Shown here piece after piece: positions 1-64,000 of a stretch of DNA of 64,000 bases (positions are counted from its first letter, which is position 1; the number at the start of each line of letters is the position of its first letter). The notes beneath the pieces are model-generated. The model ran no database searches. It was not told the DNA's origin and saw only the letters and a list, made by a program, of their open reading frames with translations. This stretch comes from Methylopila sp. M107 (GTDB lineage: Bacteria; Pseudomonadota; Alphaproteobacteria; Rhizobiales; Methylopilaceae), in assembly GCF_000384475.1 (NCBI RefSeq), contig NZ_ARWB01000001.1, positions 3,165,039 to 3,229,038 of the forward strand, given 5' to 3'. A program made the translations under genes and the position numbers.

Positions 1-88
1 CCGAAGGTTTGGGCAAAAAGCCTGACTTTCCGGGAGAGCGTCCGGGCACTGTGCTCACATGCTATCGGTTGTACCGTCGAGGAACGCC

Positions 89-1540
89 ATGAGCCAGCCG
101 ATCGCATCGAACGGGTCCCGCCCGGGCCGCCGCAACGCCATCGACCTGAGGTGGGCGCTGGTTGTGCGGATCATCCTCGTGGCGCTGCTGTGCGTCACCG
201 GAGCCGCGGCGCTCACGCTGCGCAACATCGCGACCGAGGCGGACGCGCAGAACCAGGAGACGGCCGGATCCATCGAGCAGCATCTCAGGACCCAGCTCTT
301 CAGGATAGAGACTCAACTCGACAGGCCGGATCGCTTCCCCGACTGGGAGGCGGTCACGAACTACACCCTCCGCCCCGGTCAGTGCGTCCAGCTCCTGAAT
401 CCCGACGGCGCGCTGCGGAACTCGGTCTGCGCCGGCACCGACCAACGTTCCTTGCGGGCTCCGGGCTGGTTCGCGGCCGGCTACGGCGCGCTGTTCCCCA
501 AAGGCTCGGCCGCCGAGCGGACGCTGGCTTCACGAGGCGCGACGAAGGGAACGGTCAGGGCGACGATCGCGCCGGAGGCGGTAGCAGAGCGGGCGTGGCA
601 GGAGCTGTCCCGCATGCTCGGCGTCTGGGCCGCCATGGTCGTGGCGCTCTGCGTCCTCGTCTACGTCGTCGTCCACCACGCCCTGAGGCCCGCCGAGGAG
701 ATCCTGGTCGGCATCAACCGCCTCGGGGACGGCGAACTCAGCCATCGCCTGCCGCCGTTCCGGCTGAACGAGCTCGACCGAATCTCGCAGGTCCTGAACG
801 AGCTCGCGCTCAAGCTCCAGACCGCGACGCGCGAGCGTGCCGACCTCGCACGGCAACTCGTCGACGCGCAGGAGCGTGAGCGTGCGCACATCGCCCGCGA
901 GCTGCACGACGACGTGGCGCAGCGGCTGGCGGCGCTCAGCGTCGCCGCGCGCTCGATCCGCAAGAGCGTCGGCGCGGTCACTCCGGCTGTCGCAAAGGAG
1001 TGCGACGAGTTCGTCGAGATGGGCACCGGGACCCTTCGGGCGCTGCGAGAGACGCTGGTCCTGCTACGGCCTCCTGAGATCGATGAACTTGGCCTCGTGA
1101 CGAGCCTGCAGGAGCTGATCGACGCGCAGAACCGTACTGCGGTCGGGGCCACGGCTATCTCGTTCCGGCGCGAGGGTAACTTCGACGGACTGCCCGCCGA
1201 GACGGCCGCCCACACCTATCGCATCGTCCAGGAAGGGTTGACCAACGCGCTCCGGCACGCGGGCGCGAAGCACGTACAGGTCACGTTGCGGAACGTCGCG
1301 GCGCCTCTGCCCGGCGAGGACCGAAGGATCGAGCTCACGGTCGCCGACGATGGCGAGGGACCCGGCCCGGACTGGGCTTCCGCGCGGCCGGGGAGCGTCG
1401 GGCTGATCGGCATCCGCGAGCGCGTCTTGGCTCTGAGCGGCGACTTCCATGCCGGGCCGAGAGAGACCGGCGGGTTCGAGCTGAGCGTGGGCTTCCCCGC
1501 CTCTGGTCCCCACGACGAGCGAAAGGGAGAGGCCGCATGA
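89..1540 (+). CDS. Membrane sensor histidine kinase (HAMP, HisKA_3, HATPase)
   Basis: Two-component sensor of the NarX/DegS type that passes phosphate to the regulator encoded next. Counting from ATG 89 (483 aa), a first membrane segment lies near residues 24-44, a periplasmic loop follows, and a second segment lies near 177-197. HAMP comes next, then a HisKA_3 dimerisation helix with the phospho-acceptor His near residue 273 in ARELHDDVAQRL. The C-terminus has ATPase N-box (LTNALRHAG) and G-box (ADDGEG, GLIGIRERV) motifs. ATG 89 is chosen because GAGGA lies 5 bases upstream; ATG 59 is in frame but has no ribosome site. The stop overlaps the regulator start (ATGA), so they are co-translated. 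The general shape resembles MoxY-type kinases of methylotrophs, but the signal sensed cannot be read from sequence. Confidence 0.93.
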   Translation: MSQPIASNGSRPGRRNAIDLRWALVVRIILVALLCVTGAAALTLRNIATEADAQNQETAGSIEQHLRTQLFRIETQLDRPDRFPDWEAVTNYTLRPGQCVQLLNPDGALRNSVCAGTDQRSLRAPGWFAAGYGALFPKGSAAERTLASRGATKGTVRATIAPEAVAERAWQELSRMLGVWAAMVVALCVLVYVVVHHALRPAEEILVGINRLGDGELSHRLPPFRLNELDRISQVLNELALKLQTATRERADLARQLVDAQERERAHIARELHDDVAQRLAALSVAARSIRKSVGAVTPAVAKECDEFVEMGTGTLRALRETLVLLRPPEIDELGLVTSLQELIDAQNRTAVGATAISFRREGNFDGLPAETAAHTYRIVQEGLTNALRHAGAKHVQVTLRNVAAPLPGEDRRIELTVADDGEGPGPDWASARPGSVGLIGIRERVLALSGDFHAGPRETGGFELSVGFPASGPHDERKGEAA

Positions 1541-2190
1541 TCAAGGTCATGCTCGTCGACGACCACGCCGTCGTGCGGGAGGGGTACCGCCGCCTGCTCG
1601 AGCGAGAGGACGACATGTCGGTGGTCGCCGAGGCGGGCGAGGCCGCCACGGCTTACCAGCTCTACAAGACAGCCTCGCCGGACGTGGTCGTCATGGACAT
1701 CAGCATGCCCGGCCGCGGAGGCATCGACCTCGTGAAGCAGATGAGGCAGTGGGACCCGAAGGCGCGCGTGCTGATGTTCAGCATGCACGCCAACGCCAGC
1801 TTCGCCCTTCAGTCGTTCAGAGCAGGCGCCAAAGGCTACGTCACGAAGAGCAGCGACCCTGAGACCCTAGTCGGAGCCGTCAGGAACGTCGCCCGCAACA
1901 GGCCCGCCTTATGTCCTGAGATCTCGGCCGTGCTGGCGGCGAGCCGCCTCGAGGAAGACACGCCCGCCTTCGAGCAACTGTCGCCGAGGGAGTTCGAGAT
2001 CCTGCGCATGATCGTCGACGCCAAGTCGACCGAGGAGATCGCCGCGGCGCTCCACCTGACCCCCAAGACCGTCGCGAACTACCACTACGCGCTGAAGTCG
2101 AAGCTCGGCGTCTCCTCCGATATCGACCTCGTCTACTACTGCATGCGCCATGGCTTGGTCGCCTCGGCCGCGGTTGCCGCGCCGAGCTGA
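1537..2190 (+). CDS. NarL/LuxR-family response regulator
   Basis: DNA-binding response regulator (217 aa) partnered with the overlapping upstream kinase. The receiver domain (about residues 1-120) has the acidic pair at VDDH, the phospho-acceptor Asp54 in VVVMDISMPG, and the conserved Lys in the GAKGYVTKS segment. The C-terminal LuxR-type helix-turn-helix starts at LSPREFEILRMI and contains the recognition-helix motif LTPKTVANYHYALKSKLGV. The start codon overlaps the kinase stop codon. Target genes are not evident: the next gene downstream is on the opposite strand and appears to belong to an acquired block, so the pair probably acts on genes to the left of the window. Confidence 0.93.
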   Translation: MIKVMLVDDHAVVREGYRRLLEREDDMSVVAEAGEAATAYQLYKTASPDVVVMDISMPGRGGIDLVKQMRQWDPKARVLMFSMHANASFALQSFRAGAKGYVTKSSDPETLVGAVRNVARNRPALCPEISAVLAASRLEEDTPAFEQLSPREFEILRMIVDAKSTEEIAAALHLTPKTVANYHYALKSKLGVSSDIDLVYYCMRHGLVASAAVAAPS

Positions 2191-2253
2191 TCAATTCGGC
2201 GGCTTCGAAATCCGCGTCGAGACAGACGTCCGCTCTTGGGCGAAGTGTCAGCG

Positions 2254-2314
2254 TCAGCTTTTGGCGCTAACCCGCCATCCTGACTGGTGGCAAAAGTGGC
2301 AAAAGGCCACCAGT
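2254..2314. repeat. Left copy of an inverted-repeat-bearing sequence, possible insertion-sequence end remnant
   Basis: Positions 2283-2291 (ACTGGTGGC) and 2306-2314 (GCCACCAGT) form a perfect 9-bp inverted repeat around a 14-base spacer. The 32-base unit matches 34455-34486 at 29 of 32 positions. On its outer side, 2254-2267 (TCAGCTTTTGGCGC) matches the complement of 34517-34530 at 13 of 14 positions. The two copies therefore face each other in opposite orientation, about 32 kb apart. The style resembles the multi-repeat ends of IS21-type elements, but no transposase is present. Confidence 0.5.
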
Positions 2315-2467
2315 TCTCTGAAGTTCATCCTAAACGAACCGGGATGGCGAGACTGCGCTCGGCGACATGAAGTCAAAAAGTTCCGCGCTCATTCCGCTGC
2401 CCCTACGACTGGGGCCTTGGACTCGTGCTAGTCGGTGTCAGCTGCGAGGCGCAGAGCCGACGATCAC

Positions 2468-3352
2468 CTAATCACTTTTGGTTGTTCGCAGGGTTGAGGC
2501 AACATCAAAAAACAGTTTGATATGAGGCCTGTTCCGCCTCTCAGCGAGACATGTGATAAATGAGCCGATACTTATTTCTATATTCGAAAAATTTAAGGCG
2601 ACTAGATTTGGGTGAGGCTGGAATTCAGGTTCGGCGACAACACTTATTCCAAGTCCTAAACTAACAGCTTCGATGATGGCCTCGCGACTGTTTAGCTCCA
2701 TAGACGTCACTACTTCTACGCCATTTTTTTGACATGCCCTCTCAAACGACTGCCGCGTCGTTGAACCGCTCTCTCGAACAATCATACTCTCGCCTGCAAG
2801 CGCTTGCAGTTCGATAGTTCCGTTAGACCGCGCCGCGAGTGGATGAGTGGGGTGAGCGATCACGATAATTCGATGGCGGCTGAACGCTTCGGAATAAAAC
2901 GCCGCATCCTGCGATTGCTGTGCAAGAACAGCGACGTCTGCCTTGAAGTCGGTAAGCTGTCGCGTAACTTCAGGAGCGTGGTCCAACGCCACAGAAAGTG
3001 TAATCGCAGGGTTTTTCTTTTTAAAAGCGGCTACAATTTTCATGACGTCATGCGGGCCGACCGCCGCGAGCCTTAGCTCTCCATGGCCCAGCTTTTTCGC
3101 CGACCGAAGCAGGCTACAAGCCTCTTCTTCGTGACCAAAAAGACTGGACGTCACCAGAGAAAGCGACCTGCCGAGAGGTGAGAGTTCGACCTTGTGTCCC
3201 CGGCGAAAAAAAAGTTCGACCCCGTAATACTGTTCGAGCGATTTCACCTGAGAAGAGACCGTCGGTTGGCTGACATTCATAGCGTTCGACGCCGCAGTGA
3301 AACCTCCGTGCGAAGCCACCAAATGAAACGCTTTGAGCCAGGTCAGCTGCAT
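2468..3352 (-). CDS. LysR-family regulator resembling aminoethylphosphonate-catabolism regulators
   Basis: Transcription factor of 294 aa with an N-terminal winged helix-turn-helix (FTAASNAMNVSQPTVSSQVK) and a periplasmic-binding-like effector domain. The effector domain carries features I recall from the LysR subgroup associated with 2-aminoethylphosphonate catabolism (TIGR03339 type): a GSTTRQSFE segment, a LNSREAIIEAVSLGLGISVV segment and a late CLAERR motif. It lies at the left edge of the accessory block on the same strand as the bhc genes, about 14 kb from the phosphonate enzymes it would be expected to control. Its AT-rich upstream region (3353-3837) is shared with nothing divergent, so it may act at a distance. 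The LysR assignment is secure; the phosphonate subgroup is inference. Confidence 0.85.
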   Translation of the reverse strand: MQLTWLKAFHLVASHGGFTAASNAMNVSQPTVSSQVKSLEQYYGVELFFRRGHKVELSPLGRSLSLVTSSLFGHEEEACSLLRSAKKLGHGELRLAAVGPHDVMKIVAAFKKKNPAITLSVALDHAPEVTRQLTDFKADVAVLAQQSQDAAFYSEAFSRHRIIVIAHPTHPLAARSNGTIELQALAGESMIVRESGSTTRQSFERACQKNGVEVVTSMELNSREAIIEAVSLGLGISVVAEPEFQPHPNLVALNFSNIEISIGSFITCLAERRNRPHIKLFFDVASTLRTTKSD

Positions 3353-3837
3353 AGGTCCTGTCTATGATTTTTTCATTAGACCCGAAAATCGTTATATCGG
3401 CAAATTTTTGAAAGCACAACGTGTGCTTACACACGAACTGTCATTGGCCGCTGCAGCCGTAGAGCACAAACCGAAATAGCCTGAAAATGTCGGAAGCCCG
3501 CGGTGCCGTCGCCCTAACCACAACAGGAAGAGAGAGCGACCAAAAGCTGCCCGAAGTGGAACCAGCCGGATTGGCTCTGCAGATCGCCACTCTCTCGGCG
3601 CAGAAACCGTGTCGGTCTGTGGGCTTTGGCTGGGGTCAATACCTAATTGAGCGATGCGCGTCTGGATTGCTTGGCTGCCCAAAAGGCGAGTGTAGGCCTT
3701 GTTTATTTGAACGACTTGCTCCGCTACGAGCCGCTATTCTGCGCTCTGAATCAGATCAGCAGTTTGTAAAGGCTAGATAGCACCCGAAGCGGAAACGCTA
3801 TATATCTTATATCCACAATATTGAACCCGTGCGCCGC
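3353..3837. other. Intergenic region between LysR gene and bhcD; nothing assignable
   Basis: This 485-bp stretch separates the LysR start from the bhcD stop. Short open frames exist on both strands (for example 3487-3780), but none has a ribosome site or a recognisable domain. It must contain the LysR promoter and the end of the bhc transcript. I see no strong hairpin followed by a T-run. Confidence 0.4.
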
Positions 3838-4803
3838 TCAATACTCGACTTCGATCGCAGCGCCTGTCTCGATCGCACGGTCGACAACGCGGGTGGCGAC
3901 AGCCAGATCCTGAAGCCCAACTCCAGTGCCGTCGAACAGGGTAATTTCTTCGTCCGATCTGCGGCCAGGGTCAGACCCATTGATGACTGCGCCGAGCTCC
4001 GCGATTTCGTCCTGACTAACGAGCCCGGCGGCGACCGCGTGCTGGCATTCGCCAATGGTAACCGCCTGAACGATCTCGTCGGTGAAAAGTATGGCGGAAG
4101 CGGTCAATTCGGCTTCGACTTCTTGCTTACCCCTGGTGTCTGTGCCCATGCAGGCCAGATGAATGCCTGGACGGATATGGGACGCCTTTAAGATCGGTGC
4201 GAACGAAGAGGTGATGGTTATGATCACATCAGCTTCGGCACCTAACCTGTCGAGGCCGACAGCCTCGAAAGCAACTCCGCGCTCGTCGGCAACGTCCCGC
4301 AATCGCTGCAGCATCTTTGGCTCGACGTTCCAGCCGAGAACGCGATCGAATGGGCGCTGCTCAAGCGCTGCGCGGAGCTGAAAAGCAGATTGATGGCCGG
4401 CCCCTATCATGCCGATCGTTTTGGCGTCCTTTCGAGCAAGATGTTTGATAGACACTGCGGAGGCGGCGGCTGTGCGTATCGCCGTGATGAGATTTCCACC
4501 GACCACAGCGCGGCAGCGTCCGGTGTCGGCGTCGAATAGGAATATCGAGGACTGGTGGTTGACCAAGCCGCGGGCCGCGTTCCCCGGCCAGAAACCGCCT
4601 GACTTCACGCCAAGAGCGAGTGTTTCGCGGTCAAAGCCCGATTTGAAGCCGTAGAGCGCGTCGGCGTGACCGATTGCCTCCCGTACTACTGGAAAGTTGT
4701 TGGCTGACTTCGACGCCATAGAAGCAAATACATTTTCCACTGCGGAGAAGCATTCCGCAGTGTTGATTAGCTCCGCGACTTTGTTCTCGGGCACGATCAA
4801 CAT
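3838..4803 (-). CDS. bhcD: Iminosuccinate reductase (ornithine cyclodeaminase/mu-crystallin family)
   Basis: Last enzyme of the beta-hydroxyaspartate cycle: it reduces iminosuccinate to L-aspartate with NADH, regenerating the amino donor used by BhcA. The 321-aa protein is of the ornithine cyclodeaminase/mu-crystallin fold, with a dinucleotide-binding motif MIGAGHQSAFQL near residues 131-142 and the family's VKSGGFWPGNAARGL and FDGTGVGLQDLA segments. Assignment rests on family membership plus gene order: it is fourth in a bhcABCD array beside an IclR gene, as in Paracoccus. Alone, the sequence could be read as an ornithine cyclodeaminase or alanine dehydrogenase homologue. Confidence 0.9.
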   Translation of the reverse strand: MLIVPENKVAELINTAECFSAVENVFASMASKSANNFPVVREAIGHADALYGFKSGFDRETLALGVKSGGFWPGNAARGLVNHQSSIFLFDADTGRCRAVVGGNLITAIRTAAASAVSIKHLARKDAKTIGMIGAGHQSAFQLRAALEQRPFDRVLGWNVEPKMLQRLRDVADERGVAFEAVGLDRLGAEADVIITITSSFAPILKASHIRPGIHLACMGTDTRGKQEVEAELTASAILFTDEIVQAVTIGECQHAVAAGLVSQDEIAELGAVINGSDPGRRSDEEITLFDGTGVGLQDLAVATRVVDRAIETGAAIEVEY

Positions 4804-4841
4804 GTTGCATCCTTTGATGTAGTGGTATCGAGGCTAGGCGG

Positions 4842-6005
4842 TCAGTAAGCTTTGCCACGCGCAGAAACTGGCCAAAGTGTCTCGACCTTCCCACTACGGA
4901 CACCGACGTACCAGTCATGGACATTGCAAGTCGGGTCGCAATGACCCGGAACTAGTCGGATTTTTTCATTGATCGATAAGACACCATTTTCATCTTCGAT
5001 GACGCCATGCTCGTCGGAGCACTTGACGTATTTGACGTCCGAGCGGCCATACACGGTCGGAAGTCCTGAATCGACCGACTGAGCCTTTAGGCCGGCGTCG
5101 CAGATCGCTTTGCCGGACTTAGCATGGCTCATCACGCTGGTTAGTATGAACAGAGCGTTTTCCCATTCGCCCTGATCGATGCGCCGGCCGTCCTGGTCAC
5201 GAATACGGCCGTAATCGGCGTCCATAAACGCGTAGCTGCCGCATTGAAGCTCATTGTAGACGCCCGATGTGCTTTCAAAATAGTAGCTGCCGGTGCCCCC
5301 GCCGCTAACAAGTTCGCACTTGAGACCCACGCGCTGGAGCTCGTCGACTGCGACCTTGACCTGCGCGACTGCGGCGTCGAGTTTCAGCCTACGATCTTCG
5401 TAGCTTTCAATGTGCTGCATAGCGCCCTGGTATGCCTGAATGCCACCGAAGATCAGTCCCGGCGCGGCATCGATAGCCTCGGCAATGCGGACGACCTCTT
5501 CGGCCGTTGAGACGCCGCATCGGCCGGCACCGCAATCAATCTCCACGAGACATTTCAACGTCGAATGCTGTGCGACAGCCGCTGCAGACAGATCAGCGAC
5601 GTTGTCGATGTCGTCGACGCAGACGGCGAGAATCGCGCCGAATTTGGTCAACCCAACCAGCCGGTCGATCTTGACGCGCTCGCGCACCTGGTTCGACACT
5701 AAGATGTCTTGAACACCAGCGCGCGCGAAGACTTCCGCTTCCGACACCTTCTGACAACAAACGCCAACGGCCCCGCCAAGCTCCTGCTGAAGGCGCAGAA
5801 CGTCGACCGATTTATGCATCTTGCCGTGAGCGCGGTGCCTCATGTTATGAGCGGCGGCGTACTCGCCCATCTTGCGAATGTTGCGCTCGAGTGCGTCGAG
5901 GTCGATCACCAGACATGGAGTTGAGATATCGTCCTCACGCATGCCTGGCAGCGCCGGAACATCGTAGCCGACCTCAAGGCCCTCGAACTGAGAATGGATG
6001 GTCAT
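4842..6005 (-). CDS. bhcC: 3-hydroxy-D-aspartate aldolase (beta-hydroxyaspartate aldolase)
   Basis: PLP enzyme of the DSD1/D-threonine aldolase fold type III family that condenses glycine with glyoxylate to (2R,3S)-beta-hydroxyaspartate, the carbon-carbon bond-forming step of the cycle. The 387-aa protein has the PLP lysine in RAHGKMHKSVDV (Lys62), a GAGRCGV phosphate-binding region, GGGTGSYYFES, and a C-terminal metal-site segment PGHCDPTCNVHDW. From memory it aligns along its length with the Paracoccus BhcC, including the characteristic DQGEWENALFILTSVMSHAK segment. It lies 38 bp upstream of bhcD and 16 bp after bhcB, consistent with one transcript. Confidence 0.93.
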   Translation of the reverse strand: MTIHSQFEGLEVGYDVPALPGMREDDISTPCLVIDLDALERNIRKMGEYAAAHNMRHRAHGKMHKSVDVLRLQQELGGAVGVCCQKVSEAEVFARAGVQDILVSNQVRERVKIDRLVGLTKFGAILAVCVDDIDNVADLSAAAVAQHSTLKCLVEIDCGAGRCGVSTAEEVVRIAEAIDAAPGLIFGGIQAYQGAMQHIESYEDRRLKLDAAVAQVKVAVDELQRVGLKCELVSGGGTGSYYFESTSGVYNELQCGSYAFMDADYGRIRDQDGRRIDQGEWENALFILTSVMSHAKSGKAICDAGLKAQSVDSGLPTVYGRSDVKYVKCSDEHGVIEDENGVLSINEKIRLVPGHCDPTCNVHDWYVGVRSGKVETLWPVSARGKAY

Positions 6006-6021
6006 ATCTTTTGGCTCCTTC

Positions 6022-6969
6022 CTACCGCCAGGGCAGGTTGTCGAGATCGACGTTGCCGCCCGTCAGGATCACCCCGATGCGCTTGCCGACAAAAACGTTC
6101 GAGTTTTTGAGAACCGCTGCGAGCGCTACGGCGGATGACGGCTCGACGACGAGTTTCATCCGCTTCCAGATGAGCTTCATCGCATCGACGATCTCAAGTT
6201 CGGAAACGGTCAAAACGTTGGTCACGTTGGTCTTGACGAAATGCCAAGTCAGGTCCTTCAGCGGGACCCGCAGTCCGTCCGCGATAGTCTGAGGAGCATC
6301 GTCAGCGATAATTCGACCGGCTCGAAAGCTTCGGCAGGCATCGTCCGCCCGATCGGGCTCCGCGGCATAGACTTGCACCTGCTTGGCAAGACTGGAGAGC
6401 GTCAGGCAGGTCCCCGAGATCATACCGCCGCCACCGATCGGCGCTATCACCGCGTCAAGGCCGGCGACTTCGTTCAGAAGCTCCTTGGAGCACGTGGCCT
6501 GGCCGGCGATGACACGGGGGTCGTTGTATGGATGAACAAACTCCGCCCCACTCTGCGCGACCACTTCGGCGAAAGTCGCCTCGCGAGACGTTACCGACGG
6601 CTCGCACTCCACCACCGTTCCACCGTAGCCGCGGACAGCGTCCTTCTTCGCTTGTGGCGCCGTGCGAGGCATCACCACCGTACAGGCGATCCCGCGCTTT
6701 CCCGCTGCATATGACAGGCAGGTGCCATGATTTCCGGACGAATGTGTCGCCACGCCTTTGGCCGCTGACACGGCGTCCAGGCTGAACACAGCATTGGCCG
6801 CCCCGCGGGCCTTGAAGGCACCAGCTTTTTGGAGGTTCTCGCATTTGAAAAAAAGCGAAGCGCCAACCTGTCCATCGATGTAGCTCGACGTCAGGATAGG
6901 GGTGCGATGGATATAGGGCGCGATGCGCTCATGGGCCGACATAACGTCGGCGATCGTAGGGATGATCAT
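6022..6969 (-). CDS. bhcB: Beta-hydroxyaspartate dehydratase (threonine dehydratase-like)
   Basis: PLP enzyme of the serine/threonine dehydratase family that dehydrates beta-hydroxyaspartate to iminosuccinate. The 315-aa single-domain protein has the PLP lysine in QKAGAFKARGA, the substrate loop SSGNHGTCLSYAA, and the glycine-rich phosphate cup PIGGGGMISGT. It lacks a regulatory ACT domain, so it is not a biosynthetic IlvA. Position two in bhcABCD, 10 bases after bhcA, supports the cycle role over generic threonine dehydratase or serine racemase. Confidence 0.92.
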   Translation of the reverse strand: MIIPTIADVMSAHERIAPYIHRTPILTSSYIDGQVGASLFFKCENLQKAGAFKARGAANAVFSLDAVSAAKGVATHSSGNHGTCLSYAAGKRGIACTVVMPRTAPQAKKDAVRGYGGTVVECEPSVTSREATFAEVVAQSGAEFVHPYNDPRVIAGQATCSKELLNEVAGLDAVIAPIGGGGMISGTCLTLSSLAKQVQVYAAEPDRADDACRSFRAGRIIADDAPQTIADGLRVPLKDLTWHFVKTNVTNVLTVSELEIVDAMKLIWKRMKLVVEPSSAVALAAVLKNSNVFVGKRIGVILTGGNVDLDNLPWR

Positions 6970-6979
6970 CCGATTGGCC

Positions 6980-8170
6980 CTACGCTGCCGCTAGAGCTTC
7001 TGTGTCGTGCGCCATCCGATAGACGTCCTGAGCGGCTGAGACGCCGGATCCCAGATCGACCTTGAGCCCAAGATCAACCATCGCCATTTCGGCCGCAGCA
7101 ATCCCGGAGAGAGCCATGACGTCCGTCAGGCTTCCAATATGCCCAATCCTGAACACCTTGCCGGCGACGTCACCAAGGCCGACGCCGAATGCGACGTCGT
7201 ATTTCCGCGACGCATGCGTGACGATCGAAGTAGCGTCAAAGCCTTCTGGCGTGCGGATCGCGCTAACCGTTTCGGAATAAATCGATGGCTCCTCTGCGCA
7301 GAGTCTAAAACCCCAAGCCGCGACCGCGGCGCGAACACCCGTCGCGATTCGGCGGTGACGCGCAAAAACACTATCGAGACCTTCGGCAAGCAGCAGTTCG
7401 GTTGACACCTTGAGACCATTTAGGAGACCAACTGTCGGCGTGTATGGATACCCTCCGCTCGCATAGCTCTTCGCCATGTCGCGAATGTCGAAGAAAGCTC
7501 TTGGCAGCTTCGCGCGTGCAGTCGCTTCCATCGCGCGCTGCGAGAAGGCGACGATCGCCAGGCCCGCGGGGAGCATGAAGCCCTTCTGCGACCCCGTAAC
7601 AGCGACGTCGACACCCCACTCGTCCATTCGGAAGTCCATCGATCCAATCGAGCTCACGCCATCGACAAAAAGAAACGCCGGGTGACGAGCACGGTCGATG
7701 GCGGTGCGGATCTCGCGAATGTTGGACCGAACACCAGTGGCAGTTTCGTTATGCGTGACGAGCACTGCCTTGATGCGGTGCGCCTTGTCTCCAGCCAAAA
7801 TTTCTTCGAAGCGATCCGCTGGTGCGGCGGTTCCCCAGCGACCATCGACCTTTTCGACTGATAGCTGATGACGCCGGCACATATCGATCCAGCGGTGACT
7901 GAACATGCCATGCCGCGCAGCCAGAACGGCGTCGCCCGGGCTTAGCGTGTTGCAGATCGCGGTTTCCCATCCGCCTGTCCCGGTCGCCGGTAAGATAAAA
8001 CAGTCGGCTGTCTCCGTTTTCAGCACCTGCTTCGAGCCAGCAAGCGCGGGAGCCAAAATATCGCCGAACAGCGAGGACCGATGATCGAGCGTCGGCATGT
8101 CGACAGCCTTGCGCAAGACCTCCGGAATGTTTGTCGGGCCCGGAATGAAGACAGGGTTCTGCATATGCAT
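6980..8170 (-). CDS. bhcA: L-aspartate--glyoxylate aminotransferase
   Basis: First enzyme of the beta-hydroxyaspartate cycle: it transfers the amino group from aspartate to glyoxylate, giving glycine and oxaloacetate. The 396-aa class V aminotransferase shows FIPGPTNIPE at the N-terminus, the MPTLDHRS segment, the PLP-proximal VDGVSSIGSMDFRMDEW, and the PLP lysine in VTGSQKGFMLPAG. The C-terminus contains FRIGHIGSLTD. It is closer to BhcA and serine-glyoxylate aminotransferases than to PhnW, although all share the superfamily. ATG 8170 is chosen because AGGTGAG lies about 10 bases upstream; an in-frame ATG at 8164 is possible. It is transcribed divergently from bhcR. Confidence 0.93.
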   Translation of the reverse strand: MHMQNPVFIPGPTNIPEVLRKAVDMPTLDHRSSLFGDILAPALAGSKQVLKTETADCFILPATGTGGWETAICNTLSPGDAVLAARHGMFSHRWIDMCRRHQLSVEKVDGRWGTAAPADRFEEILAGDKAHRIKAVLVTHNETATGVRSNIREIRTAIDRARHPAFLFVDGVSSIGSMDFRMDEWGVDVAVTGSQKGFMLPAGLAIVAFSQRAMEATARAKLPRAFFDIRDMAKSYASGGYPYTPTVGLLNGLKVSTELLLAEGLDSVFARHRRIATGVRAAVAAWGFRLCAEEPSIYSETVSAIRTPEGFDATSIVTHASRKYDVAFGVGLGDVAGKVFRIGHIGSLTDVMALSGIAAAEMAMVDLGLKVDLGSGVSAAQDVYRMAHDTEALAAA

Positions 8171-8233
8171 GGATAAGCTCTCACCTCGAAGGCGTGTGGA
8201 GGATACGAGAGCAAGCGACGCTGCGAAATTTTT

Positions 8234-8250
8234 TTGAAAAACTTTTTCAA
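8234..8250. promoter_or_regulatory. Perfect palindrome in the bhcA-bhcR divergent promoter region
   Basis: TTGAAAAA-C-TTTTTCAA is a perfect 17-base palindrome with 8-base arms, 64 bases upstream of the bhcA start. It is a candidate operator for BhcR or part of the bhcA promoter. Being so A/T-simple, it could be partly fortuitous. Confidence 0.4.
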
Positions 8251-8269
8251 AACTGAGCTTAAGTCAATT

Positions 8270-8285
8270 TTGTTTGCGAAAACAA
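8270..8285. promoter_or_regulatory. Candidate IclR-type (BhcR) operator
   Basis: TTGTTT-GCGA-AAACAA is a perfect inverted repeat with 6-base arms and a 4-base centre, about halfway between bhcA and bhcR. IclR-family proteins bind palindromes of this size, usually in the divergent region beside their own gene. The match to BhcR itself is inferred from position only. Confidence 0.45.
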
Positions 8286-8347
8286 CGTGTTATGATTTTT
8301 CAATCGCACGATAGAAAATACAAATAACCCTATCAGGGTGGGCTGTG

Positions 8348-9172
8348 ATGACCAGGGAACTTGAAAGACGAAGGCGCGGAAGACCAAAAGGTTTTCACGA
8401 AAGCAGTGTTGGGCCGATCCGGTCGATCGAGCGAGCTTTCGACGTGCTGGAGGTTCTCGCGTCGAGTGACGGCGTAACGCTATCAGAACTATCCGAACGG
8501 CTAGGGCAGTCGGTCACAACCATGCACCGCGTGCTGTCAACATTGGAGCGCCGGCGCTACGCCGAGCACGTCATCGATTGCCAGGAATGGCATGTCGGTT
8601 CGCAGGCTTTTCGCCTTGGCTCCAGCTTTCTTCGTCGCAACGACGTTGTCGAACAAAGCCGACCCGATATGCGAGAACTCATGCTTGCAACGGGAGAAAC
8701 GTCAAATCTCGGCATAGAGCGTCAGGGCGACGTGCTTTTCGTTAGCCAGATCGAGACACATGAGTCGATTCGGGCCTTTTTTCCTCCAGGCACGCTCTCC
8801 CCTCTACATGCTTCAGGTATAGGAAAAGCGTTGCTGAGCGCGTTTGACGCGCAGCGGCTCGCGCGATTTCTGCATACGACGGAGCTGACGTGCTTCACCG
8901 AAACGACAATCACGTCGCGCGACAAACTTGTCGACGAGGTACGACAGATCCAGGGACGCGGTTATGCCTTGGATAACGAAGAACGCTCGCTGGGAATGCG
9001 TTGCGTGGCCGCGTGCGTCACAGACATGTATGACGAAGTTGTCGCCGGCATCTCGGTCTCCGGGCCAGTGAGCCGGCTTCCACTAGCGGCGATTCCAGAG
9101 ATTGGGATGCTCGTTAAACAGGCGGCGCAACGGATTTCGGAGAAGATGGGCGCTTCCCAGTTCGATAAGTGA
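8348..9172 (+). CDS. bhcR: IclR-family regulator of the beta-hydroxyaspartate cycle
   Basis: Regulator of about 274 aa with a basic N-terminal arm (RRRRGRPKG), an IclR winged helix-turn-helix (SIERAFDVLEVLASSDGVT, then LGQSVTTMHRVLSTLERR), and a GAF-like effector domain containing HASGIGKALLSAF and the late GISVSGPVSRL segment. It is divergent from bhcABCD, the arrangement described for BhcR, which senses glyoxylate and controls the cycle genes. GTG 8345 and ATG 8348 are adjacent; ATG is preferred, with AGGGTGGG just upstream. It converges with glcF, with only 7 bases between stops. Confidence 0.9.
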   Translation: MTRELERRRRGRPKGFHESSVGPIRSIERAFDVLEVLASSDGVTLSELSERLGQSVTTMHRVLSTLERRRYAEHVIDCQEWHVGSQAFRLGSSFLRRNDVVEQSRPDMRELMLATGETSNLGIERQGDVLFVSQIETHESIRAFFPPGTLSPLHASGIGKALLSAFDAQRLARFLHTTELTCFTETTITSRDKLVDEVRQIQGRGYALDNEERSLGMRCVAACVTDMYDEVVAGISVSGPVSRLPLAAIPEIGMLVKQAAQRISEKMGASQFDK

Positions 9173-9179
9173 TCGATCC

Positions 9180-10502
9180 TTATGAACCCGATATTGTCGA
9201 ACTTTGTCCATGAATAACTGAGAGAACAGGAGGTTTTGGCCCGCCAGTCGCCCAGTCTAACAACTCGACAAGGTGCGCGACCGGAGCTTCGAGACTTGAA
9301 GCGATCTGCGTCATACATCCGATATTGCCAGCGCAAACGACGTCGGGATCTAGCTCGGCCAAAGTCTCAGCCTTGCGAGCACCGAGTTCGGTGGCGATCT
9401 TGGGCTGAAGAATGTTATAGACACCTGCCGAGCCGCAGCAGAGGTGACTGTTGGCAGGTTCGACGACCATGAAGCCCGCCTCCGCGAGAAGGTCTTTCGG
9501 CGCCGAAATGATCTGTTGACCGTGCTGGAGCGAGCAGGCGGCGTGATAGGCGACGCGAAGAGGTTCTGCGTGATCGGGAGCTTTAAGGCGCAACTCCCCT
9601 AGTAGCTCGGAGACGTCCTTCGTTGCTTTTGAGACCCGCGTCGCGGCATCCCCGAGCTCTTCGCTGCGGAACATATGGGCATAGTCCTTCATTGTTGTGC
9701 CGCATCCCGAAGTGTTGACGATGATCGCGTCCAGACCCTCGCCGTCCATCTCCGCAATGAACGCCCTGATATTGGCCGCCGCCGCCGCATGGCTTGCCCT
9801 AGTCTTTCCAAGATGATGGGTGAGCGCACCACAGCATCCAGCACCCTCGACGACGACGACCTCGCAGCCATGACGCGTCAGCAGGCGAATGGTCGCATCG
9901 TTGATGTCAGTGTTGAGGACGCGCTGGGCGCACCCAGTAAGCAGGGCAACGCGCCTGCGGCGGGTTCCCATCGCCTTAAAACGCTGCGGCTGGTCGTTAG
10001 CACTCGGCTTTGGCGTAGCCTTCGGCTGCAAGTCCAGCATTGCCCGCAAACGTGCATCCGGAACGAGGCCGCTTAAGGGTTTTACAAACCGGGCGAGCCT
10101 AAGAGAGAATCTGAAGCGAGCTGGGAAAGGCAGTATTTTCGCCAGCATCCATCGCAACAGCCTGTCGTCACAGCGACGACGGAATGTCCGCTCGATATGC
10201 GCGCGGGCGTGGTCAACCAAATGCATGTAATGGACGCCTGACGGACAAGTTGTCATGCAACTCAAGCAACTCAAGCACCGATCGATATGTGTTACGGTGC
10301 TCACCGCTGGAGCGTCTTCGCCCTCAAGCATTTCCTTTATCAGGTAGATGCGGCCCCGCGGACTATCAAGCTCGTCGCCTAAGACGGCGTAAGTGGGACA
10401 GGTGGCGGTGCAAAAGCCGCAGTGCACGCAGGAGCGCAGAATTTCATTCGAGCGACTGATGTCCGGATCGGCGAGTTCTGCGAGCGAAAATGTCGTCTGC
10501 AT
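9180..10502 (-). CDS. glcF: Glycolate oxidase iron-sulfur subunit
   Basis: Electron-transfer subunit (440 aa) of the membrane-associated glycolate oxidase GlcDEF, which oxidises glycolate to glyoxylate. Two [4Fe-4S] motifs lie near the N-terminus, CVHCGFCTATCPTY and CLSCLSCMTTCPSGV, followed by two CCG domains carrying GCCG (VEGAGCCGALTHHLG) and LCCGSAG. It is the third gene of glcDEF, with one base between the glcE stop and this start. The glyoxylate produced is the substrate of the adjacent bhc cycle. Confidence 0.95.
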   Translation of the reverse strand: MQTTFSLAELADPDISRSNEILRSCVHCGFCTATCPTYAVLGDELDSPRGRIYLIKEMLEGEDAPAVSTVTHIDRCLSCLSCMTTCPSGVHYMHLVDHARAHIERTFRRRCDDRLLRWMLAKILPFPARFRFSLRLARFVKPLSGLVPDARLRAMLDLQPKATPKPSANDQPQRFKAMGTRRRRVALLTGCAQRVLNTDINDATIRLLTRHGCEVVVVEGAGCCGALTHHLGKTRASHAAAAANIRAFIAEMDGEGLDAIIVNTSGCGTTMKDYAHMFRSEELGDAATRVSKATKDVSELLGELRLKAPDHAEPLRVAYHAACSLQHGQQIISAPKDLLAEAGFMVVEPANSHLCCGSAGVYNILQPKIATELGARKAETLAELDPDVVCAGNIGCMTQIASSLEAPVAHLVELLDWATGGPKPPVLSVIHGQSSTISGS

Positions 10503-10503
10503 C

Positions 10504-11658
10504 CTAGTCGCCCATCAGCCCAGGATTGAGAATGCCAGCCGGATCAAACGTCCGACGTAAGTCGGATGCGATTGAGGCGATGACCGGTTTCTCAGGTGTG
10601 AAAACGAACTCGTCGCTCGCAAGACTTCCCCTTCGCACTAGCGTTGCGTGCCCTGGAGAGGCGATTGCTCTGATGATTTTTCCTGCGACCGAACCAGCGT
10701 ACCAGATTAACCCTCCGCCCCAGTCGAGCGACGTTGCTCCGCCTCGGGCTTCGAGGGCGTCGGTCACGCGCGGGGCGTCGGTTGGCTTCACGATAATCCG
10801 CCAGAGAGGCTCCGAGGTGTCGCCGAAATGCTCAACATCTCGAAATCGCCGCCACAGCGCCCGGCTCCCTGCGCCATCGAGGATGTCGGGTTGCTGCGCG
10901 GAAAAAAGCTCCTGAAGCCGTCTGCACCTGTGGGCTACCTGTGCCGCAAGTCCTTCTACTCTGAGTAGCGCAACACCGGCGAAATAGGCTGCGCCTGAAA
11001 TCTCGAATGGCGTTCCGAGCGCTTTGGAAAAGAGACCGACCGCGCCATGGACGTCTAGGCCGGCGAATACAATCGTTGCTTCTTGCTCAGACAGCGGCAG
11101 CGTTTTGAAGGCGACTTCGGTCAGCACGCCAAGCACGCCATGTGAACCGCAAAGTAGCTTCGTGAGATCGAGCCCTGTCACGTTCTTCATGACGCGGCCG
11201 CCGCTCTGAAGCGATCGACCGGCGCCGTCGATGAATTTTACGCCGAGCAGATGGTCGCGACAGGCTCCAGTTTGGATCCTCCGGGGACCAGACATGTTGC
11301 TCGCAACGACGCTGCCTATCGTTGACACACCTGTCGTTCCGAGCGCCGGACCGGAATCCATCGGTTCAAACGCCAGCGATTGCCCTGCGGCCTCTGTCAA
11401 AGCACGGATCTCCGCCAACGGTGCGCCAGCCCGAGCAATCAGCGTTAGCTCGCCAGGTTCGTAGCTAACAACGCCGGTCAACTGGCGCGTGCTTAAGCTT
11501 GCGTCTGAGCGTGTGTCGATCGAGGCGATGCGCGTCCCGCCACCCTCGACCCGCACCGGCAGTTTGTTCGCCGACCGCTCCACGAGGATTTCGACGAGTT
11601 GGCGCTCGTCGTCAGGGCTAAATAGCGCTCGTTCCACGCGCAGCCGGGACGGGATCAT
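10504..11658 (-). CDS. glcE: Glycolate oxidase FAD-binding subunit
   Basis: Subunit E of glycolate oxidase (384 aa), an FAD-binding type 4 protein related to GlcD but shorter, as is typical. Visible features are the N-terminal PVRVEGGGTRIA segment, the FAD-binding GTTGVSTIGSVVASNMSGPRR region, GGRVMKNVTGLDLTKLLCGS, and a C-terminal FDPAGILNPGLM motif. The start overlaps the glcD stop (ATGA), indicating translational coupling. It probably forms a GlcDE heterodimer that hands electrons to GlcF. Confidence 0.95.
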   Translation of the reverse strand: MIPSRLRVERALFSPDDERQLVEILVERSANKLPVRVEGGGTRIASIDTRSDASLSTRQLTGVVSYEPGELTLIARAGAPLAEIRALTEAAGQSLAFEPMDSGPALGTTGVSTIGSVVASNMSGPRRIQTGACRDHLLGVKFIDGAGRSLQSGGRVMKNVTGLDLTKLLCGSHGVLGVLTEVAFKTLPLSEQEATIVFAGLDVHGAVGLFSKALGTPFEISGAAYFAGVALLRVEGLAAQVAHRCRRLQELFSAQQPDILDGAGSRALWRRFRDVEHFGDTSEPLWRIIVKPTDAPRVTDALEARGGATSLDWGGGLIWYAGSVAGKIIRAIASPGHATLVRRGSLASDEFVFTPEKPVIASIASDLRRTFDPAGILNPGLMGD

Positions 11659-13112
11659 TGCATGCGGCTTCCAGGTTCCCGGAACGCCTGGCTAAGGGCG
11701 AGCGGGAATACCTTCGAGGGATTCATCAGCCACGACGGATCAAAAACGCATTTGATTTCCATTTGCGCCATGAGATCGTCCACCGTGAACTGGCGGGACA
11801 TTAGTTCGCGTTTCTCTATCCCGACGCCATGCTCACCGGACAGGCATCCTCCCACATCGACGCAGAGTGTAAGGATGTCCACGCCGAACGCCTCGGCGCG
11901 TTCAAGATCGCCCGGCTTATTGGCGTCAAAAATGATCAGAGGGTGCATGTTGCCGTCGCCGGCATGAAACACGTTGGCCACCTCAAGCCCGTAGACCTGC
12001 GACAGCTCGCGGATGCGGCGGAGTACAAATGGCAGCTTCGAGATCGGAACGGTGCCGTCGAGGCAAATATAGTCGCCAAGACGCCCCATGGCGCCGAATG
12101 CTCCCTTGCGCCCCTTCCAGATCGCCGCGGTCTCGGACGGCCCTCCACTGCTACGAAGCTCTATGGGACGAAGCGGCTCAGCGGCCGCGCGGACCCTTGC
12201 GATCTGATCTTCGATCTCGATCTCCGAACCTTCGACTTCGACGATGAGCAATGCCCCACAATCGGGATAGTCAACGTTCGCGAAGGCCTTCACCGCACGA
12301 ATGCACACGTCGTCCATGTACTCTATCGCGACAGGGAGAACGCCGGAACGGATAATGCCCGCCACGCATTCTCCAGCGGTTTCCGCGTCGGCGAATGCAA
12401 TGAGCGTCGGTCTGGCGCCTTCCGGCCGCGGCAAAATCTTCAGCGTCGCCTCGGTGACGATGCCGAGCTGCCCTTCCGACCCGCAAATAAGACCTAAAAG
12501 ATCGAGCCCGGGCGCGGTGAGTTCGGGTCCTCCGATGTCAATAATCTCGCCGCCGGGGAGCACCATCCTGACCCCCAAAAGGTTGTTGGTAGTGACCCCG
12601 TATTTCAGGCAATGCGCGCCGCCAGAGTTCATCGCGATGTTGCCCGCGATCGTGCAGGCGAGCTGAGAGGACGGATCTGGCGCGTAGAAGAAGCCGCGCG
12701 AGGCGAGTGCGGCGCTCACTGCGAGGTTGGTCACACCCGTCTGAACGCGAATGAATCTGTTTGCTGTGTCGATCTCAATGACATCGCGCAATCGAAGTGT
12801 GGCGATCACGACACTGTCTTCGGTCGGCAGTGCGCCGCCGGCCAACGAGGTTCCTGCCCCGCGCGGCACCACCGGAACACGCAGTCGAGCACAGATCCCC
12901 AGCGCGGCCGCCAACTCCTCGGTGGTCGTCGGAAGAATGACCGCCAGTGGCGGGCACCGGTAGGCGGTGAGCGCGTCGCACTCATATGCCTTTGTCTCAG
13001 CTGGATCAGAGATTACAGCGTCCGGCGGCAGGCAAGACCGGAGCGCGGAGACGATCGCCTGACGATTGGCCAACACCCCTCTGTCGGGGGCGGGCATTTC
13101 GATCATCGACAT
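11655..13112 (-). CDS. glcD: Glycolate oxidase catalytic FAD subunit
   Basis: Catalytic flavoprotein of glycolate oxidase (485 aa), a vanillyl-alcohol-oxidase-fold enzyme. Motifs include PVVPRGAGTSLAGGALP (FAD pyrophosphate loop), ACTIAGNIAMNSGGAHCLKYG, LLGLICGSEGQLGIVTEATL, and the C-terminal VFHAGDGNMHPLI plus GGCLSGEHGVGIEKR, which carry the active-site histidines. It is the first gene of a tightly packed glcDEF transcript. No strong ribosome site precedes the ATG, and the in-frame ATG two codons later is also possible. Lactate or D-2-hydroxyglutarate dehydrogenases share the fold, but the DEF trio argues for glycolate. Confidence 0.95.
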   Translation of the reverse strand: MSMIEMPAPDRGVLANRQAIVSALRSCLPPDAVISDPAETKAYECDALTAYRCPPLAVILPTTTEELAAALGICARLRVPVVPRGAGTSLAGGALPTEDSVVIATLRLRDVIEIDTANRFIRVQTGVTNLAVSAALASRGFFYAPDPSSQLACTIAGNIAMNSGGAHCLKYGVTTNNLLGVRMVLPGGEIIDIGGPELTAPGLDLLGLICGSEGQLGIVTEATLKILPRPEGARPTLIAFADAETAGECVAGIIRSGVLPVAIEYMDDVCIRAVKAFANVDYPDCGALLIVEVEGSEIEIEDQIARVRAAAEPLRPIELRSSGGPSETAAIWKGRKGAFGAMGRLGDYICLDGTVPISKLPFVLRRIRELSQVYGLEVANVFHAGDGNMHPLIIFDANKPGDLERAEAFGVDILTLCVDVGGCLSGEHGVGIEKRELMSRQFTVDDLMAQMEIKCVFDPSWLMNPSKVFPLALSQAFREPGSRMQ

Positions 13113-13115
13113 ATT

Positions 13116-13947
13116 TCAGGTTCCAAGATGAAGAGAAATGGTCGCGCGCATCTCTGAGACGCCGGTTTCGGACAATCGTGATCGGCTGCGGCATGGGCTC
13201 GATGCGAAGGAATTCAGCAATTTCCGACGCGACCTGTTCCCAGCGTAGGCCCAGTCAGTTCGGCCATTCTTCTCGGCGCGGTCGGCTACTAGGTTCCAGT
13301 CGTATTCGACCGTCCGGAAAGTCCCGCTGATGGCTTCGTCCTCGATGTCCAGCAGAGCATGCCGGACATGTGGCGATCCGGTTGCCCACTGAAACTGCTG
13401 CTGAACGCTCAGGTACGCCCGCCAGCCCACGTTTCCGGGATTGACCACAGGAACGCCGGTATCTGTAACGACCTCGCACGCTGTACGGCTGTGGGCGCAC
13501 AAAACCAATCTGGGTTTGGCATCGCCCAGACGCGCCGAGATGGACGCTGCGCGCGGGCGTTAGACCTCCGCCTCCAACGTCCTCCGTCAGGAACGCATTG
13601 TCGTCACTTGGAGTCCCGAGAGCGCAAAGAGCGTCTTCGATCGTCAGGCTTACCGGCAGCATGGCCAGCCATTGACGATCCTCATAGCCCAATTGCGCCC
13701 ATGTCCAACTGTCCGACCGCCCAAGCCTCCCATCATCAGAAAAACCAACGAGGCGATCGCGGTTGCTACAGACTGTACGCCACTCGAGCCTTTGTAGGAG
13801 ATCGAAGGTTTCCAGCGGCCAGAGCGGCCCGAAGACGCAATCGCCTAAATAAACGACCACGTCGGCCGAGGCTGCAGTCAAATCAGAAATGACCTTCTGC
13901 AGCGCGGCGAAATTGCCGTGGATGTCGGAAACGACTGCGATTCGCAT
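13116..13947 (-). pseudogene. Frameshifted metallophosphoesterase (calcineurin-like, YfcE type)
   Basis: The N-terminal half reads in one frame from ATG 13947: MRIAVVSDIHGNFAAL, the metal-binding motif of this family, then YLGDCVFGPLWP and CSNRDRLV. After about position 13575 the homology moves to another frame, giving ARLGDAKPRLVLCAHSRTA, then PVVNPGNVGWRAY and the usual end segment NGRTDWA. A TAA stop sits in the second frame just before the join, so a single read-through product cannot form. A further phase change may occur near 13245. Family members are about 240-250 aa phosphodiesterases or phosphatases of unknown substrate. It lies just upstream of glcD on the same strand. Confidence 0.8.
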
Positions 13948-14339
13948 GATCAGGTCGCCTCAAGACTTAGCGGATGGCAGGTAGAACCGAATAGTCGGAA
14001 ATTACGCCATCATCCGTACAAATCCGAATGACTGACGGACTCAAATATATATATACTATATGCTTCGAATTATCATAATATAGGAATTTATTGTAGTAAA
14101 TGTTCAAGCATCAGGCGAGCTCAATCCGTATGTCTTTGTATATCAAGGCGATATCAGTTTCAGGCTGATTGGGTCCAATTCATAATTGTTTGAGGCGTAT
14201 CGAAAAAATCTATGCCCCTGATCTTACCTCACGCGAAGCGCGCTGACTAAGTTCAATGTCACCGCGCCTCGCGAGCTTGTTCTGCCTAAACAATCACTTA
14301 CGTGGCGTCAGCCGTTGCAAGCCCGGACCAAGCTCGCCT
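13948..14339. other. AT-rich intergenic region; nothing assignable
   Basis: About 390 bp with runs such as 14044-14060 (alternating A/T) and no gene. It contains the end of the SDR transcript and the promoter of the broken phosphoesterase. No clear hairpin-plus-T terminator was found. Confidence 0.4.
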
Positions 14340-15101
14340 TTACTTGCCGCCGGTCACGTCCAGGTAGGTATTCGTGATGAACGAGGCTTCAGAACTTGCA
14401 AGCCAGAGGATCGCTTGTGCGACCTCTTCTGGCTGCCCCCCTCTGCCCATAGGGATGGAGTCCCTGACCCTATCCACTCGACCGGGCTCACCGCCACTGG
14501 CGTGCATTTCGGTGTAGATGTGCCCCGGGCGAATACAGGCCACGCGGATACCCTCGCGGGCGACCTCCTTCGCGAACCCCGTCGTGAATGTCTCTAGAGC
14601 GCCCTTTGACGCGGCATAGTCCACATACTCGTTTGGGCTGCCGAGCCGTGCCGATGCAGAGGAGATGTTGATGACGACGCCGCCGCGACCGTTGTGGCGG
14701 GTCGACATTCGCTTGATCGCCTGCTGCGCGCACAGGATTGGCCCGATTGAGTTGACCGCGAAAATGCGCTGCATTCGCTCGAAGCTTAAATCCTCTAGCC
14801 TGGACTGTTTCGCAATGATCGCGGCGTTGTTCACGAGAACGTCGAGACGACCAAATTTATTGTCGACTTCGGCGAAAAGCTCGATGACGTCCTTTGGATC
14901 TGCGCTATCAGCCCGAACAGGCAAAGCTTTCCGACCAGCCGCTTCGACGTCGGATGCGACAGCTTCAGCGGCTGCTTTGTCGGAGATGTAGCTGATCGCC
15001 ACATCGTAACCGCGCTGTGCAGCTAACCGTGCAGTCGCGGCGCCCATGCCACGGCTTCCGCCCGTAATTAATATTACCGGGGCACTGTTCTCGCTGCTCA
15101 T
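14340..15101 (-). CDS. SDR-family NAD(P)-dependent oxidoreductase
   Basis: Classical short-chain dehydrogenase/reductase of about 253 aa. It has the cofactor motif ITGGSRGMGAATARLA, the NNAAI motif, a catalytic Ser in VINISSASARLG and the YVDYAASKGAL motif holding Tyr and Lys. ATG 15101 is preferred because GGAGG lies 11 bases upstream; a GTG six codons earlier overlaps that ribosome site. The substrate is unknown. Its position inside the phosphonate/C2 block suggests a role with a hydroxylated intermediate, but nothing specific can be read. Confidence 0.88.
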   Translation of the reverse strand: MSSENSAPVILITGGSRGMGAATARLAAQRGYDVAISYISDKAAAEAVASDVEAAGRKALPVRADSADPKDVIELFAEVDNKFGRLDVLVNNAAIIAKQSRLEDLSFERMQRIFAVNSIGPILCAQQAIKRMSTRHNGRGGVVINISSASARLGSPNEYVDYAASKGALETFTTGFAKEVAREGIRVACIRPGHIYTEMHASGGEPGRVDRVRDSIPMGRGGQPEEVAQAILWLASSEASFITNTYLDVTGGK

Positions 15102-15236
15102 ATTATTCGTATCCTCCACCTTATGTAAAATATTTAGATCTCAACGCTTAAACAAGCATATAGCAGATATAAATAGTCCTGACCGAGATTTAAAATAGAT
15201 ATTTTATTTGCTATCATTCAAAAATTAGATACAAAA

Positions 15237-16409
15237 CTAAGCTGATTTAAGTCGTTGTGCGAGGAGTCCCGCGATCGGGAGAGTCGCGAGTGCTGTACTT
15301 GCAGCGCACGATATACCCCACGACTTTCCCGCCGCGTCGCCGACCAGTCCGAAAATCACAGGAGCTAGCGCACCGGAGCCTGAGACGATTGTGTAAAAGA
15401 GCGCGAAAGCATGTTCCACGCGTCCGTCGGGAGCGATTTCGGGCACAGTCCCGTATAGCACCGAGGACGTGCCATTCAGTGCCAAGCCAACCATTGGAAG
15501 GAGAAGCAGCGTCGGCGTCAAAGGCAACGCGATCGTCGCGAATATCAACGCCGCCGTCGCGCCTTCAGTTAGCAGCACCGTTCGGAAGACACCGATACGC
15601 GCGCCCAGCCAAGCGCACGCGAATTTTCCGAGCGCTCCGCCGATGAACACCGTGGCGAGGGAAGTGCCAATCGTCGCAAGAGGCGCCCCTTTGGCCTGCA
15701 GCACGAAGGGCAGGAACGTTAGGAAGCCCATCCGGGCAGCGGTATCCAGCCCGCCAATCGCGCAAAGAAGTCGAAAACTGCGGTGATCGCCCGTCGGCGC
15801 AGCGAAACGATCGGGTTTCTCAACGATCGTCACCTGGATCCTCGGCATTAACGCTACCGCCGTCGCTGCGAGTACGCCCAAGATGGCCACCAGCCATAAT
15901 GCCTGCCGCCAGGCCATCAACGTGATGAGCAGGGATGTCAACGCGGGCAAAGTCGCTTTGCCGAGATCCCCGGAGAAATTGTAGGCGCCAATTGGACCTC
16001 GCGCCGCTCCCTTGAAAGCCCGCGACACCGCAGCCGACGCAATAGGGTGCTGGGTGCTCGATCCGGCTCCACACAATGCCAGTCCGGCGCACAGACCAAC
16101 GGCTCCACCCGAATATCCCGCCACGGCATAGCCGAGCGCAGATAGCAGCGTGCCCGCTGCCAAAATCCGGCGACCATCGATTCTTTCGGCAAGTCGTCCC
16201 GCAGGCACCTGCAGCGTAGCCATGACGCCGGAGTAAATACCGCGAAGCAACGCGAGCACGCTGTAGCTCAGTCCAAACTCCGCCTGCCATATCGGTAAAA
16301 GGACGTATATCAGATCAGTATATCCATCATGCAGAGCGTGCACGACGCCAGCAACTACAAGCGTACGACTGGGAGCGGACGACCGCTCCTTTGAAATGTT
16401 AGAAGACAT
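15237..16409 (-). CDS. MFS exporter of the fosmidomycin-resistance (Fsr) type
   Basis: Twelve-segment major facilitator protein of about 390 aa. The first segment, VVAGVVHALHDGYTDLIYVL, and the following LPIWQAEFGLSYSVLALLR resemble the Fsr fosmidomycin-efflux family, which exports a phosphonate antibiotic. Start choice is uncertain: ATG 16409 gives a conventional short N-terminus, while ATG 16454 adds 15 residues; neither has a clear ribosome site. It is divergent from a LysR gene about 100 bp away, a common exporter/regulator pairing. In this block it could remove toxic phosphonates or act as an importer. The Fsr link is family-level inference. Confidence 0.8.
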   Translation of the reverse strand: MSSNISKERSSAPSRTLVVAGVVHALHDGYTDLIYVLLPIWQAEFGLSYSVLALLRGIYSGVMATLQVPAGRLAERIDGRRILAAGTLLSALGYAVAGYSGGAVGLCAGLALCGAGSSTQHPIASAAVSRAFKGAARGPIGAYNFSGDLGKATLPALTSLLITLMAWRQALWLVAILGVLAATAVALMPRIQVTIVEKPDRFAAPTGDHRSFRLLCAIGGLDTAARMGFLTFLPFVLQAKGAPLATIGTSLATVFIGGALGKFACAWLGARIGVFRTVLLTEGATAALIFATIALPLTPTLLLLPMVGLALNGTSSVLYGTVPEIAPDGRVEHAFALFYTIVSGSGALAPVIFGLVGDAAGKSWGISCAASTALATLPIAGLLAQRLKSA

Positions 16410-16505
16410 CGAATTTTCGGCCACGAGGAGGTGGCAAGTTGCGCCGAACCCCATAATGCGACAAACGATTTTTCCTGACCCATCGCGTGAGAAAATCTGA
16501 CGTCA

Positions 16506-17390
16506 ATGAGTCGACGCCTTCCTCCCATGAACGCACTGAGGGCTTTTGAAGCCGTCGGTCGCCATTTGAGTTTCACGCGCGCAGCGAGAGAGCTCAACGT
16601 TACGCACGGAGCGCTGAGCCGTCAGGTCCGACTCTTGGAGGAATGGTTCGGGCGCGCGCTTTTCAAGCGTGGAAACCGTCGAATCGACCTTACCGAAAGC
16701 GGCGCAGCCTATCTGGTTGAAATCAGCGCCGCGTTGGATCGAATCACAGCTGCGACCACTCGGCAGTTTGAGCACCACGAGGTCCGACTGTTGCAGGTAA
16801 ACGCCTTGGCCACCTTTACGCTGCGCTGGCTCATTCCCCGTCTGTCCTCGTTCCAGCGCCGGCATCCGGGCGTTGAAGTACGGGTGACGACCTCCAATAC
16901 GCCCTTGCATGATCTTCGAGGTCCTTACGACGTCGCGATACGCGGCGGACCCGATCGCATCCCGGCTCACGTCGTGCAGAAATTCCTTTCAGAGACGCGC
17001 ATCCCTGTCTGCAGCCCAAAGCTTCTCGAACAAAGACCGATATGTCATCCCCGTGACCTCGCCAAACATACGCTGCTTCATGCCGCAACCCTTCCCGAGG
17101 TCTGGTCCCAATGGCTCGTGGCAGCACGGGTCTCGAACTTGAAACCGGCCGGCTCGGTCACCCTCGAGCATTTTTATCTGACGCTTCAAGCGGCGCTAGA
17201 TGGAGTTGGCGTCGCCATGGGACCGACGGCGCTGGTCGCGGACGACGTTCTGGCTGGCCGCCTCGTTATGCCTTTCGCCGAGCCTGCGCTTCCGGCCAGA
17301 AGCTATTTCACCTACGTCCCAAATGATTGCGCGGAAGATCCGGCAGTGAGATCGTTTTGCGAGTGGTTACGTCGAATATCGTTGGCGTGA
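16506..17390 (+). CDS. LysR-family regulator (GcvA/AmpR-like)
   Basis: LysR-type regulator of 294 aa. The N-terminal helix-turn-helix reads LSFTRAARELNVTHGALSRQVRLLEE, with the GcvA-style lead PPMNALRAFEAVGRH. The effector domain includes FTLRWLIPRLSSFQRRHPGVEVR and the late LDGVGVAMGPTALVADDVLAGRLV motif. It is divergent from the Fsr-like MFS gene and upstream of the phosphonate transcript starting at 17574, so it may control either. The effector cannot be inferred from sequence. Confidence 0.9.
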   Translation: MSRRLPPMNALRAFEAVGRHLSFTRAARELNVTHGALSRQVRLLEEWFGRALFKRGNRRIDLTESGAAYLVEISAALDRITAATTRQFEHHEVRLLQVNALATFTLRWLIPRLSSFQRRHPGVEVRVTTSNTPLHDLRGPYDVAIRGGPDRIPAHVVQKFLSETRIPVCSPKLLEQRPICHPRDLAKHTLLHAATLPEVWSQWLVAARVSNLKPAGSVTLEHFYLTLQAALDGVGVAMGPTALVADDVLAGRLVMPFAEPALPARSYFTYVPNDCAEDPAVRSFCEWLRRISLA

Positions 17391-17573
17391 GCGAGGACTT
17401 CCGCGCAACTGAAGCTGCGCGACGGATCGCAAGCTTCGCCGAAATGCGGCGCTCCAGATCAATTCGGTTCTCGAGCATACAAATTTTGTATGGGGCCGAA
17501 AGAACTATCAATTGGACCGTGCAAAAGCTTTCGTGTCCATGCTCCGCGATAACAAAAACGTGGAGCGACGCCA

Positions 17574-18683
17574 ATGACCCAACTTTGGAGATACACTAAC
17601 CCGGTAGAGATCACGTTCGGCATTGGCGCTATAGGAGAGCTAAAGCAGAAGATCGCGGGTCGCAATTACTGCATCGTGACCTACGGCGACAATCCGTCTT
17701 TTGTGGATCTCGCTCGCAAAATCGAGCATGACGCTGGTCCTGCTCTCGTAACGATTCGAGACGTTGAACCAAATCCGAGCTTCATTGGGCTGCGCGTCGC
17801 TTGCGCCTCGCTCTCGGCAAGCCCGAAGGAGCCTGAGGTAATCGTCGCTCTCGGAGGTGGGTCTGTCATCGACACCGTGAAGGTGCTCGCGGCAACAGGT
17901 TCCGATTTTTCGCGCGTTCAGGCCTATTTGGAAGGCCGCGCCGGTCCAGAGACCCTATCAAGCACACCGATTATCGCCGTGCCCACCACTTCCGGCACGG
18001 GCAGCGAAGTTACCTGCTGGGCAACGGTTTGGGACACGGAAGCGAAGAAGAAATATTCGCTTGCCCGGCCGAACCTGTATCCGGAATGCGCGATCCTCGA
18101 CCCAGCTCTCACCGTCGGCGTGCCGAAGTCGCTCACGCTCAGCACTGGTCTTGACGCCCTTTCACATGCACTGGAAAGCATCTGGAACGTCAACGCCAAT
18201 CCGGTCTCGGCCAACCACGCCGTGTTCGCAGCAAGCGAGGTCCTCGAGGTCCTGCCAAGCCTTCTGGATAACCTTGACGACGTGGAAAAACGCTCGCGGA
18301 TCGCACGTGCGAGCATGTCGGCCGGTCTCGCCTTCTCCAATACCAAGACGGCGCTCGCGCATTCGCTTTCGTACTACCTCACCCTTCACCATGGCACCGT
18401 GCACGGCATCGCCTGCTCGTTCAGCCTCCCCGCAGTCATGCGAAGCGTGATCGGGCGCGACGCCAACTGCGACGCCGTGCTCAAGCGCATCTTCGGTACC
18501 GACCTCAATCGCGGCGCGGACAACCTCGAAGCCTTCATCACGGGCCTCGGCGTTTCAACCAAGGCGACGGACTATGGTGTCGCGCAAAAAGATTGGGTTG
18601 ATGCGATCGAAGACGCCCTGGTGGGTGAGCGAGGCCGCAACTTCATCGGCACCCGCGAAGCCGTTCTGGCCGCAGCAGCATAA
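17574..18683 (+). CDS. Phosphonate-metabolism-associated iron-containing alcohol dehydrogenase
   Basis: Group III metal-dependent alcohol dehydrogenase, 369 aa. NAD-binding features are VALGGGSVIDTVK near residue 92 and PTTSGTGSEVT near 137. Metal ligands expected for the family are at Asp194, His198 (GLDALSHALE), His263 (LAHSLSYYL) and His277 (HGTVHGIACSFSLP). The sequence matches what I recall of the phosphonate-operon Fe-ADH subgroup (TIGR03405 type) and PhpC-like phosphonoacetaldehyde reductases. It is first in a run phnA-KPR-OPA-EH-fosX. A plausible reaction is oxidation of 2-hydroxyethylphosphonate to phosphonoacetaldehyde, or the reverse; this is inferred. The start has GGAG seven bases upstream. 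Confidence 0.87.
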   Translation: MTQLWRYTNPVEITFGIGAIGELKQKIAGRNYCIVTYGDNPSFVDLARKIEHDAGPALVTIRDVEPNPSFIGLRVACASLSASPKEPEVIVALGGGSVIDTVKVLAATGSDFSRVQAYLEGRAGPETLSSTPIIAVPTTSGTGSEVTCWATVWDTEAKKKYSLARPNLYPECAILDPALTVGVPKSLTLSTGLDALSHALESIWNVNANPVSANHAVFAASEVLEVLPSLLDNLDDVEKRSRIARASMSAGLAFSNTKTALAHSLSYYLTLHHGTVHGIACSFSLPAVMRSVIGRDANCDAVLKRIFGTDLNRGADNLEAFITGLGVSTKATDYGVAQKDWVDAIEDALVGERGRNFIGTREAVLAAAA

Positions 18684-18697
18684 TTGGAGCAACAGTG

Positions 18698-19948
18698 ATG
18701 ACCTCTCAAACTGAAACCGGCTCTGACATCATTGCAAACGGCCGTAGCTATCGCCGGCCTGGAAAGCCCGTCGTGATCGTCTGCATCGACGGTTCGGAGC
18801 CTGGATACATCGAGGCCGCAATCGAAAAGGGGCTCGCCCCAAACCTCGATCGCCTAATGAAGACGGGTGCCAACACCACTGCGCTGTGCGTCATTCCGAG
18901 CTTCACCAATCCCAACAACTTATCGATCATCACCGGCCGTCCGCCGGCCGTGCACGGCATTGCCGGCAACTTCTTCTACGACCGCGAGTCGGGTGAGGAA
19001 GTAATGATGAACGACGCCAAGTTCCTCCGCGCCCCGACGATCCTGGCCGAGTTGCAGAAGGCTGGCGTGAAGGTCGCAATGGTAACGGCTAAGGACAAGC
19101 TGCGGACGTTGCTCGGCAAGGGCTTGGACTTCGCCTCCGGCTCCGCAATCGCGTTCTCTTCGGAGAAGGCAGACAAAGCCACCAAGGACGACAACGGCAT
19201 AGATGACGTTCTGAATTTCGTTGGACTGCCGCTTCCTGAGGTCTATTCCGCCGACCTCTCCGAATTTGTTTTCGCAGCTGGTGTCAAGATCCTCAAGACG
19301 TTCAAGCCGGACGTTATGTATCTTTCGACAACTGACTACGTCCAGCACAAAGCCGGGCCGGGCGCCAAGCTCGCCGACGCCTTCTACGAGATGTTCGACC
19401 GCTATGTCGGCGAACTCGATGCGCTCGGTTGCACACTCGTCATGACCGCCGACCACGGGATGAACGACAAGCACCTGGCGAATGGCGAGCCGGACGTGAT
19501 TTACTTACAGGAGATCCTGGACAAGAAGCTTGGAGCTGGCGCGGCGCGCGTCATTCTCCCGATTACCGATCCATACGTCGCCCACCACGGGTCGCTTGGC
19601 TCGTTCGCAACGGTATACGCCGACGAGGACAAGCGCGGCCCTATTATCGACATCCTGAAGGGCATCGACGGTATCGACGTCGCGATCCTTGCCGACGAGG
19701 CATGTAAGCGCTTCGAACTGCCGGCCGACCGCATCGGCGACGTCGTCACCCTGTCCTCAAAAAACAAGGTGATCGGGACCTCGCCGGCGAAGCACAACCT
19801 GTCCGGTCTCACTGAGCCACTGCGCTCGCATGGCGGCCTTACCGAACAGACTGTGCCGATGATCGCCAATAGGAAGATCGAAGTGCCCGCAGGTCGAACG
19901 CTTCGGAACTTTGACGTCTTCGACGTAGCCCTCAACTTGGTCCGCTGA
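18698..19948 (+). CDS. phnA: Phosphonoacetate hydrolase
   Basis: Zn-dependent C-P hydrolase of the alkaline phosphatase superfamily that cleaves phosphonoacetate to acetate and phosphate. The 416-aa length matches the family (about 415-425 aa). Metal and nucleophile features are Asp31 in VIVCIDGSEPG, the nucleophilic Thr70 in PSFTNPNNLSIITG, a TTDYVQHK segment and MTADHGMND. The C-terminal LRSHGGLTEQTVPMI segment carries the last metal histidine. ATG 18698 is preferred over GTG 18695, with GGAG nine bases upstream. It follows the Fe-ADH by 14 bases and needs PhnY (27608) to supply phosphonoacetate. This is distinct from the unrelated E. coli protein also called PhnA. Confidence 0.93.
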   Translation: MTSQTETGSDIIANGRSYRRPGKPVVIVCIDGSEPGYIEAAIEKGLAPNLDRLMKTGANTTALCVIPSFTNPNNLSIITGRPPAVHGIAGNFFYDRESGEEVMMNDAKFLRAPTILAELQKAGVKVAMVTAKDKLRTLLGKGLDFASGSAIAFSSEKADKATKDDNGIDDVLNFVGLPLPEVYSADLSEFVFAAGVKILKTFKPDVMYLSTTDYVQHKAGPGAKLADAFYEMFDRYVGELDALGCTLVMTADHGMNDKHLANGEPDVIYLQEILDKKLGAGAARVILPITDPYVAHHGSLGSFATVYADEDKRGPIIDILKGIDGIDVAILADEACKRFELPADRIGDVVTLSSKNKVIGTSPAKHNLSGLTEPLRSHGGLTEQTVPMIANRKIEVPAGRTLRNFDVFDVALNLVR

Positions 19949-20018
19949 CCGGCTTGCTCAACGTCCTGCGGCGATGTCCGCCGCAGGACGCCCGTCGCCG
20001 TTTTCAAGGGAGGACGAC

Positions 20019-21086
20019 ATGACGCTTTATCGCGTCTTGGTTGTAGGGGCCTCGTACGGGTCTTTGCTCGCGAGCAAGCTGCTGCTCGCTGGGCATCAGG
20101 TGACGGTCGTCTGTTTCCCCGACGAGGCGGAGGTCATCAATCGGATCGGCTTACGTCTCGACATTCCGACTAAAGCGCATGGCTTGGTCGAAATCGACTC
20201 ACGACAGTCGCCGGGAACACTCTCCGCGATCGGCCCTGATGGAATAGATGTCGCGGCGTTTGATCTCGTCTGCCTTGCGATCCAAGAGCCGCAATGTCGG
20301 GTCGAAGCAATTCGGAGACTGCTCAAGGCGGTGGCAGCGTCGAATGTGCCGGTTATGTCCGTCATGAACATGCCGCCGCCTCCCTACCTTTTCCGCGTTC
20401 TCGGCGTCTCCCCTGACGTCCTCCGTCACGCTTACGTGGATCTGGAGCCTTGGTGCGATTTCGATAACGCGCGTTTTACCCTTTGCAGCCCCGATCCACA
20501 GGCGTTTCGCCCCCCTGGCGCCCCTGCGAACCAGATGAGGGTTTCGCTTCCTACAAACTTCAAGGCTGCGAGATTTCCATCTGATGCCGACACCAAAATT
20601 CTGCGGGATCTGGCTACTGGGATCGACGCGGTCAGATGGTCGTCGCATGGCTCGCTCATCGAACTGCCGGTCAAACTCAAAGTGCATGACAGCAGCTTCG
20701 TCCCTCTCGCCAAGTGGGCCATGCTACTGACCGGGAACTACCGCTGCGTGACCTCAAACGGTCCAATCAGCATCGCCGAGGCGGTGCACTGCGACATCGA
20801 TGTCTCACGCGGAATCTACGAGTGGGTTTCTACCGTTTGCTTCACGCTTGGCGCGGCGACGGAGGATCTCGTCCCATTCGAAAGATACGCTCACGCAGCT
20901 GAAGGGCTGACTAAGCCATCATCTGCGGCTAGGGCTCTGTTCGCGGGCGCGCATCATATCGAGCGCGTTGATCTTCTTGTCCAAAGTCTTGCTGCCAATC
21001 ACGGTCTTCAAAATCGTTTCGTCGACGGAACCGTCGAGGCCGTTAATGATCGTTTGTCTCAGAACCGTCGCTCGATACATCACTGA
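20019..21086 (+). CDS. Ketopantoate-reductase-like (ApbA/PanE N-domain) protein
   Basis: Protein of 355 aa with an N-terminal dinucleotide-binding fold: YRVLVVGASYGSLLASKLLLAGHQVTV, a variant of the GxGxxG motif reading GASYGS. A second region, DLVCLAIQEPQ, fits the ketopantoate reductase superfamily. The C-terminal half does not clearly show the catalytic Lys/Glu arrangement of PanE, so it is unlikely to be a pantothenate enzyme. ATG 20019 is supported by AAGGGAGGA. It sits between phnA and the OPA transporter in the phosphonate run, suggesting oxidation or reduction of a phosphonate hydroxy-acid; the substrate is unknown. Confidence 0.75.
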   Translation: MTLYRVLVVGASYGSLLASKLLLAGHQVTVVCFPDEAEVINRIGLRLDIPTKAHGLVEIDSRQSPGTLSAIGPDGIDVAAFDLVCLAIQEPQCRVEAIRRLLKAVAASNVPVMSVMNMPPPPYLFRVLGVSPDVLRHAYVDLEPWCDFDNARFTLCSPDPQAFRPPGAPANQMRVSLPTNFKAARFPSDADTKILRDLATGIDAVRWSSHGSLIELPVKLKVHDSSFVPLAKWAMLLTGNYRCVTSNGPISIAEAVHCDIDVSRGIYEWVSTVCFTLGAATEDLVPFERYAHAAEGLTKPSSAARALFAGAHHIERVDLLVQSLAANHGLQNRFVDGTVEAVNDRLSQNRRSIHH

Positions 21087-21321
21087 CATGTTAGGCAGCA
21101 TCAGATCCCGGCCTCAAGACCAGTAAAGTCTAGCCTTCACGTTGCTCTTCGTGCGTCACAATCTCAGCCGTGAAGCCACATGCAAGGGAGCCAATGTGCC
21201 GCCTCCCGGATCGATATTTTCTATACTTCCCGAGAGGAAATGAATTAGCGAAAGCATCCATGAGCGCCCAATCTTCCATCATTATTGCTCCAAAAGAGAG
21301 CAGAATAAGGGGATACGCTCA

Positions 21322-22605
21322 ATGACCACACATCCTATTGATATTGGGGTCACGCCCACCGTCGCACAGAGTTTCCGACGGGCTCAGTGGAAAATGCTTT
21401 TCGCCACTATGTTTTGCTACCTGTTCTTCTATACAGGTCGGCAAACATTCGGATTTGCAATTCCAGGCATTCAGGCCGAGCTCGGGTTTTCCAAGGCGCA
21501 GCTTGGATGGGTGAGCGCCACGATGCTATGGTGCTACGCGATCGGCCAGGCGATCAACGGCAACCTTGGCGACAAATACGGCGGCCGGCGCATGATGACG
21601 GCCGGCGCCGTGTTTTCGTGCGCAACCAACTGGGTCCTCAGTTTCTCTACCGGGCTCTTCTCCCTTGGCGCTCTATGGGGCGTGAATGGCTACTTCCAAG
21701 CACTAGGTTGGGCACCAGGAAGTCGTTTGCTGTCGAATTGGTGGGGCTCCAGCGAAAGAGGCAAGGTATACGGCTTTTATTTGTTCGCATCTGGTTCTGC
21801 GGCAATAATGTCATTCTTGACATCTGTTATCATTATCGACGTAATGCACCTTGACTGGCGATGGATATTTCGCATCCCGGTTCTATTGATGTTGTTCGGC
21901 GGAATTACGTACTTCTTTATTGTTAGAGATAAGCCAGAGGATCTGGGATTCAAGTCGCCTCACGACGACGACGCTTTGCAAGCTGGTCCTGACGCCGGCG
22001 TTGATTCAGGCGAAAGTTCCTTTCAGCGCTACAAGGCAGTGCTTAAGAACTGGCGACTATCGGTAGCTGGGCTGACAATTGGTTTTGCCAACGCTGCCAG
22101 GTACGGACTTATCGTTTGGGTGCCCGTTCATTTTCTAGGTTCTGGCCTCGCAACAGCACCGGGCGGCCGCTGGATCAGTATTGCATTGCCCTGCGGGATG
22201 GCGATTGGCGCCATCACGAACGGCTGGGTTTCGGATCGGGTCTTTGGCTCTCATCGAGGTAACGCCATCGGGCTCTACATGCTGCTCGCTGTTGTATCGA
22301 CTGGCGCGATGTATTTCGTTCCGCACGACCAACGTATGCTAGGCATTGCAATGCTTTTTTTAAGCGGCTTTTTTGTTTTCGGGCCTTATGCATCTCTCTA
22401 CGCGCTGTGCCCGGATCTGGTCGGTGTGAAACGCGCAGGAACCGCTACCGGCATCCTTAACTTCTTTTCGTATGCCCTTGGCGGTCTTATTGAGCCGCTG
22501 ATCGGCTGGATTCTCGATCACTATCCCGATACTTCGAACGTGTTTTTGGTAGTGTGCGTCGCGAGCGCGCTCGGGTTTTTAACATCACTCTTGATCAAGC
22601 GGTGA
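21322..22605 (+). CDS. OPA-type MFS transporter (GlpT/UhpT-like), copy 1
   Basis: Twelve-segment transporter of 427 aa in the organophosphate:phosphate antiporter group. The N-terminus has FCYLFFYTGRQTFGFAIPGIQ, the loop GNLGDKYGGRRMM, and WAPGSRLLSNWWGSSERGKVYG, features shared with GlpT-like carriers. A second copy at 29148 is closely related along its length. OPA carriers exchange phosphate for organophosphates and, in E. coli, import fosfomycin, so this is the likely phosphonate importer. Its stop overlaps an in-frame ATG upstream of the next gene, so expression is probably coupled. Confidence 0.88.
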   Translation: MTTHPIDIGVTPTVAQSFRRAQWKMLFATMFCYLFFYTGRQTFGFAIPGIQAELGFSKAQLGWVSATMLWCYAIGQAINGNLGDKYGGRRMMTAGAVFSCATNWVLSFSTGLFSLGALWGVNGYFQALGWAPGSRLLSNWWGSSERGKVYGFYLFASGSAAIMSFLTSVIIIDVMHLDWRWIFRIPVLLMLFGGITYFFIVRDKPEDLGFKSPHDDDALQAGPDAGVDSGESSFQRYKAVLKNWRLSVAGLTIGFANAARYGLIVWVPVHFLGSGLATAPGGRWISIALPCGMAIGAITNGWVSDRVFGSHRGNAIGLYMLLAVVSTGAMYFVPHDQRMLGIAMLFLSGFFVFGPYASLYALCPDLVGVKRAGTATGILNFFSYALGGLIEPLIGWILDHYPDTSNVFLVVCVASALGFLTSLLIKR

Positions 22606-22637
22606 TGGTCAAACGTGAGTTAAGAGGATTGCGCTCA

Positions 22638-23528
22638 ATGCAGATCAAACACTGCCGCACCGGCGAGCTCGACGTCGCCTACGAGGAACTGGGACCATCA
22701 GATGGGTTTCCCGTGATTTTCCTTCACGGGTTCCCCGACGACCCACGCACGTGGGATGAGGTTGTCCAACCCATTGCACAGGCGGGACACCGAACGATCG
22801 CGCCATATCTTCGAGGCTATGGGAAAACGCGCTTCTTGAACGAGAGCCATGTCGGGAGCGGCCAGCAGGCCGCTCTCGGCAAGGATCTCCTTGATCTCAT
22901 GGATGCTCTCCAACTCAAAAAAGTAGGCTTGGTTGGGTACGACTGGGGCGGTAGAGCGGCTTGCGTGGTCGCCGCCCTGTGGCCTGAGCGCGTCCGGTGG
23001 ATGGTGTCGATCGGCGGCTACCACATTCAGAACATCGCCAACGCGCACATCCCCGCCGATCCCGAGCAAGAACGCCGTTTTTGGTACCAGTTTTATTTTG
23101 GGACCGAGCGCGGAGTGCTCGGTCTGACAAAGAACCGCTACGCCTTATGCAAACTGTTGTGGGAGCTTTGGTCGCCAAACCTGAGGTTCTCCGAACAAGA
23201 ATACGCGCGCACCGCCGCGGCGTTCGACAATCCCGCCTTCGTCGATATCGTCATCCACTGTTACCGCCACCGCTACGGAAACGCTGATGGCCATGCGGCT
23301 TATGACGCAATCGAGCGAGAGCTGGCTCGTCTGCCTAAGATTAGCGCGCCGACGATCGTCCTTCACGGCGGCACCGACGGCTGCAAGCCGCCAACAGACT
23401 CTTCGAGCCACGACAAGTATTTCGATGGTCGCTACGAACGCCGGATCTTGGCCGAAGCCGGGCACATACTGTCGCGCGAAGATCCCGAGGCGGTCGTGCG
23501 CGCGATCTTGGACGTTTCACGCGATTAA
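22638..23528 (+). CDS. Alpha/beta hydrolase, epoxide hydrolase or dehalogenase type
   Basis: Alpha/beta-fold hydrolase of 296 aa. It has the oxyanion motif HGFP (residues 30-33), typical of epoxide hydrolases, an aspartate nucleophile at Asp102 in VGYDWGGRAA, and the catalytic histidine in LAEAGHILSRE. An Asp nucleophile flanked by Trp indicates epoxide hydrolase or haloalkane/haloacetate dehalogenase chemistry rather than an esterase (Ser). ATG 22638 is chosen because AGAGGA lies about 9 bases upstream; ATG 22605 overlaps the transporter stop and is an alternative. It directly precedes fosX, an unrelated epoxide-opening enzyme. Confidence 0.85.
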   Translation: MQIKHCRTGELDVAYEELGPSDGFPVIFLHGFPDDPRTWDEVVQPIAQAGHRTIAPYLRGYGKTRFLNESHVGSGQQAALGKDLLDLMDALQLKKVGLVGYDWGGRAACVVAALWPERVRWMVSIGGYHIQNIANAHIPADPEQERRFWYQFYFGTERGVLGLTKNRYALCKLLWELWSPNLRFSEQEYARTAAAFDNPAFVDIVIHCYRHRYGNADGHAAYDAIERELARLPKISAPTIVLHGGTDGCKPPTDSSSHDKYFDGRYERRILAEAGHILSREDPEAVVRAILDVSRD

Positions 23529-23581
23529 ACACACGCAACGTGGCCTTAGCGGAATTGCAAAAAGATAAGTCAGGAGAAAAA

Positions 23582-24001
23582 ATGACCGAAGGTATCAGTC
23601 ATATCACGTTTATTGTCAAAAATCTTGAACGTACGGCAAGGATATTTGTTGAAGCACTACGAGGCCAAGAAGTATACTCAAGTGGCGATGAAATGTTTTC
23701 CGTTAGTCGCGAGAAATTCTTTCTCGTAGGAGGGCAATGGATTGCGATCATGGAAGGTGAAGCGCTGCCTGAGCGTACGTACAATCATGTTGCCTTTAAA
23801 ATCCGGCCGGGCGAGGTCGATGAGTATCGCGCGGCGTTAGAGAAACTTGAAATCGAAATCAGAATTCCAAGATCTCGCGTTAATGGCGAGGGCGAGTCGA
23901 TCTATTTCTACGACTACGACAATCACACCTTCGAGCTGCATACCGGGACCCTTGAAGAGCGCCTTAAGCGCTATGCGCACGGCGTAAATCCTACCGACTG
24001 A
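23582..24001 (+). CDS. fosX: FosX-type fosfomycin hydrolase
   Basis: Metal-dependent epoxide hydrolase of the vicinal-oxygen-chelate (glyoxalase) fold, 139 aa. FosX adds water to fosfomycin, giving 1,2-dihydroxypropylphosphonate. Expected Mn ligands are all present at the canonical numbers, His7 (ISHITFI), His69 (TYNHVAFK) and Glu118 (HTFELHTGT), and the general base specific to FosX, Glu44 (SVSREKFFL), is conserved. That separates it from FosA (glutathione) and FosB (bacillithiol). AGGAG precedes ATG 23582. The FosX described from Mesorhizobium loti also lies in a phosphonate operon, so a catabolic rather than purely protective role is possible here. Confidence 0.92.
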   Translation: MTEGISHITFIVKNLERTARIFVEALRGQEVYSSGDEMFSVSREKFFLVGGQWIAIMEGEALPERTYNHVAFKIRPGEVDEYRAALEKLEIEIRIPRSRVNGEGESIYFYDYDNHTFELHTGTLEERLKRYAHGVNPTD

Positions 24002-24038
24002 AACGTCTCGCCGACATGCTGGATCGCTCGAAGACGTC

Positions 24039-24802
24039 TTGAAGGTCATGACCCGGGCCGCCGAAAAAGCGGGCCGGGGCATTCGTCGCGACTTTCGCGC
24101 GCTAAACCAGTTGGAGGTGACAACGATAGGGCCTGGCGGTTTCGTATCGGAGGCGGATCACCGCGCCGAACGCTCACTAGCCAGAGAACTTGGACTTGCC
24201 GGCCCGGGCTACGGGTTTCTCATGGAGGAGGCTGGCAAGGGCGATCGCCAGAATTAGTGGATCATCGACCCGCTCGACAGCACCACCAACTTTAACACGG
24301 CCTACCCCAAATTCGGCATTTCCTTGGCGCTGGTGCGCGCAGGCGAGATTGTCGCCGGTGTCGTGTTAGATCCGATTACGAGAGAAATGTTTTGGGCTAC
24401 ACGTGGCGGCGGATCTTTCATGGATGGGCGATCGATCAGGGTTTTGTGCCGCACGTCGCTCAACTAAGCTGTTGCCGCTGCTGGCATCCCCCATTTGGAC
24501 AAGGCTGATCGCCTCCCATTCCCGCCGTGAGCTTGCACTTGTACAGGCCGAAGCGGCCGGCGTCCGCCGCTTCGGCTCGGCTTGGCTTCGCTAGATGGCG
24601 CGATGGTCGCAGCGGGCCGACTTGATGGCTATTGGGAGAGAGATTTTAAAGCTTGGGACCTGGCGGCCGGACGGCTTCTGCTTACGGAAGCGGGCGGCGC
24701 GGTCAGCGACGTCTGAGGCGCCGACGACATACTAAGCAGCAGCACGATCATCGCCGGCAATGATCACATTCATCGGCGGCTGCTCGTTCTGGTCACGGCT
24801 TA
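24039..24802 (+). pseudogene. Degraded inositol-monophosphatase-family gene
   Basis: Fragments of a SuhB-like phosphatase occur in order but in different frames with stops. The first frame gives MTRAAEKAGRGIRRDF, GFVSEADHRAE and GYGFLMEEAG, then a TAG at 24256-24258 immediately before WIIDPLDSTTNF, where the usual Gly of the metal motif is Ser. Reading continues to SFMDGRSIRV, then shifts. Later fragments are [43 protein letters not shown] in the shifted frame, a TGA, and SSTIIAGNDHIHRRLL. At least two indels and several stops make a product impossible. It directly follows fosX, so the lost phosphatase was probably part of that transcript. Confidence 0.9.
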
Positions 24803-24833
24803 ATCACCGCCGATCCCGGCTTGCGTTTCAAAA

Positions 24834-24863
24834 CAAAAAAGGGCCGCCCCTTTGGGGGCGGCC
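24834..24863 (-). terminator. Rho-independent terminator of the aldehyde dehydrogenase gene
   Basis: GGCCGCCCC (24842-24850) and GGGGCGGCC (24855-24863) form a perfect 9-bp GC stem with a TTTG loop. On the minus strand the stem is followed by a run of six T, the classic intrinsic terminator layout, about 100 bases past the stop of the gene at 24966. The plus strand has no T-run after it, though it could also stall readthrough from the fosX side. Confidence 0.8.
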
Positions 24864-24965
24864 AAGTGGGGAGGGCGAGGGCAACTCCTCGCGATCCTTG
24901 CCGCAGCCGGCGTCGGGAGTGCGCCTGCAGCAAGCTTGTTGCGGATCAGGTTCCCGGCGGCACCA

Positions 24966-26426
24966 TCACCAACGCATGTTGACGTTTTTTGTACGGGTGT
25001 AGCTAAGCACCTCAGAAAAGCACTCCTCTTCGCCGATACCGCTCTGCTTCCAGCCACCGTAGGGAGCGCCCAAGTATCGGCCGTTCGAGTTGATCCAGAC
25101 ATAGCCGGCGTCGACCCGGTCAGCGGTCTCCATCGCTTTGGCGAGGTCATTGGTGACGATCGCCGCTGTCAGGCCGTATTCGAGGCCGTTGACCTTCTCA
25201 AGCATGTCCTCGTAGTCGTCCCACGAGAACACCGACATGACCGGGCCAAAAATCTCTTCGCGGCCAATCTTCATGTCCGGGGTGACCCCATCGAAAACGG
25301 TCGGTGCGATGAAGAAGCCGCGATCGAGTGAGGAATCCTTAGGCTTGCCGCCGCCCGTAAGGAGCTCTGCGCCTTCGCTCTTTCCTGCTTCGATGAAGGA
25401 CATCACTCGATCGAACTGCCGCTGGGACACGATAGGACCCACATCGTTCTCATTGAACCAGGGCATGCCAATCGGTAGAGCTTCGGAAAGGCGGACTAGT
25501 TCGTCAGTGACTGCGCGACGCAGTGAGCTGTGAACAAAGACGCGAGACGTCGAGCTGCACGACTGTCCCTGCCGGTTCATATTCATGCCCTTGATCGCCG
25601 CGGCCGCCGCCTTTTTTGGGTCGGCATCAGGGAAGATGATGATCGGGTTCTTGCCGCCGAGCTCAAGTGTCAACTTTTTTAGGCCGTCAGCCGCCTCCCG
25701 GGCGATGACGCGGCCGGTAGCGACAGAGCCCACCAGGCCGATGCGCTGGATATCAGGATGACGAACAAGCGCAGACCCAGTCGCTCCGTCGCCGGTGATG
25801 ATGTTTATGACGCCTGGCGGGAAAATACCTTCGCACAGCTCGCCCAGCCGCAGGCTCGATAGAGGCGCCTGCTCCGATCCCTTGATGACCACGACGTTCC
25901 CGGCAGCAAGCGGCGCTGCCGCTTTCTCGGCACAGAAGCGGAAGGGATGGTTGAACGGGTTGATTTTAGCGACGACCCCGTAGGGCTGACGTCTCGTGAG
26001 ATTAAGATGCCGAGGACCCTGCGAAAAGGTCTCACCTTTTACTTCGGTAATCAGTCCAGCGCAGTATCGGAGCGATGCCGCGCTCCACGCCATATCACCG
26101 CGCATACCCACAATAGCATTGCCTGAGTCGACAGAGTCGATCAGTGCGAGCTCGTCAGCATGCTCCTCGATCTTATCAGCGAGAAGCTCCAGACAACGCG
26201 CGCGCTCAGTAATTGATACCCGAGACCACTCCTTAAAACCCTTTTTGGCCGCATCCACTGCGACATCAACGTCCTGAGCTGTAGCGAACGGAACCTCGCC
26301 AAGCGTCTCGGAATTGGAAGGATTGATAGTCGCAAAACTTTTGCCTTCCAGCGGTGCAACCCACTTGCCACCTATGTATAAGCCGCGCGCTTTAAACCCA
26401 AGGTCTGGGGTCTTCGTGCTGTTCAT
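24966..26426 (-). CDS. NAD-dependent aldehyde dehydrogenase (betaine-aldehyde type)
   Basis: Aldehyde dehydrogenase of 486 aa. It has LYIGGKWVAP at the N-terminus, INPFNHPFRFCAEK, the NAD region IGLVGSVATGR, the catalytic Glu in TLELGGKNPIIIF, the catalytic Cys in NRQGQSCSSTSRVFVH, and EEIFGPVMSVF. GGGGGAGG precedes the ATG. It is on the strand opposite the phosphonate run and shares a long AT-rich upstream region with phnY. It is not the PhnY orthologue (that is at 27608). It may oxidise another aldehyde of the pathway, for example one derived from a three-carbon phosphonate, but this is not shown by sequence. Confidence 0.9.
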   Translation of the reverse strand: MNSTKTPDLGFKARGLYIGGKWVAPLEGKSFATINPSNSETLGEVPFATAQDVDVAVDAAKKGFKEWSRVSITERARCLELLADKIEEHADELALIDSVDSGNAIVGMRGDMAWSAASLRYCAGLITEVKGETFSQGPRHLNLTRRQPYGVVAKINPFNHPFRFCAEKAAAPLAAGNVVVIKGSEQAPLSSLRLGELCEGIFPPGVINIITGDGATGSALVRHPDIQRIGLVGSVATGRVIAREAADGLKKLTLELGGKNPIIIFPDADPKKAAAAAIKGMNMNRQGQSCSSTSRVFVHSSLRRAVTDELVRLSEALPIGMPWFNENDVGPIVSQRQFDRVMSFIEAGKSEGAELLTGGGKPKDSSLDRGFFIAPTVFDGVTPDMKIGREEIFGPVMSVFSWDDYEDMLEKVNGLEYGLTAAIVTNDLAKAMETADRVDAGYVWINSNGRYLGAPYGGWKQSGIGEEECFSEVLSYTRTKNVNMRW

Positions 26427-27607
26427 CGTTCCTCCCCCGGCCGCTTCGTAATGGCGGCCGCTAAAGCAATTTAGCTGCCTATTTCTTAGAATTGCTTCGC
26501 CGTGAGCTCAGCAGCGTACCTCGTACACTGCACCGCTGAGCGGAGCGGACAACTCGACCAGCTAAGGCGAGCCAGATCGAGACCGCAGCGTTATTTTAAT
26601 GATCAGCAGGATAAAAATACCGATTTTCGTGGCATCTATATACAAAATCAATGTGGGGGATATTGATCAAACCAATGGTCTCAGAGAAATAATGAATTGC
26701 CCTCTATTAATGCGATATAACATACGACGTATGTTTCGCGCTGAAGACCAGCAGGAACCAAAAAAATTCAAACTATCATATCAAGATAAGTCTATTACAA
26801 AATATGTACATTAACTAGATAATATAAGCGTAGTTATAAATGACTTTCAATGGATGGATTAAACCATGGTGGACAAAAATCGCCGAACGGTCCTTGTTGT
26901 TTGCGATAGTCGCAGACGCGATCTTGTTTAGGCAAGAACTCACCGACTATTTGTAACCCGCGAAAATGAGTTCGATGAAGATGGGATGGATGGTCACTGT
27001 CTAAAATATACGTAAACCAACACCGCGATTATGTGTGGCCGCGAATTGGGTAAATTAGGCATCGTTGTTTCGCATGATATGGCGTTATCAGGCATAATGA
27101 ACTCGACTATACGATAATGCTGACTATGTCATAATATCTGTCGCTCAGAGTTGTCTTCGCTAGAAATAAGGCGTCACGACGAAAAATGTTTAAATTCTTA
27201 CAGAGGGGCTATAATGTTAGATGCAGAATGTCAACCTTTCAGATACGGCACGAGTAGAAGTAGCAAATAGCGGGACGTATATTGTTATGCAAATCAATTA
27301 TATATCTCATGTGCACAATCTCGTCTTGAGAAATATCTCGTATCGGTTTTTTGTATAGGCCTCCAAAAACTATCAATTGGACGACCAGCATCCGAGCCGC
27401 GTCTATCGGGTTGGGATGAGGAAGCAGATTAGATGCGCCATTAGGTCGGATCCTGAACGCTCGCCGATTGGCTCGACGCAAGCTAATCGCAGATTGCAAG
27501 CCGCGCCTTCGGGTTTTTACGAGCGAAAATAGCATTGCGCAGGCTATGGCGCGTCAACTTCCATCGATGCGAAAGACACTCGCCTCTCTATAACATGGTG
27601 AAATGGC
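26427..27607. other. AT-rich divergent intergenic region with possible gene remnant
   Basis: This 1.18-kb region separates two divergent aldehyde dehydrogenase genes and is much more AT-rich than the rest of the window. It must hold both promoters. Open frames such as 26599-26814 lack ribosome sites and family resemblance. From ATG 26866 a short frame reads RRTVLVVCDSRRRDLV then stops; that phrase resembles the start of alkaline-phosphatase-superfamily proteins, and ELT follows in another frame, so a decayed gene is possible. Confidence 0.35.
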
Positions 27608-29059
27608 ATGACTGTTCAGAATAAGCTCCCATTCCGTCAAGAGGCGATGCGTATCGCAGGCAAGTTGGTCAATACAGACAACATTGTCGAAGTGTTTAAT
27701 CCCTATGATAATTCCTTAGTTGGTACGGTGCCAGCTGCTCGTGAGGAGCATGTTCGAGACGCCTTTCAAAAAGCCCACGCTTTCAAGCCCAAGCTCACGC
27801 GGTATGAGCGTCAACAGATCTTGCAGAAGACGGCGGAGCTTCTCCGCGACCGCCGAGACGAGTTTGCGCGGCTGATAGTGGCCGAAGCCGGACTGTGCTG
27901 GAAGGATGGTCTCTACGAGGCGAGCCGCGCCTATGATGTGTGGTCATTCGCGGCTCAGCTTACCATTAAAGACGACGGTGAAATATACTCGTGCGACATT
28001 TCTCCAAACGGAAAGGCGCGCAAAATCTTCACGACGCGTACCCCGTTGCTAGGAGTAATTTCAGCCATTACACCATTTAACCATCCACTCAACATGGTGA
28101 GCCATAAACTCGCGCCTGCGATTGCGACCAACAACCGGGTCGTGCTTAAGCCGACCGAGCTCACGCCGCTCACGGCGCTCGCACTCGCTGACGTGCTCTA
28201 CGAGGCGGGTCTGCCGCCCGAGATGCTGTCTGTCGTGACCGGCAATCCGTCGACTATGGGCGACGCTATGATCACCGACCCGGACGCCGACCTTGTGACG
28301 TTCACGGGCTCGGTACGCGTGGGCAAGCATATCGCCAATACCTCGGGCTACAAGCGAACTGTACTTGAGCTAGGCGGCAACGACCCTCTAATTGTCATGG
28401 AGGATGCAGACCTCGACCGCGCCGCAGATCTTGCGGTCGCGGGAGCGACGAAGAACTCCGGCCAGCGATGCACAGCGGTCAAGCGTATTCTCGTGGTGGA
28501 GAGCGTCGCGGACGAATTTTCCAGGCTCGTAGTCGAGAAGGCCAAAAAGCTGAAGTCTGGCGACCCGATGGATCCCGCGACTGACGTCGGCACGGTGATC
28601 AACGAACGCTCCGCCATCCTGTTCGAAAACCGCGTCAACGACGCTGTGTCAAAGGGTGCCGAGGTCCTGCATGGCGCACCGCGCCAGGGCGCTCTCTTCG
28701 CTCCAACGGTCGTCGATTACGTGCCCTATGACTGCGAGCTCGTCCACGAGGAGACGTTCGGGCCCGTGATCCCGATCGTACGCTGCCCGGACGACATCGC
28801 TGAAGTCATCCGCATCTCGAATTCGACCAACTACGGCCTATCGTCCGGCGTCTGCACCGACCGTCTCGACTACGTCTCGCGGTTCGTCAGCGAACTTGAG
28901 GTCGGCACCGTTAACGTCTGGGAAGTCCCGGGCTACCGCATCGAGATGTCCCCATTTGGCGGCATCAAGGATAGCGGCCTCGGCGACAAGGAAGGCGTCG
29001 TCGAAGCCATGAAGGGCTTCACTCACATACGCACGTGGTCGATGCCTTGGGCTGACTGA
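27608..29059 (+). CDS. phnY: Phosphonoacetaldehyde dehydrogenase
   Basis: NAD-dependent enzyme (483 aa) that oxidises phosphonoacetaldehyde to phosphonoacetate, the substrate of PhnA. The sequence follows the Sinorhizobium PhnY pattern closely from memory: [13 protein letters not shown] at the N-terminus, [34 protein letters not shown], the catalytic Cys288 in [13 protein letters not shown], and the C-terminal [18 protein letters not shown]. These segments distinguish it from generic aldehyde dehydrogenases. No strong ribosome site is visible before ATG 27608. It is followed 88 bases later by the second OPA transporter on the same strand. Confidence 0.93.
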
Positions 29060-29147
29060 GCCAGGTATAACACGCAGATTCACAGCAAATGAACGCGGAA
29101 AAATAAGCAAAAGCTATATCCGCACAAATCCCCTGGGAGGGATTCTC

Positions 29148-30455
29148 ATGAGTTCGGTTAATTTAAATGCGCCAAGCCGTAGCGGCTTGAGCGCAAATGA
29201 CGACGCTTTCCGTCGCGCACAATGGCGGATGCTGCTTTCTGCGATGTTTTGCTATCTGTTTTTTTATACTGGCAGGCAAACCTTCGGCTTCGCAATACCG
29301 GGCATCCAGGCCGAGTTCGGCGTTTCGAAGGAGACGCTGGGCTGGGTGAGCGCGGCGCTACTCTGGTGCTACGCGGTTGGCCAAGCGATCAACGGCAACC
29401 TCGGTGACAAGTTCGGCGGTCGCCGGGTGATGAGCGCCGGCGCCATACTGTCCTGCGCTGCCAACTGGGCGGTCAGCTTCTCGACGGGCGTACTAAGTCT
29501 CGGGGCGCTTTGGGGGCTGAACGGGTATTTTCAGGCTATGGGTTGGGCCCCAGGGAGCCGGCTACTCTCGAATTGGTTCGGACGACACGACCGCGGGCGC
29601 GTCTTTGGATATTACGTCTTCGCTGCTGGCATGGCTTCGGTGCTGTCCTTCGTAACCTCTCTCGTCGTGGTGCATACACTACATCTCGACTGGCGATGGA
29701 TATTTAGGCTCCCGGTCTTGCTGATGCTAATCGGTGGCATTGCGTTCTACCTCATCGCCCGCGAGCGTCCCGAAGACCTCGGTTTCAAATCTCCACATGA
29801 CGATGCGATCAACGTCGAGCAGGCCGGCCGAGTTGAGGACGACGAGACATCTTGGCAGCGGTACAAGGGGGTGCTGAAGAACTGGCGGCTTTTGGTCGGC
29901 GGCCTAGCCATCGGTTTTCAAAACGCCGCTCGTTACGGACTTCTGATCTGGGTCCCAGTCCACTTTCTAGGCGATAACTGGGCGAAAGCGTCAGCCTCAA
30001 CATCGGTCATCGACCCCAAGTGGATCTCGATCGCGCTTCCTGTCGGCATGGCGATTGGCGCCGCCACCAACGGATGGGTGTCGGATAAGATCTTCGGATC
30101 GAAACGCTACCTCGCCATCGTGCTCTACATGGCGCTGGCGACGGTCGTCTCGCTTTATATGTATACGATTCCCCGCGAGGAAATTTATCTGGGCTTGGTC
30201 GTGCTCTTCCTCTGCGGCTTCTTCGTCTACGGTCCTCAATCGTCATTCTGGGCACTTTGCCCGGACCTGGTAGGACATAAACGCGCCGGCACCGCAGTCG
30301 GGGTCATGAATTTCTGCGCCTATCTGTTTGCAGGCCTTGGCGAGCCTCTAATTGGCAAATTTATGGATACACACCACGATACGTCGTTAGTGTTTCTGAT
30401 TGTCGCTGCGGCCAGCGGGGCGAGCGCCGTTGTTGCGCTATTTATTCGGCGATGA
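29148..30455 (+). CDS. OPA-type MFS transporter, copy 2
   Basis: Twelve-segment organophosphate-antiporter-like carrier of 435 aa, a close paralogue of the protein at 21322. It shares SAMFCYLFFYTGRQTFGFAI, GDKFGGRRVM, WAPGSRLLSNW and RYKGVLKNWRLLVGG. The middle loop (about residues 215-235) and the segment before WISIALPVGMAIGA differ most, the latter having an insertion relative to copy 1. GGGAGG precedes the ATG. It likely forms a transcript with phnY, ended by the hairpin at 30479. Two copies in one locus suggest two substrates, or uptake and exchange roles. Confidence 0.88.
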   Translation: MSSVNLNAPSRSGLSANDDAFRRAQWRMLLSAMFCYLFFYTGRQTFGFAIPGIQAEFGVSKETLGWVSAALLWCYAVGQAINGNLGDKFGGRRVMSAGAILSCAANWAVSFSTGVLSLGALWGLNGYFQAMGWAPGSRLLSNWFGRHDRGRVFGYYVFAAGMASVLSFVTSLVVVHTLHLDWRWIFRLPVLLMLIGGIAFYLIARERPEDLGFKSPHDDAINVEQAGRVEDDETSWQRYKGVLKNWRLLVGGLAIGFQNAARYGLLIWVPVHFLGDNWAKASASTSVIDPKWISIALPVGMAIGAATNGWVSDKIFGSKRYLAIVLYMALATVVSLYMYTIPREEIYLGLVVLFLCGFFVYGPQSSFWALCPDLVGHKRAGTAVGVMNFCAYLFAGLGEPLIGKFMDTHHDTSLVFLIVAAASGASAVVALFIRR

Positions 30456-30478
30456 AATAGTGTTTCGACCGATTGTGT

Positions 30479-30500
30479 AAAGGCGGCTTCGGCCGCTTTT
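30479..30500 (+). terminator. Rho-independent terminator after OPA transporter copy 2
   Basis: A stem of AAAGGCGGC with GCCGCTTTT, one G-T wobble, closes a TTCG tetraloop and ends in T residues, 24 bases after the transporter stop. Confidence 0.75.
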
Positions 30501-30606
30501 ATGTTGTAAATTTCTACAGTCCAGAAACGGCCTTAATATGATTGTGGTCAGCATTTGACCTTGGCGAGTTGGTCTTCCTCTCTGCAGCGTGATACCCGCC
30601 GCAGCC

Positions 30607-30837
30607 ATGGAAGGTTGGCTGATCGCATTCGAGGCAGGGCCGACAGACAATCCGTTGTTCTGGGCGGTTCATCTTGTTGAGGAGGCGGCCGCGCTTGCCG
30701 CGGTGGCGCGCGCTGCGGGTGTCGCAATCGACACGCCCGTTCTGTCGGGCCCCAACCCCTCGAGCTCTATCGAGAGCTTTGGGCCGGCACCGGGCGAAGT
30801 CGTCTTCGTGGGCGACTTAGGAATGCCGCAGCGGTAG
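30607..30837 (+). CDS. Possible small hypothetical protein
   Basis: A 76-aa frame beginning at ATG 30607 (MEGWLIAFEAGPTDNP) and ending before the DUF47 gene. No family is recognised and the ribosome site is weak. It is the only frame of any size in the 390-bp gap between the terminator at 30500 and the gene at 30891, and its composition is protein-like. It could equally be non-coding spacer. Confidence 0.3.
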   Translation: MEGWLIAFEAGPTDNPLFWAVHLVEEAAALAAVARAAGVAIDTPVLSGPNPSSSIESFGPAPGEVVFVGDLGMPQR

Positions 30838-30890
30838 TTGCGAACGACCCGCGGTGGTCCAGTTAGCGTTGCTCTGGTCCCGGAGGTTCG

Positions 30891-31535
30891 ATGCTCAAGC
30901 TTTTTCGCCGATTGATGCCGAAGGAGGATCGCTTCTTCGAGCTGTTCGAGCAGCACTCGAAGATTCTCGTCGATGGAGCCGCCGCTTTTCAATCGATGCT
31001 GGAAGGCGGCGACAGCGTTCCGGCACATGCTGCGGAGGTCGTGCGGCAGGAAAACCTTGCCGACGACGTCGCGCGCGAAGTCCAGCAGGCACTCCGTCGA
31101 AGCTTCGTCACGCCGTTCGATCGCGCCGACATTGCCGACTTGATCCAAGCGATGGACGACTCCATCGACGAGATGAACAAGGTGGTAAAGGCCGTGACGC
31201 TCTATGAGCTCACGACCTTCGACCCGATAATGCAGGAGATGGGTGTGACGATCGTGGATGCCGCGCACCTGACCGCCGAGGCGGTTCCGCTGATGAGCGA
31301 GATCGGGCGGAACGCGCAACGGCTCGGCGAGCTCACGGAGCAGATCATCGCCATCGAGAACATATCCGACGACCTGCACGACCAGGGTGTGAAGGAGCTT
31401 CTGAAAGCGGCCGGGCGATCCGACCCGATGGCCTACATCATCGGCCGCGAGATCTACGGCGGGCTTGAGGACGTGGTCGACCGCTTCGAGGACGTCGCCA
31501 AGAAGATCAGCGGTATCGTGATTGAGAACGTCTGA
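30891..31535 (+). CDS. DUF47/PhoU-like phosphate transport accessory protein
   Basis: Helical protein of 214 aa in the DUF47 (PhoU-related) family, which almost always accompanies Pit transporters and modulates their activity. Typical segments are MPKEDRFFELFEQHSKILVDGA at the start (read across its length), RADIADLIQAMDDSIDEM and DPMAYIIGREIYGGLEDVVDRFEDVA near the end. GGAGG lies just before the ATG. The pit gene begins two bases after its stop. Confidence 0.93.
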   Translation: MLKLFRRLMPKEDRFFELFEQHSKILVDGAAAFQSMLEGGDSVPAHAAEVVRQENLADDVAREVQQALRRSFVTPFDRADIADLIQAMDDSIDEMNKVVKAVTLYELTTFDPIMQEMGVTIVDAAHLTAEAVPLMSEIGRNAQRLGELTEQIIAIENISDDLHDQGVKELLKAAGRSDPMAYIIGREIYGGLEDVVDRFEDVAKKISGIVIENV

Positions 31536-31537
31536 CA

Positions 31538-32545
31538 GTGGGCGACGCGGCTCTATCGCTCCCACTGCTCGTCGCGCTCATCGGCGTCGCGCTGGCGTTT
31601 GATTTCCTGAACGGGCTGCACGACGCCGCGAACTCGATCGCGACCATCGTGTCGACCCGAGTGCTGCGCCCGCGCTACGCCGTGATCTGGGCGGCGTTCT
31701 TCAACTTCATCGCCTTCCTATTCTTCGGCCTCCACGTCGCCGAGACCATCGGGCGCGGCATCATCGACGCCGACATCGTGACGCCGGGCGTCGTGTTCGC
31801 GGCGCTGATCGGCGCGATCATCTGGAACCTCGTGACGTGGGCGCTCGGCATTCCGTCCTCGTCGAGCCACGCACTGATCGGCGGGCTGGTCGGCGCCGGC
31901 CTCGCCAAGGTCGGGCTGTCGTCGATCGTGTGGGCGGGCCTCCTCAAGACCGCAGCCGCCATCGTGCTGTCGCCCGCCGTCGGGTTCTTCCTTGCGCTGC
32001 TGTTGGTGCTCGCCGTCACCTGGGCCTTCGTGCGCCAGACGCCCTTCATGGTCGATCGCACGTTCCGCATCGGTCAGTTCATCTCCGCCTCGCTCTACTC
32101 GCTCGGCCATGGCGGCAATGATGCGCAGAAGACCATGGGGATCATCGCGGTCCTGCTCTACACGTCCGGCCACGGCTCGGGCGAGTTCCACGTGCCGCTG
32201 TGGGTCGTACTATCGTGCCAGGCCGCGATGGCGCTCGGCACGCTCTCGGGCGGCTGGCGCATCGTCCACACCATGGGCTCGCGCATCACGCGGCTCAAAC
32301 CCATGCAGGGATTTTGCGCCGAGACCGGAGGAGCGATCACCCTGTTCGCCGCGACCTGGCTCGGCGTGCCGGTCTCCACCACGCACACCATCACGGGCGC
32401 AATCGTCGGCGTCGGAGCAGCGCGTCGAACTTCGGCGGTGCGCTGGGGAGTGGCGAGCAACATCGTGGTGGCCTGGGTGCTGACCATGCCTGCCGCAGCC
32501 GCGATCTCAGCCTGCACCTACTGGCTGGTCGTGCTGTTCGAGTGA
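31538..32545 (+). CDS. pit: Low-affinity inorganic phosphate transporter, Pit family
   Basis: Membrane phosphate:proton (or metal-phosphate) symporter of 335 aa. Both duplicated family signatures are visible: FDFLNGLHDAANSIATIVSTRVL near the N-terminus (read as overlapping pieces) and SLGHGGNDAQKTMGI in the second half. The SSSSHALIGG and STTHTITGAIVG motifs mark the two repeats. The GTG start is two bases after the DUF47 stop. Its closeness to a locus releasing phosphate from phosphonates may be coincidental or reflect phosphate exchange. Confidence 0.95.
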   Translation: MGDAALSLPLLVALIGVALAFDFLNGLHDAANSIATIVSTRVLRPRYAVIWAAFFNFIAFLFFGLHVAETIGRGIIDADIVTPGVVFAALIGAIIWNLVTWALGIPSSSSHALIGGLVGAGLAKVGLSSIVWAGLLKTAAAIVLSPAVGFFLALLLVLAVTWAFVRQTPFMVDRTFRIGQFISASLYSLGHGGNDAQKTMGIIAVLLYTSGHGSGEFHVPLWVVLSCQAAMALGTLSGGWRIVHTMGSRITRLKPMQGFCAETGGAITLFAATWLGVPVSTTHTITGAIVGVGAARRTSAVRWGVASNIVVAWVLTMPAAAAISACTYWLVVLFE

Positions 32546-32552
32546 TCGGCCG

Positions 32553-33230
32553 CTAGTCCTCGATATCCCGCCTGCTCGTCTTCACCCCAGGTAGCGCCGC
32601 GACCTTGGCGGCGATCTCGTCGACGCTCGTCTGGGAGAGCCGCACGAAGGTGATGACGATCTCGTCCTGACCGTCCTCTTCCGTCGGGCGAGCCACGAAG
32701 GTCCGCACCCGGGAGGCCCGTGGCCCGGCGAGTTCGATGAGCTTGTCGATGGTAAGCGCGCCGCGCGGGGCGACGAACGTCAGCGCGCGGCTCTTCATGC
32801 TGTCGCGGTAGCGTTCTTCGAGCGGCTTAACGCCAGCCAAGATGCCGACGATGATCAGCGTCGCGGCGGTGCCGGCGACGTAGAGCCCGCCGCCGATGGC
32901 CAGCCCGATGGCGGCGACGCCCCAGATGCTGGCCGCCGTGGTCAGTCCGCGCACGACCTCGCCGCGCAGCAGGATCGTGCCGGCCCCGAGGAAGCTCACG
33001 CCCGAGATCACCTGCGCCGCGACGCGAGAGGGATCAAACGACACTTGGCCCGTCGCGCGGATGTCCTCGAAGCCGTAGGCCGACACGATCATGGCGAGGC
33101 AGGCTCCGACGCAGACCATCATGTGAGTGCGGAGGCCGGCCGCCCATTGCAGGCGCTCGCGCTCGACGCCCACGACACCGCCCGCTACGGCCGCGGCCCC
33201 GAGGCGCATGACCAATTCGGCATTCGTCAT
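32553..33230 (-). CDS. MgtC/SapB-family membrane protein
   Basis: Membrane protein of 225 aa with four to five hydrophobic segments in the N-terminal 140 residues and a small cytoplasmic C-terminal domain. Family features are LGAAAVAGGVVGVERERLQWAAGLRTH and the SFLGAGTI motif followed by RGLTTAASIWGVAAIGLAIGGG. MgtC proteins inhibit the F-type ATPase and are linked to Mg limitation. It converges with pit, 7 bases between stops. Confidence 0.92.
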   Translation of the reverse strand: MTNAELVMRLGAAAVAGGVVGVERERLQWAAGLRTHMMVCVGACLAMIVSAYGFEDIRATGQVSFDPSRVAAQVISGVSFLGAGTILLRGEVVRGLTTAASIWGVAAIGLAIGGGLYVAGTAATLIIVGILAGVKPLEERYRDSMKSRALTFVAPRGALTIDKLIELAGPRASRVRTFVARPTEEDGQDEIVITFVRLSQTSVDEIAAKVAALPGVKTSRRDIED

Positions 33231-33251
33231 CGAGATCTCCTGCGGTTCAGG

Positions 33252-33647
33252 TCAGCGCCAGAGCCCGATCTCTTCCCAGCGCGTCTCGGGGATCGCCGTG
33301 CCGATCCGGTAATTCAGCTCGACCACGGTTAGCCGGTCGGGCGTCGCGCGGCACTGGAACGTCAGGCGATACCACTTGCCGCCGCTGCGGATGGCGGCTC
33401 CACGACCGACGATAACGTCGCCGGAAAGCTCCGCCTCCCGCTCGGCGTCCATGACCATTCGGTCGGGATGCAGTGACCCATGTTCGGCGGAAATCCGGCG
33501 CATCGTCTCGATGTCGCAAATCTGGTGGAAGCGTGTGTCAGGCTCGAGCTTGAGCAAGCTGGCCTCAAGCGACCGCTCGAGCGCCACGGCTGGAGCCAGG
33601 CCAGTCGCCAGTGATGCTATGACGACCACGCAAGACGCTGCTCTCAT
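33252..33647 (-). CDS. Secreted DUF930 protein
   Basis: Small exported protein of 131 aa when begun at ATG 33647, which gives a clean signal peptide (MRAASCVVVIASLATGLAPA, cleavage near AVA-LE). The mature part has the DUF930 pattern LEPDTRFHQICDIETMRRI and HPDRMVMDAE, with two cysteines (one in each half) that could form a disulfide. A longer frame to 33752 exists but would bury the signal peptide. Function is unknown. It lies 21 bases from the MgtC gene on the same strand. Confidence 0.78.
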   Translation of the reverse strand: MRAASCVVVIASLATGLAPAVALERSLEASLLKLEPDTRFHQICDIETMRRISAEHGSLHPDRMVMDAEREAELSGDVIVGRGAAIRSGGKWYRLTFQCRATPDRLTVVELNYRIGTAIPETRWEEIGLWR

Positions 33648-33798
33648 CAAGCCTCTCTGACGGTCGTCGAGTCGGTCCCGCCAGGCCGCTCTGTCGACAA
33701 ATTCAGCGGCACTCAAACGAACTGCGATGCAGAATTTCGGGCGCCACCACAATCATTTCGGTCGAAACATTCTGCGACTCAACTAGTTATGTCGAGGC

Positions 33799-34245
33799 AT
33801 GAGCAAAAGATTTCGCCGCACCAAAGTACGTGAGCAATTTGGCGCGGTGCCTTATCGGATCGGTTCTGACGGTCGGGTTGAAGTGATGCTGGTCACCACT
33901 CGCGAGACCCATCGCTGGATGGTCCCTAAGGGTTGGCCGATCAAGAAGCTGGGCCCCCTCGGGACGGCGATGCGAGAGGCATATGAGGAAGCCGGCGTGC
34001 GTGGCGAAGGCGGTCCGCCGATTGGCGCGTTCGACTACCTCAAGGTTATGCGCAAGGGGCCAAACCAGATCTGCGAGGTCGAGGTCTATCCTTTGCTCGT
34101 TCGTGAGGAACTCGAGGACTGGCCGGAGAGGGCCGAACGTGAGCGGCGGTGGTTCCTGCCAGAAGAAGCCTCTAACGCAGTCCAGGAGGAGCGACTGCAA
34201 GCGATCCTGATGCGCCTGCCGAAAAGCCTTGGCCGCGGCACCTGA
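33799..34245 (+). CDS. NUDIX hydrolase (diphosphoinositol/diadenosine polyphosphate type)
   Basis: Nudix-fold hydrolase of 148 aa. The Nudix box is recognisable as REAYEEAGV preceded by PKGWPIKKLGPLGTA; the usual Glu six residues after the first Gly is not present, as in the DIPP-like subgroup, which also shows the VPKGWP phrase. It begins FGAVPYRIGSDGRVEVMLVTTRE, typical of that subgroup. Likely substrates are diphosphoinositol or dinucleoside polyphosphates; not determinable here. Confidence 0.9.
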   Translation: MSKRFRRTKVREQFGAVPYRIGSDGRVEVMLVTTRETHRWMVPKGWPIKKLGPLGTAMREAYEEAGVRGEGGPPIGAFDYLKVMRKGPNQICEVEVYPLLVREELEDWPERAERERRWFLPEEASNAVQEERLQAILMRLPKSLGRGT

Positions 34246-34454
34246 GCGCTCCGCGCTCGCCGGGAGATGCCTGGCGCAACGGAGGTCAGGGCTTGCCAGC
34301 CGTCAGCGCGGACAAACGATCGCTAGCTGCAAGCCGCACGTCCAGGAATTCCTCGGTCTTCAGGCACAACTGATCAGTCTCAGGCTCATCAACTTGCTAT
34401 CCGGTTCCGGGCAGCTTGTTGGTGTCGGCTAAAGGTGCCAAGCCGCACGTCCTT

Positions 34455-34530
34455 ACTTGTGGCAAAAGTGGTGAAAGGCCACCAGTAGGGGAGGGACGGC
34501 TGACACCGTCCGCAAGGCGCCAGAAGCTGA
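34455..34530. repeat. Right copy of the inverted-repeat-bearing sequence
   Basis: Positions 34455-34486 match 2283-2314 at 29 of 32 bases and carry the same 9-bp inverted repeat with one change. The outer motif 34517-34530 (GCGCCAGAAGCTGA) is the complement of 2254-2267 with one difference. Further out, 34524-34556 has CTGACATTGCC and CTGACATCGCC, repeated CTGACAT units of the kind found at IS21-like ends. It lies in the 34246-34668 gap, which holds no gene. Confidence 0.5.
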
Positions 34531-34668
34531 CATTGCCTGCCCAGCGGAAAACTGACATCGCCGTTGCGCTTTTCAAGCAACGAGTTCCGTCGCTCGAACT
34601 TTCTGGAAATTCGCCTCACGACTGGGCGATCACGAGACAGGCGTCTCGGATCACTGCTATCTCGGTTC

Positions 34669-34914
34669 ATGGCGACCGAGATGATTCACATCGTGCTGAC
34701 TTGGAGCGCCGACAAACGCGGCAAGCTGCGGGCCGAAACGCCGATGAAGTTCAAGTCCGCCGCAGAGGCCAAGGGCCGCGCCGAGCGATCCGAAGGCCGG
34801 TTCGCCGGCGTCGTCGCGCTCAGCCAGGGCTACGACGTCGACACCGAGCAGGCGGACGAGAACCCGCAGGTGCTGTTCCGGGCCGGACGCACGCCCGCGG
34901 AGTTCGAAGACTGA
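34669..34914 (+). CDS. Small conserved hypothetical protein
   Basis: A frame of 81 aa from ATG 34669 (an in-frame ATG at 34681 is also possible) with a strong polar, protein-like composition: IHIVLTWSADKRGKLRAETP, then KFKSAAEAKGRAER and a DVDTEQADENPQVLFRAGR tail. I do not recognise a named domain; similar short proteins seem familiar from Hyphomicrobiales genomes. It converges with the transglutaminase gene at 34946. Confidence 0.6.
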   Translation: MATEMIHIVLTWSADKRGKLRAETPMKFKSAAEAKGRAERSEGRFAGVVALSQGYDVDTEQADENPQVLFRAGRTPAEFED

Positions 34915-34945
34915 CCCGGCGGCGCGACGGCCGTCACGCGCCGCG

Positions 34946-35776
34946 CTAGGCGCCCTGCTGACCCTGCGGGGCTTCGTCGACCTCGTAGGTCCATACTCTG
35001 AACGACTTCAGCGTATGCGGGCCGAAGGAGTTGATCAGCGGCACGTCCGCGGCGTCCCGGCCGCGCGCGACCACGATGCGGCCGATGCGTGGGATGTTGT
35101 TGCGCGGGTCGAAGGTGCGCCAGGCGCCCCCGAGATAGACCTCGATCCAGGCGCTGAAATCCATGGGATCGACGACGGGCACGCCGATGTCCCCGAGATG
35201 ACCGTTCACGTAGCGCGCGGGGATGTTCAGGCAGCGGCAGAACGCGACCGCAAGATGGGCGTAGTCGCGACAGACGCCGATGCGTTCGTTGAAGGCGTCG
35301 AAGGCTGTGCGGGTCGAGCGCGCCTGCATGTAGTCGAAGGCGATATGGCCATTGACGAAATCGCACACCGCCTGCACGCGGCTCCATCCCGGCTCGATGC
35401 CCCCGAACAGGTCCCAGGCCGCTTGGCTGAGCCGGTCGGTCTCGCAGTAGCGACTGCCCATAAGGTACAGCAGAGTGTCGTCGGGCAGGTCCGCGACCGG
35501 CTGCTCGGCCGCGTCGAGAGCCGGTTCTTCCGGCAGCCCGCTGTCCCAGATTGTGGCGTCGCCCCAGAGCTTGAATTCGCCGGCCGGAACCACGAGGCGC
35601 CGGCACTGGTTGCCGAACAGGTCGCGATAGGTCGTTGTGGGCGTGATCGGCGTCGTGAACACCTTCTCGGGATCGCGAATGTCCGCGCTGCGCTCGTCAT
35701 GGACCGACAGGAGACAGACGACCGGCGTCGGCGCCTGGCAGTTCAGCGTGATCTCGTAGCCGTAGCGGATCAGCAT
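34946..35776 (-). CDS. Transglutaminase-like protein, catalytic histidine apparently replaced
   Basis: Bacterial transglutaminase-like protein of 276 aa. The N-terminal beta region precedes a papain-like core with Cys in RIGVCRDYAHLAVAFCR. The usual HAW(V/A)E position reads DFSAWIEVYLGGAWRTFDPRNN, so the catalytic His is Ser while the Asp of FDP is kept. A C-terminal GRIVVARGRDAADVPLINSFG motif follows. The subfamily as a whole may share this Ser. It is divergent from a second transglutaminase with an intact triad, 161 bases away. Proteolytic or transamidase roles are both possible. Confidence 0.88.
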   Translation of the reverse strand: MLIRYGYEITLNCQAPTPVVCLLSVHDERSADIRDPEKVFTTPITPTTTYRDLFGNQCRRLVVPAGEFKLWGDATIWDSGLPEEPALDAAEQPVADLPDDTLLYLMGSRYCETDRLSQAAWDLFGGIEPGWSRVQAVCDFVNGHIAFDYMQARSTRTAFDAFNERIGVCRDYAHLAVAFCRCLNIPARYVNGHLGDIGVPVVDPMDFSAWIEVYLGGAWRTFDPRNNIPRIGRIVVARGRDAADVPLINSFGPHTLKSFRVWTYEVDEAPQGQQGA

Positions 35777-35937
35777 CGCGCTCTTTCATTGGAGGAGCGC
35801 CGACGAACGGTTCGACCGATTGCGCGGGATCGGACCGGGCTCACCCTAGCAAAGATCGCGGGCCGCAGACGCTGCAGTGCGAAAAACTTCTCGCCGCGCC
35901 AAATCGCCCCGCTTCGGCGCGGCAGCCAGGAGACCCT

Positions 35938-36822
35938 TTGGACCCGATCGCGATCCGGCACCGGACGAGCTATCGCTACCGCAGCCCTGTGCGGCTCAAC
36001 CCGCACAGGATGGTGATCCGCCCGCGCGAGAGCCGCGAGCTCCGGCTGCTCTCGATCGAGGTTTCGGTCGCGCCTGAGGCGCGTCTGTCGTGGTCGCAAG
36101 ACGTGTTCGGCAACGCCGTGGCGATCGCGAGCTTCGCGGACGCGACCGACCTCCTGTCGATCGAGAGCGTCGCAAGGATCGTGCTCGACGCCCCGGCATG
36201 GCCGGTCTTCGACGTCGCGGCGTCCGCGATCCAGTATCCGTTTCCCTATTCCGACGACGAGCGCATGGATCTCGGGTCGCTGACGCTCAACCAGCATCTC
36301 GACCCGGCAGGCCGGCTCGGCGTCTGGGCGCGCGGGTTCGTGTACGGCCGGCCGACCGATAATCTGTCGCTTCTGAAGGACGTCAACGCCGGCGTCGCGG
36401 CTGGAATTTCGTATGAGATCCGCGAGGATGAGGGCACGCAGTCGCCGCTCGAGACACTCGATCGCCGCCGCGGATCATGCCGCGACTTCGCGACCCTATT
36501 CGTCGAGACCGTGCGCAGCCTCGGCTTCGGGGCGCGTGTCGTTTCCGGCTATCTCAACGATCCGCAGCTCAACCTGGTGGGCTCGGAGGGCCTCGGCTCG
36601 ACCCACGCCTGGGCGGAGGTCTATGTGCCGGGCGCCGGCTGGATCACGTTCGACCCGACCAATCGCAGCGTCGGAAGCGCCAATCTCATCCCCGTCGCGG
36701 TCGCGCGCGACATCAGGCAGATCATGCCGCTGTCGGGGAGCTATTTGGGAGCCGCCGACACGTTCACGGACATGTCCGTTGAGGTGTCGGTCGTGTCGGC
36801 TGCTTCGTCAGCACGCGACTGA
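35938..36822 (+). CDS. Transglutaminase family protein with N-terminal beta domain
   Basis: Protein of 294 aa with an N-terminal Bact_transglu_N domain (RHRTSYRYRSPVRLNPHRM, then a beta-rich region) and a transglutaminase core. The triad is intact: Cys in RRGSCRDFATLFVE, His in GSTHAWAEVYVPGAGW, Asp in FDPTN. A TTG start is proposed because AGGAG lies five bases upstream and no ATG or GTG fits better near the conserved N-terminus. Such proteins often occur with ATP-grasp and alpha-E partners; none is nearby. Its 3' end overlaps an antisense small gene by about 80 bases. Confidence 0.9.
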   Translation: MDPIAIRHRTSYRYRSPVRLNPHRMVIRPRESRELRLLSIEVSVAPEARLSWSQDVFGNAVAIASFADATDLLSIESVARIVLDAPAWPVFDVAASAIQYPFPYSDDERMDLGSLTLNQHLDPAGRLGVWARGFVYGRPTDNLSLLKDVNAGVAAGISYEIREDEGTQSPLETLDRRRGSCRDFATLFVETVRSLGFGARVVSGYLNDPQLNLVGSEGLGSTHAWAEVYVPGAGWITFDPTNRSVGSANLIPVAVARDIRQIMPLSGSYLGAADTFTDMSVEVSVVSAASSARD

Positions 36823-37061
36823 GATCCGCCGGGCTCGCGGCGGCAGACGCCTCGGGTATGTGTCTCGATCATCGCCAGCGCCTCGTCGAGCGAAGCAAAA
36901 GGGCCGCATCGCATGCCGGTCATGGTTGCGGTGGCCTTGCCGTCGGGCTCGATATGAGCGTGTCCGCTATCGGTGGTGCGGATCATTCCCATCGGGCGGC
37001 CGAGCAGATCGGTCAGCAGCCACTCCTTCCGGCCGGAGACCGGTTTGACCATAACGTCCAA
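36741..37061 (-). CDS. Conserved hypothetical protein overlapping a transglutaminase gene
   Basis: Frame of up to 106 aa. The central part, GRKEWLLTDLLGRPMGMI, then GHAHIEPDGKATATMTGM and GPFASLDEALAMIETHTRG, has the regular pattern of a small folded protein with an aspartate/alanine-rich tail. A TTG at 37061 has AGGAG five bases upstream; ATG 37052 is the alternative. The last 80 bases are antisense to the transglutaminase gene end. No named family recognised. Confidence 0.6.
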   Translation of the reverse strand: MDVMVKPVSGRKEWLLTDLLGRPMGMIRTTDSGHAHIEPDGKATATMTGMRCGPFASLDEALAMIETHTRGVCRREPGGSQSRADEAADTTDTSTDMSVNVSAAPK

Positions 37062-37289
37062 AACCGCTCCTCGATTTATCGCGACCCGGACGCGATCCTA
37101 GAAAAATAAAACCGACGCGTCATTGCAAATGACGAAGCGGGCATCATCTCAATGATAGTTGTTCAAGCGACGTGATATTTGGCGATCAGAAATAAAAATG
37201 TTCCGATCGTCAGATTTTATTTTCATCAAACAGCACTGTAGGCAGCGCCGCCTTCGCGGGCGCGCATTTATTTTTGAGAAGGATCTCCC

Positions 37290-37502
37290 ATGTCTTCGGG
37301 AACAGTCAAATGGTTCAACGCCCAGAAGGGCTTCGGCTTCATCGCGCCGGACAATGGCGGCGCTGACGCGTTTGTGCATATCAGCGCCATGGAGCGCGCA
37401 GGGATCTCGGATCTGCAGGAAGGCCAGAAAGTCTCCTACGAGCTCGTCGCCGATCGCAAGAGCGGCAAGATGACGGCCGACCAGCTGCAAATTCAGACCT
37501 GA
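37290..37502 (+). CDS. cspA: Cold-shock-domain protein
   Basis: Single cold-shock domain of 70 aa that binds single-stranded nucleic acid and acts as an RNA chaperone. RNP1 is KGFGFIAP and RNP2 is DAFVHISAM; the protein starts SSGTVKWFNAQ, the family hallmark. GAAGGA precedes the ATG. The roughly 130 bases upstream are AT-rich and could be a long leader of the kind seen in csp genes, but I could not define a structure. A terminator lies about 140 bases downstream. Confidence 0.96.
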   Translation: MSSGTVKWFNAQKGFGFIAPDNGGADAFVHISAMERAGISDLQEGQKVSYELVADRKSGKMTADQLQIQT

Positions 37503-37644
37503 TCGCGACGCCGTTCCGTTCCGGTCGCTCCAGACGCAACGGCGAAGCGCCCTAGAGAGCGAGGTCGACCACGGATGTACTGGCGAACCTCGTTTGCCGC
37601 GGTGCTGCAGCATCAGATCCGAAGAGGCGCTTAAGAGCGCCTTC

Positions 37645-37681
37645 GACCCCGTCGCCTTTCGAAGCGGCGGGGTCTTCTTTT
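37645..37681 (+). terminator. Intrinsic terminator downstream of cspA
   Basis: GACCCCGTCGC (37645-37655) pairs with GCGGCGGGGTC (37664-37674) through one G-T wobble, followed by TTCTTTT. A second short inverted repeat, GGCGCT-TAAG-AGCGCC, lies at 37626-37641 just before it. Confidence 0.75.
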
Positions 37682-37719
37682 GGCTTCCGGCCCTGACGGG
37701 CCCAACCGGAGTACGGCGC

Positions 37720-37854
37720 ATGGCCAAGGCACAGAAGCGCGGCAACAAGGAAGCCAAGAAGCCAAAGAAAATCAAGGAGCCGGTCGCAGCGCCTAACACG
37801 CTTCTGAAGGGGATCTCCGGCTCCCCGGGCGCGCCGAAATCCAAGAAATCCTGA
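37720..37854 (+). CDS. Small lysine-rich protein
   Basis: A 44-aa highly basic protein starting at ATG 37720 (MAKAQKRGNKEAKKPKKIKE) with a short C-terminal tail ending in PKSKKS. Small basic proteins with this kind of start are common in Hyphomicrobiales and are often annotated only as hypothetical. The frame extends upstream into the cspA terminator, so the start at 37720 is preferred. It may bind nucleic acid; function unknown. Confidence 0.6.
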   Translation: MAKAQKRGNKEAKKPKKIKEPVAAPNTLLKGISGSPGAPKSKKS

Positions 37855-37864
37855 CGGCCGCGAC

Positions 37865-38137
37865 ATGTCGGACCGCACTCGGGAAGCCACGGTGACGTTC
37901 CACCAGCCCTTTAGACTGAAGGCGCTCGATGGCCCTCAGCCGCCAGGAACCTACCGGATCGTGGTCGACGAGAAGGAAATCCTCGGCGTTTCCGTACTCG
38001 CCTATCGCCGGACCGCCACGATGCTGCAAACGCCGGCCATCGCCGTGCGCAGCGGTTCGTCGCAGTCGCATCTAGTGGATCCCGCCGACCTCGAGGCGGC
38101 TCTTGAGGCTGACCGGAAGGCCGCGGCGTGGTCGTGA
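37865..38137 (+). CDS. Conserved hypothetical protein
   Basis: Frame of 90 aa from ATG 37865, 10 bases after the preceding small gene. It reads TVTFHQPFRLKALDGPQPPGTYRIVVDEKEI, seen in two overlapping halves, then LGVSVLAYRRTATMLQTP and a helical charged tail. This pattern of a beta-rich protein with the phrase PPGTYRIVVDEE is familiar from alphaproteobacterial hypothetical proteins. No catalytic motif visible. Confidence 0.7.
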   Translation: MSDRTREATVTFHQPFRLKALDGPQPPGTYRIVVDEKEILGVSVLAYRRTATMLQTPAIAVRSGSSQSHLVDPADLEAALEADRKAAAWS

Positions 38138-38180
38138 CGCCCCGTCTACCGATGTCCTCTTCTTCAGGAAGGCCGCCGCT

Positions 38181-38279
38181 ATGCATTGGGTAAGGGAACG
38201 ACTGATCCCGTTGTCCGTCGGTATCGCGATCATCGCGCTTTTGTGCGTGGCGGGCGGGATCAACGCGGCCGGTCACTGA
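38181..38279 (+). CDS. Tiny single-pass membrane peptide
   Basis: A 32-aa frame from ATG 38181, with AGGAAGG about 10 bases upstream. It encodes a short basic N-terminus (MHWVRERL) followed by one hydrophobic helix (IPLSVGIAIIALLCVAGGI). It lies between the hypothetical gene and ndvB on the same strand. The ribosome site and clean membrane helix support it; nothing indicates function. Confidence 0.45.
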   Translation: MHWVRERLIPLSVGIAIIALLCVAGGINAAGH

Positions 38280-38354
38280 CCGTCGTCCAAGCGCTTTTCC
38301 GACATCAGGCCAGGCGGTTCGTCCCGCCTTCAGCTGGCGGCTGGGAGGGAGCAT

Positions 38355-41300
38355 ATGCTCGAGATCGCGCGGAACATCTTGGCTGGCCGGGCCTCGGCAG
38401 CCCCATGGAACGACATCTCGCCGGTCCGCGAGGATCTGTTCGGGGCGGAACGGCTTGAGCAGCATGCGGAGTCGCTCGCCGCGGCGCAGCCCATCACGGA
38501 TCGGCCGCCATTCGTGCGGTCGCTGAGGAGACGGCTGAACGACAACGCCGCCACGCTGCTCGCCGCCTACAAGGCGAGCGCCGTCGAGCTCGAGAGCGGG
38601 CGCGGCGTGACGCCGGCGGCCGAATGGCTGCTCGACAACTACCACCTCGTCGAGGACCAAATCCGCGAGATCCGGGAGGATCTGCCGGCTGGCTACTACC
38701 GCCAGCTGCCGAAGCTCTCCAGGGGGCCGTTTGTGGGCTACCCGCGCGTGTTCGGCATCGCGTGGGCCTATGTCGCCCACACCGACAGCCATTTTGATCC
38801 CGAGATTCTCAAGCGTTTCGTCGCCGCGTATCAGCGGGTCCAGCCGCTCACGATCGGCGAGCTCTGGGCGGTTGCGATCACGATCCGGATCGTCCTGATC
38901 GAGAACCTGCGGAGGCTCGCCGATCAGATCAGCGTGGCGCGCGCGGCCCGCGCCGATGCAGAGGGGCTGGCGAACCGGCTGCTCGCCTTGGGCGGCGCTC
39001 GGTCCGCGCTCGACATCGACATAGCGACGCGCGCGGAAGGGCCGGTCTCCGAACTGTTCGCGGCCCAACTCGCCAAGCGCCTGCGCGATCAGGACCCGCG
39101 CACCAACCCGGCGCTGGAATGGCTCGAGCAGCGGATGACGCTTCAGGGGTCGTCGATCGACGAGTCGGTACGGCACGCGCAGATGCGCCAGGGCGCCTCG
39201 AACGTCACGATCCGCAACGTCATCACCAGCATGCGTCTGATCTCGGACATCGACTGGGCGGAGTTGTTCGAAAGCGTCAGCCTCGTGGACGAAAAACTGC
39301 GCGGCGCCAGCGACTTCGCGGGGATGGATTTCCCGACCCGCAACCTCTACCGCAGCGCGATCGAGCAGCTTGCCCGCGGCTCGTCGGCGAGCGAACTCGA
39401 GGTCGCCGATGCGGCTCTTGCGGCGTCGCGACCTGATGTAGCGCCTGCGAGCGGGACAGAGCGCGTTCGCGATCCAGGCTACCACCTGATCGCAGAAGGT
39501 CGGCCCGCGCTCGAACGCGCGATCAGGTTCCGGCCGTCGCCGCGGCTGTGGTTCAACCAGCTCAGCATCAGTCTCGGCATCGGCGGTTACGTCGGGGCGA
39601 TCCTTGCGCTGACGGCCGCGCTGCTCGGCGGAGTAATCTTGGCGCTGGTCGCGGCGGGCGGCGGCGAGGTCTGGCCGATCGCGATCGCGCTGCTCGGCGT
39701 CATCCCCGCCACCGACGTCGCGACCGCGCTCGTCAATCGCGTGATCGGCTGGAGCTTTGGGGCCAACGCGCTTCCGGGGCTTGACCTATCGACGGGCGTG
39801 CCGTCGGAGTTCAGGACGCTCGTCGCGATGCCGACCTTGCTCACCGGCGAGGTTGATCTCGTCGAGCAGATCGCGCGGCTCGAGGTGCATCATCTCGCCG
39901 GAGCCGGCGGCGACATCTCGTTCGCGCTCGTGATCGACGGCCTCGACGCCGACCGCGAGACCCTCGACGGCGACGCCGCGCTTATCGCCATCGCGCAGGC
40001 GTCGATCGCGCGGCTGAACGCGACGCACGGGGCAGGCCCCGGCGGCGACCGCTTCCTGCTGCTGCATCGCCGCCGCGTTTTCAACGCAGTCGACCGCGTG
40101 TGGATGGGCTGGGAGCGCAAGCGCGGCAAGCTGCATGAGCTGAACCGGCTGCTGCGCGGAGCGACCGACACGACCTTTACGTCGCTCGACGGAAGCCCGC
40201 CGCGGGTCCCCGCGGATGTCCGCTACGTCATCACGCTCGACGCCGACACGCGCCTGCCGCGCGACGCGGCGAGCCGGCTGATCGGCAAGATGGCCCATCC
40301 GCTGAACCGGCCAGGCTTCGACTCGGCTGGACGGCGCGTCGTCGGAGGCTACGGCATCCTCCAGCCGCGGGTGACGCCCTCCCTGCCGATCGGCCGGGAA
40401 GGTTCGGCCTATCAGCGGGCGTTCTCGGCGCCGGGCGGCGTCGATCCGTACGCGGCCGCGATCTCGGACGTTTATCAGGACCTGTTCAGCGAGGGCTCCT
40501 ACACCGGCAAGGGCGTCTACGACGTCGACGCCTTCGAGGCGGCGCTTGTAGGCCGGATGCCCGACAACGCCATGCTGAGCCACGACCTGTTCGAGGGCAT
40601 ATTCGCGCGGGCGGGTCTGGCCTCCGACGTCGAGGTTATCGAGGATTTCCCGTCCCGCTACGACGTCGCGGCGCGCCGCCAGCATCGCTGGACGCGCGGC
40701 GACTGGCAGTTGTTGCCCTGGGTGCTGGGCGTGGGACAAGGCCGCGCCGGCCTGCCAGCGGTCGGGCGCGGCAAGATGCTCGACAACCTCCGCCGCTCGC
40801 TCGTCGCCCCGGCCGCGATGGCGACGCTCGCCGCCTGCTGGCTGGCGCCGACGACGGCCGCCGCGTGGGGCGTGCTGTTCACGGTTCTGGCGATCGCCGT
40901 CCCGGCCGCGCTTCACCTGTTCTTCTCCGTCGTACCGCGTCGGTCCGGAATTCATCTCGGGGCGCACAACCGCGTGCTGCTCGCCGACTTCAGGCTAGCC
41001 GCGACGCAGATCGGGCTCACGCTCGCCTTCCTGCCCGACCAAGCCTTTCGCGGGTGCGATGCGATCGTACGCACGCTCGACCGGGTGTTCCGGACGCGGC
41101 GCCTCCTGCTCGAATGGACCACCGCCGCGCAGTCGATCGCCGCGCCGCGGCTGACTCTCGGCGGCTTCTACAGGATGATGGCGGGAGGAACCGGCGTCGG
41201 GCTCGGGCTCGCCGCGCTCTGTCTCGCGATCGCCCCCGCAGCATGGGCGATGATCGTCCCATTCGCAGTCGCGTGGGGCCTTGCGCCTGCTATCGCGCTT

Positions 41301-44300
41301 TGGGCTAGCCGCTCGCCGAGCGCGGCGTCCGATCTCGCCGTCTCTCCACAGGACGCGCGCGAGCTGCGCCTGATCGCCCGCAGGACGTGGCGGTTCTTCG
41401 AGACCTTCGTGACGCCGGCTGACGCCATGCTGCCGCCGGACAACTTTCAGGAAGATCCTCACCCAGTCATCGCGCGGCGCACCTCGCCGACCAATATCGG
41501 GCTCTACCTGCTGTCGGCAGTCGCGGCGCGCGACTTCGGCTGGGCCGGCACGGCCGAGACCGTCGACCGGCTCGAGGCGACCTTCGCGTCGCTGCGAAAA
41601 CTGCAGCGCCATCGCGGGCATTTCCTGAACTGGTATGGCACCGAGAACGGCGAGCCCCTCATCCCAGCCTATGTGTCGACCGTCGACAGCGGCAATCTCG
41701 CGGGCCACCTCATTGCGCTTGCCAACGCCTGCGAGGAATGGGGCGCCGAGCCTGTGGCGCCGTCGGTCCGGCAGGGACTCGCGGACAATCTGGCGCTCGC
41801 CCGCAGCTCTCTAGCCACGCTTGTCCCGCGCAAGGACAGCCGCGGCCGCGGGATCATCGCGATCCTCGACGAGATCGACGGCCAGCTAAACGGCGGGGTC
41901 GCGATCCCGACGCTCGCGCCGGTCCTCTCTCGGCTGGCCGAAAAGACCCTGAAGGTCGCGCGCGACGTGCTGCCGCCGGTGGCGTTGGAGGGCGCGTCCG
42001 ACTTCCAGTTCTGGATCGGGGCGTTCGAGCGCGGCGTCGCGGAACACACGCGAGACGTGGCCGACGGACCAGCATTCGCGCTGGCCGAGCGGGCCGCCGC
42101 GATCGCAGTGGACGCGCGCGCGACTGCGCTCGCAATGGACTTCGCGTTCCTGCTCGATCCTGAGCGCAAACTGTTCTCGATCGGCTATTCGCTGCCCGAC
42201 AACCGGCTCGATCCGAGCTGCTATGACCTGCTCGCTTCCGAAGCGCGACTTGCAAGCCTGTTCGCCATCGCCAAGGGCGACGCCCCCACACGGCACTGGT
42301 TCCGCCTCGGCCGCACCGCGACCCCGATCGGCGGCGCATCCGCGCTGATCTCGTGGTCGGGCTCGATGTTCGAATACTTGATGCCGTCGCTCGTCATGCG
42401 CGCGCCGGCCGGGAGCCTGCTGGAGCAGACCAACCGCCTGATGGTTCGCCGCCAGCAGGAGTACGGAAAGTCGCTCGGTGTTCCGTGGGGCGTCTCGGAG
42501 TCCGCCTACAATGCCCGCGATCTTGAGTTCACCTATCAGTACTCGAACTTCGGCGTTCCGGGCCTCGGACTGAAGCGCGGCCTCGGCGAGAATGCGGTGT
42601 TCGCGCCTTATGCGACTGCGCTCGCCGCCATGGTGGACCCGCAGGGCGCCTTGGCGAATTTTACGCGCATGGCGGATATGGGCGCGCGCGGCCGCTACGG
42701 CTTCTACGAGGCGCTCGACTTCACCCGCCCCCGCCTGCCGGAAGGCGAGAGCGTCGCGATCGTGCGCAATTACATGGCCCACCATCAGGGCATGACGATC
42801 GTGGCGCTTTCGAACGTCCTGCAGGACGGCCGGATGCGCGCGCGCTTCCACCGCGAGCCCATCATCCAGGCCTGCGATCTCCTCATGCAGGAGCGTATGC
42901 CACGCGACGTCGCGGTGCTTCAGGCGCGTGCCGACGAGGTCAAGGCATCGCCCGGCGAGGTCACCGAAGCGTCGGTCATGCGGCACGTGACGCCGTCGAC
43001 GGGCGGGCCTCCCGTCACCCATGTGCTGTCGAACGGCCGCTATGCCGTCATGCTGACCGCGGATGGCGCCGGTTACAGCCGCTGGCGCGATCTTGCCATT
43101 ACGCGCTGGCGCGGCGATGCCACCCGCGACGACCTCGGATCTTTCGTCACGCTCCGCGACGTTGCGAGCGGTCGAACCTGGTCGGCCGCGGCGCAACCGA
43201 TCGGTGCGCCGACCGATCATCAGGTTGTGGTGTTCGGCGAGGATCAGGCGAGCTTCATCCGCTGCGACGGCCCGCTCACCACGACCATGGAGGTCATCGT
43301 ATCGGGCGAGGTCGACGCGGAAGTCCGACGCGTCACGCTGACGAACGCCGGCCGCGCCGCGCTTGAGATCGAGCTCACCTCCTATTCCGAGATCGTGCTC
43401 GCGCCGCCCGCCGCCGACGCCGCGCATCCGGCCTTCGCCAAGCTTTTCGTCGTGACCGAGCACTTGCCCGAATTCGGCGCACTTGTGGCGACCCGCCGAC
43501 CGCGCGCGAACGGCGAGGCCGCCCCCTGCGCGGCGCATTTCGCGGTGGTCGAGGGCGGCGAGTCCGCCGCTCCCGAATATGAGACCGACCGCGCCAGTTT
43601 CCTCGGGCGCAGCCTCGCGCCTGCGGCGGCCTTTCTAGGCAATGCGGCCCGGCCACTGTCCAACACCGTCGGGGCGGTGCTCGATCCGGTGTTCTCCATC
43701 CGCCGCCGCGTGACGGTTCCGGCCGGCTGCCGCGCGCGCATCGCGTTCTGGACCGTGGTCGCGACCTCGCGCGAGGACCTGCTCGACCTCGTCGACGCCC
43801 ACCACGACCGCAACGCTTTCGATCGGGCCAAGACGCTCGCCTGGACGCAGGCGCAGGTGCAACTGCGCCATCTCGACGTGACCGCGGAAGAGGCCGCCGA
43901 CTTCCAGCGGCTCGCCGCGCCGTTGCTCTATCCGGACGCGCGCTTCCGGGCGGCCTCGGACGTCATCGTCCGCGGCACCGGTCCGCAATCGGGCCTGTGG
44001 CCGTTCTCGATCTCTGGCGACCTGCCCATCGTGCTGCTTCGGATCGACGACGTCGAGGACATGGACCAGGTCCGCCAGTTGCTGCGCGCCCACGAATATT
44101 GGCGGATGAAGCGGATTTCGGTCGATCTCGTCATCGTCAACGAGCACGCCTCGTCCTACCTTCAGGATCTGCAGATCGCAATCGACACCGCGGTGCGCTC
44201 AAGCCAGTCGCGACCGCGTTTCGGCGACGCGCCGACGCAAGGGGCGGTCTACACGCTGCGCGCGGATCTGCTGCCGATCGAGGCCCGCAACCTGCTGCTC

Positions 44301-46865
44301 TCCGTAGCGCGCGTCGTGCTCGTCGCCCGGCGAGGCCCGATCGCAGCCCAGATGGCGCGCCTCCCCGCTCTCGCGCACTTCGCTACGCCGACGCGGAGCG
44401 TGACGCCAAAGGCGACGAGCACCGAGGCGCAGCGCGCCGCGGCGACGACAGGGCTCGAATTTTTCAACGGGCTCGGCGGCTTCGGCGACGACGGCCGCGA
44501 ATATGTCGTCGTGCTCGATGGCGGCCGTACGACGCCCGCGCCGTGGATCAACGTCATCGCCAATCCCGCCTTTGGCTTCCAGGTCTCTGCCGGCGGCAGC
44601 GGCTCGACATGGTCGGAGAACAGCCGCGAGAACCAGCTGACGCCATGGTCGAACGACCCGGTCATGGATCCGGCCGGCGAGGCGATTTACGTTTGCGACG
44701 AAGAGACCGGCGACGTCTGGACCCCGACCGCGCAGCCGATCTGCGACGGCGGGCTCTACGTCGCGCGCCACTGCTTCGGCTCGAGCCGCTTCGAGCATGA
44801 GGCGAACGGCGTCGCGCTGGAGCTGACGCAGTTCGTGGGCCTTGCCAACCCAGTCAAAATCTCGCGCCTGACGCTCCGCAACACGTCCGGGCGTCCGCGC
44901 AAGCTCTCCGTCACGGCCTTCGCCGAATGGGTTTTGGGAACCGCACGCGGCTCCTCCGCGCCGTTCGTCGTCACGGCGGTCGATCCGGAAACCGGCGCGC
45001 TGTTCGCCCGGAACCCATGGGGCTCGGCGTTCCCCGGCCGGGTCGCGTTCGCCGATCTACTGGGCCGACAGACAAGCTGGACGGCCAACCGCACGGAATT
45101 CCTCGGCCGCAACGGCGGGCCGGAGGCACCGGCCGCCTTGCTCCGGAAAACGCCGCTCTCCGGCACGACCGGAGCCGGGCTCGACCCGTGCGCCGCGCTC
45201 TCGACCGAGGTCGCGCTCGGCGTCGGCGAAGGCGTCGAGATCGTCTGGCTGATCGGCCAGTGCCGCTCAGAAGAGGACGCCCGCGCGCTCATCCTGCACA
45301 CCCGCGCCGCCGACCTCGACGCTGCGCTGGCGGAGGTTTCCGACAGCTGGAAGGCCCGTCTCGGGGCCGTTCAGGTCCGCACGGCCGAACGGGCGATGGA
45401 CATCATGCTCAACGGCTGGCTGCTCTATCAGGCGCTCTGCTGCCGCATCTGGGCACGCTCGGGCTTCTATCAGGCGAGCGGCGCCTATGGGTTCCGCGAC
45501 CAGATGCAGGACGGCATGGCACTGTCTCTGATCGACCCCGCCGAGACCCGCTCGCATTTGCTGCGCGCCGCGAGCCGCCAGTTTCCGGAAGGCGACGTCC
45601 AACATTGGTGGCTACCGCATTCCGGACAGGGCGTGCGCACGCGCATCTCCGACGATCGCGTGTGGCTCGCCTATGCCGCCGCCACCTACGTGGCGACCTC
45701 GGGCGACGCCGCGGTTCTCGACGAGGAGACCTGCTTCCTCGATGGGCCGTTGCTGAAGCCCGGCGAGCACGACGCTTTCTTCCAACCGATGGAATCGGCA
45801 GAGCGCGCCTCGCTTTTCGAACACTGCGCCCGCGGCCTCGACCAGTGCGTGAAACTCACTGGCCCGCATGGCCTGCCGTTGATGGGCACGGGCGACTGGA
45901 ACGACGGCATGAACCGCGTCGGCGAAGGCGGCCAGGGCGAGAGTGTCTGGCTCGGCTGGCTGTTTATTCGGACCGTCGCGCTGTTCGCGCCGCTCGCCGA
46001 GCCGCGCGACCCGAAGCGCGCCGAGCGCTGGAGAGCGCACGCCGAGAGCGTCCGCGCTGAAATCGAGCGCGAGGCTTGGGACGGCGCATGGTATCGCCGC
46101 GCGACATTCGACGACGGGACGTGGCTTGGCTCTAAGGACAGCGACGAGTGCTGCATCGACCAGATCGCGCAATCTTGGGCCGTGCTGTCCGGCGCGGCCG
46201 ATCCTGAACGGGCTGCGCAAGCGATGGCCTCGGTCGACGAGCGACTGATCAGGCGTGACGACAGGATCGCGGTCCTGTTCACGCCCCCCTTCGTTTCGAC
46301 ACCGAACGACCCCGGCTACATTAAGGGCTATCCGGCGGGCCTGCGCGAGAACGGAGGTCAGTATTCGCACGCGGCCATGTGGTCGATCCTCGCCTTCACC
46401 AGGCTCGGCGACGGCGCCAAAGCGTACGACCTGTTCGCCATGCTGAACCCGATCAACCACGCGCGAGATGGCGCCGCGGCCGAGCGATACAGAGTCGAGC
46501 CCTACGTCGTGGCGGCCGACGTCTATTCGGTCGCCCCGCATATCGGGCGCGGCGGCTGGACCTGGTACACCGGCTCGGCCGCCTGGATGTATCGCGCGGG
46601 ACTGGAGGGCATCCTCGGCATCACCCGCGAGGGCGCGCATCTGCGCGTCGCGCCCGTGATCCCACCGTCATGGCCGGGCTTCGAGGCGACGCTTGACGTC
46701 GAAGGGACAGTGTGCCGGATCAGGGTCGAGCGGCGTGCGCCGGACTACGGTGGCGCTCCGCGGCATACGCTAGATGGGAGGAGAATCGAGTCGTCAGTTG
46801 ACGGCTTAAGAATCCCGCTCGACGCGCGTGAGCACGAACTGACGATCACACTGGTCAAGAGCTAG
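38355..46865 (+). CDS. ndvB: Cyclic beta-1,2-glucan synthase (NdvB/ChvB type)
   Basis: Giant inner-membrane enzyme of 2836 aa, the usual size for NdvB/Cgs, that initiates, elongates and cyclises osmoregulated periplasmic beta-1,2-glucans from UDP-glucose. The N-terminal region is helical. Membrane segments flank a GT84 glycosyltransferase domain with a DxD-type motif in YVITLDADTRLPRD near residue 627 and QHRWTRGDWQLLPW near 776. Two carbohydrate-binding/GH94-like repeats follow, and the C-terminal GH94 phosphorylase domain contains GTGDWNDGMNRVGEGG near residue 2511, which sets ring size by phosphorolysis. GGAGGGAG precedes the ATG. No ndvA exporter is adjacent. The gene is intact over 8.5 kb. 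Confidence 0.96.
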   Translation: MLEIARNILAGRASAAPWNDISPVREDLFGAERLEQHAESLAAAQPITDRPPFVRSLRRRLNDNAATLLAAYKASAVELESGRGVTPAAEWLLDNYHLVEDQIREIREDLPAGYYRQLPKLSRGPFVGYPRVFGIAWAYVAHTDSHFDPEILKRFVAAYQRVQPLTIGELWAVAITIRIVLIENLRRLADQISVARAARADAEGLANRLLALGGARSALDIDIATRAEGPVSELFAAQLAKRLRDQDPRTNPALEWLEQRMTLQGSSIDESVRHAQMRQGASNVTIRNVITSMRLISDIDWAELFESVSLVDEKLRGASDFAGMDFPTRNLYRSAIEQLARGSSASELEVADAALAASRPDVAPASGTERVRDPGYHLIAEGRPALERAIRFRPSPRLWFNQLSISLGIGGYVGAILALTAALLGGVILALVAAGGGEVWPIAIALLGVIPATDVATALVNRVIGWSFGANALPGLDLSTGVPSEFRTLVAMPTLLTGEVDLVEQIARLEVHHLAGAGGDISFALVIDGLDADRETLDGDAALIAIAQASIARLNATHGAGPGGDRFLLLHRRRVFNAVDRVWMGWERKRGKLHELNRLLRGATDTTFTSLDGSPPRVPADVRYVITLDADTRLPRDAASRLIGKMAHPLNRPGFDSAGRRVVGGYGILQPRVTPSLPIGREGSAYQRAFSAPGGVDPYAAAISDVYQDLFSEGSYTGKGVYDVDAFEAALVGRMPDNAMLSHDLFEGIFARAGLASDVEVIEDFPSRYDVAARRQHRWTRGDWQLLPWVLGVGQGRAGLPAVGRGKMLDNLRRSLVAPAAMATLAACWLAPTTAAAWGVLFTVLAIAVPAALHLFFSVVPRRSGIHLGAHNRVLLADFRLAATQIGLTLAFLPDQAFRGCDAIVRTLDRVFRTRRLLLEWTTAAQSIAAPRLTLGGFYRMMAGGTGVGLGLAALCLAIAPAAWAMIVPFAVAWGLAPAIALWASRSPSAASDLAVSPQDARELRLIARRTWRFFETFVTPADAMLPPDNFQEDPHPVIARRTSPTNIGLYLLSAVAARDFGWAGTAETVDRLEATFASLRKLQRHRGHFLNWYGTENGEPLIPAYVSTVDSGNLAGHLIALANACEEWGAEPVAPSVRQGLADNLALARSSLATLVPRKDSRGRGIIAILDEIDGQLNGGVAIPTLAPVLSRLAEKTLKVARDVLPPVALEGASDFQFWIGAFERGVAEHTRDVADGPAFALAERAAAIAVDARATALAMDFAFLLDPERKLFSIGYSLPDNRLDPSCYDLLASEARLASLFAIAKGDAPTRHWFRLGRTATPIGGASALISWSGSMFEYLMPSLVMRAPAGSLLEQTNRLMVRRQQEYGKSLGVPWGVSESAYNARDLEFTYQYSNFGVPGLGLKRGLGENAVFAPYATALAAMVDPQGALANFTRMADMGARGRYGFYEALDFTRPRLPEGESVAIVRNYMAHHQGMTIVALSNVLQDGRMRARFHREPIIQACDLLMQERMPRDVAVLQARADEVKASPGEVTEASVMRHVTPSTGGPPVTHVLSNGRYAVMLTADGAGYSRWRDLAITRWRGDATRDDLGSFVTLRDVASGRTWSAAAQPIGAPTDHQVVVFGEDQASFIRCDGPLTTTMEVIVSGEVDAEVRRVTLTNAGRAALEIELTSYSEIVLAPPAADAAHPAFAKLFVVTEHLPEFGALVATRRPRANGEAAPCAAHFAVVEGGESAAPEYETDRASFLGRSLAPAAAFLGNAARPLSNTVGAVLDPVFSIRRRVTVPAGCRARIAFWTVVATSREDLLDLVDAHHDRNAFDRAKTLAWTQAQVQLRHLDVTAEEAADFQRLAAPLLYPDARFRAASDVIVRGTGPQSGLWPFSISGDLPIVLLRIDDVEDMDQVRQLLRAHEYWRMKRISVDLVIVNEHASSYLQDLQIAIDTAVRSSQSRPRFGDAPTQGAVYTLRADLLPIEARNLLLSVARVVLVARRGPIAAQMARLPALAHFATPTRSVTPKATSTEAQRAAATTGLEFFNGLGGFGDDGREYVVVLDGGRTTPAPWINVIANPAFGFQVSAGGSGSTWSENSRENQLTPWSNDPVMDPAGEAIYVCDEETGDVWTPTAQPICDGGLYVARHCFGSSRFEHEANGVALELTQFVGLANPVKISRLTLRNTSGRPRKLSVTAFAEWVLGTARGSSAPFVVTAVDPETGALFARNPWGSAFPGRVAFADLLGRQTSWTANRTEFLGRNGGPEAPAALLRKTPLSGTTGAGLDPCAALSTEVALGVGEGVEIVWLIGQCRSEEDARALILHTRAADLDAALAEVSDSWKARLGAVQVRTAERAMDIMLNGWLLYQALCCRIWARSGFYQASGAYGFRDQMQDGMALSLIDPAETRSHLLRAASRQFPEGDVQHWWLPHSGQGVRTRISDDRVWLAYAAATYVATSGDAAVLDEETCFLDGPLLKPGEHDAFFQPMESAERASLFEHCARGLDQCVKLTGPHGLPLMGTGDWNDGMNRVGEGGQGESVWLGWLFIRTVALFAPLAEPRDPKRAERWRAHAESVRAEIEREAWDGAWYRRATFDDGTWLGSKDSDECCIDQIAQSWAVLSGAADPERAAQAMASVDERLIRRDDRIAVLFTPPFVSTPNDPGYIKGYPAGLRENGGQYSHAAMWSILAFTRLGDGAKAYDLFAMLNPINHARDGAAAERYRVEPYVVAADVYSVAPHIGRGGWTWYTGSAAWMYRAGLEGILGITREGAHLRVAPVIPPSWPGFEATLDVEGTVCRIRVERRAPDYGGAPRHTLDGRRIESSVDGLRIPLDAREHELTITLVKS

Positions 46866-46955
46866 TCCTGACCGCCGATCCTCTGAGCCGACCTTTCGGC
46901 ACAGCACATTCCGATCCGCCGCTATTCCGACGCGGGGCGCTGATAGGCCAAATCT

Positions 46956-47243
46956 ATGACCCAAAACAAGTTGTCCTCGGCGACCTCCAGCGTCGCCAAC
47001 CTCACGATATCGGCGGAGCCCGAGCTTCTCGCTAGGCTCGACGGCTGGATCGCGGCTCACGTCGACCCGATGTCGCGCGGAGAGGCCGTGCTGGCGTTGC
47101 TTGACGCGTCTCTTGCCGAGGCCACGACCACTAAGCGTAGACGGCCCTTAGCCGGTCCCGTCGACGCACCGATGGTCCGAGCAGGACGCAAGATGAAGGC
47201 CGCGGGCGCTCGCGCGGCTGCCTTGAAGAGCGGCAATCGCTGA
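46956..47243 (+). CDS. Small hypothetical protein, ribbon-helix-helix-like middle
   Basis: Frame of 95 aa. The middle reads ISAEPELLARLDGWIAAHVD then MSRGEAVLALLDASLAEA, the pattern of a ribbon-helix-helix DNA-binding region (a beta strand, then two helices with SRGEAV). The C-terminal 30 residues are basic. It could be a small regulator; no toxin partner follows. The start has no strong ribosome site. Confidence 0.5.
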   Translation: MTQNKLSSATSSVANLTISAEPELLARLDGWIAAHVDPMSRGEAVLALLDASLAEATTTKRRRPLAGPVDAPMVRAGRKMKAAGARAAALKSGNR

Positions 47244-47441
47244 TCAGGCGCTTCATCCAACCAATAATCGGACCACCCTTGGGTCCGCTGAGGGTCAGCC
47301 TCGGCCTACCTTCCGGGATTGCGCTCGCTTGACCTTGCGGGGCTAAAAGACAGCTGGTCGAAGTCGAGTGCCGCGGCCGGCGCCGTCAAAAAATCTTCGG
47401 CACCCGGCCCTAGTGGGCGTCGCGTCGGGCTGAGCGCCCCC

Positions 47442-47687
47442 TTAGTCCGCGGACTTCTCTTTTTTGAGTCTGGCAGACATCTCGGCAGCGAAAGTGGTCG
47501 CCTCATCTTTCGTCAGGTGCATAAGCAGATCGCCTTCGTCGTTCTCCGCGATTGCGCCTGATGGCTGGCTGACCACAGCCCAACTGCGGTCGTTCCGGTC
47601 GTGAAGACGGTCTGCAGTGAAATGAGTTGAAGGCACCGTTCTTGCCAGAGAATCATGGACTCTATCGCTATCGTCATCGAACGCCAT
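47442..47687 (-). CDS. Small conserved protein, paralogue of the one at 59794
   Basis: Protein of 81 aa from ATG 47687 (AAAGG about 8 bases upstream). The core HDRNDRSWAVVSQPSGAIAENDEGDLLMHLTKDEA matches, with a few changes, the protein encoded near 59794, read here in pieces. The shared pattern is WAVV, PSGAIA, LLM-L, and DEA followed by an amphipathic helix. Ends in a lysine-rich tail. No known domain; the recurrence of the pattern argues both are real. Confidence 0.65.
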   Translation of the reverse strand: MAFDDDSDRVHDSLARTVPSTHFTADRLHDRNDRSWAVVSQPSGAIAENDEGDLLMHLTKDEATTFAAEMSARLKKEKSAD

Positions 47688-47860
47688 AACCAGATACCTT
47701 TCGTATGTCAGTCGAACTTCAGACTGAATTGCTGAGTTCGATGAGCCCGATGCGGATCTACATGGCCCGGTATCTGGCCCACCCGTGGAGGGGCGGGATG
47801 CCGGGTCGGCGAACCCGCCCTCGGCGGAGGCGCATCGGGGATGATCGCGCCCTGCGCCTG

Positions 47861-47888
47861 CGCCCGGGCTTGGGGCAAAGCCCGGGCG
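47861..47888 (-). terminator. Strong hairpin downstream of the membrane-protein gene
   Basis: CGCCCGGGCTT and AAGCCCGGGCG form a perfect 11-bp stem around GGGGCA, eight bases after the stop of the gene at 47896. There is no T-run, so it may be a transcript-stabilising stem or a Rho-assisted stop rather than a classic terminator. Confidence 0.5.
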
Positions 47889-47895
47889 GTTCCGG

Positions 47896-48774
47896 TCAGA
47901 TTCGGCGAACGTCGCGGGCGGTGCCGGCGGCACCGCCTAACCAGGCGGCGACTGCCGCCAGCACCAGGGCGAGGAAGCCGATCAGCGCGCCGCGGGACAC
48001 GACCTTGGTGGCCGTCACGGCCGCGGCCTGCGACTTGTGCTTGGCCTGTTGCACGGTTTGCCGGTAGCGCGCCTCGTACTCGCCGACTTGCGTGCGGGCT
48101 TGGTCGGGGCTGATGTTCCGTGCTCGTGCGAGTGCGTCCGCGGCCCGGGCGCTGGCCTCGTCGGCCTTAGCAGGATCGCCGGTCAGGACAGCCTGGACGG
48201 CGGCGGCCGCCCCCGACCTGAGCGACTCGGGATCCTGACCATCTCCCGCGGTCCGGACTTGGCGCTCGATCTCCTGCAGCGGGTTCATGGTTGCGACCGT
48301 GGGGGCCGCGGCCTGAATCGCTGTGGAAGCGATGCCGCCCGCGCCGCCGATCACGCTCGACAGGCCCCCAAAGGCGCCGCCGATCAGCGAGCCGACGGAC
48401 GTGGTCAGCAGATAGAGGATCACGAGCGTCGTCGCGGCCCAGGAGGTGAGGCCATGGAGCCCGCCGACGGCCTTGACCGGACGGCCCGACACGCGGCTCG
48501 ACACATATCCGCCCGCGAACGCGCCGAGCAGGCCGGCCACGAGATACCAAAGGCCGCCCACGATTGAGAATGCGCCCGCGGTCGGATTGTCGGATGTGCC
48601 GGGGTCGATGACTGCGGCGCCAATCCCAACGCCCAGAAGCTTGAGAACGAGCTGCACCGTCAGCGCCACCACGACGCCTGCGAGAACCGCGCCCCAGGAG
48701 ATCTGGTTCAAGGCGGCGGTGCGGTCGTCGGCGTGCGCGAGCGCTCCGCCTCCAGCGATGGAGGTGTCAGTCAT
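47896..48774 (-). CDS. Multi-pass membrane protein with helical cytoplasmic domain
   Basis: Protein of 292 aa. Hydrophobic segments are near residues 27-50 (SWGAVLAGVVVALTVQLVLK), 68-90, 112-135 and 265-285. Between them, residues about 160-260 form an Ala-rich helical region, with QEIERQVR and DALARARNISPDQARTQVGEYEARYR resembling segments of bacterial membrane stress proteins. I recognise this as a type common beside CsbD genes in alphaproteobacteria but not a named function. It is 90 bases from csbD on the same strand. Confidence 0.75.
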   Translation of the reverse strand: MTDTSIAGGGALAHADDRTAALNQISWGAVLAGVVVALTVQLVLKLLGVGIGAAVIDPGTSDNPTAGAFSIVGGLWYLVAGLLGAFAGGYVSSRVSGRPVKAVGGLHGLTSWAATTLVILYLLTTSVGSLIGGAFGGLSSVIGGAGGIASTAIQAAAPTVATMNPLQEIERQVRTAGDGQDPESLRSGAAAAVQAVLTGDPAKADEASARAADALARARNISPDQARTQVGEYEARYRQTVQQAKHKSQAAAVTATKVVSRGALIGFLALVLAAVAAWLGGAAGTARDVRRI

Positions 48775-48864
48775 GTCGCCCTCCTAGGGCTTTTGTCGTC
48801 GGGATGCGGCTTTGTCCGTGGGCGGACTGGCGGGACGCGCCGGCGCGTCTCGCCAAAGGCCAGA

Positions 48865-49047
48865 TTACTTCTTCAGGGCGTCGCGCGCGGCGTCCGCGGT
48901 CTTGCCGACGGCACCCTGAACTTTACCCTCGGTCTTTTCAACCTTGCCTTCGGCTTCGGTGGTCTTGCTGCCCGTCAGCTTGCCGATCGCTTCCTTGACC
49001 GAGCCTTTGGCTTCCTTAGCAGCGCCTTCGATGCGGTTCTTGTCCAT
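48865..49047 (-). CDS. CsbD-family stress protein
   Basis: Small hydrophilic protein of 60 aa with the CsbD pattern: MDKNRIEGAAKEAKGSVKEA at the start, then repeated GK and EGK units (KLTGSKTTEAEGKVEKTEGK). It is predicted to be helical and highly charged. CsbD proteins are induced in general stress responses. The upstream gene cluster (membrane protein, CsbD, PAS-LuxR regulator) suggests stress control. Confidence 0.92.
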   Translation of the reverse strand: MDKNRIEGAAKEAKGSVKEAIGKLTGSKTTEAEGKVEKTEGKVQGAVGKTADAARDALKK

Positions 49048-49175
49048 CTTCGTCTCCCCATCGGGATTCGGCGGCAGCCGAGTCGGCGCGCCGCCTTTGA
49101 TGGACGTGAAATGGATCGGTGCTGCGTGGGACGATAGAACCGGAAGTACCAGTCAGATTGGTATTCTGGGACCTG

Positions 49176-50681
49176 TCAGTGCGACGGCCGATGCTTGCCT
49201 TCGACCGCCGCTTCGCCGGTTACCCCGCGCTCCCGCGCCCAGACGACCGCGGCCGCGCGGCGGTTCACGCCGATCTTGCGGAACAGCGACGCCACGTGGT
49301 TGCGCACCGTGTTGGTAGACAGGCCGAGCCGATCGCTCATCGCGACGTTGTCGCAGCCTTCGGAGATGAGGCCGAGGATCTGTCGCTCGCGGTCGGTCAG
49401 ATCGCCGATTTCGATGCCGGGGCCGGGCTTGCGGGATGTCTGGCGAAGGTTGGCGAGCTTCTCGACGACAGTGCGGCTGAACCATGAGGTGTCGGCCATC
49501 ACGCTCTCGATCGCCGCGATCAGCTCGTCCTCAGTCTTTTTTCGTTCGGTCACGTCCTGGACGACCCAAAGGACGCAGTCCTCATCGTTGATCTCGACAG
49601 TCTCGGCCGACACGAGGCAGTCGACGTCGGGGCCGTCTTTTGTCCGCATCGCCACAGGCGCGTTCTGCACGCCGCGCCCTTCCAGGAGGGCGCCCTCGAC
49701 GGTACGACGCACGGCGGGGTCGGACCACAGCTGCACGTCGGCGGCAGCGCGCCCAGTCAGCTCGACGTCGGAATAGCCGCTAAGCGCCTCGAACGCTCTG
49801 TTGACCTCGATGAACGTGTGGTCGGCGAGCCGCGTGATGGCACCTGCAACCGGCGAGAGCCGGAACGACTTCGCGAACCGCTCCTCGGTCTTACGGAGCG
49901 AAGTCTCGGCTTTCCGACGCGGTTCAAGATCGGCGAAAGTAAAGAGGATGCAAGGCTCGCCTCCAACTTCGATCGGCTGTCCGGCCACGATGACCGCGCG
50001 TCCAGTGCCGTCCGGCAGCGGGACCTCGGCTTCCATCTGGGGCACGGACCGTCCTTCTACGATGCGTTCATGCGCGAGGTCGTGGCGCTCGGCGCCGGAG
50101 AATACGTCGAACTCCGCCGCCGTCCTGCCGACCACGGTGCTGCGATCATGGCCAGTCATGTCCATGAACCCCTGGTTCACCCGGACATAGACCTGGTCGG
50201 AGGCCCGACAGATCAAAGCAGGCGCGGGATTGGCGTTGAACGCGCCTTCGAAGCGGTCTTCGGCCTCGAAGCGCTCGGTCTCGTCCTTCACGATGAGTAC
50301 GAGCAGTTCTGGCTCTCCGCCACGATCGACCACCACGAGGCTGCGGATGGTGTGCACCCAAGCGGTGTTGGGATCGGCGGCGGGAGACACTTCAACGGTC
50401 ACATCGTCGAACGTCTCCCTCTCGATGACGCGGTCGAGGGGGTACTTCCCCTCCGGCAGTGGATGGTTGTTGCGGAAGCGCAGCCTGAAGCGTTCCCGGT
50501 AGCCGTCCACGGACCCGCCTAGTCCTTCCAGGGACTCGACCCCGTGCATGGCCAGCGCTGCGGCGTTCGCCCACGAGATCGACTGGTCCGGTTCGACCAG
50601 GATAACCCCGTCGGTAAGGCCGGCGATAACCTGCTGGAGCGCGGCCCGGTCGGTCTTGATCGCGGCTGTGGGGGCGTCCAT
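49176..50681 (-). CDS. Multi-PAS domain LuxR-family regulator
   Basis: Cytoplasmic regulator of 501 aa. Three PAS repeats are visible: residues about 10-125 (VIAGLTDGVILVEPDQSISW), about 140-265 (FNANPAPALICRASDQVYV, with the NQGFMDMTGHDRS pattern) and about 270-390 (FRLSPVAGAITRLADHTFIEV). A LuxR helix-turn-helix ends the protein: LTDRERQILGLISEGCDN and LGLSTNTVRNHVASLFRKIGV. There is no kinase or receiver domain, so a ligand or redox signal probably acts directly through the PAS domains. Neighbouring csbD suggests a stress regulon; not shown. Confidence 0.9.
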   Translation of the reverse strand: MDAPTAAIKTDRAALQQVIAGLTDGVILVEPDQSISWANAAALAMHGVESLEGLGGSVDGYRERFRLRFRNNHPLPEGKYPLDRVIERETFDDVTVEVSPAADPNTAWVHTIRSLVVVDRGGEPELLVLIVKDETERFEAEDRFEGAFNANPAPALICRASDQVYVRVNQGFMDMTGHDRSTVVGRTAAEFDVFSGAERHDLAHERIVEGRSVPQMEAEVPLPDGTGRAVIVAGQPIEVGGEPCILFTFADLEPRRKAETSLRKTEERFAKSFRLSPVAGAITRLADHTFIEVNRAFEALSGYSDVELTGRAAADVQLWSDPAVRRTVEGALLEGRGVQNAPVAMRTKDGPDVDCLVSAETVEINDEDCVLWVVQDVTERKKTEDELIAAIESVMADTSWFSRTVVEKLANLRQTSRKPGPGIEIGDLTDRERQILGLISEGCDNVAMSDRLGLSTNTVRNHVASLFRKIGVNRRAAAVVWARERGVTGEAAVEGKHRPSH

Positions 50682-50948
50682 CGGAGGTCTCCGGCTTCAG
50701 CGCCGCTATCTGTGGCTCCAAGAAGGAATGGCCAGGAGGCCGGGCGAGGCCAAGACGCTAGCTGTTGCGTCTGGGGACGGCCTTCCGCAGGAAACGGGAG
50801 AGGGAGTGCCGGCCCATTGCCGTGTGCCAAGGGTCTGCTCCGGCTGGAAGCGGCCTTAGCTCGGGTCTTCTATGGGTCAAGAATGGGAGTTCCTTCTGGG
50901 CTCGCCCAGTGACACTGCGGACGCACCGTCGCGTCGCAGCGCTTTATG

Positions 50949-51494
50949 TCAGCGGAAGAACAGATTGATCAGGATTTGGTCGCGCTTGTCCGTGAAATCG
51001 ATGGTGTAGGTGATGTCCAGCTCGTTTTTAAGCGCACCCATGCGGATATTGGTCATCCGCGCCTTGCATGTCGCGCCGTCGTTGGGGCGGTTGTTGTCGA
51101 CAGTACGGATCGCGGCGATCTCGACCTGATCGTAGTTCACTGCTGCAATGTTACCGCGCTTGGCGAGGTCCTTGACCAATCCGATCGCCGGGGGGCTCGA
51201 GCAGTCAGCGGTCTGGAAGCCGGGGATAAGCCGCCCGTATCCCCAGATGAGCGCTCCAACACAGATCAGCGTCATGACGATCTTTGGAGCCGTTCCGGCC
51301 GACTTGAACGGCCGCTTGCCCAACCAGTAGTAGGGCCCGGTCCACAGGATGATCAGCGTGTAGATGAGAACGAGAGGATCGATCAGAAGCCCGACCAGAA
51401 CGACGACTGCGTTTAGCCAAGGGTTGCGGTAGATCGGGATCTTTGGCTGGGCTGGTTCAGGCTGCGCAGGCGCGGCGTTCGTTTGATCAGTCAT
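50949..51494 (-). CDS. Membrane protein of the integrated element
   Basis: Protein of 181 aa from ATG 51494 (GGAGG eight bases upstream). A proline-rich N-terminus (APAQPEPAQPKIPIY) precedes two hydrophobic helices (NAVVVLVGLLIDPLVLIYTL and IVMTLICVGALIWGYG), then a C-terminal domain with a CSSPPAIGLVKDLAK segment and a cysteine later (ATCKARM). The C-terminal part looks like the periplasmic domain found on many small membrane proteins. No function known. It is divergent from the XRE gene and lies in the presumed element. Confidence 0.7.
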   Translation of the reverse strand: MTDQTNAAPAQPEPAQPKIPIYRNPWLNAVVVLVGLLIDPLVLIYTLIILWTGPYYWLGKRPFKSAGTAPKIVMTLICVGALIWGYGRLIPGFQTADCSSPPAIGLVKDLAKRGNIAAVNYDQVEIAAIRTVDNNRPNDGATCKARMTNIRMGALKNELDITYTIDFTDKRDQILINLFFR

Positions 51495-51609
51495 TTTCGT
51501 TTCCTCCATGGCAAGCATTCGAGCAATACCGCGCCTTGTAACCGTATAGGTTGATTTGGCGTAGTTTTGCTAGGTGGCAGCTCGTTCAACCCGGAATGAA
51601 ACTCCGGGA

Positions 51610-51975
51610 ATGAACGCTGCTGATTTGAAGCTGAGATTTGGCCGCCGAGTGCAGGCGCTGCGCGAAGCGGCGGGGCTTACGCAGGACGAACTCGCCGAAC
51701 GGATCGATCGAACCCCCGACACGATCGGCAACATCGAGCGCGGCATTAACTCGACGCGGATCGAAACCGCCCATCAGTTGGCGGGCGTGTTTGGAATCGA
51801 GCTTTGGCAGCTCTTTGATTTTGGAGAGACTGATCCTGCGCCGACCCGCGGTCAGCGCCGCGCCGTCGAGACCGTGGTTAGAAAGCTCGAAGGGCTGGAT
51901 CAGCGGACTATCGCCGCAGTCGGGCGACTGGTGCAGACCGCTCTCGACATCCGAGATCAGCGCGAAGCGACCTAG
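51610..51975 (+). CDS. XRE-family transcriptional regulator
   Basis: Protein of 121 aa with an N-terminal HTH_3 domain: FGRRVQALREAAGLTQDELAER and IDRTPDTIGNIERGINSTRIE in series, then a C-terminal helical part (KLEGLDQRTIAAVGRLVQTAL). ATG 51610 is preferred by domain position; GTG 51574 is in frame upstream. It converges with the papain-like gene, overlapping by 4 bases. A likely regulator of the element. Confidence 0.85.
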   Translation: MNAADLKLRFGRRVQALREAAGLTQDELAERIDRTPDTIGNIERGINSTRIETAHQLAGVFGIELWQLFDFGETDPAPTRGQRRAVETVVRKLEGLDQRTIAAVGRLVQTALDIRDQREAT

Positions 51976-52574
51976 CGCAAACTGAAAGCGAAGATTGCCG
52001 CTGGCTGCAGAATGTGAAGTCCAGGCTGGTCGCGCTTTGAGGCGAGGGCGCAGCGGTCTTGCCGCACGCGTGATCGGCCCGAACTGTCGAACAGGCTGAG
52101 GTGCAGCGGGCTAACCGAGGTCACCACGGTCCAGTGGTCGAGTGGACCGCCAAACCCCACCAGCACGCCTGTGTCGTCCCGCGCTAGCACGTTGGCGACG
52201 GCGTCGACGACCTTTGGTACCGTCAGCTTGCGCTTACCCTTCAACGGACGGGTGACCCTAGCTCCGAGGTCGTATTCCGCGGCGAGTACGCCGACAGCGT
52301 ACTTTGCGAGCCGCCAAAGCGGCTTGGTGTCGATGCCGCAGGTCACGGCGTGAACGGCGCCAAGGCTTCGATCGGCCTTGCGCAGCAGCTCGGCAAACAG
52401 CCATGGCCACGCGTCCTCCTCAAGGGGTTCACGACGGGTGGCACGGCGCAAGGCATTGATGATGGCGTACAGGCCGCACAGTCCGTCTAGGTCGCCTTGT
52501 CTATAGGGTTTTGCACCGGTTCCTTTGGAGGCGCGCCATTCCCGTTCCAGCCCCATGACGGCCTCAGTACTCAT
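51972..52574 (-). CDS. Papain-like cysteine-peptidase-fold protein of the element
   Basis: Protein of 200 aa with no family I can name. It starts YRQGDLDGLCGLYAIINALR, where Gln26 and Cys33 have the spacing of the oxyanion-hole Gln and nucleophile of papain/C39-type folds. Later LDHWTVVTSVSPLHLSLFDSSG supplies His147 and Asp163. The set suggests a working Cys-His-Asp triad. The start overlaps the stop of the DUF3768 gene by 11 bases, so they are co-translated. It could be a peptidase, an amidase or a toxin; the substrate is unknown. Confidence 0.7.
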   Translation of the reverse strand: MSTEAVMGLEREWRASKGTGAKPYRQGDLDGLCGLYAIINALRRATRREPLEEDAWPWLFAELLRKADRSLGAVHAVTCGIDTKPLWRLAKYAVGVLAAEYDLGARVTRPLKGKRKLTVPKVVDAVANVLARDDTGVLVGFGGPLDHWTVVTSVSPLHLSLFDSSGRSRVRQDRCALASKRDQPGLHILQPAAIFAFSLR

Positions 52575-52977
52575 CGGCCAGCATGATGGTCAGCACCCGC
52601 AGCGTGACCTTCGGGTCAGCAGGGTCCGGAGAATGAATGCGGCCGCTGCGCTCGAAATAGTCGATCTTCCAGATGACCTTCACGCCATCCGCCGTCAGGC
52701 TGGCGCAGTCATGCTCGCTCCATGGGTCATTGTCCGGACCAAAGGCGTCAAACTGCCTGACAGCTTCAAGCACGCGGTCGGCCGTCGCGGGCTCAAGTGC
52801 AGCGATACCGTTGGTGACCACCACCTTGCCACCAGTCCCGGCGGTTCGGAGCCGGTCGTTGAGTTCGCGGATCCGGGCGTGTTGGCCGGCGGAGCCACGC
52901 TCGTTTAGTTCATGGCCGTGGCTAATGTTCATGTTTTGTTCTTTTTCGCCATAAGCTGGTCGCGTGTCGTCGTTCAT
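52564..52977 (-). CDS. DUF3768 protein
   Basis: Protein of 137 aa. After a polar lead it shows the DUF3768 pattern: IRELNDRLRTAG, VVVTNGIAALEP, FDAFGPDNDPWSEHDCASL, VKVIWKIDYF and the C-terminal VTLRVLTIMLADEY. Such proteins are typically carried by plasmids and integrated elements in alphaproteobacteria; their function is unknown. AGGAGA precedes the ATG. It lies between the integrase and the papain-like gene, all on the minus strand. Confidence 0.88.
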   Translation of the reverse strand: MNDDTRPAYGEKEQNMNISHGHELNERGSAGQHARIRELNDRLRTAGTGGKVVVTNGIAALEPATADRVLEAVRQFDAFGPDNDPWSEHDCASLTADGVKVIWKIDYFERSGRIHSPDPADPKVTLRVLTIMLADEY

Positions 52978-53006
52978 TGTCTTCTCCTGTTGTAAAACTG
53001 GGTGCG

Positions 53007-53582
53007 TCAGAGCAGGCGAATGAGCCGCCGCTGGGCGAGCGCGTCGCCGTCAATGTAGCCTTGCGTCGTCTTGATAGAGCGGTGCCCAGCCAGCTCCTGG
53101 ACGTCCCGCAGCGACCCGCCGGCTTTGGCTACAAGGCGCGCGGTGCGGGTCACAAACGTGCGGCGACCGGAATGCGACGAGCAGCCCTTGAGGCCGAGTT
53201 TGCCGTACAGCCGGGCAAACCAGTTCACCACCGAGTCTGGCGTCATGGCCCCGCCGCGTTCGGATCGAATGATTGGTCCGGGTCGGCTGGTTTCCTTTTG
53301 CAGTTTGACCAGCGCCGCTTTCAGCTGAGGGTGGATCGGTATTCGGCGGCCGCCGCCCTTTTTGGCGGCCCGAGCTGGTAGCTCGATGACCGTCCCCACG
53401 GCGCCGCGCGCGTCAGTCACCATGGGCCAAGTGAGCCGGGCTACCTCACAAGCTCTCAGTCCGGCTTGGACAGTCAGTAGGATCATCACGGTATTGCGTG
53501 CGGGCAGGCGGCTTCGTTGAGCGAGCGCTAGCGCGCAGCGCACTTCGTTACCGCCAAGCACCTTGGCGGGTTGTCCTAGCAT
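53007..53582 (-). CDS. Short tyrosine recombinase (catalytic domain only)
   Basis: Protein of 191 aa corresponding to the catalytic domain of phage-type integrases. The active-site set is complete: Arg43 in QAGLRACEVARLTW, a Lys near 75, His137 and Arg140 in SHSGRRTFVT, His167 in LAGHRSIKTTQ, and Tyr176 in GYIDGD. The usual N-terminal core-binding domain is absent, which is normal for a class of short integrases on small alphaproteobacterial elements but could also be truncation. It lies 368 bases from the 3' end of tRNA-Ser, facing away from the tRNA. Confidence 0.88.
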   Translation of the reverse strand: MLGQPAKVLGGNEVRCALALAQRSRLPARNTVMILLTVQAGLRACEVARLTWPMVTDARGAVGTVIELPARAAKKGGGRRIPIHPQLKAALVKLQKETSRPGPIIRSERGGAMTPDSVVNWFARLYGKLGLKGCSSHSGRRTFVTRTARLVAKAGGSLRDVQELAGHRSIKTTQGYIDGDALAQRRLIRLL

Positions 53583-54040
<458 letters not shown>

Positions 54041-54233
54041 GCATGAGATGAGCGTCGATGCGGCGCTGAATACACGGGGGGCGCGGCGCGCACAAGCGGT
54101 CGATGGCCGTTAACGCGCCGCCAAGCCGCTTCAGCCCGCAAAGACGTCGCGCGCCGGCTTGACGCCGGCGGCGCGATCTTCGACAGGGGGGCGAGCCCTT
54201 CGCCGCAAACGCCATCCGAGACGCCCGACGCCC

Positions 54234-55016
54234 ATGGACGCCCTGAGACGCTTCGTCGAAAGCCCGATCACCGAACGCGTCATACTGGCGCTCGTTGTGC
54301 TGAACGCGATCACGCTCGGGCTCGAGACCAGCCCGGGCGTCATGGCCGCCTACGGCGGCCCGCTCCATGCGCTTGATCAAGCGATCCTGGCGGTGTTCGT
54401 GGCCGAGATCGGCTTGAGGCTCGCGGTCAGGCGGCTCGCCTTCTTCCGCGACCCGTGGTCGGTGTTCGACTTCTTGATCGTCGCGATCTCGCTTCTGCCG
54501 GCGACCGGCCCGCTTCAAGTGCTGCGGGCGCTGCGGGTGCTGCGGGTGTTCCGGCTGATCACGCTCGCGCCCTCGCTCAAGCGCGTCGTCGGGGCGCTGA
54601 TCGGCGCGCTGCCGGGCATGGGGTCGATCGTGCTGCTGCTCAGCCTCGTGATTTATGTGTTCGCCGTGATGGCGACCCATCTCTACGGCGCGTCGATGCC
54701 CGAGAAGTTCGGCACGCTCGGGATTTCGATCTTCACCCTGTTCCAGCTCGTCACGCTCGACGGCTGGTCGGGCGAGATCGTGCGGCCGGCGATGGAGCAG
54801 CACCCGCACGCCTGGATCTTCTTCATCATCTTCATCCTCGTGACCTCCTTCACCGTGTTCAACCTGTTCATCGGCGTGGTGGTGAACGCCATGCAGGCCG
54901 AGCACGACCTCGAGCTCAGCGAACGGACGGGCCGCCCGCCGGTCTCGATGGACGACCTGATGCAGGAGCTGAAAAGGCTGCGCGGCGAGGTCGCGGCGCT
55001 GAAGGGCGAGCGCTGA
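54234..55016 (+). CDS. NaChBac-type voltage-gated cation channel
   Basis: Six-helix channel subunit of 260 aa from ATG 54234. S4 carries arginines at every third residue (Arg98, 101, 104, 107 in QVLRALRVLRVFRLI). The pore loop reads FQLVTLDGWSGE at about 170-181. The bacterial sodium channels have TLESW in this filter; here Asp replaces Glu and Gly follows. S6 (FFIIFILVTSFTVFNLFIG) leads into a C-terminal coiled coil (DLMQELKRLRGEVAALK) for tetramer assembly. Ion preference may be altered toward calcium, an inference from engineered filters. Confidence 0.93.
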   Translation: MDALRRFVESPITERVILALVVLNAITLGLETSPGVMAAYGGPLHALDQAILAVFVAEIGLRLAVRRLAFFRDPWSVFDFLIVAISLLPATGPLQVLRALRVLRVFRLITLAPSLKRVVGALIGALPGMGSIVLLLSLVIYVFAVMATHLYGASMPEKFGTLGISIFTLFQLVTLDGWSGEIVRPAMEQHPHAWIFFIIFILVTSFTVFNLFIGVVVNAMQAEHDLELSERTGRPPVSMDDLMQELKRLRGEVAALKGER

Positions 55017-55054
55017 GGCGCAGGGCGATCGTCAGCCGCCGCTGACCAAGACGC

Positions 55055-55678
55055 TCAACCGCCGACCCGGACCAGGCGCTCGTCGTCCTCGGCCATGGCG
55101 TAGACCAGGAACTCGGCGGTGCCGATGTTCACATCCTCGATCGTTTTTGGGTCGATGCCGTCGAGCCGCATCAGCATCGAGCGCAGGGCGTTGCCGTGGC
55201 CGACGAGCAGCGCGCAGCCTCCGTCCCGCACCACCGGCGCGATCTCGCGCTCGTAGAACGACCAGACGCGTTCGGCGGTCATTGCGAGGCTTTCGCCGCC
55301 CTCTGGCACGGCGTCGAACGATTTGCGCCAGACCCGCACCTGCTCGTCGCTGAAGCGGGCGCGCGCCTGGGTCTTGTTCAGCCCCGACAGCGCCCCGTAG
55401 TCCCGCTCGTTCAGGGCGCCGTTCTTAACCACCGGCAGATCGGCGCGGCCGAGCTCCCGGAGGATGAGGTCCGTGGTCTGGTGCGCGCGCTTCAGCGCGC
55501 TGGTGAAGACATGGGTGAAGCGAAAGCCGCGCCGCTTCAGCTCGCGGCCGGCCGCGCGGGCCTCTTCCACGCCGCGCGGCGTCAGCGCTGGGTCGCGGAG
55601 GCCGGAAAACAGGTCGTGCTCGTTGTCCTCGCTCTGCCCATGCCGGACGAGGACGAGAGTGCGCGCGTAATCGGTCAT
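55055..55678 (-). CDS. gpmA: 2,3-bisphosphoglycerate-dependent phosphoglycerate mutase
   Basis: Glycolytic enzyme interconverting 3- and 2-phosphoglycerate, 207 aa, the length of alphaproteobacterial short GpmA. The phosphohistidine motif is LVLVRHGQSEDNEHDLFSG; other features are LNERDYGALSGLNK, RVWRKSFDAVPEGGES and the second His in LVGHGNALRSML. The motif NIGTAEFLVY closes the active site. It stands alone between the channel gene and an MFS gene. Confidence 0.93.
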   Translation of the reverse strand: MTDYARTLVLVRHGQSEDNEHDLFSGLRDPALTPRGVEEARAAGRELKRRGFRFTHVFTSALKRAHQTTDLILRELGRADLPVVKNGALNERDYGALSGLNKTQARARFSDEQVRVWRKSFDAVPEGGESLAMTAERVWSFYEREIAPVVRDGGCALLVGHGNALRSMLMRLDGIDPKTIEDVNIGTAEFLVYAMAEDDERLVRVGG

Positions 55679-55765
55679 TGGGGGCTGCGTTTTGTGGCGT
55701 GCGACGGCCCGCCTCTTAAGGGATCGTCCGGGCTTCGTCGACGGCCGACTTGCGCGGCTCCATGG

Positions 55766-56953
55766 TCACGCAGCGTCTGGCGCGGGCGCGGCGCGCGCCG
55801 CGGCCAGGAAGGACAGCGCGCAGCCGAGCACGAGGGCCGCGATCGCGGCCGTGACGCCCAGCGTGGTGGAGAAGCCTCCCGCCGCATGGGTGTACGCGAT
55901 GAAGGGGGCCGCGAGGCCGCTTGCGGTGAAGCCGAGGAAGTAGCGCACGCTGTAGGCCTTTGCGCGCAGATGCGCCGGCGCATAGCGGGCCACCATGGCA
56001 TCGTTCACGACGACCTGGCCATAGATGCCGGCCATCGCGAGCGCGAGGCCGGCGAGCAGCGCGATCCCCGAACCGACGCTCGCAAGCGCAAGCCCGAACG
56101 TCTGCAGCGACGCGAGGCCGACGAAGATCACGGGCAGCTCGACCTTGTCGACGAGCCGCCCAACCGCGAGCTGGGTCATGGCCCCGACCACGAACACGGC
56201 GGTCGCGAGCGATCCGACCGCCATCAGCGGCAGGTCGAAGCCGAGCCGTTCGTCGATGACTTTTGGAGCCGAGATGGTCGCGACGTTGAACGTCATGCCG
56301 CCGGCCACGATCGCAATCGCGAAGATCGCGAGCAGCAAGGCGGGCCGCGTGAGCGGGCGCGCCGGCCCCATGACCTTCGCGCCCGCTCGTTCCTCGCCGT
56401 CGCCCGGCACCAGCGCGAGGAAAAGGGCGCCTGAGGCCAGACACAGCGCGCCCGGCGCGATGAATGCGGCGCGCCAGCCGAACCACGCCGCGATGAGCGC
56501 CGTGACGCCGGAGGCGAAGCCGGCCCCGAGATTGCCCCAGACGCCGTTCACGCCGAGGTCGCGGCCGAGCCGCCGCGTATGACTGACCAGCATCGCCGAG
56601 CCGATCGGATGGTAGATCGCCGTGAACACGCCGAGCACGAACAGCCAGGCCGCGATGGCGACCGACGTCGCGGCGAACGACAGGCCGATCAGCGACACGC
56701 CGCAGCCGAGGAAGAACGTCGCCAGCAGGTTGCGACGCCCGACCCGTTCGGCGAGCCAGCCCATCGGCAGGGAGAACGCGCCGAAGGCGACGAATGCCCC
56801 GGTGGAGAGGCCGATCAGCGCTCCGTAGGACAGGCCGAGCGCCGGCGCCATCGCGATCACCGCCGTCGGGAAGATCAGCAGCACGAAATGGTCGAGCGCA
56901 TGCGCGAGGTTGACGAAGCGCAAGCTGCGGCGCGACAGCGTCTCGGGGGTCAT
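55766..56953 (-). CDS. MFS transporter
   Basis: Twelve-segment major facilitator of 395 aa. The first loop GWLAERVGRRNLL between segments 2 and 3 is the family signature, and the second half shows LAVGRLVDKVELPVIFVG. The N-terminus (FVNLAHALDHFVLLIFPTAVIAM) has the LxHxxDH phrase seen in fosmidomycin-exporter-like and sugar-phosphate relatives. Substrate unknown. It lies 90 bases from gpmA on the same strand. Confidence 0.87.
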   Translation of the reverse strand: MTPETLSRRSLRFVNLAHALDHFVLLIFPTAVIAMAPALGLSYGALIGLSTGAFVAFGAFSLPMGWLAERVGRRNLLATFFLGCGVSLIGLSFAATSVAIAAWLFVLGVFTAIYHPIGSAMLVSHTRRLGRDLGVNGVWGNLGAGFASGVTALIAAWFGWRAAFIAPGALCLASGALFLALVPGDGEERAGAKVMGPARPLTRPALLLAIFAIAIVAGGMTFNVATISAPKVIDERLGFDLPLMAVGSLATAVFVVGAMTQLAVGRLVDKVELPVIFVGLASLQTFGLALASVGSGIALLAGLALAMAGIYGQVVVNDAMVARYAPAHLRAKAYSVRYFLGFTASGLAAPFIAYTHAAGGFSTTLGVTAAIAALVLGCALSFLAAARAAPAPDAA

Positions 56954-57041
56954 CGCCGTCCTCCGGAATCAACCAACGCTCTATAGCGCCGATCCCACGG
57001 CGCGTCGCGAACGCCGGCTCACTCACCGCCGCCGGGCCGCG

Positions 57042-58142
57042 TCAGCCAGCCCGAAAATGCTTCGAGAGCTTGAGCTTCTGGCCCTGATAGTTGGACGTCT
57101 TGAGCTCGCCGTAGAGTTCGCGCGGGCGCTCCAGCATGCGCTCGTAGACGAGGCGGCCGACCGTCTGGCCGTGCTCGAGGATGAACGGCACCTCGTGGCT
57201 GCGCACCTCCAGCACCGCGCGCGCGCCGGAGCCGCCGGCTTCCGAGTGGCCGAACCCCGGATCGAAGAAGCCCGCGTAATGCACGCGGAACTCGCCGACC
57301 AGCGGGTCGAACGGCGTCATTTCGGCGGCGTGGCCGGGCGGCACCTGCACGGCCTCGCGCGAGGCCAGGATGTAGAACTGGCCGGGGTCGAGCACGAGGC
57401 CGGTCTTGCCGGCGCGGATCGGCTCCCAGAAATCCTCGATCGCATGGGCGCCGGGCGCGTCGACGTCGACGACGCCAGTGTGGCGCTTGGCGCGCCAGCC
57501 GACGAGGCCGTCGCCGTCGCCGTTGAGGTCGACCGTGACCGCGACGCCGCCCTTCACGTCGACATCGTCGTCGTCGACGAGGCGGGCGCGGTCTTGAAGT
57601 TCTGCGAGCTCCGCGTCGCTGAGGCGCGGCTCGCCGCGGCGGAGCCTGAGTTGACTGAGGCGCGAGCCGGGGCGGACGAGGACTGGGAAGGTGCGGGGGC
57701 TGATTTCGGCGAAGAGCGGACCGACGTAGCCCGCCGGCACGGCGTCGAAGGAGCGCGCGCTGTCCGTGATCACGCGGGTGAAGACGTCAAGCCGGCCCGT
57801 AGAACTCTTCGGATTGGTGGCGGCGGCGACGTCTTCGGGAAGCGCGAGGCGCTCCATGAGAGGCGCGATGTAGACGCAGCCGGTTTCGAGCACCGCGCCG
57901 GCGTCGGACAGGTCGATCGTGTGGAGGGTGAACTCCTCGAGCCGCTCCGCGACCGTGCGGCCGGGACCGGGCAGGAAGCTCGCGCGCACGCGGTGGACGC
58001 GTGTCCCGAGCCGCAGGTCGAGGCTCGCGGGCTGGATCTGGTCGGGCGCGGCTGTCCGGTCGAGCGCGATCGCGCCATCGGCGATCAGCCGCTCGATCGC
58101 CTGGGCGGGCAGGATGCCGCCGGATACATGACCATTTTGCAA
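57042..58142 (-). CDS. dcd: 2'-deoxycytidine 5'-triphosphate deaminase, long form
   Basis: Enzyme of 366 aa when begun at TTG 58142, converting dCTP to dUTP. Two Dcd-like halves are visible: an N-terminal half with GGILPAQAIERLIADG, QIQPASLDLRLG and the ATNPKSSTGRLDVFTR motif, and a second half with a similar HYAGFFDPGFGHSE pattern. This long tandem form is typical of alphaproteobacteria. Frames extending to 58250 lack the conserved start. GAGGGA lies about 10 bases upstream of the TTG. It is divergent from metZ. Confidence 0.88.
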   Translation of the reverse strand: MQNGHVSGGILPAQAIERLIADGAIALDRTAAPDQIQPASLDLRLGTRVHRVRASFLPGPGRTVAERLEEFTLHTIDLSDAGAVLETGCVYIAPLMERLALPEDVAAATNPKSSTGRLDVFTRVITDSARSFDAVPAGYVGPLFAEISPRTFPVLVRPGSRLSQLRLRRGEPRLSDAELAELQDRARLVDDDDVDVKGGVAVTVDLNGDGDGLVGWRAKRHTGVVDVDAPGAHAIEDFWEPIRAGKTGLVLDPGQFYILASREAVQVPPGHAAEMTPFDPLVGEFRVHYAGFFDPGFGHSEAGGSGARAVLEVRSHEVPFILEHGQTVGRLVYERMLERPRELYGELKTSNYQGQKLKLSKHFRAG

Positions 58143-58340
58143 GCGGGCGGATCCCTCGAAATCGTCATGGCCGAGCTTGTCTCGGGTATCCACGGCTTTG
58201 GCGAAGAGCTCTACGCTTAAGTCGTGGACACCCGGCTCGCCGGGCATCACAGCTCCGACGTCTCTCGCGCTTCAAGAGTTGCGTTTACGCGACGCCGCCG
58301 TTGACGCCAAGCGCGGGCGGGCTTAACCAGCATGTTCTCC

Positions 58341-58399
58341 CGTGGTTCATTGGGCCGGCCGGCTTGCAGCCACGTTAAAACAACACGCTAAAAGGCCGG
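58341..58399 (+). ncRNA. SAM-II riboswitch upstream of metZ
   Basis: CGTGG (58341-58345) pairs with CCACG (58370-58374) as P1. The loop segment CCGGCC (58355-58360) pairs with GGCCGG (58394-58399) as the pseudoknot. Conserved unpaired elements include CTTGCAG before the P1 3' arm and GCTAAAAGG at the end, all matching the SAM-II class. It lies about 65 bases before the metZ ATG. Binding S-adenosylmethionine is expected to reduce metZ expression. SAM-II is known upstream of met genes in alphaproteobacteria. Confidence 0.87.
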
Positions 58400-58464
58400 A
58401 CGCGCGGAAGAGCTCCCGATGGGGCTATGCGTCGCGGCCCGGTCGGTTTCCGAGGTCGCATCCC

Positions 58465-59664
58465 ATGAGCCGCGAACGACTGCCCCAAGACCGCCCCTTA
58501 CGCGACGCCACCCGCCTGATCCACGAGGGCGAGGCGCGGTCCGGCTTCGGCGAGATGTCCGAGGCGCTCTACCTCACCTCCGGCTACGCCTACGACACGA
58601 TGGAGGCGGCGGAAGCCCGGTTCGACGGACGCGACCCCGGCTACATCTATTCGCGCTTCTCGAACCCCTCCGTCACCACATTCGAGAAGCGCATGATCGC
58701 GCTCGAAGGCGCGGAGGCTGCGCGCGCCGCGGCGTCCGGCATGGCGGCCGTGACCGCCTCGCTGCTCTGCATGCTGAAGGCGGGCGACCACGTCGTGTCG
58801 GCCAAGGCGCTGTTCGGCTCGTGCCGCTATGTGGTGGAGGACCTGCTGCCGCGGTTCGGCGTGCCCTCGACGCTGGTCGACGGCGCCGATCTCGACCAGT
58901 GGCGCGCGGCGGTGCGGCCGCAGACCCGAGCATTCTTCCTTGAAAGCCCGACCAATCCGACCCTCGAAGTCTACGACATCGAGGCGATCGCCAAGATCGC
59001 CCATGACGCAGGCGCCCTGCTCATCGTCGACAACGTGTTCGCGACGCCGATCCTGCAGAAGCCGCTGAAGCTCGGCGCCGACGTCGTGGTCTATTCGGCG
59101 ACCAAGCACATCGACGGGCAGGGGCGGACGCTCGGCGGCATCGTGCTGGGCTCCGAGAAATACGTCATGGATCATCTACACACCTTCATGCGCCAGACGG
59201 GTCCCTCGCTGTCGCCGTTCAACGCCTGGACGCTTGCCAAGGGACTTGAGACGCTGCCGCTCCGGATCGAGCGCATGCAGGACAGCGCCGGCAAAATCGC
59301 GGATTTCCTGGCTGGCCATCCGAAAGTGACGACGCTGACCTATTGCGGCCGGCCCGACCATCCGCAGGCGGACCTCGTCAAGCGCCAGATGACGGGCGGC
59401 GGCACGCTGGTCGCATTCGTGGTCGACGGCGGCAAGGAGGAGGCGTTCCGCTTCGGCAACGCGCTTCAGGTGGTCAAGATTTCGAACAATCTCGGCGACG
59501 CGAAATCAATCCTCACCCACCCTGCGACCACGACGCATCAGCGCCTGTCGCCGGACGATCGCGCGGCGGTCGGGATCACGGACGCGACGCTGCGTCTGTC
59601 CGTCGGGCTCGAGCATGTCGACGACCTGATCGACGACGTTGAGAGAGCGCTAAAGGCGGTTTGA
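58465..59664 (+). CDS. metZ: O-succinylhomoserine sulfhydrylase
   Basis: PLP enzyme of the Cys/Met metabolism family, 399 aa, that makes homocysteine from O-succinylhomoserine and sulfide. Family features are LTSGYAYDTMEAAEARFDG and DPGYIYSRFSNPSVTTFE at the N-terminal side, and the PLP lysine in VYSATKHIDGQGR. The C-terminal LSVGLEHVDDLI closes the fold. ATG 58465 is chosen by alignment; the frame opens inside the riboswitch at 58342, which is not a plausible start. It is regulated by the SAM-II element. Confidence 0.95.
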   Translation: MSRERLPQDRPLRDATRLIHEGEARSGFGEMSEALYLTSGYAYDTMEAAEARFDGRDPGYIYSRFSNPSVTTFEKRMIALEGAEAARAAASGMAAVTASLLCMLKAGDHVVSAKALFGSCRYVVEDLLPRFGVPSTLVDGADLDQWRAAVRPQTRAFFLESPTNPTLEVYDIEAIAKIAHDAGALLIVDNVFATPILQKPLKLGADVVVYSATKHIDGQGRTLGGIVLGSEKYVMDHLHTFMRQTGPSLSPFNAWTLAKGLETLPLRIERMQDSAGKIADFLAGHPKVTTLTYCGRPDHPQADLVKRQMTGGGTLVAFVVDGGKEEAFRFGNALQVVKISNNLGDAKSILTHPATTTHQRLSPDDRAAVGITDATLRLSVGLEHVDDLIDDVERALKAV

Positions 59665-59793
59665 TCCCGGCCGTCAACCACGCCGTCAACCAAGTTGAGC
59701 GACGGCGTCGCATTGGACTCAAAGCGGGTTGCGCGCAAGTCTGTAGTGCGCCATGGTTTCCTCAAGAAACAATAGTTCTTGGGAAACCGCGCG

Positions 59794-60057
59794 GTGGACG
59801 CTTCGCTGCCAATTTCTGGTCGCCTGGCCGTCGCGCTTCTGGCGGACGACGACATGGCGATTCTCGCGCCGGACGTCGCATTCGACGCCCAGCAGCTGCA
59901 CGACCGGTCGCGCTTCTGCTGGGCCGTGGTCGGGAGCCCGAGCGGCGCGATCGCCATGCAGGACGGCGCGCTGCTGATGCGACTGCGCGAGGACGAGGCG
60001 AGGCGGCTCGCCATGGCGCTGACCGAAGCCGCGACGCGCGCCGCCACGGAACACTGA
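59794..60057 (+). CDS. Small conserved protein, paralogue of the one at 47442
   Basis: Protein of about 87 aa from GTG 59794 (a TTG at 59779 is also in frame). The core reads LHDRSRFCWAVVGSPSGAIAMQD and LLMRLREDEARRLAMAL, closely parallel to the protein at 47442. No catalytic motif is visible. It is preceded by about 130 bp with no gene after metZ. The start is uncertain. Confidence 0.6.
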   Translation: MDASLPISGRLAVALLADDDMAILAPDVAFDAQQLHDRSRFCWAVVGSPSGAIAMQDGALLMRLREDEARRLAMALTEAATRAATEH

Positions 60058-60204
60058 CTCGGCCGAGGCTTCACTCTTCGCTAACCATGCGCGCCATCGG
60101 CGCGAACCCGGTCGGGACGCTTGCGCGTTGTTCGCAGGCGAGGCCGCCGGTCGTCTCCCGGCGGGCGGCTCCGTCGCCAACCGAAAAGGAGACGCGTGTC
60201 CGCC

Positions 60205-60387
60205 ATGGAATTCCGCATCTTTCCGCAGCCGAAGAAGGACGACGCGCCCGCGCCGCGCCCGCCGACCTTCGGGAAACGACGCTCGCTCCCCGAGGTCGGA
60301 TCGCTCGGCTCGAAACAGGCCGTGAAGGCGACCGCGCTTTGCGTCGGCGCGGTCGTGCTGGCGGTGCTGGTGCTGGAACCTTTTTGA
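60205..60387 (+). CDS. Small single-pass membrane protein
   Basis: Protein of 60 aa from ATG 60205 (GTG 60196 is in frame and has AAGGAGA close by). It has a proline-rich soluble part (FPQPKKDDAPAPRPPTF) followed by one C-terminal helix (ATALCVGAVVLAVLVLEPF). Short proteins of this layout are common in Hyphomicrobiales. It converges with the amidotransferase gene. No function visible. Confidence 0.5.
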   Translation: MEFRIFPQPKKDDAPAPRPPTFGKRRSLPEVGSLGSKQAVKATALCVGAVVLAVLVLEPF

Positions 60388-60396
60388 GACTGACGG

Positions 60397-61284
60397 TCAG
60401 GCGCGGCCGCGAGCGCTCGCCGTCGGCAGCACCTGATTTTTCAGCCAGTTTACGAGTTCGGCGCGCCTGACCAGCGGGTCGAGCACAGAGGGCGCGATCC
60501 CGAGCCGCCAGGCCAGATCCTTGCGGTCCGGCTCAGCGTCGAGCGCGACGAGGTCGGCGATGTATCGGGCCGCCTCCTGGTCGTCGCGGAAAAACCCCTC
60601 CTGCAGCATGATCGGCGTGTAGCGGGTCAGAATGCCGCCGAGCTCCGTGAAGGTGTACTCGGGGTGGAACTGGACCCCCCAGAACACGCCGTCGCCGAAA
60701 CGGATTTCCGCCGCCTGCACGGCGCAGAGTTCGTTGGTCGCGGTGAGCGTTGCGCCGTCGGGCAGCACCGCGACCTCGTCGGAGTGGATGGCGGGTGCGT
60801 CGAACACCTCGCGGCGCCCCTCATGCATCGGATGCATGAGGCCCTCCGCGGTGAGGCGGATCGAGCGTGCGATCCCGATCTCGCGTCCCTGAGGGTTGAG
60901 CTTAACCTCGCCGCCGGCCGCGACAGCCGCCACCTGCAGGCCCCAGCACGAGCCGAAGAACGGCGCGCCCGCGGCATAGACCGCTCGGGCGAACTCGACC
61001 TGGGCGAGCGACTCCGGCTCGGCCTTCCAGAGATTGAGCCCAGATCCCGTGATGGCCACGCCGTCATAGCCGGCTAAATCCTCGCCCGAGGGCAGGTTGG
61101 CGCCGGGGTCGCCCGGGAAGCAGATGTCGATCTTCGCATCGAGCCTCAACGTCGCGGCGAGTTCCGACAGCACGGCGGCGTAGAACACGCTCGGCGTCTG
61201 TCCGGATTTCGCCGCGTGGCGCTCGCGCATCGCGGGCGGATTGCCCTCCGCGACCAGCAGGCGGAGCGGTCGTGACGTGGTCAT
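60397..61284 (-). CDS. Class I glutamine amidotransferase-like protein
   Basis: GATase1-fold protein of 295 aa from ATG 61284. The nucleophile elbow is FFGSCWGLQVAAVAAGG (Cys), and the catalytic His/Glu pair is in FWGVQFHPEYTFTELGG. There is no synthase domain, so it acts on its own, perhaps as a gamma-glutamyl hydrolase. The start overlaps the stop of the Fe-ADH gene (ATGA). The trio amidotransferase, Fe-ADH and aldehyde dehydrogenase resembles gamma-glutamyl amine catabolic sets (Puu/Ipu-like), but no glutamine-synthetase-like partner is in the window. Confidence 0.88.
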   Translation of the reverse strand: MTTSRPLRLLVAEGNPPAMRERHAAKSGQTPSVFYAAVLSELAATLRLDAKIDICFPGDPGANLPSGEDLAGYDGVAITGSGLNLWKAEPESLAQVEFARAVYAAGAPFFGSCWGLQVAAVAAGGEVKLNPQGREIGIARSIRLTAEGLMHPMHEGRREVFDAPAIHSDEVAVLPDGATLTATNELCAVQAAEIRFGDGVFWGVQFHPEYTFTELGGILTRYTPIMLQEGFFRDDQEAARYIADLVALDAEPDRKDLAWRLGIAPSVLDPLVRRAELVNWLKNQVLPTASARGRA

Positions 61285-62456
61285 GCGCGCGCCGCGTCGA
61301 GATCGCCGGAGATCGCGGCGCGGAACAGCTTTTCGAAGTCGGCGGCCTTCATCGGCACGGGGTTGCCGCCGGTCGAGGGGTCGGCTTCCGCCTTCACGGC
61401 GAGTTCCGCGACATTGCGGTCGTCGACGCCGAGTTCGCTGAGCGAATGCGCCACGAACAGGTCGCGGCGGAACTGCAGCACCCACTCGATGAAGCCGTCG
61501 AAGCCGCCGTCGATCTCGAACGACCGCGCGAGCTTCGTGAACCGCTCCTCGATCGCCGGGCGGTTGGCGAGCAGCACATAGGGCATCACAACTCCGTTGG
61601 TGAGGCCGTGATGGGTGTCGTACTGTGCGCCGATCGGGTGAGACATCGAGTGGATCGCGCCGAGCCCCTTCTGGAACGCCGCCGCGCCCATGGAGGCGGC
61701 GGCCAGCATATTGGCGCGGGCCTCAATGTCCGTCCCGTCCGCGACCGCGCGGGGCAGCCAGGTCTTGATCAGCCGGGCCCCGTTGACCGCGATCCCGTCC
61801 GCGATGGGGTGAAAGCCGGGGGCCGAAAACGCCTCGAGGCAGTGAGCGAGGGCGTCGAAGCCGGTCCAGGCGGTGAGCTTCGGCGGCAGGCCGATGGTCA
61901 GCTCCGGATCGGAGACCACGACGGCGGGCAGCAGCTTCGGGTGGAAGATGATCTTCTTGTCGTGGGTCTCTTCATTGGTCACGACCGCGGCGCGGCCGAC
62001 TTCGGAGCCGGTGCCGGCGGTCGTCGGCACAGCCACGATCGGCGCGATCTTCGCGGCGTCCGCGCGGGTCCACCAGTCGCCGATGTCCTCGAAGTCCCAG
62101 ATCGGCCGCGTCTGGCCGACCATCAGCGCGACGAGCTTGCCGACGTCGAGCCCGGAGCCGCCGCCGAACGCCACCACGCCGTCGGCGCCATGGGCGCGAT
62201 AGGCTTCGACGCCCGCCTCGACATTCGCGTTGGTCGGGTTGCCTTTCACGTCGGAGAACAGCGCGACCTCGAGCCCGGCGCGCGTCAGCACGTCGAGCGC
62301 GCGCGCGGTGATGTCGGCGTCCCTCAGCCTCGCGTCGGTGACGAGCAGCGGCCGCCTGATCCCGGCGGTCTCGCAGGCGGAGCCGAGTTCGGCGATACGT
62401 CCGGGGCCAAACAGCACGCGTGTGGGGTAGTTCCAGGAAGCTGTGTAGGTGCTCAT
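61281..62456 (-). CDS. Iron-containing alcohol dehydrogenase
   Basis: Group III alcohol dehydrogenase of 391 aa. NAD motif GVVAFGGGSGLDVGKLVAL; PTTAGTGSEVGRAAV; metal ligands in WTGFDALAHCLEAF (Asp, His) and MSHPIGAQYDTHHGLTNGVVMP (two His). It is a different subgroup from the phosphonate Fe-ADH at 17574. Substrate unknown; the co-translated amidotransferase and the aldehyde dehydrogenase upstream suggest oxidation or reduction of an alcohol/aldehyde formed in amine breakdown. Confidence 0.92.
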   Translation of the reverse strand: MSTYTASWNYPTRVLFGPGRIAELGSACETAGIRRPLLVTDARLRDADITARALDVLTRAGLEVALFSDVKGNPTNANVEAGVEAYRAHGADGVVAFGGGSGLDVGKLVALMVGQTRPIWDFEDIGDWWTRADAAKIAPIVAVPTTAGTGSEVGRAAVVTNEETHDKKIIFHPKLLPAVVVSDPELTIGLPPKLTAWTGFDALAHCLEAFSAPGFHPIADGIAVNGARLIKTWLPRAVADGTDIEARANMLAAASMGAAAFQKGLGAIHSMSHPIGAQYDTHHGLTNGVVMPYVLLANRPAIEERFTKLARSFEIDGGFDGFIEWVLQFRRDLFVAHSLSELGVDDRNVAELAVKAEADPSTGGNPVPMKAADFEKLFRAAISGDLDAARA

Positions 62457-62619
62457 GCGGTAGCTCGTTCTTTGGGAGCGGCGTGGGGGCGCGCTCGTGA
62501 AACTCTGCCGTCATCCTCCAGCTTGGCCGGAGGATCCATGCTGGGCGTCGAGCTCGGGATCTACGTGGACCCTACGGTCAAGCCGGAGGGTGACGAGCTC
62601 TATTCTGAAACGCGGAGGC

Positions 62620-64000
62620 TCACTGCGCCTCCTTGAGATGAAAACTCTTCGGCCGGGTCAGCTGGTGGAACCCGATCTCGGAGAGCGAGGCGCCCCGGCC
62701 GGTGTCCTTCACGCCGGTCCAGGCCAGCGCCGGGTCGAGATAGTCGCAGCGGTTGGCGAACACCGTGCCGGTCTCGATCTGCTCGCCGAGCTTTTCCGCC
62801 GCAGCGAGGTCCCGCGTCCAGATCGAGGCGGTGAGTCCATACTGGCTGTCGTTCATCAGTTTTACCGCTTCGGCGTCGCCTGAGACCTTCATGATGCCAA
62901 CCACGGGCCCAAAGCTCTCCTCGGTCATCACGCGCATCGAATGGTCGACATTGGTGAGGATCTGCGGCGCGAGATAAGCCGTTCCGGCCTCGTCGGCGGA
63001 AAAGGCTCTCGGGTCGAGATGGGCCTTGGCGCCGGCCGCGATCGCCTCGCTGGTCTGCGCGCGCACGGTGTCCGCAAAGCGCTTGTGAGCCATCGGCCCA
63101 AGCGTAGTGGCGTCGTCGAGCGGATTGCCCAGCACATATTTCGACGTCAGCTCGATCGCGCCCTCGACGAAGCGGTCATAATGGCTTTCATGCACATACA
63201 CACGCTCGATTCCGCAGCAGCACTGGCCGGAATTGTAGAACGCGCCGTCGACGAGGTTTTCGATCGCGGATTCGAGGTCGGCGTCCTCGCGGACATAGGC
63301 GGGGTCCTTGCCGCCGAGTTCGAGGCCGAGGCTCGCGAAGGTGCCGGCGGCGGCGCGCTCCACGGCCCGGCCGCCCGCGACGGAGCCGGTGAAGTTGATG
63401 TGGTCGATCGCGCCGGAGCCGATCAGCTTGCCGGCCTGGTCATGGTCGAGCACGACGTTCCTGAACAGGCCCTTCGGCAGGTCGACCTTGTCCATCGCCT
63501 CCTGGAACCGCTCGCCGACCAGGATGGTCTGGGCGGCGTGCTTCAACAGCACGGCGTTGCCGGCGATCAGCGCCGGGACGATCGTGTTGACCGAGGTTAG
63601 GAACGGATAGTTCCACGGCGCGATCACCAGCACGGTCCCGAGCGGGTCGCGGCGGATGAAGCGCTTGAAGCCGGTCCTTTGCGCCGGAACCACGTCGGCG
63701 AGCGAGGCTTCCGCCGTCTCGACGCAGTGCTTCACGCGCTCCTCGACGCCCCGCATTTCGCCGCCGTTCCGCACCGGGCGGCCCATTTGGCTCGCGAGTT
63801 CGGGGATGATCTGCTGGTTCAGCTCCAGCAGGGCTTTCAGGAACTGCTCCATCTTCGCGCCGCGCTCGGCGATGGAGACTTCGGCCCATTCGGCTTGCGC
63901 GCGCTTGGCGTCAGCCACCGCCGCGTCGATCTCGGCCGCGGAGGCGGTCGGGCGGCGGACGAATTCCCTGCCGTCGATGGGGGAGATGCAGATCTGGTCG
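62620..64000 (-). CDS. Aldehyde dehydrogenase, cut by the window end
   Basis: NAD-dependent aldehyde dehydrogenase whose N-terminus lies beyond 64000; the frame is open to the edge, with QICISPIDGREFVRR read in it. Visible segments include VIAPWNYPFLTSVNTIVPAL, the Glu in GLELGGKDPAYV, the catalytic Cys in YNSGQCCCGIERVYVHE, EESFGPVVGIM and ASLSEIGFHQLTRPKSFH at the C-terminus. It is upstream of the Fe-ADH and amidotransferase genes on the same strand, likely in one transcript. Confidence 0.93.
   Translation of the reverse strand, partial: DQICISPIDGREFVRRPTASAAEIDAAVADAKRAQAEWAEVSIAERGAKMEQFLKALLELNQQIIPELASQMGRPVRNGGEMRGVEERVKHCVETAEASLADVVPAQRTGFKRFIRRDPLGTVLVIAPWNYPFLTSVNTIVPALIAGNAVLLKHAAQTILVGERFQEAMDKVDLPKGLFRNVVLDHDQAGKLIGSGAIDHINFTGSVAGGRAVERAAAGTFASLGLELGGKDPAYVREDADLESAIENLVDGAFYNSGQCCCGIERVYVHESHYDRFVEGAIELTSKYVLGNPLDDATTLGPMAHKRFADTVRAQTSEAIAAGAKAHLDPRAFSADEAGTAYLAPQILTNVDHSMRVMTEESFGPVVGIMKVSGDAEAVKLMNDSQYGLTASIWTRDLAAAEKLGEQIETGTVFANRCDYLDPALAWTGVKDTGRGASLSEIGFHQLTRPKSFHLKEAQ

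Follow-up and report, generated by a model that had tools for sequence, protein, structure and literature searches.

A recurring gene core in Methylopila sp. M107, probably for hydroxy-phosphonate use without the usual first enzyme and broken by a rare gene block

How are the phosphonate-degrading enzymes PhnY and PhnA supplied with substrate, if the transaminase PhnW, which starts the aminoethylphosphonate (AEP) pathway, is missing? This question is raised by a locus of Methylopila sp. M107, which lies in a stretch of 64,000 nucleotides (the window; all positions refer to it). An earlier note had described phnA, phnY, a phosphonate-type iron-containing alcohol dehydrogenase (Fe-ADH, psrA), FosX, an epoxide-hydrolase-like protein and a second aldehyde dehydrogenase (ALDH2). 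This gene set is confirmed, with psrA, phnA, phnY and FosX at the coordinates first given and all over their curated cut-offs, and the interpretation built on it is partly supported. The locus probably represents a recurring core for hydroxy-phosphonate use without the usual first enzyme, broken by a rare block.

The absence of PhnW from the window holds, since the in-window match is BhcA, which scores 706.8 bits for its own family versus 114.2 bits for PhnW. It also extends to the complete single-contig genome. Here, four matches to the PhnW model (TIGR03301) were obtained, none over the cut-off of 360.8 bits; the best (154.1 bits) adjoins an ORF which, by an unscored reading, is a hydroxyacid dehydrogenase. 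The same model gave no match over the cut-off in 14 control genomes and passed it in six of 18 other genomes. For PhnX, three weak matches, none over the cut-off, were present in the complete genome, and PhnJ (PF06007) gave no match there in a search whose control detects PhnJ in E. coli. Of the PhnWYA pathway, the locus thus carries PhnY and PhnA, both over curated cut-offs, and lacks PhnW.

The core begins with psrA (17574–18683, plus strand). Its product matches TIGR03405 over the full length (profile 1–355 of 355) with 437.6 bits (cut-off 423.7) and contains the motifs GLDALSHA and AHSLSYYLTLHHGTVHG, which we take to be the metal ligands. Starting 11 bp behind psrA, phnA (18695–19948, plus strand) encodes phosphonoacetate hydrolase (TIGR02335, 532 bits, cut-off 407.55). 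Residues 11–413 of PhnA align with the solved PhnA 3szy (E 3.5e-165), and the stretches PSFTNPNN, TAKDK and MMND are shared with other canonical PhnAs. The phosphonoacetaldehyde dehydrogenase gene phnY (27608–29059, plus strand; TIGR03250, 782.3 bits, cut-off 635.65), whose product has 4i3t as best solved match (E 2.6e-201), is followed by OPA2 (29148–30455, plus strand), the importer of the core operon. Relatives of OPA2 are present in 14 of the best 80 of 220 psrA loci from other genomes, the set used for all comparisons of psrA loci (the best 80 hereafter), and come after phnY in contiguous operons. The claim of two OPA importers stands in part: OPA2 and OPA1 (21322–22605, plus strand), 64% identical to each other, are MFS carriers and match OPA-type models best, but both remain below the cut-off (TIGR00881 for OPA1, 190.7 versus 407.75 bits).

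Upstream of psrA, a LysR regulator of the GcvA subfamily is encoded (16506–17390, plus strand; NF008352, 321.3 bits, cut-off 288), which shares just 35% over 127 residues with the LysR type common to 65 of the best 80 psrA loci. Divergent from it, at 51 bp from its start, lies an MFS transporter gene (15237–16454, minus strand; Pfam MFS_1), followed by genes for a short-chain dehydrogenase (14340–15119, minus strand; Pfam adh_short_C2) and a metallophosphoesterase-like protein (13255–13947, minus strand; Pfam Metallophos, 33.1 bits, residues 1–71). All three are possible accessory genes. Downstream of OPA2, one psrA locus (L119) carries counterparts of the latter two, the dehydrogenase being 84% identical and the metallophosphoesterase-like protein matching with 55% over 57% of its length, and a 58% relative of the transporter is present in the psrA locus of Methylobacterium sp. 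J-070.

The gene combination had been regarded as undescribed. This does not hold for the core, since psrA-phnA-phnY-OPA importer recurs in other Proteobacteria and NCBIfam has an own family for the dehydrogenase (TIGR03405). Within the best 80 psrA loci, phnA was found in 28, phnY in 23, phnX in five and phnW in three; one of these last three is from H. beijingensis, which belongs to the genus group of the window. At least one of these four genes is within reach in 32 loci, and phnW is missing from the compared stretch in 29 of them. The 48 loci with none of the four within reach, some of them on short contigs, include 38 with phosphonate ABC genes. In Leisingera, psrA is accompanied by phnA, phnY and a phosphonate ABC transporter, in Agrobacterium and Comamonas by phnX. 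When 86 psrA proteins were placed in a tree, one phnX-linked member was nested within the phnA-linked clade (a set of seven rows, 99/91). When 18 psrA genomes (drafts, chosen from the 80) were searched, 12 had no PhnW over the cut-off and six had one. These six genomes, the three loci with phnW near psrA and the 48 loci lacking all four genes speak against PsrA as a general substitute for PhnW.

Phosphonoacetaldehyde is the substrate common to PhnY and PhnX, as stated in PMC12366243. Since psrA is also found beside phnX, PsrA most likely oxidises 2-hydroxyethylphosphonate (2-HEP) to phosphonoacetaldehyde and would therefore stand in for PhnW. In this respect, gene context supports the earlier proposal that 2-HEP may be fed via the Fe-ADH, in PhnW's place, to PhnY and PhnA. 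The opposite direction has to be considered as well. Here, PsrA would be a PhpC-like phosphonoacetaldehyde reductase making 2-HEP, and the locus no catabolic route for this compound. A Vibrio relative of PsrA is indeed named phosphonoacetaldehyde reductase, and PMC9381506 reads similar genes in the reductive direction, 2-HEP being made from AEP. This is rather improbable for the window, since the PhnW that would supply phosphonoacetaldehyde from AEP has no match over the cut-off in this genome, phnA follows psrA so closely, and psrA accompanies either phnX or phnY-phnA, both consumers of phosphonoacetaldehyde.

It is therefore considered reasonably probable that the locus encodes a hydrolytic pathway for phosphonates via PsrA, PhnY and PhnA, in which PsrA replaces PhnW, and that a rare insert has been added to it. 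OPA2 would bring the phosphonate into the cell and PsrA, judged by its neighbours, would convert 2-HEP to phosphonoacetaldehyde. PhnY would then take this to phosphonoacetate, which PhnA would split into acetate and phosphate; both steps are established for the families to which the two window proteins belong. In marine organic matter of high molecular weight, 2-HEP and methylphosphonate together reportedly account for up to 20% of the phosphorus (PMC9381506), and 2-HEP use is described via C-P lyase (PMC5649143). The hydrolytic PsrA route, if true, would be a second fate for 2-HEP. A described 2-HEP dehydrogenase route was not found in the passages of the open-licence PMC literature searched, which gave, besides the reductive reading of PMC9381506, only a hypothesis on a different enzyme family (PMC12366243).

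What is the contribution of the genes between phnA and phnY? In all 26 comparison loci holding both genes the gap measures 6–101 bp, versus 7659 bp in the window, and none of the 26 has the insert at this position. It comprises a PanE2-type gene (19974–21086, plus strand), OPA1, an Asp-nucleophile epoxide hydrolase (22605–23528, plus strand), FosX (23582–24001, plus strand), a broken phosphatase gene (24039–24760, limits approximate, plus strand) and ALDH2 (24966–26426, minus strand). For the epoxide hydrolase and FosX, the starts at 22605 and at the ATG 23582 were chosen here, where the ORF list has 22554 and the GTG 23540.

The first of these genes had been called ketopantoate-reductase-like and a member of the pathway. 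The label is weak, with a Pfam match (ApbA, PF02558) of 22.5 versus 22.2 bits, no NCBIfam match and a best solved match of E 0.34. Some relatives adjoin oxc/frc genes; therefore, judged by the neighbouring genes, PanE2/ApbA2-like is the better name. As to the PanE2/ApbA2 CoA-acylating glyoxylate dehydrogenases, the genome's other copy, to which the window protein is 52% identical, forms a group of support 1.000 with the oxc-linked L036, L037 and L077, and the protein of the window lies outside it. A link to the pathway was not seen: phnA and FosX are absent from all 40 sampled homologue loci, and in none of these is phnY or psrA close by. The broken gene is a remnant of the inositol-monophosphatase family, of whose four frame pieces two match Inositol_P (24324–24464, 29.6 bits; 24582–24713, 48.1 bits) and two (24039–24254 and 24190–24366) gave no match in the family search. 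Both genes are probably passengers.

Did the whole insert come together by chance, from genes that were acquired horizontally and share no function? The broken phosphatase gene, the GC content of 0.48 in two 1-kb bins (26000–27999), the PanE2-type gene with its 40 unlinked homologue loci and the absence of the insert from this place in all 26 loci would fit, and still this appears unlikely. ALDH2, epoxide hydrolase and FosX stand together again next to psrA-phnA-phnY in Methylobacterium J-070, one of the best 80 psrA loci. Furthermore, four other loci have a close ALDH2, three of them with a full-length phnA nearby and one (L134) with psrA and a phnA fragment match; for two of the four, the search had made no selection for phosphonate genes. 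The grouping of ALDH2, epoxide hydrolase and FosX is known from two loci, which is to be weighed against the proposed pathway.

ALDH2 was tried as a PhnY and rejected (TIGR03250, 229.3 bits versus the cut-off of 635.65). It shares 71–80% with its relatives in the four other loci and 27–31% with two PhnYs. Since both relatives found in a class search unselected for phosphonate genes sit in phnA operons, ALDH2 looks like a PhnA-linked aldehyde dehydrogenase, a putative role assigned by gene context. This clade could point to phosphonates whose degradation is so far unrecognised.

FosX scores 203.5 bits with NF000222, as a member of the FosX/FosE/FosI hydrolases, over the curated resistance-hydrolase cut-off of 170. 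Reading an alignment with the M. loti FosX by eye, the equivalents of H7, E44, H69 and E118 (M. loti numbering), presumably the catalytic residues, are present. Alpha/beta-fold epoxide hydrolases are recognised by their Asp nucleophile, set in G-x-D-x-G, and by a pair of tyrosines in the lid. The window protein has GYDWGG as well as WYQFYF and CYRHRY, read by eye from an alignment with solved relatives, the best being the putative epoxide hydrolase 5bov (E 3.1e-80). Its start overlaps the OPA1 stop (TGATG) and FosX follows 53 bp further on, therefore the importer and both hydrolases are probably co-transcribed.

To the core pathway, the insert would thus add ALDH2, the second carrier OPA1, the epoxide hydrolase and FosX. 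ALDH2 may broaden the range of phosphonates that get to PhnA, and the two hydrolases may be part of this extension or protect against fosfomycin-like epoxides entering via the importers. Fosfomycin is taken up by GlpT-type carriers. A purely protective role, in which both hydrolases detoxify epoxy-phosphonates admitted by the OPA-type carriers and have no catabolic part, would suit the FosX score and residues and the probable co-transcription with OPA1. It is possible but doubtful, since ALDH2 in the J-070 grouping and FosX inside C-P lyase operons (six of 20 FosX loci examined) would be left unexplained, and low fosfomycin activity is reported for the M. loti enzyme (PMC6122793).

The earlier note had favoured a single line, running from ring opening by FosX or the epoxide hydrolase through oxidation of the diol by dehydrogenases to PhnY and PhnA as the last steps. 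Both epoxide-opening enzymes, ALDH2, psrA, phnA and phnY do occur together here and, reordered, in J-070, whose psrA is a weakly supported sister of the window's (96/49). Nevertheless, such a line is improbable: fosfomycin would give a three-carbon diol, for which no chain-shortening enzyme was identified (no systematic search), the epoxide hydrolase occurs in one and FosX in two of the best 80 other psrA loci, the joint occurrence with ALDH2 in one, there after the importer gene, and the FosX proteins of the window and J-070 are only 54% identical. Slimmer still is the chance that ALDH2, epoxide hydrolase, FosX, PsrA and PhnA form an unrecognised epoxy- or vicinal-diol phosphonate route ending in glycolate. 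Here, the epoxide would be opened, PsrA and ALDH2 would oxidise the primary alcohol to alpha-hydroxy-phosphonoacetate, and PhnA would release phosphate from this and leave glycolate. PhnA is reported in a review to be weakly active on 2-phosphonopropionate (PMC10574752), which suggests that a substituted carbon is acceptable. The glycolate could enter via glcDEF and the beta-hydroxyaspartate-cycle genes about 4.5 kb upstream. This route would fit a two-carbon epoxide, and fosfomycin only after loss of one carbon.

FosX in a phosphonate setting is not new, since its presence in a phosphonate operon of M. loti is already described (PMC6122793 and PMC9304900). In a C-P lyase phn operon of Shinella (L205), an arrangement also reported for Mesorhizobium loti, FosX is embedded among phosphonate-use genes as in the window. 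In Shinella the order is phnGHI-fosX-phnJKL, whereas the window's genome has no PhnJ match and thus not this C-P lyase type of operon. The link bears on the question whether FosX started out as a catabolic enzyme.

Two operons of the type phnA-HpnZ-like-ALDH2 (L214, L215) resemble the window in ALDH2 (73%), phnA (48–49%) and a LysR 42–43% like its phosphonate-type LysR. They differ in that psrA gives way to an alcohol dehydrogenase that has HpnZ as its best match (TIGR03366, 284 bits, cut-off 328.1), that no phnY match lies in the compared stretch (which in L214 ends just after ALDH2), and that their PhnAs have VVMTG where canonical PhnAs read VMMND. The phnWAY aminoethylphosphonate pathway of S. 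meliloti (L200) has PhnA and PhnY 62% and 65% identical to those of the window, but it starts with PhnW, uses an AEP ABC importer and has no psrA match in the region.

Two further loci are comparable. Methylobacterium sp. J-070 (L195) carries psrA-phnA-phnY-OPA2, then ALDH2 (80%), epoxide hydrolase (68%) and FosX (54%); unlike in the window, these three lie after OPA2 on the same strand, a PanE2-type match is missing and a second phnA is located upstream. Ensifer sp. PDNC004 (L199) differs by a phnA adjoining phnY, a divergent LysR of another type and no match to FosX, epoxide hydrolase, ALDH2 or the PanE2-type gene. Without a PhnW match by tblastn within 25 kb, it presents LysR-psrA-phnA-phnY-MFS, with the four core genes in the window's order and at 71–86% identity.

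The genome of Methylopila sp. M107 is complete and consists of a single contig of 4.45 Mb, of which the window covers bases 3165039–3229038. Here, ten proteins of the locus were scored against NCBIfam and Pfam. The gene set named in the earlier note stood for the phosphonate-type iron-dependent alcohol dehydrogenase psrA (TIGR03405), phnA, phnY and FosX, which all passed their curated cut-offs; the label 'ketopantoate reductase' is weak, with a score of 22.5 Pfam bits. The two MFS carriers matched best to OPA-type models with scores under the cut-off, and the second aldehyde dehydrogenase (ALDH2) stayed below the cut-off of each of the 25 families listed. An identity of the alcohol dehydrogenase or the 'ketopantoate reductase' gene with the HAEP racemase PbfF, described as a pfam02826 member in PMC12366243, was ruled out, since neither of them matches pfam02826.

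The locus had been described as lacking the transaminase PhnW, and this extends to the complete genome, in which a search for PhnW gave zero matches above cut-off. BhcA (window 6980–8170) as a hidden PhnW was ruled out, scoring 706.8 bits against its own aminotransferase family compared to 114.2 bits against PhnW. PhnA has one match in the genome, PhnJ has none and PhnX none above cut-off, the latter in a search run without a positive control over its cut-off. Therefore, among PhnA, PhnX and PhnJ, PhnA is the sole C-P cleaving family present.

The psrA core, consisting of psrA, phnA, phnY and the OPA-type importer OPA2, recurs across loci. This was observed in 80 named psrA loci, the best 80 of 220, in which Reyranella is abundant and several contigs are short. 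With the tblastn thresholds chosen, on which these counts hinge, phnA was present in 28 of the 80, phnY in 23, phnX in five and phnW in three, next to phosphonate ABC genes (48), the OPA2 importer (14) and a psrA-linked LysR type (65). FosX and ALDH2 were each found in two and the epoxide hydrolase in one, and neither the 'ketopantoate reductase' gene nor C-P lyase was found in any of the 80. Furthermore, an Ensifer plasmid is annotated with a contiguous psrA-phnA-phnY-MFS arrangement, and psrA adjoins phnX in Agrobacterium and Comamonas. Among the 86 psrA proteins placed in a tree, one linked to phnX is nested inside the phnA-linked clade. The metal-motif patterns used for psrA are narrow, fitting 59 and 63 out of 85 homologues.

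Since psrA is paired with PhnY-PhnA or with PhnX, and phnW is not nearby in 29 of the 32 psrA loci having phnA, phnY, phnX or phnW, the simplest product suggested by this gene context is phosphonoacetaldehyde. For an enzyme of the alcohol dehydrogenase type, this would point to 2-hydroxyethylphosphonate as the substrate. However, 48 of the 80 loci have none of these four genes within reach, and PhnW scored above cut-off in six of 18 genomes checked, which were picked from the 80 loci, are drafts of unstated completeness and include a previously known phnW carrier (L122). In addition, the opposite direction of the reaction is proposed in PMC9381506. Many of the loci L135–L166, mostly from Reyranella or Rhodospirillales, carry psrA together with phnDCE and SDR genes and lack all of the C-P hydrolases looked for in the stretch covered.

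Within an order-wide sample of 397 genomes, 16 carry a psrA above cut-off, and nine of these, our own genome counted, have phnA within 4 kb of psrA, as judged by comparing the tables by eye. Likewise, in H. beijingensis phnA lies less than 4 kb from a psrA scoring 416.4 bits, slightly under the cut-off. Six of the seven remaining psrA genomes have phnC, phnD and phnE matches adjoining psrA, and the seventh has psrA at the end of a contig, where no partner was seen.

The distance between phnA and phnY is where the window stands apart. It is 7659 bp in the window, whereas it amounts to 6–101 bp in all 26 comparison loci, measured from tblastn match end to match end and only where both genes matched near full length. 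The insert contains the 'ketopantoate reductase' gene, the carrier OPA1 (64% identical to OPA2), the epoxide hydrolase gene with its start overlapping the OPA1 stop, FosX, a broken gene of the inositol-monophosphatase family (24039–24760, between fosX and ALDH2), ALDH2 on the opposite strand and an AT-rich stretch without a 100-residue ORF. Only weak insertion repeats were seen flanking the insert, none of them at both ends, and no RNA feature reached the Rfam gathering scores within 12000–34000.

For the 'ketopantoate reductase' gene, the gene context suggests a placement in the PanE2 family; the gene has a match in 80 of the 397 genomes of the order. From these genomes 40 places were taken, alongside four plasmid regions. 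A role as phosphonate enzyme was rejected, as none of the 40 loci has phnA or FosX, or has phnY or psrA close by, the queries covering these genes and leaving out phnX, phnCDE and C-P lyase. Several of the 40 loci, as well as plasmid records, carry oxc, frc or glycolate oxidase genes. ApbA2 of C. necator, a relative of M. extorquens PanE2, has been linked to CoA-acylating glyoxylate dehydrogenase activity in PMC7486775. The oxc-linked proteins cluster with the second PanE2-type copy of the genome and not with the window copy, which we treat as a passenger in the insert.

Directly upstream of the locus, the beta-hydroxyaspartate cycle and glycolate oxidase genes bhcDCBA, bhcR and glcFED are present (3838–13112); bhcA-D, bhcR and glcF passed their cut-offs and glcE and glcD missed them. 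A bolder route, with an alpha-hydroxy compound as the PhnA substrate and glycolate as the product, is novel but unlikely. An aminoethylphosphonate-type LysR gene (2468–3352; 277.8 bits against a cut-off of 341.1) adjoins the bhc genes and is 39% identical to the usual psrA-linked LysR. On the other side, DUF47 and Pit-type phosphate-transporter genes (30891–32545) follow on the same strand, 435 bp past OPA2.

The new lead of the locus is ALDH2. In Methylobacterium sp. J-070, a relative with 80% identity lies directly behind psrA-phnA-phnY-OPA2 and is followed by the epoxide hydrolase (68%) and FosX (54%). A second phnA, 80% identical to that of the window, is located at 1005–2252 of this locus (L195), about 9 kb from the first and separated from it by a Mutator-type transposase gene. 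An Acetobacteraceae psrA locus (L134) contains a relative with 72% identity, or 71% when aligned in full, its phnA being seen only as a fragment match (57% over 20%). Both came from loci selected for psrA. Two further relatives (73%) were obtained from 215 genomes of the class not selected for psrA, in the loci L214 and L215, which share the order LysR-phnA-alcohol dehydrogenase-ALDH2. A close ALDH2 adjoins full-length phnA in three of the four other loci, and the fourth has psrA and the phnA fragment. The five ALDH2 proteins are 71–93% identical to each other compared to 27–32% toward two PhnYs. Beyond these, one of 156 genomes of presumed Methylobacterium, a sample evidently not including J-070, gave a match (47%), 17 other family members gave no close relative, and 22 plasmid records all stayed below 60%, the best among the matches listed being 52%.

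The alcohol dehydrogenase of L214 and L215 matches best to HpnZ (TIGR03366; 284 bits against a cut-off of 328.1), which has eight matches elsewhere in the M107 genome, none above cut-off. No phnY match was found in these two stretches, L214 stopping just past ALDH2. Their PhnA contains VVMTG where the 42 closest PhnAs compared have VMMND. This difference may point to another acid as the substrate, although four other divergent PhnAs vary at this site too. PhnA, the HpnZ-like alcohol dehydrogenase and ALDH2 could possibly form a separate phosphonate pathway. In L215, TRAP-like transporter genes, read from unscored ORFs, follow ALDH2. Rhizobium and Phyllobacterium plasmids (L224 and L225) carry a divergent phnA, 45–48% identical to that of the window, with transporters and a gene that bears the annotation 'alkaline phosphatase family protein' directly behind it.

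Whereas gene identities, the recurring core, the outlying gap and the neighbours of ALDH2 are observed, the substrates of all enzymes of the locus are inferred. The earlier note had joined FosX, the epoxide hydrolase, the dehydrogenases and PhnY into one linear route from an epoxide to PhnA. By its own account a chain-shortening step was missing, and nothing found here supplies it. The alpha/beta hydrolase is, judged by its sequence, an epoxide hydrolase, because it has the Asp nucleophile and aligned lid tyrosines. Its occurrence in phages was rejected: there were 42 phage records, and the three matches listed are 24–25% identical. FosX has retained the expected residues and scored above cut-off in 37 of the 397 genomes of the order. 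A conserved FosX-PhnA pairing was ruled out, since only in the window's own genome do both lie within 20 kb on one contig among these 37, compared by eye from tables in which drafts can mask pairs. In Roseovarius aestuarii (L189), as in J-070, FosX is found close to psrA, and six of the 20 FosX loci examined out of 37 are C-P lyase operons. For M. loti, a FosX inside a phosphonate operon has already been noted in PMC6122793 and PMC9304900.
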